From assembly GCA_024811115.1 (NCBI GenBank), contig JAKOGH010000721.1, positions 682,001-746,000 of the forward strand: DNA of 64,000 nt, in the 5' to 3' direction. This document shows positions 1 through 64,000 of the stretch, piece by piece (within the stretch, counting starts at the first letter, position 1; every line of letters begins with the position of its first letter). The notes beneath the pieces are model-generated. The model made no database searches and was not told the origin of the DNA. It worked only from the letters and a program-made list of their open reading frames with translations. The DNA comes from Terana coerulea. Taxonomy: Eukaryota > Basidiomycota > Agaricomycetes > Polyporales > Phanerochaetaceae. Both the position numbers and the translations under genes were made by a program.

Positions 1-2404
1 CCGTTCGATTCTGTCCCTTTGTACGAACAGCTACGGAATTTTGTATCAAAAGTTTCAGAATCAAGAAAACAGGTGGAAGATGCTTCAGGGCAACAGAAAC
101 TGCATCTAGTCAGCTTCTTGGAGAGTATCCTGGATCGGACGTGGAATGACATCAAGAGCGTATTCACTTCGTATGTGGTCGTTACGGACATCTACTCCCT
201 GTCTCATACTGACGGTACGCCAAGGACACTGCTGAGTGCTGCTGAGAGTCTAAAATGGCCGGCACCGGTGGATTACCGCGCGGCGAGCCCGGAGGAGAGG
301 AGAGGATTCGAGAAGGCATTCTACAATATGCTCAGGCTTCAAAGCATGTGCGTATCCTTTTTAATTGTTGTTTGAGGAGACTTATCAATCGTTGCTCAGC
401 CGAGAGAAAACGCAAGATTCCAAGCCGCGCCAGCGAAATGAAAGAGACGGTCTATATCCAATCCAAGCGCTTGTGCAACCACTGTCGCTGAGGTTCAAGT
501 ACCATTTTGAGGGGAGCAGGCAGACAAACCGTTTGGACAAGGTACCTCTGCTTGCCATTTCCGCCCACTCAAACGCTGATCAGGTCGCGTAGCCGGAGTG
601 GTACTTCACCCACATCCTCAATGGAGCACACGAGCACCGACCGTTTATGGAGACCATCATCCAACAGCTCCTTGTACAAACGGAGTACAAGAATATTGTT
701 GCCTGGCGCGAGTTCACGTTGCTTCTTCTCCCCTTACTTTCGCGGAAATTGCGCAAAACTGTCCCCGCGCTGATACCTCATCCACCCGTACTCGCACATA
801 CCATATATCAAGCACTTACTTTCGACAGTTCGTTGAAAGAGGAGGGCTTTGGCTTGGAGGGCACAAGTGCCACTTTGCCTAAGGAGAAGCAAAGTGAGAA
901 GGTCGGTTTGAAGGGCGGAGAACCAGACAAGTGGCAGGGCGTCAGCGAAGTCATTCTGGGCAGGAAGGAGTGGTTCGATGCATGGATGGAAGGGGAAAGG
1001 ATCTGTGAGAGCCTAGAATTATGCTTTCGACTATACATTGACTGTATGCCGCAGTCGCTATGGACCAGTACATGGAGATCATCAGCACTCAAGATGCTTG
1101 GCTCATAGCCGATGATTCCAATGATGAAGACAGCGAGACAACCATAGACCGCGAACTTCGACCAACAAACTCTGCTCGCAGGGTCAAGGCCCTCGTCGAG
1201 CAGGTCACAGGTCGGTCATGGCAATATTTGTGCCTTCAGCCGACTGATCGGGCTTCCTTGCAGACCGATACTCCCCATTACCGCAGTTTATTCACCGAAC
1301 ACGCTTCCTCATTATGGTACAGCTCCCACTTCTGGAATCCTACCACGCACGGATCTCGTCGTCGCTGGATGCTTTCGAGACCCTGTCATCCTCGTTCATG
1401 CGTGCAGTACCAGGTGCCTTGGGCGCTGATACCGGTCGGCTGGGGGACACAAAGAGGCTAACGTCCGGCGTCGAGGGCATCCAGCGGCTGTGCAAGGCCC
1501 TGGTGAGTGCGAAGTATATGGCGGCTGTAATGGAGGCGTGGGGTGAAGATTTGGTGCGTACCACAGATCAGACTAGAAGACGGGTCGCTGATTCTTCGCA
1601 GTTCTTCTTGGAACTCTGGACAGAGATCAGTCACAAAGCGGCTCTGCGTGCACGTGCGGAGGCTGCTTCGTCCCTACCTGATCCCAAGGCTATTCCGGAG
1701 GAAGAGGTCCCGGAAGGAACCATCTTTGAAGAGCTTGTGGCACAGTATGGCAAGCTGGTCGGACGCGCGGAGGAAATGGTTGTACAAACGGTGACGCACG
1801 AGGTTGAGGCCGGTTTGAAGGTGCACTTCCAAAGCGGCGGATCGACGTGCGTGTTCAAGATATGCTACCCACTTCTTGCGTACTTATAACTATCATAGGC
1901 AAAACTCACCAGCCAGCCCGCCCGGCGATGTCATTGCTCTGCCCGCCACGCTGCTCGGCCCCAGTGGCTCTCCTGTCCTCCCAACTGGCCTTCATTAACT
2001 CCTCGCTCCCACAAACCACCGTCACTGCGCTCTACCGACGCATCACCGCGCAGCTCTCCACGCACATCTTACAGCGCGCGATCATGTACCGTGGGCGCAC
2101 ACGCATCACGCCAACCGAGGGCAAGCGGATCCAGGCCGAGTGCGCGCTGTGGGCTGAGACGTGCCGCCATGTGTTAGCCCGCTGGCCCGCGTCGCGCGCC
2201 GAGGCACCGTGGAGAGCCCTCCTCCAGGCGGGGCGCATCATCGGCGCACAGGACGGGGCGTGGCGTAAGATTGTGGATGCGACGTTCGATCTGACGGGCG
2301 ACGCGGAATGGGAGAAGGAAATGCTGGAGAGCGTGGGTTACGCGGAGCTCAGTCGGGAGGACGTCAGTCAGATTGTGAGGGCCAGGGTGGACTGTGAGCG
2401 GTGA
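1..2404 (+). CDS. RINT1/Tip20-family tethering protein (5' partial)
   Basis: This gene enters the window already in frame and ends at a TGA at 2402-2404. The protein carries the RINT1/TIP20 signature: LSLRFKYHFEG, then PEWYFTHIL after an intron at about 541-591, then DRYSPLP and SYHARISSSLDAFETLS. Family members act in the Dsl1/NRZ complex that tethers Golgi-derived vesicles to the ER. At least five short introns are visible (about 332-365, 541-591, 1005-1056, 1212-1263, 1850-1896). The C-terminal part (LYRRITAQL, WEKEMLESVGYAELSREDVSQI) is typical of the family. Near 1961-1965 the reading frame changes between LPATLLGP and VALLSSQL, which is best explained by one extra base in the assembly. 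The start codon lies to the left of the window. Family assignment is confident; exact exon edges are less so. Confidence 0.85.
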
Positions 2405-2587
2405 GGCCAATCGTCGTCGGTATGTATATCAGTAGTCGCAATGGGTGGAAAGAGGGTATTTTCGGATGTATTGTTTCTTTGAATCTATACAAAATACATG
2501 GCAAAATACAATTAAGAGATCAAGGTACACAGCGCGACAACAACAGAACCGAGAGCAAGGCGAGAAGTAAAGCAGCTAACTGGGAGT

Positions 2588-5485
<2,898 letters not shown>

Positions 5486-7009
5486 GGCGACGGCTGTGGT
5501 GAGGTGAGGGCAACAGGGAGGAGGACGAGGGCCGAACAAGAAGATGCAAATGAACGCACGCGACGCACTTGCCCGCGAAAGTGTCTGCCCTAAATGATAC
5601 CTGAGGCGCCTGCACTTGAGCGTTACAATCACGTGTATTGAAGAGAAGCGCCCGATGGCCATTGGCCACTATACACTGTCCGACTCGGATGCCGCAGATT
5701 TGAAGTTTGCTATTTACTACTGTACTGTATGTAGTACTTATGTTCAAAGTGCTTCTCCCAAGCTTCCCCCTGACATGGGATGTAGGATTCCAAAAATTGC
5801 TTCAGAAGTCAGGATTGGATTTGTACAAAACTCATGCACAGAGGAGCTCCAAGCCGCTAGGCTCGTGGGTCTACCAGGCCGCCCCAAACTCATGACATGG
5901 GAATATCTTTGGCCGCTGATGAGTTCATTCAATGTACGGGCTTCATGTTTGAGACACATAGGCCCGGCCTGCATTGACCGCGACGGAAAGGGTCTATAAG
6001 TACGAGGACTGGACGGAGGGCCGAATGGACCATTTGCACACGCTGCGTACTCGAGCCTCGAAGCGACTTTGGGCCTTTCCGAGGATGCATGTTTCGGGCG
6101 TCGGGTGCTGACATCGAGCAATTATTAGCGGAAATTGCATGCGTCTTCTGACCGCCCTGACCACACTTCCCGGACAGAGATAGTGCAGAGATCTACAGAG
6201 ATCCAGTGTAATCGAAGTGTAATACTCAACTTTGCGCATCAATTGCGCATGGTACCAAATGCTACTCACCTCACTCCGAAACACGGACATTTTACCCCGC
6301 CAAATTCGCCCAGACTCCGCACGAGGAGGGCCTAATTACGGGGAGTTCTGTCTTCGGGAATCCTTAGCGCCCGAGGTGCGTGGGTCGGTAGGGGTGCCTG
6401 GGCCTGCGTCAGAGACAGCTTTGCCTCCGGCGACGCAATATGACGGCCATATCGGCGCGGGTAATTGAGAAATTTTTGGGACGATCCGACCATCTGAGAT
6501 GCGCAGGGGAAGATCCCAGGCACAAGGAACTGAACAGCCGCCCTGCCGCGAAAGAGAGGATCAAGACATTCACTTGCAGCACTGCGAAAGCCCCGGTGGC
6601 AACGACAGTTGCAAACACCTTTGGTATACCCATGTACAAGAAGAAATGTGTGACGGATAGAATACAATGCGAGGCGGAAACGAAACACAACTACGGATGA
6701 GCTATCGAGACAGCGTAAAGGAGTGTGGGAGCGACAAAGGTTGTCCGTCGCTGTCAGTTTTGTTGGTATAACTGGGTCCACAACAACCGTTCAGACCGCG
6801 ACAATCGGCGAGAACTAGACAACTGATCAGACAACGTGATAGCAGCCACGAGGATGAGACTTACGATTCAGAACAAGCCACCAACTACACATGGCTGTGA
6901 ACTAGTAATATACGGAATAAGGATAACGGGGTAACCTGAAGGATGTGTAAGTCGTGTCTTCATACGCAGGTGGATGATGAACAAACGCACCATGAGACTC
7001 GAGGGGCAA
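5486..7009. other. Gene-poor intergenic stretch left of the peptide precursor
   Basis: No conserved protein is recognisable between the MCM3 start and the repeat-peptide gene. The only item worth noting is a weak minus-strand candidate starting at ATG 6633: MGIPKVFATVVATGAFAVLQ is hydrophobic like a signal peptide, and a Cys-containing reading frame follows if a very short intron (about 31 nt) is removed. That intron is shorter than all others in the window, so the candidate is doubtful. The rest shows no repeats or clear promoter elements. Confidence 0.4.
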
Positions 7010-7418
7010 TTATTGTTCAGTTCCGAATATCCGCTTCCACCAGGTCTGGCGGAACTGAGGAAAGGTGAGTTTTGGACTTCCACACTTGAGTGAAGAAGAC
7101 GTACGTCGCGTGCTTCATCTTCGCGTTTCCATCCAGCAGTCTCAAACTGACGCTTCCACCCAGTGGTCTCAAATTGACGCTTCCATCCGGCAGTCTCGAA
7201 TTGACGCTTCCACCCCGTAGTCTCAAACGAGCCACGCTTCCAACCTGCGTTCGAGTAGATGCGAGCTTCTACTGCCTGTTCGAGCGCTTGTCAGTACGCG
7301 GGGCGTCGCGACGGCGCGTCTGGGGACGTACTGCTTCAGGTGCAGGCTCCGCGATGGGGGCGGCGGCCGCAAAGGATGCGAGTGCGAGCGTGGTGAGGGC
7401 GGCAACGGGGAACTTCAT
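7010..7418 (-). CDS. Secreted Kex2-processed repeat-peptide precursor
   Basis: Three exons (7332-7418, 7105-7275, 7010-7054) join in frame into a 100-residue protein. Exon 1 encodes a classical signal peptide (MKFPVAALTTLALASFAAAA) followed by a short proline/alanine pro-region. Exon 2 encodes repeats each closed by Lys-Arg: NAGWKR, GSFETTGWKR, QFETAGWKR, QFETTGWKR, QFETAGWKR. Exon 3 adds FRQTWWKR and a short tail IFGTEQ before TAA. Both introns (56 and 50 nt) have GTACGT donors and CAG acceptors, and the first has a TACTGAC branch-like motif. KR after each repeat is the cleavage site of the Golgi protease Kex2. By family logic this is a KEP (Kex2-processed repeat protein), the class containing the alpha-factor precursor, Ustilago Rep1 and dikaritin RiPP precursors. 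Expected products are heptapeptides such as QFETTGW. Their function is unknown. No UstYa-like oxidase was recognised nearby. Confidence 0.78.
7123..7233 (-). repeat. 27-bp tandem repeat coding QFET(A/T)GWKR
   Basis: Three 27-bp units and one 30-bp first unit lie in tandem. Each encodes a phenylalanine-glutamate-threonine core ending in GWKR. Unit length is an exact multiple of three, and the encoded KR is kept in every unit although A/T alternates before GW, so the repeat looks selected at the protein level. Confidence 0.85.
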
Positions 7419-8930
7419 GGCGGGGGGAGTGGGCGGTTGAGGGACAGCGAGGAGGCAGGGGTCAGGAACGGGAAGGGGAAGGGAGCAAGTCTATAAGTAC
7501 TGCGCCGTGTGACATTGCTCAGCCGAGACCGAAACATCAAAAAGACAGCGTCTTCGATCGCTCCAAAGCTTTGCACGTGTCGGAGTCTCCCCAGATAAGC
7601 CCAAAGAGGCAATTCGGGCGGTTCGGTAATCGATCCAGCCCCGGCATGGGGTCGGCATGCCGTGCACGTCCCTGATTTGGAAGCAGACCGACACCAGATG
7701 CAGGCACACGATCCGCAAATCTCGGCGTCTGTCAGCGTGTGCGCCCTGACGTTCCTGGAAGTTTTGTTCCCATGGCGTGCCTGCCCGCTCCGCCCGAAGC
7801 CCAGACCGAAACCGCTCCACTCCGCCCATGTTTTGACGACTCGACCCAAGCAGCAGCAGCGCCACAATTGCTGGGGCGACAGGCAACGACGACGGACAAT
7901 AACTGCAGTCAGCGGAGCCAAGGGCAGACCAGCATCGGGGTAGGGTGCTGACATCGATGGTCACTCGTGCGGACGGTCCGGCCGTCGTTAATTGCGCAAG
8001 CACAATTAACCCTCGCAATATCGAGCGGACGTCCAAATCGCAAGCTGCAGCAGACCAAAACGGACGCAGACGCGCAGCAAACACATCGGTGCATGGTCGG
8101 ACAGGCAGTCAGCCTGTTTGTCACAGACTCACAGCCTGACGCTTGTCGGAACCCGGCTCAGAGCCTATAGGAAGCATGGTCCGACTCAAGAGCGGGTGCT
8201 TACCTGGAACCTTGCTAAGGATAGCCACGACAATTGTCGGGTCTGACCTCTGACGATACTGCAACCCTGTTATCGTCCCTCCATGCTTGTTCCATACAAC
8301 ACCAAAGTAGTCTCCGTTGCTGACTATAAACTAGTGTCAAAGACAGTCGACGATATCTAACACCAAAGGCATACGCGCGGTCTTAGGCACTGACGCCACA
8401 AAGAAGACAATCAGAAAGCGGAGGCGGCCCTCGGGGGACTAGTGGAACATACCAGCAATGTGCACGGATAATGCGAGATCATGCGTTGTGCAGCTGAGCG
8501 TCATGGCGGGACAGCACCTTACGCTATGCAAATATATCAAAAGATTTTCTCTGCAGAGCACGGCTCGTGTGGGATGGGCGTGATGCATCACCTGGCGGGT
8601 TCAGGTCTCGGCGAGCATCCACCGGTCACAGCTGGTCACAGCTGGGCACAGCGACGAGATCTCGAGAACCTTAAGCTGCATAAGCTTTCGTATGCAGTCT
8701 CCATCTCCCACGCCCCGCAGCGAAGCAGCTGCGATATGTATCAAGGCGGCCGCTTTGGGGCACCACCTTCTTCCCTATTTGTCATGTTGATCCGCGCGAT
8801 GAATGGGCAAGACCACGGCGTTGGGCAGCGTTCAAAGCTTGCTGCCAGATGCTTTGCTGCACACCGGGACGCGGAGACTGTCTGGCGGACTGGACAAAGA
8901 GGCTCTGAGCTGAGGCTCAAACTCACGAGC
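7419..8930. other. Intergenic DNA without recognisable genes
   Basis: The stretch immediately upstream of the precursor (7419-7490) is pyrimidine-rich on the minus strand, as expected for a fungal 5' leader. Beyond it I find no conserved protein, RNA gene or mobile element. Long open frames on both strands here lack similarity to any family I know and look like by-products of GC-rich sequence. Confidence 0.5.
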
Positions 8931-8968
8931 CCTCTTGCCCAGTCCACCGACACTCTGAGGACGCAGCA

Positions 8969-9693
8969 GATACCCGCTCAGGAGACCAATGAATGGTATT
9001 GCAAAGGGAGGAACGCTGGAGCTAGGGTTATGGGTTTGCGCGCGGGTCACAAGGGAGCCCTGCAAGTCTGCACGCGTCGACCTGCCTTACATGGCAGACG
9101 GCATAATGGACGGACGGCATTAGAAGATGGAAGACTCACAAGGTGCCTGGTAAGGATTTACCTCAACACGGCGTGTCATTCGCAGGCGACTGGAGATGAA
9201 GCGGGAGCGGCGCCCAGGGCTGACAAGTGCCAGCTAGCGTCGTGCGGTATGCCAGAGCGGCCAAACCCCGGACGGGCTGGGGCGCCAGTGCTTGGAGCAG
9301 ACCAAGCTGCCGCGGATACCCGCTCAAGGGATCGGCGGCATTGCAGGGAGGGGAGCGCAGGGGCTAGGGTTATGGGCTTGCGCATTGCACCTTGAGCTGG
9401 GGTCACAAGCCGGTCACAAGGGAGATCGGCCAATGGGGACACGGCCCTGTAGGGCCCGCACGCGCTGTCTGCTGCTACGTGACCGGACATAGCAGACAGC
9501 ATAATGAACGGACGGCATTAGAAGACGGACAACTCACAAGGTACCTGGTACGGGTTCACCTTGACATGGGATGTCATTGGCAGATGACTTGAGATGAAGC
9601 AAGAGCGGCGTAAAGACGCCAGCTGGGGTGTGCGATATGCCAAAAGGCGGCCAAAGATCGGATAGACTGGGGAACAGGGCCCGAGACAGACCT
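8969..9693. repeat. Imperfect direct tandem duplication, period about 345-400 bp
   Basis: Two diverged copies (about 8969-9302 and 9312-9693) share blocks such as GCTAGGGTTATGGG (9021 and 9363), GGACGGCATTAGAAGA (about 9111 and 9510) and GAGATGAAGC. The spacing changes from about 342 to 398 bp because the second copy holds an extra segment of roughly 55 bp. No coding frame is shared convincingly between the copies. The source could be a decayed mobile element or a local duplication. Confidence 0.7.
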
Positions 9694-9827
9694 GAGCTTG
9701 CACGAACCGGTCGCAGGATGCAACCGTCAACCAATGGTGGCTAAATGGAGTGGCATCCAATCATGATAGGGAAAGAATATGCAGATGAATGATGTCATGC
9801 GAGCAGTGGTACATGCAAGTGTGATGT

Positions 9828-11906
9828 TTAGTCCTGTACATTGGTCTTAGCCTCTATGGGAAGACGCGTGAAGACGACATGCTTACCCATAATTTAATAA
9901 GTCCGTCCCACGACGCAGTGACGACTTTAGACTGCAAACAAGTGCCGATGGCGCGTTAGCAATGATCCGATGCAGTGAACAGTCCCACGTACGGATTCGT
10001 GCGGCAGCCACTCGTGCGCGATGACCACCTTCGAGTGCGCTCGCAAGCGCGACTTGATGCGGCCCGTCTTCCACTCCCAGAACACGATGTTGCCCTCGCC
10101 GTCGCCACTGCTTATCCACTTGCCGTCGGGCGAGAAGCCGACCTGGCAGGCGTAGCCCGCGACGGAGTGCCCTGCAAACCGCTTGTTTCTTGCCTGCCGG
10201 AAGTTGTCCGTGCTGTACACCAAGATTTGGTTGTCGAGCGACTGCGCGGCAAAGTACTTCTCTGGACAAAAGGTTCAGCGCAGCACCGGAGATCCGCTTG
10301 GCTGCATGATGGAGAGCTTACTGCTGGGATGCAGGGTGACTGCTGGCATCGAATGCATGTACGGCTCGGCGATGTATTTGATCACGACGGGGATATCGAA
10401 GTCCCATGCACGTATGGTCTTGTCGTCCGACGTCGTGACAAAACGACGGTTCTCATCAACGAACGTGATGCTGTTCACAGGCCCGAGGTGCTGGTCGTAC
10501 TCCTGGGTAATCTCCCCGGAGTTCATGTCATACTGCGACGCGGGACTCAGCGCTGCAACCGTCGGAGAGAGTCAAGGTGCGCACCTGGATGATCTTTTTA
10601 TCGGACATGCCGGCGAGGAAGATGTGCTGCTTGTCTTCATCCGGGTGGAATCGTACGACGTACGGAATCTTGCCGTTGCTGAACCGCTTCAAGCACTGTC
10701 CGGTCTCGGTATCCCAAAGCTTCATCTGGCGGTCGTACCCACACGACAAGAACTTACGGCCGTCGTTGGAGAAGGTCACGTCCTTGACTGCCTTCATATG
10801 TCCATGGAAGGTCCGCAAACAGTTCCCGTGTGTATAGACATCCCACAGCTATCATTTTGAATGGTGTTAACATGAACGCTTCTCGACTAGAAGCCAGATG
10901 CGCACCTTGATCTTCGTGTCCATTGAGCCGCTGAGCAGCAAATGACCTGTATTCGGGAACAAGCGAATGACTGACACGGCTTGGGTGTGGCCAGTCCAGG
11001 TATGTATGCATGTCTTGGGGATGAATGTCTCCTGCGAGCCAGACTCGTGGTGTAGCTGCGGTGCCTCCGCGATGGGGGGCGACATGTACGTGCGGCCTTG
11101 GTAGTCTGTGAGCGACTTGCCGTGGAACACCGACGACTCCAGTCCTGGGGCGCCGCGCTTTGGCTTCGCCTTCTTGATCTGCACCTCTTCCTCGGACGTC
11201 TCGTCCTCGTCTTCGTCTTCAAAGGCTTCAGCAGGCGGCGTAGCCACCTCCTCGCCCGCCCAGCGCGCCCATGGGCCTTCGTACGCGCCATCGCCCTCAA
11301 CCACCTCAAGATCCCCCTTCCCCTTACGTTTCCTCTTCAACTCTTTCTTCGAGGCACGAGGGGCTTTAACCTGGCCGATAGTGGCGAAGCCATTGGCCTG
11401 CGCCTTCTCGAAATTGCCAATGACCGCGGGCGCGTTGGGGTCTATTGACGGGTTTGCGGAGTAACCGAGGATGGACTGCGTCAAATGCTGTTGCCGGAAG
11501 GCATGCTCAGACATGGCCTGCTCCTCGACGTGTCCGGCGAGCGCGTTTTGGTTCAGAAAGCGGCCGCGGTCACCAAACGGGTTCTCGGGCCCTTGTATTG
11601 GTAGTGTCATGTCTGCATAGTTGATGTTCACATTCATTTGCGTATCGGTTGGTCGAATGACTAGCGATGTCTGGTGAAGTGGATCCTGCATACACCCATT
11701 AGAAACATTCTCATGGAGTATATGCGCTGTGTTTGTGCTCACCTCTGAGAGAACATGCGGGGCAGCTTCCACCTTCAAGCTGGAGGAAGACGCTTCCTCA
11801 ACGCGTGGCTTTTTGCTATCGGGAGACTTGTCAGCCCAAAAGCATCGTTCGTAGCTCCCACAGGAGCATCATCTTCGCCTGAAGAGTAACCAGCAACAAG
11901 AGACAT
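9828..11906 (-). CDS. PRP17: Pre-mRNA splicing factor PRP17/CDC40 (WD40)
   Basis: This is the WD40 spliceosomal factor needed for the second catalytic step of splicing. The N-terminus [15 protein letters not shown] starts at 11906, followed by the family segments [11 protein letters not shown] and an acidic/basic linker. The WD40 propeller includes [48 protein letters not shown] and [17 protein letters not shown]. The last exons read [15 protein letters not shown] and, after a final intron, D plus stop at 9828. Six short introns are visible. One base seems to be missing between 11810 and 11840, most simply in the T5 run at 11810-11814 (A run on the coding strand): the frame of AFGLTSL and that of [11 protein letters not shown] differ by one. 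The start lies 194 bp from the divergent Myb/zinc-finger gene. Confidence 0.93.
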
Positions 11907-12100
11907 GGTGGCAGGAGCAGACGAACGAGCCTAAAGTGGGCTGTTACGTAAGCAGACCAGGACCCTTTCAAGAAGCGCGCAGCTCAATCTCGGAGTATTT
12001 ACCTCTTGCTCTCTGCTCGGTGCTCGGTGCGCAACTGGCTGGCTCGACGAACGACCCCTTCACGAACGGCGACGCAGTGGTGGGCAGGGGACCACGGCTC
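11907..12100. promoter_or_regulatory. Divergent promoter region PRP17 / Myb-zinc-finger gene
   Basis: The start codons of PRP17 (minus) and of the Myb-like factor (plus) are only 194 bp apart, so both promoters must lie here. No clear TATA box was found. Shared regulation is possible but not shown by the sequence. Confidence 0.5.
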
Positions 12101-14291
12101 ATGACCGAGAAATGTATCGGCAAACCATGGACGCAACACGAAGATGACCTCCTCGTGCAGGCGGTGGCGATACACGGCGAGAACGACAACTGGATGAACG
12201 TCGCCGCCTGCATCCCTGGCAGGACGAACAAGGCGTGCAGAAAGGTGCGGCTGTCTCTGTCTTGTACGGCCCAGGCTCGAACAGACTTCCGGTGTAGCGG
12301 TGGCTGCATTCTCTCTCCCCTAACGTCAAGAAGACGGCGTGGACCGTGGAGGAAGATGAGCTATTGCGGACCCTCTATGCTAGACATGGAGCCAAGTGGT
12401 CCGTGATCGCAAGATCTATCCCTGGCAGGACCGACGACGCTTGTTCCAAGCGATATCGAGAGGCGCTGGATCCGACTCTCAGGAGGGACGAGTGGACTTC
12501 AGAAGAGGATCAGCATCTCCTCGATGTCTACGCACGCTTGGGACCTCAGTGGGGCAAGGTTGGCAAGAGCTCAACAGGGGCACTCTGGCTTGCCGCAACA
12601 GGTACGCCCCATTTGGTCTTACTTTTCAGGGTGAAGGCCAATGACCTCTGTAGGTGGCGGTTGCTCGACAGGAAACGACGGGCCTCTGTGCCACAGGAGC
12701 AGCTGGTCTCAACACCGCTTGTCTCACCGTTTCCTGGAGAGATTGACAGCGCATCTGCGATGACAGCATCCTGGGCACCTATCCAATACATGCAGTCCCC
12801 TCCGTACTGGGAGACTGGAATGTCGTATCCGTCCATGCAGGGCAGTCTCTCTGACCATCTCGCTGTCGCTGACTCTGTCTACCTCTCTCCTGAGTATTCC
12901 CCTACTTACTCACCTGAGTACTCGCCTCCTCAGCTCTATTCTCCGCCGCACGCTACGAACCTTCACGACACGACATTCAGCCATCCACAGCCACCCACAC
13001 CGCCTTTCAACTTCAATTCTTCCTCCTCGCTGTGCAAGGCCCTCTCTTTGCCGACCCTATCCCCTCCGACTTCCTATCTCTCCACACCAGCTCCCATCCG
13101 CCAACCTGAATTGCATAACGTTATATCACAACTTAATTCCGAACCTTTACCCGCCGCGAGTCAGCAGCCCTCTTTGCAGCCACGCTCTGCAACACAGCCA
13201 TCTCTCGCGAGTGATGACGCTGCTGGATTGCCGAGGCTAGGCTCCACCGACATCTCTGTCCCCATCCCGTTCCCAAACTCCCCCGTAGAGGCTGGTCCTG
13301 GCCATGAAATCAGCTATCCGACGCATGCTGTGATTTCTGCTGGTGTAGGTGGTATTTCCTCGGAACCCTCGGCAGCTTCTCCCACGGAAGCCAAGTTATA
13401 TCCGACTCCTGCGTCGTCTCCGCGTGCGGAAGAGGGCGCGGGTAGTGTCAATCCAGCTACGTACGTTGATGGCATGGATCCTAGGCGTCATTACCGGACC
13501 CCCGCGGAGAAGAAGAAGGCAGCTGTAGGCAACCATGCTCGACGCAAGATCAAAGAGGCCGGTCCTCCACCACGACTGTCCGCTAAACTGCCTGTCACTT
13601 CTGAGTGAGTCGTTGGTAGTTGGAACGTGCCTTGCAAACCCCGAGCTGACGCGCGTTTCAACAGTGTGCACGCGTACGTCTGTGGAAATGAAGCTTGCTG
13701 GCCGAATGGTGCGGGTGCTAGCTTCAGCTGCTACGCGACCTCCCAAGAGCTCTACGACCACTGGAAGGTCGAACACGCTGAGGACACCTCCTGCCAAAGG
13801 CCGTTCATGTGTGGAATCGAAGGGTGTCGCCGTGGGTGGAGGGTAAGCGCTTTGGCCTCAACATTATCTCCGGATACTCACGAGTTACAGAGCATCAATG
13901 GGCTCCAGTATCATCTCCAAATGTGAGCCCAACCGTGGCAATTGTAAGATACTGGCTCTGATGATGTATTCTTAGATCCAAGGCGCACTTCCAGCAGGCT
14001 GTCAGCGCGAAGTTGATGAGTCATCCAGAGACTATCGTGCCACCGCCGATGGACCCGGAAGGCCCGAAGAAGAAAATGTATCCATGCTCTCATGCTGGCT
14101 GCCCCAACCAATATAGACAACTAAGTGGACTGCGATACCATCTGGCTCATGTACGTGGTTAGATTTACCACTTGTTCACACGCTAATTATACTGTATTCA
14201 GGGTCATCCGCAAGACCTGCCCACGCAACTGGATTTACTACCTCCCGCTCTGGCGAAGAAGGTCGAGGAGAAGATCCACGGGAAGTTGTGA
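12101..14291 (+). CDS. Myb-repeat protein with C-terminal C2H2-type zinc fingers
   Basis: The N-terminal third has three Myb/SANT repeats: KPWTQHEDDLLVQAV..CIPGRTNKACRKRW, TAWTVEEDELLRTLY..IPGRTDDACSKRY and DEWTSEEDQHLLDVY. A long Ser/Pro-rich middle contains SPEYSPTYSPEYSP. The C-terminus has zinc-finger-like modules, YVCGNEACW..DHWKVEH, PFMCGIEGCRRGWRSING and YPCSHAGCPNQYRQLSG..YHLAH, ending with KVEEKIHGKL. Introns are visible near 12246-12298, 12592-12650, 13605-13664, 13842-13891, 13923-13976 and about 14153-14201. The third Myb repeat needs one extra base near 12561-12563: WGKVG then reads on as QELNRGTLACRNRW, the family form. The protein is probably a nuclear DNA-binding regulator; the target genes cannot be read from sequence. 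Confidence 0.78.
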
Positions 14292-14763
14292 CTTCATTGT
14301 GATGGCACGCGAACCATAGCTTGAGACAGTAAAGGACTGGAAATTATGTGTTAAGTTTAGGGAAAGTATGCCAAGGCTAGTCCGCAGGTATTTACACCTT
14401 CAACTGGTGCTCTCATTTACGCTCGTCGTGGGATATCGGGCACCCGAGTGGTGCGGTGTGTGAACTCGCTCATCTGTAGCAAATAGCAACCCCTAGCAAT
14501 ATACCCGAATAATGTATGCGCCAGAGATGGCACAAACGCGTTCTTTTTGACACTCAAGCAGGAGCATTTCTGACATTGACAAGCGTGCCGGTGCATTGCG
14601 CAAGACTACTCGAGAAGCGCCCACAGAACCCGCGCGGCATTCTTTGTGAAGTTGCCCAACGTTGCTCACATATGTTCTTCGACCGGACCATGAACTCACC
14701 CTGAAAGCGCTGCTTATTCTTGCTCGACTTCGTTCGCTGTTCCAGAAATAACACTGCCGACTC
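14292..14763. other. Intergenic DNA, nothing recognised
   Basis: Between the end of the Myb-like gene and the UGO1 start I see no gene, repeat or RNA. The last 100 bp before 14764 should contain the UGO1 promoter and leader, but no TATA box is evident. Confidence 0.5.
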
Positions 14764-16305
14764 ATGAGCTCGCCTGCCTCACTCCGAGACCTGTACGCTC
14801 CGCCGCCAGACACTTGGGCTTTCGGCTCGCAGCCAGCAAACTCTTCGCAGCCAGACCCCGCTCCTGCCGACGCTTCGTCATACCAGTGGTCCACACGTTC
14901 TCCAACCCGGGATATCTTTGGACTATCAGGTGCGGCGCAGGATGAGGATGGCATAGACGCGACGACTGTCGTGAAAGCCTTGGTGACCGGTGCGCTGCTG
15001 CAGTATGCAACTTGCGCGGTCGCTGTACCATGGGAGGTCGGAAAGACACTGTTGCAGGTGCAGTGGGTCCCTCAGGACCTGGATGCCATACCTATCCGTG
15101 ATGCAGTCTTGACAGAACCTGCTGATGATGAAGAGGTACGATTGTGCTTGCTCCTCTCGCAGAGTAACTCCTGATGCGTATCCATGAATCCCGCTAGTCA
15201 AGTGAAGAGTCGCAAGAGGAAGAATCATACTTTGCCGACCCGACCGCTGAGGGTCGTAAGTCCCCTGCGCTACGCCCTACGGACGAAAGAGGCTACGTAA
15301 TTCGACAGGGGATCGCGGACGAGGATGTTGTACCAGAATACATTCTTCCCGTAGGGACGGCGTCCGGCACATGGGACATGATAAAGCGTCTAAGATCCTT
15401 CAGGCCAGAAGGATGGCTGTCGCTTTGGAAAGGTATGTGACATGTCATTCGTCTCTGGGCAGTCCTGATGGTACTCTGTAGGTCTCTTGACCACCACTGT
15501 GTCCGAGCTGCTCTCTTCTGCTTTGCAGCCTGTCGTGCGCTCACTACTGGAGTCCATATTTTCGCCCATTCTGGAGGGGCCGTGGTCCCCACCTGCTTTG
15601 TTCATTCCTGTAGCGACACAAGTCATGACAGGCTTCATCCTGTCCCCGCTCGACCTCGTCCGCACCCGCCTCATGGTACAATCGTCTGTGCCGCGATACA
15701 GGGCTTACTCTGGGCCCATTGACGGTCTCAAAAGTTATACCAACACGAAGGCGGCATCGCCGGCCTGTACCTCCACCCACACCTCTTCCTCCCAACAATC
15801 CTTGACTGCACCCTGCGGTCGCTCGTCCCCTTGCCATGCCCAACATCTTCTCGTCGCACCTGCACGTCACGCCGCAGACTCACCCAGTTGTCGTCAGCTG
15901 CGTCGAGCTCCTCGGAAGTCTGGGGGCCTGCTCATCACTATCCCATTCGAGACCGTCCGGAAGCGGCTGCAGGTTCAGGTCAGGGGTACCGCCAAGCCAC
16001 TTAAGGCGTGCGTCGAGCTGCGCCCGGTACCTTACAACGGCATGGTCGACGCGTTCTGGCACATTCTCACCGAAGAGCGGTCGGATTTGCCCCTGCGTCC
16101 GAAACGCCGCCGCCGCAAGAGCGTTACAGCGAAAGCGAAGGCGGAGGATGAGGTGGAGGCGAAGTCAGACAGTTGGCTGAGGAGTACGGGTATTGGACAG
16201 CTGTACAGAGGTCTTGGGCTTCGTGCAGGTGCTAGTGCGTTAGTGTTCCTGCTGGCATTATCGGTAGGAAGAGAGGAAGCGGATGCGGGATGGGCGGAGC
16301 TTTGA
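14764..16305 (+). CDS. UGO1: Ugo1-type mitochondrial carrier-fold protein
   Basis: This mitochondrial-carrier-fold protein of the outer membrane is needed for mitochondrial fusion in yeast. The N-terminus MSSPASLRDLYAPPPDTWAF is typical of fungal Ugo1. Carrier-like segments follow: TGALLQYATCAVAVPWEVGKTLLQVQ, WLSLWKGLLTTTVSELL, FILSPLDLVRTRLMVQ and ITIPFETVRKRLQVQ, and a last segment IGQLYRGLGLRAGASALVF. Introns are near 15137-15197 and 15432-15480. Three one-base losses break the frame: the A run at 15730-15733 (LKKLYQHEGGIAGLYLHPH resumes after it), near 15832-15834 (LVPLAMPNIF) and the G run at 15922-15926 (LLGSLGGLLITIP). Together they return to the original frame. Protein conservation on both sides argues for sequencing errors rather than decay. 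Confidence 0.85.
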
Positions 16306-16650
16306 TCGACTATTTGCTGGATCCAACTATTGTCTCCCGAGTATATTGCATACGAATTCTCTATTCTTTATCGAAATGAGCCTCGCTGTAATATATGTAC
16401 TTGATTTCTCTTTCTTTTTGCCCAAAGCGCTTACTCGGGAGGCGGCACCGCTCGCGACGTGGCGCAATGGACCCGATCACATTTGATCGAGGGCGGATTT
16501 CACATGTCTCTGTCATGCCCGTCTCACCTGAACTTCAAGTTCTTGCCATGCATCATTGACCTCTGCCCTCACGCGGGTCTATCAACCTAAACGTACATGG
16601 CTTGAAAGCACTCCCATATACTCCTTGACTCAGTATTCATCGCAGCCGCC
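16306..16650. other. Intergenic region between UGO1 and the ABC transporter
   Basis: The 345 bp hold the UGO1 3' end and the promoter of the ABC half-transporter. No further gene or repeat is visible. Confidence 0.5.
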
Positions 16651-19484
16651 ATGCCTCCCTCCCTGACTTCAAGGCTTCGGCCCAACCCAGAACATATTGC
16701 GCGGGTAGCAGCGACATATTCGACTCATAGGCCCACCGTGCAACGCGTTTTGACCGCAGGCTTTGTGCTGTACGTCCTGTCAACGACATACAATTCCCTT
16801 TTCTCGCGCACTGGTGTTCCTGCTCCGAAGAGCAAAGGGAAGGGGAAGGCTGGGCAAGCAGCGGAGAGTAAGAAGCCATCGAGAGTTGCTGTACGTACCA
16901 TGTGTCTGCTCAACTTCGCGATAGGACATGATGCTTCCTGAATAGGTGGACGCAGTGTTCTACCAGCGATTATCGGGCATACTGCGAATCGTCATCCCGG
17001 GCATACGGTCGAAAGAAGCTTTACTTCTGTTCATGCACTCCGCCCTATTGATATTTAGGACTGTGATTTCATTATACGTGGCGGCGCTGGATGGAAGGTC
17101 AGCTCGTTGTTGCATTTCTTCAATTTCCGCGCTGATGCTCTGTCTTGTCATAATTTAGAATAGTTGCATCGCTTGTCCGAGCACAACCAGTTCCATTCCT
17201 CCTCAACATTCTTAAATGGCTCCTTGTAGCTATACCTGCTACGTGGACTAACAGCTGGCTCAGCTACGTTCAAAGCAAGCTCGCACTGGCATACAGAACG
17301 CGTCTGACGAAGGAAATCATCGGAGAGTACCTTGGTGACGAGGAGCAGAACGACAAGGTCTTCTATAAGCTCGGTATGCATTGTTTAAATCATGGTCACT
17401 CCGAAGAATTAACTGACATCATTCAGCCAATCTCGACGATCGCATAAAGAACCCTGATCAGTAAGCTCTTGCTTCAAGACCGCGTCGGAAAGGCCGCTCA
17501 CGGAATGCAGGATGATCACGCATGACATCCAACGGTTCTCCAACCATTTAGCGGCTATATACTCCAATCTTGCGAAGCCCACGTTGGATGTGATTTTGTA
17601 CAACTATCAGCTCTCGCGCAATGTCGGAGCGGAAGGCCTTGTCCTTCTCACAATCCTAGTTCAAGGCTCAGCTGCCCTACGTGCGTGCTCCTTTCCGCTC
17701 ATCACAACATCTGGCTTACATTCCACTGCAGTCAGGGCTCTAACACCGTCTTTTGGAGCATACGCAGCTCAATCGGCGCAGCTTTCGGGCTCCCTCCGAC
17801 ACACGCATTCCCGTCTGGTCGAGTTCTCAGAGGAAATTGCGTTCTTCGGAGGGGAAGAGACAGAAAAGATGCTCGTAGAAAGGGAGTATGCAGGTCTCCT
17901 TAAGCACGAAAATATGGTGCTTCAAAAACGGTGGTGGCATGGCTGTGTGGAGGAAGGTATCGTAAAGTGGCTTTGGGGTAGTTTCGGGGTAAGTTTGTTG
18001 CAAATCTCACTGTATTGCGTACTGATGGGACTTATCGTGGTAGCTGTGTATTTGTGCCATCCCAGTATTTTTCAAGCTTCCTGGAGTTCATAGCATTGAC
18101 CTCGGATCGAGGACCGAAGGTTTCGTGACTAACCGTCGCCTTCTACTCTCTTCATCCGGTATGTCTGTCAGTCAATATTGGCTCAGTTGCATACTCAGTG
18201 CGCTTAGATGCGTTTGGGCGTGTAATGTACTCCTACAAGGACCTTTCAGAGCTAGCAGGGTACACCGCACGTGTGTCGCTCCTCCTCGATACAATGGGGG
18301 ACGTTAGGAAGGGGAAATATGATAAAGCACTTGTCAGCAGTGCGAGCACAGAAGAGAATGCCAAGAGTGCGCATCTTTCCTCACTTCATCAGCTGCGAAT
18401 GTACTTACCTCCTCGAGCAGTCCTCAAAGGTCGTGGTCAAGTCGTCGAGTCAGAAGATATTCAGTTCGAGAACGTGCCGATCGTGACCCCGAATGGCGAC
18501 GTTCTAGTTCGTAGCTTAAGTTTCTATGTCAGGCCTGGGGTATGTCTATCACATCTTTGCGAGAGATGATTGCGTCTAACAAAGTAAGCAGCAACATTTG
18601 CTAATTGTTGGTCCTAATGGTTGCGGCAAATCTTCGTTGTTTCGTATTCTCGGTGGACTTTGGCCAGTGTACGGTGAGCACAACGCATCTTCGTTCGCTG
18701 TACAACATGGGCCTAACCTTGTTAATCAAGGTGGCGTCGTTCGCAAGCCTCCAGCGGATCAGTTCATCCTGATACCACAAAGGCCGTACCTCAGCCTTGG
18801 AACGCTGCGTGACCAGGTGATTTACCCGCACTCGAAAGCCGACATGGAAGCTCGTAGTGCAAGCGACAAGGATCTGCATGATATACTGGCCCATGTTTCA
18901 ATGGACCATATCGTCGAACGTGAAGGCGGATGGGACGTAGCGCGGGAGTGGCGTGAGACTCTGAGCGGTGGCGACCAGCAGAAGATCGCCTGGGCGAGGT
19001 TGTTCTATCACAGGCCCAAGGTAAGCGTTGAAATTGTCTTTGACATACCCTGGTTACTCACGGGAGATCGTCAGTATGCCGTCTTGGACGAAGCGACGTC
19101 GCTCGTACCTGTTGAGATGGAGGGCTTGATGATGCAACACGCAGAGAAGTTGGGCATCACCCTCCTCACTGTTTCGCATCGCCCCTCGTTGTGGAAGTAT
19201 CACTCGATGATTCTTCAATACGATGGACAGGGTGGATATGTCTTGTAAGATCATCCTATTTCTACAATGCAGGATGCTTACTGCTGTCTTCTTAGCACCA
19301 AGCTCGATGCGGAGAAACGGCTTGCGTTGCAGCAAGAAAAGGAGGCACTTGAGGCGAAACTGTCGGAAGTGTGAGTCCTCATGTCCTGCTCGCTATATGG
19401 ACTTCGCATTGATAATTGTATAGGCCAAAGCTAAGAAAGAGGCTAGAGGAGCTGCGTGCCGCTGCTGAGGGTGGTGCGCAATGA
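16651..19484 (+). CDS. Peroxisomal ABC half-transporter (ABCD/Pxa type)
   Basis: This is an ABCD-subfamily half-transporter, which as a dimer imports long-chain fatty acids or acyl-CoAs into peroxisomes for beta-oxidation. The N-terminal half is the membrane domain, with the ABCD hallmark [17 protein letters not shown] (EAA-like loop, about 17830-17885) and [18 protein letters not shown]. The nucleotide-binding domain has Walker [10 protein letters not shown] (about 18613-18640), [18 protein letters not shown], signature LSGGDQQK (about 18961-18985) and Walker B YAVLDEAT (about 19075-19100), followed by the H-loop [12 protein letters not shown] coiled C-terminus ends [10 protein letters not shown]. 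About a dozen short introns are seen, and no frameshift was noticed. Whether it is the Pxa1 or Pxa2 orthologue cannot be decided by eye. Confidence 0.9.
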
Positions 19485-20216
19485 ATGGATTGTACCCATC
19501 GATACCCCTGGATTGTATGTATAGTATCCAACGCTGCTGTCAAGTCTCGGAACGGCTAGAATATCCTGGTAAGTCTCAGTGATTCTGAACGGCGTAACGA
19601 CGTGATCTTCATGCCTTCGTTCTGCTTTGTCTCGACTGAGAAGCAGCGTCAGTGGCAGGCATTTGACCGTCTGTGACCGACGTCAGCGGTGCAAGTCCGG
19701 ATGTTTGCTAATGAAGAGGGATAATGCGGGTAAACGGCGTATGTAGGCTTGCCGATCCAGGAGGCCTGCCTTCTCCGAAGCGTGTGATTCTTGAGAAGTC
19801 CATACTTACTGCGCCAAAATCCATCCGAGCAGAGTACCAGTGAACGTTCGTCGTGGCAGCGTAGCACGATCCCACGACTCGACAGTTTCAGAGTAAGTAG
19901 AGGCCGCAGACGGTGATAGATCGCTGAGAGAGATGTCGTGTGCATTTTGGCGGCTGGTAGCCAATAGCATGAAGAATTCCTGAAAAGGAAAATGTGCGGC
20001 GGTTGTGGCGCTGCGGAGAGAGCCGGGATTGGTTGGAGCGCACAAGTTTGTCACATAGCTCCAGTGGTGATTGGCTGGAGCGCCGCTTGCCGGTGACTTG
20101 TCGTGTGCGGTGTCCCTGATCACCACAATTCTCTCCCCCAACCACCACCTTCTCCTCCATCTCCTCCATCTTCTGTACTCTACTTGCTCTTTTCCTCATT
20201 GAAAAGTTAATTCACG
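19485..20216. other. Intergenic DNA, nothing recognised
   Basis: No conserved gene or repeat is recognised here. The last 100 bp before 20217 are pyrimidine-rich (CTCC repeats near 20150-20170), consistent with the promoter or leader of the following PRELI-domain gene. Confidence 0.5.
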
Positions 20217-20966
20217 ATGCACTACTTCTCCCAAATGTTCAGTTACGAGTAAGTGCCAGCCTCAACCACACGGAGACGGTCTGTTTATGAGCGATTTTTG
20301 CTGCTTGCAGTCACTCATGGTCGCATGTCGTAATTGGGATGTGGCACAAGTACCCAAATCCTCATTGTACCCACGTCGTCACGGTCGATGTACTCGACCG
20401 GACAGTCGATCCAGAAACTGGCATAATCCGGACGGAACGGGTATTGGGTTGCAAGCAGAAGGCGCCAGCATGGATCGTTAAGGTGCGTGTGGAACGTGAT
20501 GAGACAACCACTACACCGTGCTCACTCTTGGGCTCTCACTAGTTTTTTGGCGGTTCAGAAGACGCTTTTGTTCGCGAAGTCTCATTCGTTGACCCTGCGA
20601 ATCAGATGGCCACCATCACATCCGTCAACCTTTCCCTGTCCCAATTCGCTTCTTGCTACGAGAACATCCGGTATTCACCATCAGTGGATGGCAAGACGTC
20701 GTTTATCCAGACAGCAGAGATTCAGACACGGATGAACCTATGGCGGAGTGTGGCAGACAGGCTAGAGCATTGGCTCGTGGATCGATTCGAGCAGAACGCG
20801 CAGCTTGGCAAGATGGGATTCTCAGATGTGTTGCGGAATATGTGGGAAACCAAGCAGCACGACTTGGTGTGTGCGCACGCATGACGTCGAGGCTGGGTGA
20901 CTGTCTCGACACTAGTTGCAGTCGCTGCTTCATCTTATGTCTCCAGGAGCTTTCATGACGCTTTAG
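20217..20966 (+). CDS. PRELI/MSF1-domain protein (Ups family)
   Basis: Four exons encode a protein starting MHYFSQMFSYDHSWSHVV and continuing GMWHKYPNPHCTHVVTVDVL, the characteristic PRELI/MSF1 opening. Family members work in the mitochondrial intermembrane space with Mdm35 to shuttle phosphatidic acid or phosphatidylserine between membranes. The body has PAWIVKFFGG and REVSFVDP, and a C-terminal helix RMNLWRSVADRLEHWLVDRF. Introns lie near 20252-20311, 20481-20542 and 20866-20921. After the last intron the predicted end is SLLHLMSPGAFMTL and TAG at 20964-20966; this last exon is the least certain part. A second PRELI-family gene (UPS1-like) lies at 39.2-40 kb. Confidence 0.85.
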
Positions 20967-21547
20967 ACTTATCATTATTACATAGAGTTGGTACCAAAAG
21001 CGTCATCACTCGACGTCCTACCGAGTCTGGATCTCACACTTGTATTACCCGCACTACTCTAGTAACACGCTTGTTCACCCACACTACTGTGGTAAATAGG
21101 CTCTAGCTAAGTCTGTACTTACTGCTATACGTGCAAATGAGTTGCACATATCCACATGTTCTTTATAAGAATGACATTAATGTGTTTGAAACTGCAAAAG
21201 TTATTCAGTAGTACGCACAAATTCGAGTTCGAGAGGTTGCTCCATGGGTAGTCGGTGACTCGGAAGCGGGCAAGGTTTTCCTTCGTCCGCGTCACTAGCC
21301 AGCGCTCCGCACAAGTTCCCACGCACCAACACACCGACGACCATCGAAAGCCGACGCGTCCAGCTTTGCGACAATTTCTCAACGTTCGGACACCACTCGA
21401 CGACCCTTACGGCCCTGATATTAGATCCAACCCCGACCTTCGCTTACCTCGGCATGCGGAGTACTTAGATTGCAACGCATTTTCAAGTAATAATTGAGCA
21501 CATCGCCTCCCTCGTCATTTTCTGCGGGGCGTAGCGGTGGCAGCTAT
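20967..21547. other. Intergenic DNA, nothing recognised
   Basis: This 580-bp, relatively AT-rich gap separates the PRELI gene from the TFIIIC gene. No gene, repeat or RNA was recognised; it should contain the TFIIIC-subunit promoter. Confidence 0.5.
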
Positions 21548-24500
21548 ATGGACGAATTACTTCATCATTGCTTTCGCGAACTCGCATTCGAGGGAGACCT
21601 TGGTAAGTTTTCCTTTCTATCCAGGATTCATGTACGCCAAAGCGTCCAAAATGCGGTATCGACGCACCGCACCTCAGGGGTTCGAATCCTGCGCTGGTCT
21701 CTTTCTTCGACGACATCAAATCCTGACAATTTCGTCTGACTTCGTTCGCTTCATGCACTAGGCTGCAACGCGTCTCGCCTGCGCGATTTCGTCACCGAGT
21801 TTTACAAGCACAATGGCTCCGGTCAGAAGGTCGACGATGCGTACTGTGCGTTCGTCTGGTCGATGATAGCACCGCAACCCGACGTGCTGGTGGGCACTGT
21901 CTCGGAGGGTGCGGTGGAGGTGACTATTGCACCCCAACCCGAGAGCAGGGGCGAAAAACACGAAGGGCAAATACAAAGACGAAGAAGACGAAGCTGAAGA
22001 GGTTGAGAGGTCAGATGAGCCACCGTTCCGTGTCATACTGGACGCGGCCTCGAAGACCTTGGACGAGCTGAAAGCAGAGCACGGCGACGCACTTCGAATT
22101 GCTATTGAACCGGAAAGAGTTCGCTACGCCCTAACGGGTACGCATATCAGGGTATATGTGCTTCATTCATCGCGTGACTCCACGCTGACTTGTTCTCCAA
22201 CTCCAAGCCCTCCAAGTTGACTCCTACTGTGTACACGGCCTTGCAGCTTATTTCCCGCGGCCGTGAAAATGGTCTAAGTAGAGTCGATTTGAGCAAGAAG
22301 ACTGGCTACGATGCCAAGACCTGTCACTATCTGGTGAACCAACTTATTAGTCTAGATCACATGTACGTGTTACTTCACTACTTATTTGCGAAGACCAAGG
22401 CTCATGTCCGAACTTGAACAGTGTTCAGCGCGACAGAGCAGGCGTCGGAAAGAATCTTTGCATTCACAAGTATTTCTTCGACCGCAGCCCGGCATGGCAA
22501 GCCATCGTTGCGCAGGAGCGTGAGGTAGAACAGGCCGCTGCAGCCAAGGATGAGGAAGAGGAAGATGACGACGCGCCGCTTGCTGGTGTGGATAAAAGTT
22601 TGGCTCCCTCTCCTTTGAACCGATGGACAGCCGGCATCTCTCAAGCTTGCCGATTCTTCGAGTGAGGCTCGAGAAGCTTCTCAAGAAGTGCCCGCACTAC
22701 ATGCACAAAATGTTCAACCTGGTTCGCGCTATCGTAAGTAGTATATAAGGTGAATGCTTATACGACTTGGTTGCTGAATAGTGCTATTCAGGGATTTGCC
22801 AACCCGAGCAAGACGGAGCGTCGGTTCTTCCAAACTCGTATCCGAGAATTGGAGAGCGAGGGCTTCCTAGAGCAGCTGCAAGTGCGTGACAAGAGTGGGA
22901 AGTACGTCAAGTGTGTTCGACTTCTAAACACTGAGGACGTCGAAGATGACGCTCCTGGTGATATTGACTCAGGGCCGATTGAAGAAGGTCTGCTCCGTAT
23001 TTCAGGAATCATCAGTATGCTCACGCCAAGAAAATACATAGGACTTACACCGCTCAAGGCGAACCTCACCCTCCAACGCCAAATCATTGACATTGTACAG
23101 GAGTCAGGCGCCGAGGGCGCGACCATCAACGTAGGCGAATATACCTCGCTATATGCTATGCTAACCGGCGTCGCTCCTAGCAAATCACAGACGCAATGGC
23201 GAACTTCGACAAGCGTGTCATCGACTATCATCTCAATCGCTTCAAGGACAAGCCGGAACCGCCGTCGCACCTAGCTGACCTGCATGTGGCCCAGCTGGCC
23301 GAGACTCACGGTCGTGAACGGCGGTACAAATACTTCACGTTGAGCCACTTCGCACACACCGCAGAGAGGTTTCAGCTGGAGTTTCCGTACCCGGACTCGC
23401 ATCTGGACAATGTCGGCGAATTCCTCCCTGCAGATGCGAGCCAATTCTATCAAGACGAAGCGGAATTCAACCACTTTGTTGATAACTTCCAGGGCGTGAC
23501 AGATGGTGACGGCATTTCAGCCAAGCCGAAGAAGCCGAAGAAGAAGAGAGTGACCATTTCGACCGTTGAGGGCGACCAATCGAAACGAGGCAAGAAGCGG
23601 AAGCACAAGGACACTGAAGACGGGGAATCTGCATCTGCGCCGGTTCCGAAGAAACGAGGCCGCCCTCGTAAACACCCCCTTCCTGGCGATGCCGCTGGCG
23701 ATTCGGTCAGTTTCCCCACTGCCCCTAAGAAACGGGGGCGGCCCCGAAAGCATCCTCTCCCTGAAACGCCGGTGCATGGTGAAGGAGATGAAGACGCTGG
23801 AGAGTCGGCCTCTGCTATAGAGCCCCCAAGAAGAAGCGTGGCCGTCCTCGAAAATATCCCTTGCCTGAAGAAGACTCTGCTCCTATCTCGGCTGACATCC
23901 TTGCCGCTGACGGCGGCGAGGCGCAAGCTTCCCTCTGGGGTGGCACAAGAAAACGCTCGTCAAGATGTCGCGGAGGAAGATGTTCCTGCTTGGGAATCGA
24001 TTTCCACGGCTGACACCCCCAAGAAGAAACGAGGCCGTCCCATGAAACACCCTCTGCCTGAGGACATGCCTACCACTGCCGTTCCCGAGGAGACTCCTGT
24101 CACACGAGCGGACGAAGCTCAGGACCCTTCCGCTTCCGCCACAGAGGTCAACGCCACTCCTGGAGGTGTAACAGAAGACGGTGCAGTTAGTGACTCAGCT
24201 TCTGTCGTTGAGCCGCCCAAGAAGAAACGGGGTCGTCCCAGGAAACATCCTCTGCCTGAGGGCGCGTCAACTACTGTTCCCAAGGACACTCCTGTCACAC
24301 GGGCGGAAGAAGTTCAAGACCCTTCCCCTTCCGCAACAGAAGACGGTGTTGAGGATGACTCGGCTTTCTGTTGTTGAGCCGCCTAAGAAGAAACGCGGTC
24401 GTCCCAGGAAGCACCCTCTACCCGAAGACGCACCTGCAACTCTCTCAACCACCATCTTGTCTGTTACAGCTACAGCAACAAGTCACCCGTCTGATGCCGC

Positions 24501-27500
24501 GCAGACGGTCTCAAAGAGGCGCGGGCGGCCACCGAAGCAGCGCACAGAAGATGAGGCCCCAAACGCTCCAAGAAGACGCGGAAGGTCGGCCAAGCAGAGA
24601 GCTGCACCAGAAGCTCCTAAGAACGATCACGACGCTCCAGACGAAGAAATCGCTGAAGTCCAAGGTGCAGCTGACCCGCATCAGCCTGTTTCTGCAACGG
24701 TGGAGGCTCAGCAGCCTGCGCAGCCAATATCGCACACTCCATTGCCTACGGGGCCAATGGATGAAGACGGCATGGTGGTAGATTCGCCTCATTCGGAACG
24801 CAGTCACGAATCCCACGAATCACCCCGTGTTCTCCAGCCTTCTCAGTCGTCTGTTGTCACCAACGCAGCTCCTACCCATACAACTACTCCCTCCGCGCAC
24901 GGTGCATCTCGGCTCAGCGAGCCTGCGGATAGACCAGGGAATGACACGAGAGACGCGGCACATACTGCACTTAGCAGTGACAACGCCATCGACCCTGCGT
25001 TGTTGGCCATGGAGCCTCCGGATCCGACACCAGAAGAAGTACGTAACTTTTCGTACGATTATAAATTCGTACATCGGTCGCTAAGTACTCACATCATCTC
25101 CACTCATTGTAGAACGTCGAGAATCATCTACAGCAGGATGCCGCCCTTATGAACAGACCTAAACGACAAACGGCCGACCATCCGTCCGAGGGGCCTTCAG
25201 CCAAGCGTCCCAAGACGGAGACGGGCTATTACTCGAAACTCAATATCACGCTGTCCCGGCGGGTAAAAGAAGTTTTACAAGTCATAGAGGACCACGGAGG
25301 CATTGCCAACACCAGCGTCAAGGAGTTCTACGAAGCGCATACGGCGTTAGTTGAATCCTTAGCTAAGGCAGGCGAAGCAACCAGCTCCACTGGAGGCTCT
25401 CGTCTTGATAAGCGTACAATGGACGCGACTCTTCGTGAGCTGGAATCACAAGGGAGGATCAAGCTCCTTACAACGACTTTGACTTCAGCGAGTGGGGTAT
25501 CGCGTCCCCTCAGAATAGCGTATCTCATCGACACTCCCGTGGAAACCTTGAATGAGTTTTTGGCGACGATCAGTCGTGCTCACCCTGTCCAGCCGTCCCA
25601 GCCGTCTATCAAGACCCTCGACGAGCACATGGAATTTGGAGGGGACAGAACGAGGAAGGTCGCCCGGCCTCAGGCATCCGTCATCTTGTTGGAAGACGCG
25701 AGTAAACAGCACGATGCCCAAACAGCTACTGAGCTTCTGCGGTCGGACGATGCTACTATCAAGGCGTCGTTGCTCACAGAGCCCAACACGATTGTTCAAC
25801 AGTACGGATTTATCGTTGGAAAGATCGCCCGTGCCAGGGCATTGCACTTACACATCCTCCAGGCATTTGCCGACCGATCTTCTTCTCGCATCATCTCCAC
25901 AGATCCACGCATAATCCAGCTACCATACTTCTACGAGGATCTCCCCGTCTCCGTCTATGCGTCTATCATCTCTTGCCGCTTCCATAGTGAAGATCTTCTT
26001 GAAATGCTTGCACATCCAGAACATCGCCAGACGCCGATCAGTAAACTACCGTTGGATATCGTGGACGCATTCGAAACGAATAAAGCTCGGTCACGGACTA
26101 GGCTGCTGGATAACCTTGCAATACTTCAGAGTCTTGGCCTCGTCGTTCCCCTTCGGGTCTCTCAGTCCGAAGCCCCATTCTTGCAGTGCGCTACAAATGA
26201 CGATGAGCCAGCGTCGTTTGACGCGGCTCCTGCATACGATAGAACGGCGACACTTTCCGCTCCCCAATATTGGCTGTTCAAAGACCACGCTCCCTTACAT
26301 CTGTGGGCTCTCGATGTCGATAGCCCGCCCTACTATCGAGAAGCATCTATCAAGTCCTTATCCCAGGGTGAAGCATTTTGGCAAGAACTTCCAAGGAGTT
26401 TCGTTGGATCGCAAACGCTGCACAAGAATGGCAGAGAACGTTTCTCAGCTCGGTCATGCCACTAATGACCTTGCGGATGTACCGCCTCTGGTCGTGAAGC
26501 TGTTACGCCGGCAGACACAATGGCAAACGACATACAACTTTTCGTGGTTCCAGAAGCAATACCTTCGACAACATGTGAACAAGGCGACCGGTGACACTCC
26601 CTCTTCAGGACGAGGATGGTGGGGTTGCCCAAATTGCTCGAATCGCGACGACTGTTAGTGCTCCGAAGGACCAAGTAGAAGACTTCTATGTTCACGAGCG
26701 CGCGAGGTTAGTCAAAGACATCCAGCGGGTGAAGAAGAGCAGGACGGACAAGCGCAAGCGCAAGGAACAAGACCAGGCTACTCTCGCCCAGAAGGCCGCC
26801 CAAGCGAAGGCACAACGCGAGCGCGATTGGGAAGACATGGTGAAGAGAGTCCATCCAGAACCACTGAAAGGTACTTTCGCTACCCGGGTTCGCGCCGTTC
26901 GCACACGCTTCCTGCAGAGTTCGGGCAGGAATCACGAGCGATGGGAAGATGAGATTAGGAAAGCTATCCAGGAAGCCAGCATACCTGCGAAGAAGGCAGG
27001 CCCCAGCAGCATAGCCATCCCCAGACAGGCTGTGCCGGCACCGCTCCCACTGGCTACGGGCTCCAGAGAGAGGTCGATAGAGGACTTGATCGCTCGGCAA
27101 GGCCCACCTCTCACGAATCAGCCAGAGCGATCCAACAAGAAAAAATTGAAAGGCAGCGATGGCAAGTCGAAAAGCAAAGACGGTGAGCTTTCTTTTTCTT
27201 TCTGGTACTATTTGTGTAGGCCTCTGTGCTTACGCTATATCCAAAAGCCGCAGCGGACAAGTCCAATCGTCGTCGTGCGCGCTTTCAGTGGACTCACGAA
27301 TACGACGAACTTGCACGCGATGCTTCGGTGATCATCAGATCCCGTTGTCGAGAGGGTAGAAGGCTCGAATGGGCGGCGCTTGAGCAAGTTTTCCCTGCCC
27401 TTACGCGCAACCAAGTCCGACAACGTGCCAATCAGCTGAGAGAGCAGCCCGGTGCTGAGACGTATCTCAAACGTCTTGAAGATCGATTTTTCGAGCTATG

Positions 27501-29490
27501 GACGCAACATCGTGGGACACCTGAGCTGCCTGACGAAGACCCTGGCAGTCCTTCGAACTTCGATCTCGTGGCGCACCTCAAGTTCCTCCGCAATCATATT
27601 GACAAGACTGCTCTGTAAGTTCCTGAGATTTCTAGCATTATGTCTTGCGTCTTGACCTTTCGCGAAGGCGTGTCGGTTTTTCAGAGACAGAACAACCTAT
27701 CGCAACCATACTGCCTTCGATCGCTAGTGCTGTAGCTGACCGTTTCGAAGTGACTGAGCCTCAGCCTTCTACGACGCCTTCGTGGGATTTTCTATGGACT
27801 GGAAATGCCGAGGAACGTCGCGAAAAGGATTTCTCCCATCAGAGTTTCGTTGTCAATGGCAATGAACTACCGTACTCGAAAGAGTATCCTTCCGACGATA
27901 TGTATGTGGCCAGTGCGGCATTGAAGGTGTGTACCTAGGTGACTATTCGTGATACACTTGCCACCTAATGCGTGGCACAGATGACTATGGGGACCCCTAA
28001 TGATATCTACGATGCAGATAGCGGCTCCAGGCTTCTGAATAGTGTTGGTAGTGTGGCCGTTGAGGCCGTACTGCCGGATCTACAAGAACGCGAGGTCATT
28101 TCGAAACTTGTACGCGATCCGAAGAGGTCAAAACCGGGCAGGACTATGAAAATATCTGAGCGGTATGTCCAATAAAGCTGTATCCTTACTATTTGCCAAC
28201 CAAGATCTCCAGCAACCAGAGTCTCTTAGGTGGACATATGGCCAGTGAGACATTCCAAGACGCGGCGGCACTGGAGGAAGCTCTTTCCCAACAAGAGGGC
28301 ACGCCCTGGAGAGAATGGCCGGTGTTAGCTAGTGACGGAGACATCGCAGCCCTCGCTGAACTCGTCTCGGACGGCCAGGCAAGAATATCTCTCAAACTCT
28401 AGCCTCGATATGCGTAGCTAATTTGCCCTCGATAGGTCGACTTTAAGATTGACACTTCGCATGCGCAGTCCGTCCGTACTGAGTTAGATTGGAATAGCAA
28501 GAAGGCCGGTAGGTGCCACGCATGAGAGGACTGGGACTGATTACTTACCCTCGCGATAGACGATGATGATATCGAGACAGCCATCCATGTCCGCGTCAAC
28601 AAAGCTATCTCGTTGGATGCAAATCCGTTACGGTCTGCCGACTCGATCATGGCCGCCCAGTCGGAAGGATCGATAATGCCTGCGGGGATTCTTACCGAGG
28701 CAGACCATGGCAAGACTGCAGACGGCGAACAAGCATGCTGCGCAAGGTCATCCGCCGGAGTCGTGGACTGTGTGGCGTGTCTGTCGGATGCTACCAAAAC
28801 GCTGTTAGACGCATCAAGTCCTGAGGACGCCGCTATCATCGATGGACTGTTGAATCGCTTGGCGGATGTGGGCCCCGAAGGCGTACCGAAAGACGAAATT
28901 TGCGTGAGTTTATTCCAACGCTCTCTGCGGGAGCTATATGTTATCCTCCAGAACACGCTGCCGCAAATCGACGTAGACGCCCTCGCCGCGCAAGTCGCGC
29001 TCGCCACGAATGCCACCGTGCCATTAGCATTCTGGACTGGCTATAAGCAGGTCTACCTCGTCTCTTCACAGTATGCCGGCGCATGGGCCCCAGTTGTCGA
29101 GCAGGACGATCACAAATGCGTCCGAGTATTCCCGCGGCGCTGGCTGGACATCACAGGAAGAGTCATGTCGGAGGTTTGGAACGCGGCTTGCAGGGCTGTG
29201 ATGGGCATCGTTCTGTTCCACCCTGGGATTTCGCAGGTGGGTTGATAAACATCCCGAAGTGCGAATTGCTCTGAACCGTTCGTTCCCAGGCGGAGATCCG
29301 CGCGCGACTCGAGGTCGTGTACGATCGACAGGAGGTTCACGACGTTCTGGTGTATCTGTTGGTTGAGGGCTCGTTGCAGCGAATTGCAACCTCCGCGGAG
29401 ACGTGGTGCCTCGATGGCCCTCCCGGCAATGCTGAAGAGCGCTTCATATTCTGGCGAGTCAACGACAAAAGGCGTTGGTACCAACTGTGA
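21548..29490 (+). CDS. TFIIIC large subunit, B-box-binding (Tfc3/GTF3C1 type)
   Basis: This very long multi-exon gene (protein on the order of 2,300 residues) encodes the TFIIIC subunit that recognises the B box of tRNA genes for RNA polymerase III. The start MDELLHHCFRELAFEGDLG and the B-block winged-helix LTPTVYTALQLISRGRENG, CHYLVNQLISLDHIVQRDR are typical. Further winged-helix parts (GFANPSKTERRFFQTRI) precede a basic AT-hook array at 23.6-24.6 kb. The C-terminal half includes RFQWTHEYDELARDASVI and ends KRRWYQL with TGA at 29488-29490. About 15 introns are seen; one is GC-AG (28379-28435). Eight one-base indels break the frame, near 21948-21951, 22614, 23182, 23825, 23938, 24366, 26400 and 26590. 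At 24366 the neighbouring repeat unit (GCTTCTGT at about 24200) shows directly that one T is extra. Confidence 0.88.
21679..21689 (+). promoter_or_regulatory. Perfect Pol III B-box consensus inside intron 1 of the TFIIIC gene
   Basis: The sequence GGTTCGAATCC matches the B-box consensus GGTTCGANTCC exactly. It lies in the first intron (about 21603-21761) of the gene for the B-box-binding subunit itself. No tRNA can be folded around it: the acceptor and T stems do not pair, and no A box or T4 terminator is in place. It may be an isolated TFIIIC site or a chance match. Confidence 0.5.
23640..24600 (+). repeat. Array of AT-hook modules (RGRPRKHPLPE) in the TFIIIC subunit
   Basis: Six near-identical KKRGRPRKHPLPE-like modules occur at about 23645, 23725, 23830, 24020, 24220 and 24390, followed by two weaker ones (RRGRPPKQ near 24515 and RRGRSAKQ near 24575). 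RGRP is the minor-groove-binding core of AT hooks. The acidic spacers also repeat (TPVTRA.E.QDPS.SATE), so the array grew by duplication of a module of roughly 60-180 bp. The DNA repeat identifies one frameshift within the array as an inserted T. Confidence 0.8.
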
Positions 29491-29683
29491 TCCTTGCTGG
29501 CACCGAGACTTTGGGACAAATGGTAGTTTCGTGTGAGAACCTCCTGTAGCTTTGTAGCCCGTAACCGCGATTCAGTGTACATTGTATCCTTATCTTTACA
29601 AGTGCAACGTAGTGCCTCTATAGTATCCTACCGCAGCTTGAAGGGAATGAAGGGGGTTGGACGTGCACGCAACCTAGTTAAGC

Positions 29684-30976
29684 TTAAGCCCGACCAAGAG
29701 TCGCGATCGTGTGCTCTGTGTCACGTTGGATCCATCTGCCATCCTCCGCGTTCTTCAACACTCCCGGGGCTCCCGCGGCAGCGTCACCGGTGTAATTATT
29801 CGCTCTCATCCAGCTCTCCAGGGTATGGCCGTTCGGGTTGACCTTCCTGATCCACTCCATATCCCTGGTAACGATGTTATCCCTCCACATATTCCACCAC
29901 CCGGTGAAGTTCTCCTTGAAGGTCAGGCCTTTGCTGGGACCGTGCTCCTTCACGAGCGGAGCGTCAGCGTTCTTGAAGTGCCGGAACCACTCGTCGAAGG
30001 TCTGATATACTGCGACGGCCTTCTTCCCGGTAACTTTAGTGAATGTCGAGACGAGGTAGTCCCATCCGACCATTTCGGAGGCTACCTCGAGGTCTTGTGC
30101 AGAGGTGAGCTCCCGGTTGTCGAAGGTGTAGCGAGCAAAGAAGCCAACGTCCGAGAGCGCAATCATCGGGACGTGTCCGGTTCGGGAGATCGGAGTGGCG
30201 AAGATGTAGGTGCCATCGGAGCGACGGGTAAGAGGTCCAAACATGAACTAATGGACGAAGCCTTCCATCAGCGCATACTCAGTGTTACTCACATGCCAGG
30301 AAAGGACGCACAAAATTCAGCATGTCCATATAGGGCCCGGTGGTAACAGCGCTCCAAGACAATTCATCATCACTGACAACGGAGGGTTGAGCCTTCAGCC
30401 ACTCAGCGACGCGACCCTTCCCGTCGTAATGTTCCGCCCTATATTTTGGATCATATCCGCTTTTCTGTTATTTGCGTTGTCAGCAGTACGAATCACAGCT
30501 AAACAGCGCGGTGCATAGCATACCTTATAACCGTAGTCGAGGCTGCTCCAGACATAGTGGCGCACAGTCTTGACTTGCTTTGCCAACTCGAAGATGCGTA
30601 TGCCCAAAAGATCTCCCTCTCCTCCCCGAAGGCGCCTGTGTCCGTGTTCACCCATGCGCCGTACACGCCCTGAAGAGCAGCAAGGACGGTAGGCAGATCA
30701 GTGTAGGACCCTATATATCAATAAAAGACCATGTGAGGTTGGTACGTTAACGCGTCATAAAACTGAGCTAAACTAGCCTTCGAAGAGCTCGACACCCTTA
30801 GCAGCTAGCTCTTGAGCACGCTTTCCCTGTATGTTCCTCGTCAATGCACGGATGGCATATGGTGAGGGGAATCCGTCCTTGGAAGGAGCAAGGAGGCCGT
30901 CGATGACAGCAATGCCTTGGGCACCGGTCGCGCCAATGACGAGGATGAGCTTCTTAGCGGTGGCTGCAGAAGACAT
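29684..30976 (-). CDS. NmrA-like NAD(P)-binding protein
   Basis: The N-terminus MSSAATAKKLILVIGATGAQ contains the GxxGxxG dinucleotide-binding motif of the NmrA-like atypical short-chain dehydrogenases. It continues with YTDLPTVLAALQGVYGAWVNT, AKQVKTVRHYVWSSLDYG, AVTTGPYMDMLN and TYIFATPISRTGHVPMIAL. NmrA-like proteins act as NAD(P)-sensing regulators or isoflavone-reductase-like enzymes; which applies here cannot be told. The gene ends convergently 194 bp from the TFIIIC subunit. The first intron (30711-30777) appears to be GC-AG. One T (coding strand) is missing near 30606-30609, since EEREIF and LGIRIFELAKQ are in different frames. Confidence 0.85.
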
Positions 30977-31692
30977 GATTAACGTGTACGATGCCACACC
31001 AGAGACTGTAGCGGCAATAGTATTTATCTGGCTCACCTGGGATCTCACTAAGACAAAGCGGGTAGAGCACACTGACTTAAGCCTGTGTAGCCCCAGAATC
31101 TGGTCCGACCCCGACTCCCGAGATTGATTTTAAAGCATCGTCGGTGAGAACTAGAGTTGTTTGGTGCGCCCATGAGGTTGTATATGATGCCAGTGGTTGT
31201 GCGAGAAACTTGCAGACGTCGGTGTGGCCGCTTGCAATTCGTCTCCAGGCCAGGGAGCCCTTGAGGTTGTGCAAGGCGTCGTTTGAGGTTAATCTGGGTT
31301 AAACTGGATTGTCAATGTTATACATGAGCGCCTATCGCTAAAGATACCGAGGATGCCTTAATCTTATCAGCATATAGCCTAATTTGGCGCGGTACACTGA
31401 TGGAGTTCATCGATGTACTCCCCCAAACTTTCTATCCATGGCCATGTAACTCACCCACTTTCGCTTCACAACAATACAAAATGATCTACGCAGCCTGGAT
31501 CTTGCACGCTGAAAGATAGCTATGTCAGAAATAGGGACTTTGCAAGTCAGTTCCTGCAACCCCAAAACGAAACATACTTACTGTACTTAGTATTATAGTA
31601 CGTGGTTTTACTTCATGCCTCACATCAGGCATGTGCAAATGTTTGTTTTTAATTTTGTTTGTTTGTTTAATAGTATGCCATAACAAAGTTGT
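30977..31692. other. Intergenic DNA, AT-rich, nothing recognised
   Basis: The region upstream of the NmrA-like gene and downstream of the kinase gene is AT-rich, with T-rich and GTTT runs near 31620-31675 that may be the kinase 3' end. No gene or mobile element was recognised. Confidence 0.5.
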
Positions 31693-33091
31693 CTACTCGA
31701 TGACGATATGTCTAACGGTCACGTAGAGCGGCTTCACTTCGCCATGGCCTTGGGGGGTTTCAACCACCCTCAGGCTCTGGGCCACATACTGACATTCACC
31801 AAATGCAGCGCACTGGAGTTGGAACTCAGGGATCTCTATGTCGAAGTCCGCGTCCTGCGCATCGAATGATGGCGTCGCAAGCCCTTCGCCCTCGGGATCG
31901 CTGTCGCCAGCTGGACCAGCTGAGCTCGCCTCTGAGTCGTCCGACGCCTCGGTGCTCGTCAGAGGCGCAGCCCCCGATGCAGTGTCTTGTATTTGCACGA
32001 CCGGCGTGCGTGGAGCGGCGGCGGCGACCTCCGCCTTGGCGATAGCAGCGAGGGCGCCACTGGGCACGCGCAGACCGATGTACTCAGCAGCGGCCCGCAC
32101 GTCGTCTCCGCCGCTCGCGATCTCGGCGTCCGACATGAAGAAGGTGTCGAGCTCGAGGATGGCCTTGCGCAGCGCGGGGATGGATATGCGCTCGGTGGGG
32201 TCGTACGCGAAGATGCGGAGGAAGAGGTCGTTGGCGGCCTCCGAGATGAGGAGCATCTCCGCGGAGGTAGTTAGGGTTCATGAGGAATTCGCAGAAGCAC
32301 TCGTCGGAGGTGAGTGCTTTGCCCCAGGGACTGCGAACGGAGATCATGTTGATGAGGATGATGCCGAGAGCCCAGACGTCGTTGGCGCGGTTGGAGTATG
32401 GCACGCGATTTGTCTCCTGGCCAATACATTCTGTAGGAAGGGGCAATTAGGAGTCGGCCCGAATTGTGATAGGGGTTCAATGAAATGTTTACCTGGGCTC
32501 ATGAAATAGGAGGTACCACAGCCGAATGACTCACTGACTAGGTTGCTGGTAGCAAGTCCGAAGTCAGAGAGGTAGATCTGGGTGCCGTCCTCGTTGGTGA
32601 GGATGTTCTCGGGCTTCAGGTCCCGATGATGTATACGCTTGCTATGGCAAGCTTGGACGGCGTCCAGGATCTGCAGGAAGACCGACTTCGCGAGGTCGTC
32701 CTTCCTGAAGTACAGCCTTTCATCGACGACCTTCCCCACATATCGCCACCAGGGCAATAGTCCAGGACGATGTAGACGTAATCGTCGCTCTCAAATGCTT
32801 CGTGCATCCGGACAATGTTGGGGTGGTCCGACATCGTGCCGTGGAAGAGACTTCGCGTCTCACGCGCTGGGCTGCGCTGGAGCTCAGGCCCTCCTTGCTG
32901 AGGATCTTGATGGCGACCGTGGGCAAGGTCGCTGACGTGGTGCTGGATGAGGAGGAGGGACCCATGGAATGGACGATGGCGCTGTAGACAACACCATACG
33001 TTCCAGAGCCCAGCAGGCGAACGAGCTCGTAGAGCTGGTCGTCGCCGACGATAGCACCAGCGAAATTAGGCATGGTAGGGTTGGCAGACAT
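31693..33091 (-). CDS. Ser/Thr protein kinase, Ran1/Ksp1-like
   Basis: The kinase domain opens with LVRLLGSGTYGVVYSA (glycine loop, about 33000-33040) and has AIKIL (catalytic lysine), HHRDLKPENIL (about 32600-32640), the DFG of LSDFGLAT (about 32555), GTSYFMSPE and DVWALGIILINMISVRSPW. This arrangement matches the fungal Ran1/Pat1, Ksp1 and Sks1 group, linked to nutrient and meiotic control. A long acidic tail follows and ends YVTVRHIVIE with TAG at 31693-31695. One intron is clear near 32430-32492. Three one-base indels are inferred: a loss near 32848, a loss in the C run at 32734-32737 (DMWGKVVDERLYF resumes) and a gain near 32260 (YLREMLLISEAAND resumes). Precise substrate and pathway are unknown. 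Confidence 0.85.
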
Positions 33092-33226
33092 GGTGATGGT
33101 TGGTTGTTGACAGAAGGATGAGTAGTGGTAGTTGGTTGCGAGAAGCAGGAAGTCAAGTGAGACCAGCACACTTGATGAGAAATGAGTGAAGTGAAGGATT
33201 TGTGGGCATTCCTGGACCTATGCGCA

Positions 33227-33238
33227 GGTATATATACC
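33227..33238 (-). promoter_or_regulatory. TATA-like box upstream of the Ran1-like kinase
   Basis: The palindromic GGTATATATACC lies about 137 bp upstream of the kinase start codon, at a plausible distance for a core promoter with a leader of roughly 100 nt. It is the clearest TATA element next to a conserved gene in the window. Confidence 0.5.
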
Positions 33239-33881
33239 TTTAGGGAATAGCGGAAACAAACCTGCGGCAGCAACAGTCACGGAACCAAAAGATGTCGATC
33301 CTAGGGCGGATGTGTATAGGAGCGGATGCGAAACAGTGACCACTTGGATCGGGCCCGATCCAGATGGACGGTTTGCATCCGCTCACATGACTAATTCTTG
33401 CAACACGGTGCAAAAACAACATTTGTTGCAAGTACAGATGTAATCAAAGTCAAACGTTGTAGGTGTGCGCATTCTCTGTGGGTGGACAGTGGACACGTAA
33501 CACGCAGATGGGAGGATGAGCCAAGCTGCTAAAGCGCCAACGCTTTAGGCCTTGTGGCGTCCACATGGTGCGCACGTGGCAAGCGCCGGAGCCGCCGCTG
33601 TCTCGCTGGCGCACTTCAATTTTGAATTAATCTCCAACACATTCTTCAGCTCCTACCACGGCGTTGTTATGACCTTCTCTGCCACTGAGTAACCGATACT
33701 ATACAGTGACAACCAGCGTTATTTTCATGGAATTTGTTTCTCCCCTCAACCCGCAAGCCATATTGAGCTTCAGTCAAACTTCATCGACGTTTTTACTGGA
33801 ATAGCAGTCACGCCGCATAAGCGACCTGCTGTGAATGTTCCACCCCACGCCTCGCGTACGGCATGAAGTAAAATAACAGCA
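33239..33881. other. Intergenic DNA between kinase and RIC1, nothing recognised
   Basis: Apart from the upstream promoter of the kinase, no gene, repeat or RNA was recognised. Confidence 0.5.
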
Positions 33882-36800
33882 CTACTCCCCGCTAGTAAGG
33901 GCATTTCCATTCTCCACTTCGAGGATGCCTGTCTGAACGACTGCAGTACGTAGTGCAGCGCCCGAATCGTCGATAGACCGCAAGAATCGCAATATGTCGC
34001 GACACAGTGACCACTCCTTAGCCTCCATCGCCGTCCGAAGCAGACGAACAGCGTGGTCCTGGCTGTCATCCAGTTGTTCCAGCGTATGGAGCACCAGCAA
34101 GTAGGACGCAGCGGTCTTCAAGCGACCGGTGTCCAGACACGTCTGCGAGGCGTCATTGACTCGCTATACTGATATCAGAAGGGACGGCGTACCTCAAACA
34201 GTGCCTTTGGGCTCCCCACCACGTCAAACAGCCGCGGCCACCTCGTAACCTCGATCTTGCGGGCGCACCCTACCACGACGTCTAGCGAGACGTCGAAGTA
34301 GTCGAGGAAGGCAATAGTCCGTTCCAGGACGCTTTCCTCCTCCTCCCCGTCACTCAGACTCGCACGCTGTTCTGAGCGGTCCTCTTCAACAACGCTGTGC
34401 AGAAGAATCTCGAGTGCGTGCGCGAAGAACACGAGGTGCTGGTAGTGCAGAGCGAATGCTACAGCCTCGCGGAGCTGGTCGCTTTCGAGGTGGTGCCGGA
34501 GGATGTGATGCAAGAAGAGATGGGTCTAGTCTGGCTTCAGCAGAGTAATGAGCGAGAGATTCAGCTAGTGACCACGTACGCTTGTGACATGACGGAACAT
34601 GACAAAGGGAAGGTTCGACCTTGTTGCCACTTCATGCTCGACCCCAATGACAATACCCTTGTCCATTAGGACCGCTAGAAACCTGTTAATACAGTTACGG
34701 CGCATACATGCATTATGGAAACGCACACAGAGGGTAGAAATCGAGAGACACGCTAACGCTTTCCTTGACGCTCTCGACCCTGCTGTCGTCAAGATCCGGA
34801 GAGGGATGCGTGGGCTCGATAGCCAAAGCGTTCAGCCATACGCGAATGCTCTTCCATCGTAACCCCAGAGGGAATTCTCCAGTGAGCCTATCCCTCGCAA
34901 GTGGATCCAGCAGAATTCAATTCGGTCGGCCAAAATCTGCATGTCATAGGTAACTTCTTCCTCAGCAGACTAAAGACATACACATTAGGGCTGGGACTGT
35001 TTAGGATAAAGGGGTGAGGTGTACCTTGCGAGGTCTGAGCAACACCAACCTTCCTCCGACAATCATGAGCACGGTGGCAACAGAGAGGTCCTCCATGGGG
35101 TCTCCAAGGTCTGATAAAGTGAGATATAAACGCATGTTCCACACGCAGCTGACTATCATACATACTCTTCTGGGCACTGGGTATCATCCAACTCAGAACT
35201 CGGACAGCACTCGGCGCGGCGATGACGCCTTCAAAGCTGATACTTCCACATAGGTGTAGCTTGATAGCGTCTTCGGTGGGGATAATCAAGTAGTGGTATA
35301 GCGTGTTGTCGGCAGTGTACACCAGCAACGAGTTATCGACGAGCGAGAGAATCACAACGGGCGACGACAGCACCTCCCGATGCAGAGCATTTTGGTTGCT
35401 CAACTCGAGATCTCGCGAGTACAGGCGAATCTACAGACGATGGTCAATGAATGCCGGGAGTTGTACAGAGAGATGTACCTGGTACGTTCTTGAGGAAAGC
35501 TCCACCGCCGCGATGAGTACATGGTGGAACCAGAGCAGTCCGCCTCGGACGGTGAACGCCTGCTCTTGTATCTCGTCCGCAAACATCTTCCATCGCCCTG
35601 ATGTTGAGCTGTAATGCACCAGTCCGCGCCGCCCTGCAATAGCGATCAATCGTCCGTCGGAGCTCAGCGCTGAGTAGCGTATGGGCCAGTTCGGCGGCTA
35701 AGTATGCTTGCGGGACCTGCGACCATATATTTATGTGAATGCACGAAGAAGGCACAAAATGCGCACCTTGATTCGCTGCCAAACGTCTGATTCGGGATTG
35801 ATAACACTCATGTCTGGTTGATCTGCCCCGCGGTAGACCAAGACGCGATCGTCCATTTGGAGGAACGCATACTGCGTATTGTCCTGGAACGAGGTCTTAG
35901 TGCGTTCTGCGAAGTCGTCGAGAACGAACATACCGGGGAATGCTGCGCTGTAGTGGCACTCTTCGCAAATGGCAGGACAAATAGCTGCCCGTCCGGTTCT
36001 GTCATGAAAGTCAGATGGGTGGTGCGTCTCGCGTGTCATACTCACTATTCGGAGTGGACTGCGCCAGAACGACCAATTCGAAGTTCCCAGGGCCCCAGAA
36101 CTTGCACTCCTCTCAGGGATGACTGCGACACCAACACAACATATCACGCTCACAAGACTCCGCACTCCATACATGAAGGCATCCTGGAACCTGAAAACAG
36201 CCACAAATGTTTCAATGTCGCCAGTCTCACATCACCAACCGTACTTACCTTTCTTCATCCACTTCATATTCAACGCCAAATGCCCACGCGAGGCATCTTC
36301 CTCCTACGCTCCAGATGGCCCAGCCGCCCTCCCATCCAACCGCCAGGACATACCCATCCGAGCTCCATTCCATCGAAATTACAGCACCAGTCTTCTTATT
36401 ATACATGTTGGGTATTTGCAGCGCCTGCGCTGGTGGGGACACGCCCTCTTGTGAGGGAAGATTCACGAGCTCTACCGCCCCCCTGGGGCAACTTCAGCGA
36501 CATCTTAAAACATATGGCAGCGCACGTACCCATGCATGCCCACTGACACAACGGAGAACTTGGTATTGATCGCCACCGCCACCGCCCGCCGCGGTTCGTC
36601 GTAGTGATATTGGTCCGCGTCTGGGTCGTCCGGGCGTACCATGCGTCGCTTCTGCACCCACTTTGGCGGCTCAACGTCGTGTATGCACGAGCCCTGCCAC
36701 ACCGTGCCAATGTCTGAGCCCGCACTTTCTTCGGAGAGGCTCCGAAGATGGCCGTGCCGTTCATGTTCGTGTGCGGGCGCCCGCAGGCTTGTGCCGTCGT

Positions 36801-37623
36801 ACAGCTGGACAAGGTAGGCGCGGCCGTCGGAGGTCAGCCAGGTCTCTATCCCTGACTGGCGCGGCGCAAGAATCTTGGTGACCGTGACGTTGTGGTCGAG
36901 CAGCCACGGGAGCTCGTATTCAGATTCGTGAAGGACCCAGGTGTCATAATAACTGTTCGGACGGTCTTCGTCGCTTCCGTTCTCGTTGCTGTGGTTTACG
37001 TTTGGCCAGGGAATGCGCTGCACAGATGGTGGGCATCTGGTGGAGAACATGATGTAGTCTTTTCGTGGAGACACGCTGAGCTCCCCGCTTGAGCACGCCG
37101 AGAGGAAGACGACGTAGCAGGACACGCACCTTAGCAGCTCGCCGTCTATCCGTACCACTCCTTCAAAATGCAGCGAGACTGACGGTATCGCCGCCGCCTC
37201 TCCAGGTCCAGGCTGAAAGGGCCGTCGCGAGCCCGGCGTAGCGGCCGCCGACTTATACGAGGTTTGCTCGGGGTGCGCCTGAACGGTGATGAGAACAAGG
37301 TACGACTGCGTCGTCTGAATGACGACCATCTGGCCGTCCGGGGCCCACTCCGCGCAGACATTCTCCCCGTGCTCGGCAAGCGACGTCGATGTGCGTGCGA
37401 GATGCGCGAGAACTGCCGACGGCTAGCTGGCATTAGAGCACGCCCACTCAGACGAAGCTGGGTGTCCACGCACTCGGAGTCGCCACACGGACAGGCTGTT
37501 GCGCGTGAGGGTGCAGAAGAGGGTCTTGCGCGGGCTCGCGGTCAGGCCGATGACATGTTCGGTTTCCAGAGGTAGGGGAGGTGCTGAGGAGAGTTGTCTG
37601 GCTGCAGAGGTTGGAAAGTACAT
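33882..37623 (-). CDS. RIC1: RIC1, subunit of the Ypt6/Rab6 guanine-nucleotide exchange factor
   Basis: RIC1 pairs with RGP1 as the exchange factor that activates the Golgi GTPase Ypt6/Rab6. The N-terminal WD40-like half begins MYFPTSAARQLSS at 37623 and shows HGENVCAEWAPDGQMVVI, ISMEWSSDGYVLAVGWEGG and NWPIRYSALSSDGRLIAIAG. The C-terminal Ric1 domain has LGDPMEDLSVATVLMIVGG, DRIEFCWIHL, MDKGIVIGVEHEV, THLFLHHILRHHLES and AVAFALHYQHLVFFAHALE, and ends VENGNALTSGE. At least a dozen introns of 45-60 nt are present. Three one-base indels are inferred: a gain in the C run near 36478-36483, a gain near 35691 (before NWPIRYS) and a loss near 34854 (WGYDG / KSIRVWLNAL). Assignment is firm; the splice map is approximate. 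Confidence 0.88.
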
Positions 37624-38028
37624 GACGGATGACCCTCGCAGTCAAGTATCGGGCGCCAGGTGCGGGACTGAGCCCGGCATGTTCCACAGAAATGATCAAG
37701 CGACGTATATGGGAACCTACAGCTTGGTGGCGCTAGTACACCATTAATGTTGAAAGTATTTAGAAGGTACGCGAGCCCTAAAGCGACTGAGGAGCTTCAA
37801 AACCTTCAACGTCGCTTTTATCGGCTTTGAGGTATGTTGTGAGACGAAGACAGATGTCAACATAATTAAAAGATCCAGGGTAATATTCATACATTTGAAG
37901 GATCAGGAAAGGTTGGTATACACTACTACTTCTGTGAGTGGGTAGGAACTTGGAGTACAAAAATCCATTTCACGAGCCTGGCACAGAAATTATGTCCTAA
38001 CATTTGAGGCACAGCCCTATGAATGCGG

Positions 38029-38765
<737 letters not shown>

Positions 38766-39202
38766 CAATCCCCACTCACCGAAGTTGTTGGTTCCATGGC
38801 CCGATACTTTTACCGACCTACTGTTTCTGTATCGAGGTGTTGGGTGGGAAACGCAGTTAGCATATAACCGTGAAATGGACCTGCACAGTATGTGAGAAAG
38901 CGCTCGTACAGTACCTCGATGTGACTATTAGCCTGAGTGTGATTGCACACGAGCAGTAAACATTCACGCGAGTGGTGAGTGAGCAATGTTCGACTGTGGA
39001 CTACAAATACAGGATTATGACGCGCGTGCGATTCAACTACACGAATGAGAGACCTTGCAAATGGGGAGCCTGTGAAAGCAAACGAAGTAAAGACTACACA
39101 TACACTGACGAGGATCACTGCAGCTTGCCGATATAATATACCCGACGTAGAAAGACTACGGATTAAACCCTTGTACTGTTCAGTTATGACTGGCTAAGGT
39201 GG

Positions 39203-39959
39203 CTAATCTTTCGGCGTGTTCCAGCCAGAAGAATACCGGTATGAGTCGAGGAAGGACGTGGTGGATCCGCCCAACGTCATTGGCTGCAGCCGTGCTTGCC
39301 GGAGCAGCCCAAGCACGAGAGAAACGCCTTCACGAGACTACGGCTGTAGTCAGAAGTTGTGACATATGCGAATGCATGGGTAGACGTACCCGCTGAATGT
39401 TGGCTTTGAAGCGTGCGAGAGTATGGTTCTCGATCTGCTTCGTTAAACCCCACCCAAAGTTCGACACGAACCGGGCCTCAGTTCGCTGAAGGGTTTTGCT
39501 GTACATGGCGACGTTGAATACCATAACACGAAACAGGACGGGCAACACGCACTTGTCGTCTGTCCGTTGGAGCGTCACATGCTCCTCCACCCGCATAACC
39601 TTGACATGGTCCAGGTTCTTCGTCGTACACCGCACCACGCCCTTCGCCGGGTCCACCTCGCTCTCCTCAATAATCCAACTCTCGGTTTTCGACATGATGC
39701 CCTGCGGTGCCCACTTGGGCAGCGACCCTTTCTTCAGGATAAGCCGGGTGGTGAGCAGGGTCCCTGGGGCGTGACCGTGCGGTCAATGACATCGCACGAG
39801 ACGACGTGCGATGCGTATGGGTTCGGGTACCGCAGGAAGAACGCGAGCGAGACAATGGACCAGGCATCGCTACAGGCGGCCGGTCAGCACCTCTGGGGAG
39901 ACGTGTGAGAGCCAAGCCAACACGCACTCGTACAAGAAGGACTGCGCGAAGAACTTCAT
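39203..39959 (-). CDS. UPS1-like PRELI/MSF1-domain lipid transfer protein
   Basis: Exons read MKFFAQSFLYDDAWSIVSLA then FFLRYPNPYASHVVSCDVID, the PRELI/MSF1 opening, followed by SLPKWAPQGIMSKTESWIIE, NLDHVKVMRVEEHVTLQRT, ARFVSNFGWGLTKQIE and GVSLVLGLLRQARLQPMTLG, ending with TAG at 39203-39205. Yeast Ups1 carries phosphatidic acid across the intermembrane space with Mdm35 for cardiolipin synthesis. Introns are near 39862-39921, 39527-39550 and 39342-39390. One base is missing near 39772-39774: the frame changes between DRTVTPQG and TLLTTRLILKKG. The truncated duplicate at 53.1 kb contains the extra base (GGGTTCCC versus GGGTCCC) and keeps the frame, which independently supports an error here. 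Confidence 0.88.
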
Positions 39960-40434
39960 AGCAGGCGACCCCGTTCGAGTTTTGGCGTTCCAGACAGGCC
40001 AATAAAAAGGAAAACAAAGTGCAGACGGTGCGGTTGGTGGGAAGGAGTGAAGTGGGAGCCGCAGAGGGTTCTGGTGGCTCTGAACCGTCCGCGCGGACTG
40101 GCTGTGGCACCTGGCGGGAGTGCGCTCCAAATCAGGCCGACGGCCGTTCCCGATCAAAACCTTCCAATGCAATCGACGTCAGCACGCGGCACGAGGGGCT
40201 AGACGCCGTCCCAGAACTGCCGCAGGCTTGCCCAGCTGACCCTGTCTTGTTCAGTCAGGGCCAGTCGTGAAGATGGCGCTTTGATACAACTGGGTCTAAA
40301 TGAATGCTGTACAACTCTGCCGAGCGATAACATAGCACGTGTTTTGCAAACATTACGAGCGAGCTCTATGATACACGGCAGCTATTAATCCACGTAGTAG
40401 CGAACAAGAAATAAAGATAACCGCGATAAATCCT
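39960..40434. other. Intergenic DNA between UPS1 and MBL gene copy A
   Basis: No gene was recognised. Only the part right of about 40325 is shared with the duplicate near 53.2 kb. Confidence 0.5.
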
Positions 40435-42273
40435 CTAGTAGTCGTATGCATCGTCGTACTCCTCGTCGTGTGCCGTCTTGTCGTCGGTGACGAGCACCTT
40501 AAGCCCGTCAAAAGCAGGCCGGACCCAGAGAGCGTCTCCAGCAGGCACCAGTGACAAGGCAGCCTTCTCCGTGGGAGTCAGATGCGCCTCCTTCTTCCTC
40601 TTCCCACCCAGGGCTTCTCCAACAGTCACGTATTCATCGTGTGCCACCTCGTGCCCAAACCCGGTCAAGTACGTCCTCTGCGCCCCCATCCGCCGCGCGA
40701 CGCTCCACCGCCTCGGCGATGCCCAGGTGCGACGTGTGCGGCTGCAGGCGGAGACAGTCGAGCACGAACACCGGTGGCACTGGCGTCGACCCATCGTCCT
40801 TCTCCTCGCGCCCGAAAAGTGACCAGACGTCCTCAGGAATATGTGAAACGTCCGAGAGGTAGACCACGGCGTCCTGGATGACAAAGCCGAGGCAGAAGTA
40901 TGGCCTGACAGCCTTGGGCAGCCCAAGCGGCTCGTCGAGGGGCAGCGGCGTGCCAGGCAGCTCACGAGGCGTCGAAGGACCCGTGGACGCCGGCGAGAGC
41001 GAGGTGGGCGTGGGATAAAACTCGTGCGCCGGGAGCGTGGAGAAGAACCGCCCGTGGTGGACTGCAGGACACACTCTCAGCTCGAGGGCCACGATCAGCC
41101 ACGGAGGGACGTACCGGCAAAGGGCGTAATCTTGATACCCGTCTGCTCAATCTCAAATGGCACCCTGTCTTCGATGATGTGCCACTTGAACTCTGGGACC
41201 TGGCAACGCGGTCAGCACGCGGCGAACCCGACCTGCTCGGGGCTGCACTCACGTCGCCTCCGCCGGATGCAAATTCCTTCGAGACGAGATACGGGAAGGC
41301 GCGCTGGACCTCGCGGAAGGTGTGCATGGTCACGTACAGATCCACGAACGGCTGTATCGCACTCCGCAGCGTCCAACCTATCGCACTGCCGTCAGCCGCC
41401 CCATTCAGTCCGTCACGGAATCGCCGAACTGACCTCGGAGGTCGTCCAAGCCGTTCATCGCTGCCGGCACCGCCAACGTCAGCACACATGCATGCAGGCA
41501 GCTAGCACTGCGGCGACCGCGCAATAAATCTTACAGATTTATTGGGGACTTATCACAGAGAATGGAACAAACTATCTCTCATACCTCCTTCATATGTCCT
41601 GCGTGTAGCAACCAGAAACATTGTGATGCACTGGATTTAAGCTGGACATACGCAAGAACAAAGAGGTATTTTGAATATATCTGTCATGCATCCCTTGGGG
41701 CCATGAAAGACGTTTTGTTCCAGTATCCGCGATAAGTCCCGGATAAGTCCGGGAGAATTATTGGGCAGTCGCCGCAGGGAAAGGCGGAAAGGCAGACGTA
41801 CCGTCCGCGTGCGCGTGCGTGATGAGCACTGCGTCTATCCGCCGCAGGCCGAACTTGGGGAACCACTCGACCGCGGACGCCTGGAAGCTCTTGCCGACGT
41901 CGATGACAATCGTGCTACGCGGCGCGGCGGTGTGAGTATCGCGTGGGGTGGCGCAGCCCTGCAGGCCTGCAGGCATGTGGCGCAGACGTACCGTTTCTCA
42001 CCGTCGCTGCCCCGGACGCGTAGGGCCACGGACGTGTTTCTCTGGGAAGCGCGGGGTTAGCGACATCGGAGCGGAAGGGGGCGAACGCCTGCAACGCACG
42101 CGGATGTTCTTCTTGCCCTCTGGACGCAGCGTCGAAAGACAAGTGCGACAAGGCTTCACGTCCGGAGGGGCCGTGAGGCAGTCGACGTGTGGTAGGCCGG
42201 ATGAGGTGCCCGTTCCGAGGAAGATGAGCTCGACGGGGTCGTTGGTTGGGGTGTCCATCTCAAGTGAGCCCAT
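40435..42273 (-). CDS. Metallo-beta-lactamase-fold hydrolase (PhnP-like), copy A
   Basis: The protein starts MGSLEMDTPTNDPVELIFLG and has the PhnP-like opening GTGTSSGLPH, CLTAPPDVKPCRTCLST. The metal-binding motif HAHADAMNGLDDLRG is assembled across an intron, followed by WHIIEDRVPFEI, TPFAVHHGRFFSTL and the later metal ligand region VVYLSDVSHIPEDVW. It ends EEYDDAYDY. The family hydrolyses phosphodiester or related bonds; the substrate here is unknown. The intron after HAHAD holds a 270-bp MITE-like insertion absent from copy B. Near 40703 copy A has one extra base relative to copy B (GACGCTCCACC versus GACGCCCACC), which shifts the frame after GIAEAV. Either copy A is inactivated or this is an assembly error like those in neighbouring genes. 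Confidence 0.82.
41508..41777. mobile_element. MITE-like element with 20-bp terminal inverted repeats
   Basis: The two ends, CTGCGGCGACCGCGCAATAA (41508-41527) and, read from the other strand, CTGCGGCGACTGCCCAATAA (41777-41758), match at 18 of 20 positions. The 270 bp between and including them are missing at the matching place in copy B (about 54362-54366). There is no coding capacity. Internal short palindromes occur (AATAAATCT..AGATTTATT; repeated GATAAGTCC). A clean target-site duplication is not evident. It lies in an intron of MBL copy A, oriented so that splicing need not be destroyed. Confidence 0.72.
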
Positions 42274-43275
42274 GGTGGATGGTGAGGAGGGTGTAGGGAG
42301 TATCGAAAGATGTCTGGAAGCGTCAATCTACAGTCGTGTGTTATATAAGTTTCCAGTCTGTCAGCGCCCCACCGCAAAACCTGACAAGAGGATCTGATAG
42401 GCCAGTTCAAGCTGAGTCCAGCACGTGGGGTTGTTGGAAAGGCTGAGCCGACTGGTGCGAAGGTGTTGACTAGTGCCGTAGTGTGCGAATGGCTCAGAGA
42501 TCGTTCGGCGGGGGTGTGCAGCCATGGCGGAAGACGACATTTGTACGCAACCGCACCGAGAGGACATCCGCACGTAGGGCGGAGGCTTGAGGAAGGGCGC
42601 GCTGCCCCGACGGCGGGGGGGAGGCACATCGTGGTTGTGGACGAACCTTGGTGGCGCGCGACGGCGATCGCGTGGAGCGATATGTGGGCGCCTACGGAGG
42701 CACGGACGGACAGGGCTTCGCTGCACCGAGTGTTTTGGGTGCTATCTAAAAAGACGAGAAAGGGCATTTCCTAGCTACTATAGATCACTAAAGGCTCTGA
42801 CGATCATCGTGTGGGGGCAGCGATCGGACGCGTCTCTCAAGGCAGCAGGGCTGCATCTCATCTCGTCGCGTCCTCATTGGCCCGCGCTCCATCATGCATC
42901 CCATCTGCCATCAACCGCCCGTCCGTCCTCTCTCTTCCACCTCCACCAGCCATCTCGTCCCGGGCTCCCATCCCTGCTGCGACACACGGCGTCCGTCCAA
43001 GGCGCGCACCTCGTGCAAACGCGTGCTCACAGGCGGGCAGTGCTTGGCTTGCCGCGACGACTGGACCTCGCCCGCCGGCCGCAAGTCTGTCGTCTCACGC
43101 CGACACCGGTCGCAGACCGTGCGTCAGCTGCTGGTGAGCGTGCCCCGCCGTTTGGGCCCGTTCTGACAGTCCTCGCCTGGAGCTTGCTCGTCGGACGCTG
43201 TGCTGTTGCCCTCGAATCCCCCCTCTCGTAACAGCAGATGTCGGCTCCTGGCAGACGTAGCTTCAGTGCACAGGC

Positions 43276-43925
43276 GACCACCCCTCGGTCGCGGGACGCC
43301 GATATATCGTGACATCGTCGAACGGCGTCCGTGCCGTCCATGCACATGGCTACGCCCATCGGACGTCCTACTTTCGCGCTTGCTGCACCTCGCCGACCGT
43401 TCTGCTGTCTCCAGCGTGCATCAGCGGATTTCCCTCGGTCCGTGGAATCCCGGGGCCATGAGACAAGAAAACGGACGGCATAACCTCGTCAACGCGACAC
43501 GACGCGCCACCGGGACGGCGTGCAAACCGACAGGGCGACCTGTTGCCGGTCGGTCGCCGGATGGAAATCTGTCGTCTCGGCGTGTTCCCTGGCCCCCGCG
43601 CACCTCGCAGGCCCCCGGTCGCGGGACGGCGAAATACAGCGACGTCGTCGAACGATGCGCACGCGCACGTCCTCCGTGCGTCGACGGCCCTCTCCCACTA
43701 CAGCGGCTGCCGACCCGCCGGGTGCCCACAGAGATACGCGTCTGTACCTCGGTCGGCGGACGTCGATACATAGCGTCAACGCGATCTTGGGCCCCACACC
43801 CACGCCCTCGGCGGCGCCCTTACTGCGGGACGGCGACACGGGGTGCCTCATGTTGTCTGCTCGCTCCCTCGCCAAAGCCCTGGTGGGCGGACGACGATAC
43901 GTCGTGTCATCGCGATCTGGCGTTC
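43276..43925 (+). repeat. Short-repeat array, left arm (plus orientation)
   Basis: A roughly 45-bp motif with core CGGTCGCGGGACGCCGATA recurs at about 43276, 43617, 43750 and 43883 and is diverged between copies. In one frame it reads VAGRRYIVTSSNGVRA or VGGRRYVVSSRSG. The same motif occurs in inverted orientation at 52.2-52.9 kb. Confidence 0.6.
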
Positions 43926-44129
43926 GCGACGGAGGACCAAAGAGGAGCCCGACTCGGGCTGGGCCAAACACACCGACGCACCGCCCGCGACCGGTGCCCG
44001 GTCGCCGGCGATGCTGCATGGTCGACTTCAGGTCTTCGTGCCTTCACCACGCAGCGCGACGGCGTGGGCGTGGGCGTAGCCGGGACGCGCACGGCGGCCG
44101 CGGGAACCCTGGCATCGTCAGGAGCGCGG

Positions 44130-45190
44130 AGAGCACGCGTCCGCGGGACGCAGGCGACACAGGCTGCATCTCGCCAGCGGATCGACAAGTCCCCGGAACG
44201 GGGGACGTCGTTTTGACGTGACAACGCATTTCCTAAGCGCCCACCAATGTCAGCGAAAGTGGCCTCGCGAACACGGATTTCTGCGTACCTGGACCGTGAA
44301 TAGCATTCCGCGCAGCATCCTCGACGCCCTCCGCGGCCCCCATCTCGCGTCGTGCGACGGTCGCTCCCTCGCCTCCCGGTTATCACGACGGTGCCATGGC
44401 CAGCCGTCGGGTTCTTGTTGGGCTCGAAGAGGCCCGTGTGTGCGGCATGCGCAGTACAGGGCTTCATCTCGCTGGCGGGTCGACAAAATCCCGGAACAGC
44501 GGGTGTTGTTTTGCCTCGAAAATGGAGTTTCTAGGCGCACACGAATGTCAGCCAGTGCCGCCTCGCGAACATGGATTTCTGCGTACCTGGGCCGTGAATC
44601 ACATCCAGCGCAGAATCCGACACGCCCTCTGCGGCTTGCACCGTGCGGCGTGCAGCCGTCCAACTTTCGCACTACGGAGTAGAAGTGTCGTCATGAGTGT
44701 AGAAGGCCTGCGTCCCGCGGATGCAGGCGGCGAAGGCGGCATCTCGCCAGCGGATCGACAAGTCCTTGGAACAGAGGACGTCGTTTCGACACGAAAACGC
44801 GCTGTCTAGGCGCCCACCTATGTCAGCCAGAGCTGCCTTGTGAACACGGATTTCTGCGCACCTGGAGTGCGAATGACATTCCGTGTGGGGTCCTACACGC
44901 CCTCCGCGGCTTGCACCTTGCGTCGTGCGGCCACCGCGACCCAACGCCAGGGTGGCGGCTGCGCCCTCGCCTTGCAGTGATCATGGCGGCGTGACGGCCA
45001 GTTGTCGAGATTGTGTCGGAGTAAAGGGGCTGCGTCCGTGGGACGCAGGCGACGATGCTTCATCTTGCGAGTGGGTCGTCAAAATCCCGGAGTGGCTGGT
45101 GTCGTTTTGCAAATTGAAAATGGATTTCCTGAGCACTGATGAATGTCAGTGAGAACAGTCTCGAGAAAGTGGAATGCAGCGTACCGGGAC
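44130..45190. repeat. Diverged tandem array, period about 275-325 bp, four copies
   Basis: Four units share a block like CGCCAGCGGATCGACAAGTC (about 44172, 44470, 44744, 45067), followed by a GGAACG/GGAACAG block, a segment containing AATGTCAGC and GGATTTCTGCG, and CGCCCTCCGCGGC. Copies differ at many positions. The units show no consistent open frame. Confidence 0.7.
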
Positions 45191-46500
45191 CATGAACAAT
45201 GCCTCACTATGCCATTGCACCTCTCTGTAGCCTTAAATCTTGGAGTCACGAGGCATGCTTATACCAGAGCTGTTACAAAAGCAAAGCATTAGTGTAAGAA
45301 TAACAGAATATGTGTAAAATAATGAACCATAGTGGTAGTGTGCTGGTTGTTGAGGTATGCATGGCACAAGTGGATGAGGGAGGAACAGGATGAAGAGAGG
45401 GTGTGCTCGGAGAGGAAGCTGACACATCTTCTGGCTTCGTAGCTTGCCAGCCAAAGCCTGGAATTTGGTAACTGCTCTGATGGAGTGCTCGGGTCACTGA
45501 GGACACCGCCATCACGCTAGTGTCTCTACCGTGATGGTGATGTCCTCCGTGATCTGTGCGCTTTTCCATGCCTATTTTTGGAAATTCCTGAATTCTAGGT
45601 CAGTTTCAGTTTCCCTTCTGTCTGTTAAAATTGGTCAGTATTCAGGCTTGTTGTGTAGCATGCTAAGTAAGGTTGTAAGTGAAATCAATGGCTTAAGTGT
45701 AGTTGTGGCAATTTGTGAGGCATAAGCAATAAGATTCAGAAATCAGTGTTAAGGAGTCACATCAGACAACAGAGTCATATCAGCCGTCACACTCGGAAGC
45801 GCACACGCTTGGCACACGGAACAGTTGCTGATGGCGCTATTTTGGGGGCCTAGCTCGGGCCTCAGAGTGGCGTGAGAGTATGACTCTCAGCCAATCAAAT
45901 TGGTGATTGCTTGGCCGCCAAGTAATCACCCATCTGACTGCCTGAAGGTCAGCCTCCCTCGTAGCTGATACATACTTGCAGATCAATGTATTGGACTCTA
46001 CAGTAGATGTTGTGAAGTCAGCTAGAGATAGTTTTGAAAACCAAACATGCGAAAATGCGAAAATGCAACAGCTGAGAGCTCTGTAGCAACATGCCAACAT
46101 GCCCAGTGACAGCCTTGCAACAGCAGCGGATCAGACATCAGAAACATGCTTGTAACTCGGAGCGGATCCATGACCCTGGATTCTCGGCATGCCAAGTTCC
46201 CCGATAGCCAATCAGGGGTTCAGCGCATCCGAAGACACCGGCTTGGTATGTCGGTAGTCTGCGCATTTTTGAAGCCTTTGCAAGCAAAATGTATACTTCG
46301 CACACTTGCTCTAAGCTGCATGTGGCGGAGGGCACTGTGCCGTGCATTCACAGGAGATCGCAGTCGCGGCGAGCATCTTGCAGACTCTGCGATTTTCTGT
46401 GATCCTCTGCCAAATTGTGCGAATAGGCACTTTGCACTCACTCACCTTGAGTCGCCACACGTCCAATGATACTATGTGCACTCCTGAGAGCGAATGGATC
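45191..46500. other. Unassigned DNA inside the insert
   Basis: No gene, repeat or RNA recognised. Base composition is more even than in the flanking arrays. Confidence 0.5.
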
Positions 46501-47255
46501 TGATTCATAAAGGAGAAGGTGCGAGGAAGAGGGCAAGGACGAGACGGCGCGGGAGAGACCAGGGCGCCAGAAATCAGCGCCACAAAGCTGCTGAGTCAGC
46601 GCCGTCGACGCTCTCGCGCCTCTCTCGACTTTGCTCCTCCACCTCCTCTAGCACTCGACCCTCTCGCATTCGACCCCACACCCTGCTGAAGCGCTCATTT
46701 AGCTGTCTGGTATGTACTCGATCTTTTCAAGCCATTTTCCCACTTTTTCACGTTTGTTCACGGGCCGCGTCACTCTGCAGGAAACACCGTCGCTCGCCTC
46801 GCTGAGGGACTGGAGGCAGCGGAGGACGGGTGCAGACGGTCGAGACCGTATCACAGGTACGTGACGCAGTCTATGCGACGTGTGAATGCTCACTAGTTTC
46901 CCAGGGTTTTCTGGGACATCGCCGTTCGTGCGTATTCCGCCGCGCTGGACACCGCAACGTAACATGTTCCACCGGGCGACGAGGCCTTCGGCGAGCGGCG
47001 ACACGTCACCACACAAGCGCTGATGGGGGTTGCCGAGACACCGGAGACGATCAGAACGGACGAACTGAGCGGAAACGCGAGCTCAGTCTGCGGATGCGCG
47101 GACTGGGCCCTCGCTTGCGTTCTGCTCGCGAGACGTCGGGCGTTCGAGGAGAGGCGATGAGACGGGACCGGTAGTGAGGGAGGAAGAATGGGGTACCCAT
47201 ACGGGCTTGGTGAGAGAAGAAGCGTCCGAATGCGGATTCAGCGTGGGCGCAGAGG

Positions 47256-47262
47256 TATAAGA
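47256..47262 (+). promoter_or_regulatory. TATA box with downstream CT-rich tract
   Basis: TATAAGA at 47256-47262 is followed 30-95 bp downstream by a CT-rich tract (47289-47352), a combination typical of strong fungal Pol II promoters. It would drive plus-strand transcription into the spliced-looking tandem units. Confidence 0.5.
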
Positions 47263-48309
47263 AGGGGAGGAGGATTGCTCGGAAACAGCATCTCCTCCTC
47301 CCGTTCTCACTCTCACTCTCATTCCCTCCTCTCCTCCTCCTTTCTCCTCCACGAGACATCTATCTACACCACCAAGCCGCCCTTTCCCATCGCCGAGCAC
47401 GTCCCGCACGCCGCCACGCCACGCCATGCCACTCGACGAGTGCCCTTTCACGTCGCTGTGATGCGGACTCTGGTCAGCCTGCGGCTGTGTCCGCCGTTTT
47501 CTCTGTGCTAACGCGTGTTTCAAGTGTTTACAAGCAGATTGTGTAGCTTATCGATCTCGAGGCTCCAGTAAGTACAATTTTGATTCTATCCTCTTTCGTT
47601 CAATACGATTAATTGTTTTCACGAGTTTTTAGTTACACAGGGCGATTATAAACGAAGATAGTACTATACGCCGCTGCAAGACGCGTCTTACTTACTTGTA
47701 ATCGAACAGTGGAACAGTAAGTGGTCCGCTCAGACTGGACAATGGCGAAGTTACTTACCAGACCTATTCCAACAGGGCTACATTATCTTCTACCTTGGTG
47801 CGAGCCGTGTAAGCCGCACAACCTTGTATTGAACCCATTGCGTCCGAGTACCCAGGGCTCGGCTTGCGCGTTGCACGCACGCCCGTGCTCGGGTCGTCGG
47901 TGTGTAATCCCGGTGAGTCCTCCGTGTACCATCTGGTATGGTCTCTGCATATGGGCTCGCTGCTGACTTCTTCTAACAGAATTTCAAACATACCCTCGGG
48001 GATCTCTATCGCTCACAGGTAAGCCACTTGTCGCGTTCCGATCCATTCTCGAACTACTTAATATTTTGCCCATAGATTCGGGCTCCTCTTGCGCGCATGG
48101 AGCGGCATCCAGCGTGCACGTGCGCATCGTGCTTGCTCTCTCACAAGTTGCGCATCGGACGGCGCGCCCGCGGTTCTGAACGCCCGACCACGGCGCGCCT
48201 TCTCTGGCACTCACTATGTATTACAGCGCTCATTTAAACGATACTCACCGCGAATGGCCGCAGTAATGTGCGCGATAGGCTCGATGGGTCATGCGCTGAG
48301 GAGTTGACG

Positions 48310-50690
48310 GCTGGGAGATCGGCGTCGCTGTCGTTTGCCTTGGTAGGTGATTGTATGGCTGTGGTCGGCGCGCCGCATAATGACCCACACTGACATCGCT
48401 TTTGTTAGAAGACTCAGCCGGCGACAAGCGGAGGGTTGCAAGATTAACCCAGCACCGTCAATTCTCTCGTACCACATGTCAAAGGGTAAGACACGCTGTT
48501 CTCATATTCCTCTGCTCGCGTCACTGATCGCGTCGTTGCATAGATACCGCCGTAGACGGCTGCACAAAACACTGCCTCCCGTAGAATGCGCGACACGCGG
48601 CGCAGCTGCTCCATTCACTCACGGGGACACAATTTACAACAAGTCGCTGCGGGGATCCCACTGCGTTCAGCAGCGGGCCGGGCGTCCACAAGCGTCCATT
48701 CGGTAATCTCGGTCTCGCAGGTCCGTCACTCATCGTTTGCGAATTGATTCCCAGACAACTCACTGAAGTAACCCTAGACTCTGGTTTCTCTGGCGTGTTC
48801 AAAGCCGTGTTCGACGCGCGCGCCGTACGGCCTCCCGCAAATCACCGGACGGCGCAGCTACGGCCTCGAACCCGACCACCCAGCCACGGTATACGGCGCG
48901 CTTTGACATTGTAAGTGCACTGTTTGTCCTTCAATTGTTACGTTGATTAGACATCGCTCACGGCATTGGCCCAGATGAAATCTCTCGCGAACAGTCGCCG
49001 TATCGGGCAGGATATGCTCGGCGGAGGGCGTGCCGGGCTACGATGGTCGACAGCCGGGAAACGGGCGTCGCAATCGGCTGCCTTTACTGGTGATATCACG
49101 GTTGCAGTCGCCGCCCCTCAGTACCGCTCGCACTAGCGTCGTTATGACCGGGAGACTCGCGGAATAGTCGGCGACGAGCCAACGGCGGCTAGACCATACC
49201 CCGGCATCGTCAGTTCTCTGGCGCCGTACCCCGCCATCCTCAAAATGGTAAGGCACGCCGTTTGCATCATCCGTGGTTGCACACTGACCCTCCCGGTGCG
49301 TAGATATCGCCACAGATGGCCGCCCTTGACGCCGCGCCGCAGCATATTCCGCGACGGACGGTGCGCATTCACCAGGACCGAGCCCGCATCACGCCACCAC
49401 CAACTCCCTCGCATTCGCGCACTGAACCCATGCCGGTATGTCCACTTTTGTGACTTGGTACGCGCCGGGTCGACGGCCGGGAGATCGGCATCGCTGTCGT
49501 TCGCCTTGGTCGGTAGCTGTACGGTTACGGTCGGCGCGCCGCATGACAACCCGCACTAACATTGTTTTTGTTAGAAGACTCAGTCGGCGACGAGCCGAGG
49601 GCTGCAAGGCCACAACCCAGCATCGTCAGTTCAAGTTCTCTAGCACCACATGTCAAATAGTAAGACATGGTGTACTCATATTCCTGTGGATACATCACTG
49701 ATCATGTCACGACATTGGTGCCATTGTAGACGGCTGCGCGAAACGCCGCCTCCTGTAAAATGCGCGGCACGTGGTGCAGCTATCCCGTCTACCGAGACAG
49801 GATCTGCAACAAGTCACTGCGGCGCTCCCACTGCATTCAGCGGCGGGTTGGGTGTCTACAGGTGTCCACTCGGTGATCTCCCTCTCGCAGGTTCGTCACT
49901 CGTCGCTTTGATATTGATTCACAGGCAACTCGCTGAACTGGCCCCAGACTCTGGTTTCTCCGGCCCGCACGAAGCCACGTCCGACGCGCGCGCTGCACGA
50001 CCGCCCGCAAGCATCGTCCGGCGCAGCTGCGGCCCCGATCGTCCGACTACGTTACTACGGTACTACGGTACACGGCGCGCTCTTGACATCGTAAGTGCAC
50101 TGCTTGCCCCCGATTGCTGCTTCGATTAAACGTCACCCTGTAGCGTTGGTCCAGATGAAATCTCCCGCGAACGGTCGCCGTACCGCGACGTATAGGATTG
50201 GCGAGCGGCATCCCAGGCTAAGATGATCGACAACCGGGAAACGGGCGTCGCAATCGGTTCCCTTTACTGGTGACGCCACGGTCGCAGTCGCTGCCCCTCA
50301 GTACAATATGCAGCAGCGTCGTTGTGACCGGGAGACTCGCGGAATAGTCGGCGACGAGCTGACGGCGGCAAGACCATACCCCGACATCGTCAGTTCTCTG
50401 GCGCCGTACCCCACCATCCTCAAAATGGTAAGGCACGCCGTTTGCATCATCCGTGGGTGGCATACTGACCCTTTCGGTGCGTAGATATCGCAGCAGATGG
50501 CTGCCCTCGATGCCGCGCCGCCGCAGATTGCGCGACAGACGGTGCACATCCACCAGGACCGAGTCCCCATCACGCCACGACCAACTCACTCGCATTCGTG
50601 CACTGAACCCATGCCGGTATGTCCACTTTTGTAACTTGCTACGCGTCGCGCCTGTTCTAACCTTAACCTCATGCAACCTGTAGTTACACT
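48310..50690 (+). repeat. Tandem duplication of a 1.19-kb exon-intron-like unit
   Basis: Two copies (about 48310-49480 and 49480-50660) align over their length, with blocks such as TTGTTAGAAGACTCAG (48403 and 49568), CGGGAAACGGGCGTCGCAAT (about 49054 and 50237) and ACTGAACCCATGCCGGTATG (about 49421 and 50600). Within each unit, the same splice-like donors and acceptors recur around short segments. Segments from different places resemble each other in one frame (GDEPTAARP, GDEPRAARP, DARAARPPASIV), which suggests older sub-duplications of about half a unit. Confidence 0.75.
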
Positions 50691-50900
50691 CGCATGCTCG
50701 AGTGCCATCTAGTGCGTGACCAGGACGTGTTCGGCAGCACGTTCGTGCTTGTATACATCCACGCGCGTTCTTCTGAACGCGTACAGTGCTCGTGTGAAAG
50801 TGGACTATGCCTCCATCCCCTACGTTGGGGTTACGTCTCGGTAAGTTCGACCTTACGGTCTCGTTTTAATTACTGGTAGAACCATGCTAACAACCTTCTA

Positions 50901-51620
50901 CAGCCCTCGTCTACACCATCCGAGACGTGTGTAACCTATATCACTGAAGCTTTTAGTAGATATCCCTGTAAGTCTGCACTCATCTCGCCGTGGGTCGTAC
51001 TAATGGCTATCCATTGCTCCAACCTCCACTACTCGAATGGTAGGCAAGCGAACATATAGGCAATATCACAAGTGCGGCGACGATCCCCTCAGACATATCT
51101 ACATAATGGATGAAGGCTTCACTCGGTAAGCCCTTCATTGACCCGGTGTAGTGAGTACGATGCTAATGAGTAGCCGTCCACAGCCTCGACCACCACTCCT
51201 CGCAACGTACGTACGCGAACGTACAATTACTAGCAGAGCCATACTAGCAGCCTTGTACAGCCCTCGTATACAATCCTCGAGACATGTGTGACTAATGAGG
51301 TGTTCAGTAGACATTCCCGTAAGTTCGCACTCGTCTCGTTGTGAGTAGGACTACACTAATGGCTATTCAAAGCTCCAACCTCCACTACTTGAAATGTAAG
51401 TCAACGGACGTATACACATTACTACAAGTGTAGTAACGATCCCCTCAGACATATCTACATAATGAACGAAGGCTTCGCTCGGTAAGCCCGTCCTTGACCC
51501 GTTGTAGTTAATACGGCGCTGATGAGCGACTGTTCACAGCCTCGACCACCACTCCTCGCAATGTACGTCAGCGAACATATAAGCACCTCTACTACTGCGC
51601 AGTAGCCTTGGATGAGCATG
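50901..51620 (+). repeat. Tandem duplication of a 357-bp unit with mini-exon-like segments
   Basis: The unit beginning CCCTCGTCTACAC (50904) recurs as CCCTCGTATACAA (51261). Conserved in both copies are a 33-nt segment between CCCCTCAG and GTAAGCCC that can read HIYIMDEGFTR or HIYIMNEGFAR, and a 23-nt segment CCTCGACCACCACTCCTCGC between CACAG and GTACGT. Branch-point-like GCTAAC, GCTAAT or ACTAAT motifs lie before several of the acceptors. Confidence 0.75.
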
Positions 51621-52169
51621 CGCGGCGATGGTCTCGCGGCTGTCCTACAGAGGTGAGCATATCCAATGAGTAGCCTCAGTACCAAATACTTATTCAGCCG
51701 AAGACAGTTGTGCCGCGATCCATGAATGATCATGTCCGGTGCCACCTTCAACAGCTTGCGAACTGCCCAGTATGTCCGACTAAAACCATTTATTTCAACA
51801 GTACACTAATGTACATGGATAGTGTCTACGTTCTCATGCCACTACTGCCTCTCCCTGCATCCCCGAAGCGGCAGTGCAGCGCGTTATCGCGTTGCTGCTT
51901 CATGGTGCGTACCGACTTGCCTGCGTCGTCGTGCACGCGGCTTACTGACGAGCTCTTGCCAGTCGGCGGCGGCCGCCTAGTGCCATTGCAATGACGCATG
52001 GTCTGGCCCGGCGGGTGCAGGTATCGCGGCCGTGCTGCCTGCGCATCGCAGGCGTCGCGCCCTGACGCTATAATACGACACCTCATGTGAGAGCCGTGTT
52101 CTGCTTCTGCCACTTGCGACGGCACGCGGGGCACTCTCTGCGTGTCGAGAGGCCGTCCAGATAAGCGCC

Positions 52170-52885
52170 GCACGACAAAGACACCATGTATCGGCGTCCG
52201 GCGACCAAGGGTCGGTGGTCATCGGCAGGCGAGAAGACGCAGGTGGACGGCGCGGGCATCTTGACGTTATCGTCGATGTCCCGCAAGCGGCGCGAAGGCC
52301 TAAGACGTGGTGTCTCCCCTCAGGTATTTCTCGGCCATTCTTCTAGAGTCTTGCGGTCCCTGACGGCGTACAGCTTGCTCAGCACGGTGCGACCAGTGGT
52401 ATTGACCGGCGCCGGATCGCGACGACACCATGTATCGACGTCCGACGACCGGGGTCCCGCAGATACGCCCCTTGCGAGCGCGGTGGCGACGGCGAAAGAC
52501 GGAATACGCAGGCCGCGTCCGAGGGCGGCGAGATGCTCTTGACGCTATAGATCGCCGTCCCGCTCGCGGGACGAGGACGTCACATCCAGTGCCCTTCTCC
52601 CTTGCACCGTGGGTGGGCATCCGGCGCGTTCCCTGCGTTCTGAACGGCCATTCCGACAGGCACCGTACCGCAAAGACACAGTATATCGCGTTCTGGCGGC
52701 CGAGGGTGGCGTGGAGGTGTGGTCGCAGGGCGTGAGGACGGCGCTGGATGGTCCGGCTTTGGTGTTTGCGGCGACGGCGTGGGCAGCGTCGAGGGTGCTC
52801 GGTCCGCCTGTCGTTGTCGGGCTGTGTGCTCGCCTGGGCCGAGACGGCGATGTCGCTATGTATCGACGGCTGGAGACCGACCCCG
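52170..52885 (-). repeat. Short-repeat array, right arm (minus orientation)
   Basis: On the minus strand the motif GGTCGNCGGACGNCGATACA recurs near 52190, 52440, 52690 (weaker) and 52865, reading VAGRRYMVSLSCGAYLDG or VVGRRYMVSSRSG in one frame. It is the inverted counterpart of the array at 43.3-43.9 kb. Confidence 0.6.
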
Positions 52886-53045
52886 GAGTTCGGCTCGAGA
52901 CGATGAAACGGCTACTTGCGAACAACGCGTCGCCTCGTGCCTGCGTCCAGCGGATACACATCCTCCCTTCGTTTGCATCATCGCGGACCGGGTGTTCGTG
53001 CCACCAAGGGCGACGCCGCGCCCATCCCGCCCGTTACGGGCTCGT

Positions 53046-53200
53046 TCCTCACTCTCCTCAATAATCCAACTCTCGGTTTTCGACATGATGCCCCACGGAC
53101 CGCCGTGCTCACTTGGGCAGTGACCCTTTCTTCAGGATAAGCCGGGTGGTGAGGAGGGTTCCCTGGGGCGCGACCATGCGGTCAATGACATCGCACGATA
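53046..53200 (-). pseudogene. Truncated UPS1 fragment in segmental copy B
   Basis: About 150 bp match the middle of UPS1 (39.65-39.80 kb), including the codons for SLPKWAP- and MSKTESWIIEESE-like segments with small changes. Both ends of the gene are missing: the left edge joins the repeat-rich insert and the right edge jumps to sequence matching about 40325. The frame across TLLTTRLIL is intact here, unlike in copy A. Confidence 0.85.
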
Positions 53201-53298
53201 CCATAGCACAGGTTCATTATGAGCGAGCTCTATAATACACGGCAGCTATTAATCCATATAGTAGAGAGCGAGAAATAATGATAACCGCGATAAATCCT

Positions 53299-54860
53299 CT
53301 AGTAGTCGTATGCATCGTCGTACTCCTCGTCGTGTGCCGTCTTGTCGTCGGTGACGAGCACCTTAAGCCCGTCAAAAGCAGGCCGGACCCAGAGAGCGTC
53401 TCCAGCAGGCACCAGTGCCAAGGCAGCCTTCTCCGTGGGAGTCAGATGCGCCTCTTTCTTCCTCTTCCCACCCAGGGCTTCTCCGACGGTCACATATTCA
53501 TCGTGTGCCACCTCGTGCCCAAACCCGGTCAAGTACGTCCTCTGCGCCCCCATCCGCCGCGCGACGCCCACCGCCTCCGCGATGCCCAGGTGCGACGTGT
53601 GCGGCTGCAGGCGGAGACAGTCGAGCACGAACACCGGTGGCACTGGAGCCGTCCCATTGTCCTTCTCCTCGCGCCCGAAAAGTGACCAGACGTCCTCAGG
53701 AATATGTGAAACGTCCGAGAGGTAGACCACGGCGTCCTGGATGACAAAGCCGAGGCAGAAGTATGGCCTGACAGCCTTGGGCAGCCCAAGCGGTTCATCG
53801 AGGGGCAGCGGCGTGCCAGGCAGCTCACGAGGCGTCGAAGGGCCCGTGGACGCCGGCGAGAGCGAGGTGGGCGTGGGATAAAACTCGTGCGCCGGCAGCG
53901 TGGAGAAGAACCGCCCGTGGTGGACTGCAGGACACACTCTCAGCTCGAGGGCCACGATTAGCCACGGAGGGACGTACCGGCAAAGGGCGTAATCTTGATA
54001 CCCGTCTGCTCAATCTCAAATGGCACCCTGTCTTCGATGATGTGCCACTTGAACTCTGGGACCTGGCAACGCGGTCAGCACACGGCGACCCCGACGTCCT
54101 CGGGGCTGCACTCACGTCGCCTCCGCCGGATGCAAATTCCTTCGAGACGAGATACGGGAAGGCGCGCTGGACCTCGCGGAAGGTGTGCATGGTCACGTAC
54201 AGGTCCACGAACGGCTGTATCGCACTCCGCAGCGTCCAACCTATCGCACTGCCGTCAGCCGCCCTATTCAGTCCGTCACGGAATCGCCGAACTGACCTCG
54301 GAGGTCGTCCAAGCCGTTCATCGCTGCCGGCACCGCCAACGTCAGCACGCATGCATGCAGGCAGGAAAAGGCGGAAAGGCCGACGCACCGTCCGCATGCG
54401 CGTGCGTGATGAGGACTGCGTCTATCCGCCGCAGGCCGAACTTGGGAAACCACTCGACCGCGGACGCCTGGAAGCTCTTGCCGACGTCGATGACAATCGT
54501 GCTACGCGGCGCGGCGGTGTGAGTATCTCGTGGGGTGGCGCAGCCCTGCAGGCGTGCAGGCATGTGGCGCAGACGTACCGTTTCTCACCGTCGCTGCCCC
54601 GGACGCGTAGGGCCACGGACGTGTTTCTCTGGGAAGCGCGGGGTTAGCGACATCGGAGCGGAAGGGGGCGAACGCCTGCAACGCACGCGGATGTTCTTCT
54701 TGCCCTCTGGACGCAGCGTCGACAGGCAAGTGCGACAAGGCTTCACGTCCGGAGGGGCCGTGAGGCAGTCGACGTGTGGTAGGCCGGATGAGGTGCCCGT
54801 TCCGAGGAAGATGAGCTCGACGGGGTCGTTGGTTGGGGTGTCCATCTCTAGTGAGCCCAT
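53299..54860 (-). CDS. Metallo-beta-lactamase-fold hydrolase (PhnP-like), copy B
   Basis: The same gene as at 40.4-42.3 kb, with the same exon pattern and start MGSLEMDTPTND at 54860. The last exon is one uninterrupted frame through GIAEAVGVARRMGAQRTYLT to EEYDDAYDY, so copy B is the intact version. The metal-binding segment HAHAD / AMNGLDDLRG is preserved across a short intron (about 66 nt), where copy A carries the MITE-like element. Several differences from copy A inside exons are synonymous (for example TGCCTG versus TGTCTT in CLS), which suggests that both copies were under selection after duplication. Substrate unknown. Confidence 0.85.
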
Positions 54861-55409
54861 GGTGGATGGTGAGGAGGGTGTAGGGGAGTATGGAAAGATG
54901 TCTGGAAGCGTCAATCTACAGCGGTGTGTTATATAAGTTTCCAGTCTGTCAGCGCCCCCGCCGCAAAAACCTGACAAGAGAATCTGATAGGCCAGTTCAA
55001 GCTGGAGTCCAGCACGTGGGGTTGTTGGAAAGGCTGAGCCGACTGGTGCGAAGGTGTTGACTAGTGCCGTAGTGTGCGAATGGCTTAGAGATCGTTCGGT
55101 GGGGGTGTGTGCAGCCATGGCGGAAGACGAAATTTGTACGCAACCGCACCGAGAGGACATCCGCACGTAGGGCCGACGGCATTTCCCGAAGGCTTGAGGA
55201 AGGGCGCGCTGTCCCGATTTGGAAATTGGAACTCGAAAGATCTCAGATCTCCGGCAGGATTGCCCTCCAGCCAAGCACTATGCACAGTGCCCATTCATGG
55301 TTAGGCTGACAGTGGGCGAGCAATACAGTAGATCATTGTACACTACATATAGTACAACCTACACAGGTAGACATATACGGAATTTCGGGTGCACAGCCGG
55401 ATGATGTTC
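54861..55409. other. Upstream region of MBL copy B and DRG1 3' flank
   Basis: To about 55215 this is the duplicated upstream region of the MBL gene. Compared with copy A it has a small insertion (about 55173-55190). The remainder holds no recognised gene. Confidence 0.5.
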
Positions 55410-57448
55410 CTATTTCGTGAAGACTGGTGGAGGAGACGAACCTCAGAAAGCCGCGCTACTGCGTAAGAGAGATCGATACGCACTTGAAACAACATCTTCG
55501 TCTTGGAGAAGATGGTTCAGGCCGACCTTCTGGGCATGGGGATTGAATTTTGAAGACTTGCCCTGCAGGCGATGGTCGGTATAGAATGAGGAAGGAAAAA
55601 ATACCACGAACCCTGAATGACATTGTGAGAAACACTGTGCCGTACTGAAATAACTCAGGTACTCACCAGACAAGAGCGTATCGGAAATTAGCTACGAGCG
55701 ATCTGTGAATGCCGTTACATACGTCCTGAGGCCGGAATTAGTCCGCAGCCGCCACCGTCACTTGGCTATCTCCGTACCTCCACGGTAGCGCCTTTCCGGC
55801 GGCAGACGGGGTCACCCAAGTCTGGAGGGGCTCCCCGCTTCTTTGTGTAAACTTTCACAAGGTCGAGCTCATCCCAAATGCGGTCGATGAGGTGGTCAAG
55901 GCTACGAGTGATCGGGAGTCTGGTAGCGTGCAAGACCAGGTAGGACTCACTTGAGTTCCACTTCGCAGCTGATGACGACCGTGTGCTCTTGGTGTGCCAG
56001 CTTGTCAACCTGCTCCAGGCTGATAGCGTCGGCCTTGTTGTACACATCTGGCACACAGTTGAACCCAGACTTTACGTGAACAGCTCGTAATGAATGACAT
56101 ACAAAGGCACGGCATGTATTTCCGAGTGCCTACAGAAGCGATTCAGCGAAGTGTGGTCATGTTCGTCCACGATTGCTCACCAATGAGGACGTCAATGAAT
56201 TCGTCAATTGTGATCTAGAAGAGACGCATTCAGCCAGACGACAATGCAAGGCCAAAATCTTTACGTCTTCTCTGATCATTACATCGCAGTTGTGCAACTT
56301 GTCTGCAGCTGTTCAGCCTCTATGTTATAGTGATGGCGGGCTTCGACTTACAGCTAGCCAAGATACTTCGAATAGTCTTCTCGTCTGTTTTGGTCAGCTT
56401 GACTGTGCAGTTGAGCTGATGTAAGGTCAGTGTAGGCTTCAGCATTTGCTAATGCGAGTAGACCTACAGTGATCTGCAATGAACACCACATTATGACGCA
56501 TGTCCCAATACAAATCTCGCAGAAGCACTCACTCCACCGGTTGTCTTTCGCTTGAAGACAACATCAGGCTTCCCCCTTATTCAGCCTGATGCCCACGGCA
56601 TCAAGTTCAATCTCGAGCAGCCTCTTCTGTTCGTCCGATTTCGTAGCATCCAGCATTATCAAAATCAGGTCGGCGGTCTTGGCTGTCGACACCACTTGAC
56701 GACCTCTTCCACGACCTTGACTAGCTCCCTTCAACGATACCGGGAAGATCCAGCAGTTGGATGCGCGCGCCGTTGTACTCAATGACTCCGGGAATGGCCT
56801 ACACGCATGCTCACCTCCCGAGAATGGTTTAGAAGAGAAGGTGCAAAACTCACGGTGAGAGTGGTAAACTCGTAGGCGGCAGTTTCGGATTGGGTATGGG
56901 TGCATTTGCTGAGCAAAGTCGACTAGAAAAGTCTCGAAGTCAAGCGATGCTAGGTTAGGCAGGAACGCCACGCACTTTTCCAACCGATGGGAACCCAATC
57001 AAAGCTACCCTTGCATCTCCAGACTTCTGTACGTCAAATCCAGTACCGCCCCCGCCCGATTTCGCAGTGGGTTCAAGAAGTTGCGCGCGATACCGAGCAA
57101 GCTTCGCCTTCAGAAGACCCAGATGGTATTCGGTGGCCTACTTCGACATGACCGCTTTTCAGTTATCCAGACCTCCTAATGCGCGGCATCGACTCAGAGC
57201 TCATTTACCTTATTCTTCTGGGCTACAGACGAAGATGAAACACTGCTCTGACATAAGGACTGCTTAGATATCACACTCACTCCTGGCCATTTCCTCTGCA
57301 ATACAAGGCGTCCATCCGGCTCTCAGCATACGTCTGAATAGCAGGAAATGAAGTATCTAACCCTCAATCTCCTTGATCTGGGAGCTCTCTCGTAAGTCAT
57401 CGCACTTGAATCCATCTCGTTGAGTTCTACCTTTTCTATGACACCCAT
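55410..57448 (-). CDS. Developmentally regulated GTP-binding protein DRG1/Rbg1
   Basis: This is a translation-associated TRAFAC GTPase of the DRG family. The order is [41 protein letters not shown], the G1 loop [11 protein letters not shown], switch region [20 protein letters not shown], the G3 loop [17 protein letters not shown]4 [11 protein letters not shown], the TGS domain with [14 protein letters not shown] and a tail DEDVVSIFTK. About 17 exons fit in 2 kb, including micro-exons of 15 nt (57281-57295), 14 nt (57209-57222) and 6 nt (56468-56473) and a 14-nt last exon (55410-55423). Three one-base indels are inferred: gains in the C runs at 56727-56729 and 56572-56576 and a loss at 55561-55563. 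The gene is divergent from the MAPKKK gene, with 230 bp between starts. Confidence 0.9.
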
Positions 57449-57678
57449 CCTCTCTGTTTTGGTCGTGTGCAGGGGCGAAGAATGTGTGTAGGTAGCTCCA
57501 ACCCAAGCGGAAGGAGGAAAGCTAGAGTCTCAGACTTGACGCTGAATCTTGTCCAGGAAGAAGAGTAGCCGGCACCGGCGCTCGATCGGCAACGACGATT
57601 TGGCCCGCGGCAGCGAGATGATGCGCATGCAGCATCCGCACAGCGTCGTGCCTCCGTCTCTCATCCCCCACAGACGCA
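57449..57678. promoter_or_regulatory. Divergent promoter region DRG1 / MAPKKK
   Basis: Only 230 bp separate the two proposed start codons. If the kinase N-terminus extends upstream the shared region would be even shorter. No TATA box was found. Confidence 0.4.
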
Positions 57679-60600
57679 ATGCCACAGTCCGCGGCAGCAT
57701 TGAGAAGGCATCAGCCAACTCTCTTCACACATCCCGAGGACGACGCGGACGATGAGTCGGAGGACGACACCTGGGGCAGCTCATACCACTCCAGCCCTTC
57801 CATGCATCCCGGCTCTCTCAAAGGCCGGAACAAAGGACGACAACGCTCCGGCCTGGGCATCTCCCAACCTGCCCCGGCCGACGTAGAGCCCTACAAGGCA
57901 AACCGAAGCATCTACAACCAATTCGTCCGGAGGTACCGCCCAGGCTTGAATCTTGACGATGATCCGCGCAACGACCCGGAGACCCACTATTATAACCGCG
58001 GGCTGGGGCAGCTACTGGATGCTGGAGACAGCGACGAGGATGAATCGCGGGGTCTTGCTTTGGGCGGCGTTGGCGAGGGGTACGACCGGCTATCGTCGCT
58101 CATGCTCGACTCCGAGCCTCTAGAGCCGGAGACGATGGCAGACCGCGAAAGGCTGGAGTGGCAGGCGATGCTGGCGTCCGTTTTGTCAGGGGATGTGCTC
58201 AAATCCGAAAATTCGCGTATAGCGGGATCACTTAAGACCTCCACCGACGAGGACAACCTGCGCTTGAACATATGGCTGGGGGTGCGCGCGAGGGTGCATG
58301 GGAGGACGGAGAGCGAGGAGCGTCGTAGGCTGGAGGACCGCAGGCTGCGCACGGCCGATGCAGTAGTAAAGGAAGTGCTTGCCTTCCGTGTCTCTGATGT
58401 CTCTCCAGACTCTGGTATCTCGCCGGCCGACCACGCGTTGCGCGAAGTGAACGCCATTCTGTGCCGGCTAGACATCGTCCACTCCCTATACCCAAGCATG
58501 CGCGCCTTCTGCAACGACTATAAACCGGCAGGCGAGACAGAGTTCCAACAACGATGCGATACGCTCAATACCTGGTCCACGGTTATCACGTCCCTCCGGC
58601 AACAAATCACCATCCTTCGTAAGTGGACAGGTAGCGAAACCTTGGACCCCAGGCAGCCCGCCAGCTCCGGCAACAGTATGCCACGCCCCCGCAATAGTGA
58701 CAACTCGAGCGGGACCCCCTTCGTTGAGCGGCTGCTGAAAGAGGAGTCTATCCAACGGCAGTTCGAGAAAAGGCTCGATGACAACCATCCACGCCCTCGT
58801 AGGAACCACGCGAGATGCACACGTTAATCTCGCGGACATGTTCAGGACAATGAATCTGCCTTCGTTCGAACAAGAACTGGTACCCCTCGTCTCCTTCCTC
58901 ACCAACTTGACCCAGGCCATCTTACGCGTCCGCTTGGACTACGCTCAGAAATTGAAGAATCCTGACATTCTCATCATCGATCAAATGACTGACGATCTGA
59001 AGGTCAAGATTGGCTTTGCATGTACGCTGAAACGACAATACGAGGCGTTCTTGGTCCCGGACCCTGGGGGCAACTGGAAGCTGCCTCCGTGCATCGACGC
59101 CGATTTTGACCTCGTCATCTTGGAGGCGCTCACATTTTTCTTCCGACTCGTTCACTGGAAACTCAAGAGCGGCGCGAAGGGCTTCTACTTCAAGGAGACA
59201 GACGTGATAGAGTCTCAGTGGGCGACATTCAGCGACGTGAGCGTGAACATCCCAGGTGGCGCAACTCTCGTTGCCGAGCAACTCTGGTACGTCATCATCT
59301 CAAGCCGTCCTCGATTTTGTCTAATGCCATGTACGAAGTGCCTTGACGAACAAATTGATGGTGCGCGTCACGAATTATTTCGATGCTCAGATCCGAATTC
59401 CCATACCTCCGGATCAAGTGCAACAGCTGGAGTCGTTGGCTATCAATGGAACCGCGCGCTGGAGCTCGGCGTTTCAATCCCATTTACGAGAAGGGACTCA
59501 GCAGCAGAGGCAGATGTCGAAGGAACAGCTTACTGGGTGGTATGGGAAGATCCTGGAAGGTGTGAAACAGCGGTATCGAAAGCTTCAGCGACTGGCACGG
59601 TAAGTCTGTTCAGTCCTACCCCAACGGTTTGGCGATCTGATATGATGTTCTCATATAGCGTGCTTACCCAGAGATTCAGCAACTCTGCGGAGTACGATCT
59701 CGAAGACGTCCAAATGGACATCTTCATTGCGACCCTCGTCGAGACCGATCATTGTCTCGTCTATACGCAGACATTCGAGGAAGACGGCACGTACATAGTC
59801 GCCTCAGCAGGTTTGAGAGACAAACCCGACGAGATTCGCCGAATGCTTGTAGATGCATTCCACCTTCAGGAGGCTGACGAAGGGCCATGGATGCTTGAAA
59901 GAGAAAACCTGGGCGACTATGAGGAAGCCGATTACCTGCTGGTGCTATCGCCAAGGACACGTTTCTTGTGGAACGGAGCGGTCCTCATGCTGCAGCTGTC
60001 GAAATTTGACCTGAAACTGGCAGATAATCGGGTGCGACTTGTCGCGGACGGTGCACAGAACCGTTTGGACATGGCGAAGCGACAATTCGCAGACATGTTC
60101 CTCATTTTCGACGAAGACGGCGAGGTGGTCGATTCCATCATGCCTCCGCCAACTTGTATCATCGAGGTCCAGGCGCATCTCCCTGCAGTCAATCACGAGC
60201 TTCGGAAAATCAGCCGCGCGACCAACCGCCTCGCCGACTCGATTGTTGAATCCGTCCAGTATGTTCGCACCGCTCTTCGGGAATCTTTAGGCTACCAGGA
60301 GCTACTTGAGAACTGGTATGTGTTCGCCTCCGAGCATGGACAGCATGTCATGAAATATATGGATCAAGCCGCCTCCGTCCGGTTCCACCGCCTGCTCATC
60401 AAGTTGGCCATCTCTTGGGTCTCCTTCATTTGCGACGACTGCGACCCGAACGATCGGAAAACCTTCCGGTGGGCCGTGACTGCACTGGAATTCACCCTGC
60501 ATCGAACTCGGCGGAACAACATCCTGCAACTCCCGGACGAACAATTCGAGATGCTGCGACAGAAGGTCGCGAGCTGTATGACCCTGCTCATCAGCCACTT

Positions 60601-62138
60601 CGACATTCTGGGAGCGCGGTCCACGCTGGAGGCCAAGAAGGAGCAAGAGCGGCAGGAGGAGTTGTTCAAGCAAACCGCCGCTGCGATGCAGGAAGCAGAC
60701 CAGGAGGACGAGAGGCTGAAAGAGCAGTTTGCGGCGCAGACGATCGCAGCGTTTGGTTACACGGATCCTCACGTCCGGATGTTCTGGGAGCGCACGACCG
60801 TCGCTATCAAGGAACTCGAGGAAGAGAGAGCCAAAATCGGCGCGGAGCAGCACGCCATAGGGCGAGTGCTGGACGAGGAGAAGTTGGTCGACCGCTCGCT
60901 GCTCTTCCTGGCGGGCTCGAGTTCGAACATTTCCATCCGCTGGCAGCAAGGTCGCTTCATCGGCGCCGGCTCGTTCGGGTCTGTGTACCTGGCCGTCAAC
61001 CTCGACTCCGGTTCGCTCATGGCGGTGAAGGAGATCAAGTTCCAGGAGGTCGCGGGCCTCTCAAATCTGTACAGTCAAATCAAGGACGAACTCGCAGTCA
61101 TGGAGTTGCTACACCACCCGAACGTGGTAGAGTACTACGGCATAGAAGTGCACCGCGACAAGGTGTACATCTTTGAAGAGTACTGTCAAGGCGGAAGTCT
61201 TGGATCTCTCCTGGAGCACGGCAGATTCGAGGACGAAGGCATCATTCAAATCTACACCATGCAAATGTTGGAAGGTCTGGCATACTTACACTCCATGGGG
61301 GTCGTTCATCGTGATATCAAGCCAGACAGTATGTACCTCATGTTTCTACCGGCTGAATAGCTCGCTGACGACTTGCAGACATTCTTCTTGACCACATGGG
61401 CGTCATCAAATACGTCGACTTCGGCGCCGCGAAGATCCTTGCCAAGAACCAACGGACAATTCAGCGGACCCGCAAGATAGAGACAGGGCTCCCAGGCCTT
61501 CCTGGTGCAATCGGTACCAGCAACAGTCTGACCGGGACACCCATGTACATGTCTCCTGAAGTTATTCGTAACAATAAACGCGGGCGGCATGGCGCGATGG
61601 ATGTTTGGTCCTTAGGTTGTGTCGTGCTTGAATGTGCCACTGGACGGAAGCCGTGGAGTAATCTCGACAACGAATGGTGAGCTATATGCTGCTCAAGGTC
61701 GGACTGCACTGACAGGCATGCATGCACAGGGCTATCATGTTCCACATAGGTGTCGCCACTCAGCATCCACCGCTGCCCGAGCCGGGCCAACTGAGCGAAA
61801 TGGGCATCGACTTCATCAGGCAGTGTCTCACGATCGACCCGGTGAAGCGGCCGACCGCGATGGAGCTCATCGACCACCCGTGGATGCTCGACTTCGCGGA
61901 GGCGCTGCGCAACTTCCAGGAGGACGAGCTCGCGGTGAGCCCTCCGGCGCAGATGCCTTCGGACCCCGCCTTTGAGCACGCGAGCGTCGCGCGGCAGGCC
62001 GCCATCGAGAATGAGAAAGAAGTCGAGGCGATCCAGTCCACCTCCCCGAGCACCTCACCCATGGAAACCCCATCTGGTTCAGATTCATCCTTGTCGTCCG
62101 TCGAGGACGCTGTATCTCAACACGCCATTTCGCCATAG
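57679..62138 (+). CDS. SSK2/Wis4-type MAP kinase kinase kinase (HOG pathway)
   Basis: A long regulatory N-terminal part (MPQSAAALRRHQPTLFTHPE, then EPYKANRSIYNQFVRRYRPG) precedes a C-terminal kinase domain. That domain has GAGSFGSVYLAV (glycine loop, about 60961), LMAVKEIKF (catalytic lysine), EEYCQGGSLGSLLEHGRFE, VVHRDIKPD (about 61306), VDFGAAK (DFG, about 61420), GTPMYMSPEVI and DVWSLGCVVLECATGRKPW. This matches fungal Ssk2/Ssk22/Wis4 and animal MEKK4, the MAPKKKs of the osmotic-stress pathway. Introns are near 59288-59336, 59601-59658, 61328-61378 and 61678-61730. One frame change near 58777-58782 joins QFEKRL to TTIHALVGTTRDAHVN. The start is uncertain because upstream frames are open. 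The kinase ends with an acidic Ser-rich tail and TAG at 62136-62138. Confidence 0.9.
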
Positions 62139-62495
62139 TCACATACCCCATTGCACCGTGGTGATACTCCTTTCCTGCAGACTTCATGTACATCGTTGTA
62201 GCCTAGCTCGTGCTTTCTGTATTCTTGTTGCGCTGTCACATCTCTTTCTGTATTCTCTCTTCTAGCATACATATGGACGTCCTTTAGCATACACATGATC
62301 GCTGGGAATTATATCATTGATACATTCGGGATCCGAAACGAAAGAAAGTGTCAGGTCTAGCAAGCGGCCGCTACAAGCGTACGGGGAGATCGAAAGCGGG
62401 AAAAAGCAACACAATGCAATTGAACCAACCTGTGGCGAAAACAAGCGAAATACAAGCACGGAACACGTAGTACAACAAAAAGGGAGCGTCACCAA
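62139..62495. other. Convergent intergenic region, nothing recognised
   Basis: The two flanking genes end toward each other here. Apart from 3' untranslated sequence nothing is recognised. Confidence 0.5.
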
Positions 62496-64000
62496 TCACT
62501 CGATCACCCACCGCTTGCCTCGCATCGAGGGCGTCTCGCTGTTCACGCTCCACGCGATGCTTTCCTTGCTCTCGTGGCTGCTGCCGCTGCTGTCGCTGTT
62601 GTGGCGCGCGAGCTGGGCCGCGGGCGCGCCCGTGTTCGGGTCGACGGCGTTCCCAGCGGCGAAGAAGCGGGGCCCGAGGACCGCGCGACCCGAGCGCGAC
62701 GTGCGCGGTCTGCGGCGCCGCGATGCCGGCGCCATACGTCGCGTTGAATGTGGGGATCGGCGTCGCGTAGGACGGGAAGTCGACCTTCTCCTCGTCAAAC
62801 GTCGACGTGCGGGAGAACGTGGCGGGGACGAAGTCGTCGCCTGGAAGAGGCTCTTGCGCGTTCACTGAAATTCAAAGCTGGATGTCAGTGCTCTGGACAG
62901 CGTGCGGGGGGGAGTGTGTGGGCGTACGGTAGTGAGGCAGGCCCCTCCCAAAGTTCATGCGGCACATGACTCCCAGAACGAAGGTGATGATCATGAGCAT
63001 GAGCGACGCGGCCGCCATCAGGCTGAAGAACCGCCACTCGACGAACGTCCATCGGAAGGTAGGCGAGATGAACATGCACGCCCAGCCGACGAGGTAGAAG
63101 AAGGAGACGACAAGGAAGCCGACCATGGGCCACTTGTACTCCCGGCGAACTGAGATCCATCCCTGTGAATATGAAGCGTTGAGAAAATGTCATGGTGAAT
63201 GGGCTTAATCAGCTTACAGCGGTGAGCCAAGGGGCCACGAGTACGAGGATCGTGCTGCGTTGTGTAGTTAGTGAAAGAGTTTTGCGTACTCAAATAATCT
63301 ACTTACATGTCAATAGCGCGGAAAGTTTGCGCCTTCGTGGTCAACTTCGCAATGTCACCGTTGTAGGTCTGATCGACCCACAAGGCAACGGCGACAACAA
63401 CGAAGAAGACCGAGAGCTGGATGACGATCGAGAAGATGAGTACGCTCCGGTACGCTCGGCTCATCGACAGCGATGCTCCGATCCTCTTGAATGTCTGCCA
63501 ACCGAAGGACTATGTACCGAGTTAGGGTATGTATACGTGTCAGAGGCATCTGTGGTCTCGTACCTTCATCAACTTCCAAGACAGGACGCCAGAGACCACC
63601 AGAGCAAGGGCGTTCAGGGCGAGGGTCGGAATTTCGAACCTCGCACGATCGTGCCAGTAAGTAGGGAGCAGATTGACCCCACATGCACCTTTTGTTATCA
63701 GACGGCTAAAGTCATCGTGGAAGGAGTTGGTGTTCGCCAGCTGGAATCCAGCCCATCCGGTGGCAAGCACGTGAGTAAGGAAAGTCGCCACGCTGACAGA
63801 GGGAGTTATACTATAGTTCGAGAGTGATGGTACAGCAAACTTACATGTGGGGTGGAGACTCGTTGAGGATTGCCACGAAAGACATGCCGAGCACCCAAAC
63901 AGAGAAAGCGATGAACACAATGTCTTCGCGTTTGGTGTTGTCGACTCTGACAAACCTGTTGAGCAGGAGCAAGACCTTGGGGGTTCTCACAACTTACCTG
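62496..64000 (-). CDS. Multi-pass membrane protein of unknown function (5' partial)
   Basis: The gene enters from the right edge. Hydrophobic segments read ATFLTHVLATGWAGFQL, FEIPTLALNALALVVSGVLS, SVLIFSIVIQLSVFFVVVAV, TILVLVAPWLTAGWISVRRE, MVGFLVVSFFYLVGWACMFI and FFSLMAAASLMLMIITFVLG, so at least six membrane spans are likely. A cytosolic-looking tail follows (FGRGLPHYLNAQEPLPGDDF) and ends SMRGKRWVIE with TGA at 62496-62498. Similar proteins are common in Agaricomycetes but have no assigned role that I know. Introns are near 62865-62928, 63164-63216, 63255-63306, 63508-63563 and further right. One extra base is inferred near 62665-62680, where the tail frame changes before GPRFFAAGNAVDPN. 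Confidence 0.75.

Follow-up and report, generated by a model that had tools for sequence, protein, structure and literature searches.

Positions 7010 to 7418 of a window of 64,000 nucleotides on a contig of Terana coerulea (C560) hold short, near-identical repeats, and raise the question of whether these are the coding part of a secreted peptide precursor and whether such a precursor belongs to a new family or to a known class. We analysed the locus within this window, i.e., the whole stretch of DNA under study, whose coordinates are used below. In our reading, drawn from the sequence and held at a probability of roughly 0.8, the locus encodes a 100-residue KEX2-processed repeat protein (KEP) with two predicted introns, which is likely secreted and from which cleavage behind every KR would release short, linear, tryptophan-ended peptides.

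Gene structure and surroundings

Three minus-strand exons (7418-7332, 7275-7105 and 7054-7010), placed by a splice reading of the sequence, join in frame into a protein of 100 amino acids. The features are as follows.

7332..7418, minus strand: exon 1, with start codon, signal-like peptide and start of the pro-region, 29 codons (translation MKFPVAALTTLALASFAAAAPIAEPAPEA)
7362..7418, minus strand: predicted signal peptide, residues 1-19, cut between SFAAA and APIAE (hydropathy and (-3,-1) rule)
7276..7331, minus strand: predicted intron 1, 56 nt, GTACGT...AACAG (GT-AG signals)
7105..7275, minus strand: exon 2, with end of the pro-region (AVEAR), five W-KR units and EDEARD (translation AVEARIYSNAGWKRGSFETTGWKRQFETAGWKRQFETTGWKRQFETAGWKREDEARD)
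7234..7260, minus strand: unit 1, IYSNAGW-KR (translation)
7204..7233, minus strand: unit 2, GSFETTGW-KR (translation)
7177..7203, minus strand: unit 3, QFETAGW-KR (translation)
7150..7176, minus strand: unit 4, QFETTGW-KR (translation)
7123..7149, minus strand: unit 5, QFETAGW-KR (translation)
7055..7104, minus strand: predicted intron 2, 50 nt, GTACGT...CTCAG (GT-AG signals)
7010..7054, minus strand: exon 3, with FRQTWW-KR, the tail IFGTEQ and the stop (translation FRQTWWKRIFGTEQ)

The precursor thus laid out has a signal-like start, a short pro-region and six tryptophan-ended units each followed by KR, five in exon 2 and the sixth (WW-KR) in exon 3. Both predicted introns are of the GT-AG type with GTACGT donors, and end in AACAG (intron 1) and CTCAG (intron 2). 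Branch-like motifs, CTGAC in intron 1 and CTCAC in intron 2, begin 19 and 15 nt before the 3' ends. If intron 1 is retained, the frame shifts and runs into a TAG stop; if intron 2 is retained, the FRQTWWKR end is lost. Re-reading the sequence confirmed an in-frame three-exon gene at these coordinates, the splicing itself being predicted, and agreed with the original prediction of three small exons with good splice signals, a stop in the unspliced frame, and an in-frame precursor with KR-ended repeats and FRQTWWKR. The signal peptide was called from hydropathy and the (-3,-1) rule, i.e., predicted by simple rules and not by a signal-peptide program; four cut sites in the precursor satisfy the rule, the one between SFAAA and APIAE among them. 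The signal-like start (by these rules only) and the six W-KR units also bear out the suggestion that the protein is likely secreted and carries Kex2-type KR sites.

The locus is also present on a second contig (C114, 12,787 bases), which aligns to the window in three blocks of 99.0-99.8% identity. The three exons there match those of the window exactly. Within the gene, the two contigs differ only in intron 2, by a gap of one base and a change next to it, and the flanks differ too. C114 also has two insertions of its own, of 369 bases (3554-3922) and 717 bases (6046-6762), which lie to either side of the precursor gene. Their sites correspond to 6437-6444 and 8559-8567 in the window; the flanking repeats are 8 and 9 bases long, the inverted ends match at 19/20 and 15/20 bases, and the elements are MITE-like. 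Because of the differences in intron 2 and the flanks, and of the two insertions, C114 likely represents a second haplotype rather than an assembly echo.

On one side of the precursor gene lies an MCM gene, which we take to be MCM3 and whose MCM domains span 4017-5668, and on the other a WD40 frame at 10870-11868; a Myb frame lies at 12298-13605 (all by Pfam). These neighbours are of household type, and no biosynthetic cluster was seen in the Pfam search (19 of 87 long frames). Two 124-bp direct repeats (9089-9212 and 9487-9610, 83% identity) are located about 2 kb from the gene. Elsewhere in the window, 40351-42586 is duplicated in direct orientation at 53215-55180, as two blocks with identities of 97.3% and 96.7%; a beta-lactamase-superfamily match just below cut-off occurs in one of the copies. 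Two segments of about 1.2 kb lie side by side as direct copies (48303-49464 and 49469-50645, 81% identity), and 44137-44929 contains a direct repeat in triplicate, its units about 180-220 bp long (77-80% identity). Repeats at 24018-24419 encode KKRGRPRKHPLP-type segments, presumably an AT-hook-like motif, ahead of a frame (25113-26462) with a GTF3C1 winged-helix match below cut-off.

The repeat array as coding sequence

The array might be a 27-bp minisatellite that is open by accident, or the remains of a dead gene. Tandem Repeats Finder reported a period of 27 bp (3.8 copies, 81% matches, score 134), which is a multiple of three; one antisense frame is likewise open, and the precursor has no homologue at E ≤ 10. 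Yet there is a silent bias between the main units, whose WKR ends are kept. Of the 10 sites that vary among these four units, 7 fall on third codon positions, and 9 codon changes from the consensus are silent while 3 change the amino acid. When as many changes were drawn at random 20,000 times, no draw contained three or fewer amino-acid-changing ones, a figure that serves as a guide and not as an exact probability, since the consensus was made from the same four units and the changes were treated as independent. The test covered the four main units, units 1 and 6 being left out. Pairwise codon counts gave 20 silent and 7 other differences for the four main units alone, and 28 and 25 when the more distant unit 1 was added, with which the silent excess is gone. 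The signal-like exon, the two introns whose removal keeps the frame, and the second contig with intact exons also argue against an accidental or dead frame. We set the chance minisatellite aside on the codon test, taken as a guide figure, and consider this explanation extremely unlikely.

We scanned the whole genome for runs of three Trp-Lys-Arg sites, W-KR only (TGGAARMGN, at a spacing of 9-36 bases), and obtained six matches, three overlapping ones at the locus and three at its copy on C114; the same pattern read backwards as a control returned five. The number of such matches alone is not above chance, but their clustering in one gene is. With two sites, the pattern matched 21 times in the genome versus 7 in the control, and 8 of the 21 matches were at the locus and the C114 copy.

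Class assignment and searches for relatives

KEPs have been named and described as present in nearly all fungi (PMC6339444), and the class was surveyed in 2019 and 2020. The precursor has sequence features of the class, i.e., a signal-like N-terminus (by simple rules) and near-identical repeats split by dibasic KR, and also those of the W-ended AADW-type, with W before a dibasic site, AAP and a short pro-region. To say that it had no named family was therefore too strong, as its layout is that of a class already described (PMC6339444, PMC9769878). The novelty claimed for the family holds at most for the core sequence, the kind of system being known.

We found no relative of the precursor at E ≤ 10 among 5.8 billion proteins (189 candidates shared words with it), as the original prediction had supposed, and Pfam gave nothing over cut-off for it. 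The same database returned 392 proteins for a control query, residues 1-450 of an Ssk2-like kinase frame at 58739-61357 of the window. In the best 120 of these 392, Phanerochaete carnosa came top, followed by Grifola, Trametes and many polypores (the orders of the matched organisms are our assumption). Together with the STE3 receptors of the genome, this result points to a basidiomycete host, probably close to Phanerochaete. Since the control finds many polypore proteins, the database holds polypores well. A missing match is nevertheless weak evidence for true orphanhood, because annotation can overlook small spliced genes. An orphan core would also be ordinary, given that 2560 of 7878 KEPs stand alone in the available text of PMC7329392. 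The FETTGW and FETAGW cores were not found in the literature searched, whose scope was outside the supplementary KEP tables where the core may stand published; among the matches listed, text was matched with ETAGW only, mostly inside words such as metaGWAS. The literature searched held nothing further in the way of newer functional work on KEPs.

Proposed products, alternatives and known systems

As a KEP, the precursor would enter the secretory pathway and have its signal peptide removed. Kex2 would cut after KR, Kex1 would trim both basic residues, and the three Q-starting units would acquire an N-terminal pyroglutamate. This would release QFETAGW, QFETTGW, GSFETTGW and IYSNAGW as linear peptides of seven or eight residues, otherwise unmodified. 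STE13 trimming would not be expected because no XA or XP follows KR. The genome encodes a candidate Kex2-type convertase, seen as partial domain matches: P_proprotein (the proprotein-convertase P domain) has three equal-score matches over cut-off, which cover positions 1-57 of 86 and contain one read-through stop apiece. The most likely product would be linear QFET[A/T]GW, probably capped with pyroglutamate. The calculated [M+H]+ values are 838.373 (free) and 821.346 (pyroglutamate) for QFETAGW, and 868.384 and 851.357 for QFETTGW; those of GSFETTGW and IYSNAGW are 884.379 and 810.378. Q-starting KEP peptides have been detected in pyroglutamate form (PMC9769878).

The same source, in its available text, describes no pure-culture phenotype for six Coprinopsis KEP knockouts; its authors favour a role of mushroom KEP peptides in biotic interactions, and suggest extracellular signalling to other hyphae or dealings with other organisms (PMC9769878). 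By analogy, the peptides described here would most likely act as an extracellular signal to other hyphae or in biotic interactions. KEP peptides are widespread in mushrooms, mostly without known function, and this gene, from a polypore-like fungus, supplies peptides of exactly calculated mass and a single locus to target by knockout.

Alternatively, as in dikaritin-type RiPPs, UstYa-type oxidases could cross-link the cores before these are released, so that the product would be cyclic. The precursors of dikaritins (ustiloxin, phomopsin, asperipin-2a) share the layout of a signal peptide and KR-separated repeats (PMC9769878), the core has aromatic residues, and an unlinked enzyme could act from among 22 UstYa matches in the genome, 21 of them over cut-off. 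However, a search of the whole genome exon by exon, which gives a lower bound, placed none of the 22 on C560 and so found no UstYa (DUF3328) gene beside the precursor. Unlike in dikaritin systems, five of the six units lack Tyr, which occurs in only one. Moreover, the available text of PMC7329392 counts a DUF3328 (UstYa) neighbour for 103 of 1680 basidiomycete KEPs. As none of the UstYa matches is on C560, cross-linking is less likely, and we rejected the dikaritin RiPP, which we regard as quite improbable; the neighbourhood gives no support to a RiPP precursor of the UstYa kind, an option raised by the original prediction.

Another alternative is an alpha-factor-like pheromone, signalling independently of sex through a seven-helix receptor outside the STE3 family. 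The plan of the precursor is the same as that of ascomycete alpha-factors, and there is a sub-threshold STE2 match on contig C883 (19.7 bits, with the cut-off at 27.2; 13.8 bits in one frame alone). But KR is not followed by XA or XP dipeptides, two of the three frames tried at that match show no STE2, and the genome has STE3 receptors (23 matches, none on C560). The genome profile search gave no STE2 receptor over cut-off and this single match below it. We rejected an ascomycete alpha-type pheromone on the missing dipeptides and the STE2 match under cut-off; the broader alternative is very unlikely. A bolder conjecture makes QFET[A/T]GW the peptide hormone of this lineage, linear, pyroglutamate-capped and alpha-factor-like, with its own seven-helix receptor outside STE3, steering hyphae independently of sex; we think it unlikely. 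The match on C883 (17860-18153, one stop read through) possibly corresponds to a seven-helix protein of another family. Many STE3 receptor matches are clustered at C530:11-18528, probably a pheromone-receptor mating locus. Lipidated a-type pheromones of basidiomycetes have a C-terminal CaaX and no signal peptide. The precursor differs from them in ending with IFGTEQ and starting with a signal-like stretch, and was rightly held not to be a lipidated mating pheromone.

The linear tryptophan-ended products of our preferred reading have counterparts in mushrooms. W-ended KEP peptides were detected in 2022 in fruiting bodies of Lentinula and Pleurotus, and, derived from a non-repeated tail, in Coprinopsis culture fluid (PMC9769878). 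A protein search seeded with the Lentinula core gave four proteins at E ≤ 10 among 7993 scored (P0121-P0124), two of which are Lentinula proteins. In all four, a signal-like stretch is followed by AAP, by a short pro-region with a terminal Arg and by three to five W-ended units, mostly before KR (one is before RR and one at the protein end). In their alignment with the precursor the invariant columns include AAP and two W-K-R. Single-pair E-values were 0.010 with P0123 and 11 with P0121, which are weak scores (P0122 and P0124 were left out). The sequence match to W-ended KEPs is unconvincing, and the likeness is one of layout.

The W-ended KEPs (Lentinula SGTGEASAADW, Pleurotus SGVAADW; PMC9769878) have the same order of parts as the precursor, whereas its core ends in GW and theirs in ADW. 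The Pleurotus precursors also have STE13 dipeptides, which the precursor lacks. Basidiomycete KEPs with the STE13 signature (PMC6339444) are likewise repeat precursors cut at KR, but there KR is followed by XA or XP, and here by GS, QF, ED or IF. Judged from these comparisons, the architecture is common to the precursor and the W-ended KEPs, while common descent is not established. The precursor brings a W-ended core that matched no relative, and adds no new class, but a further member to a known one, the KEPs.
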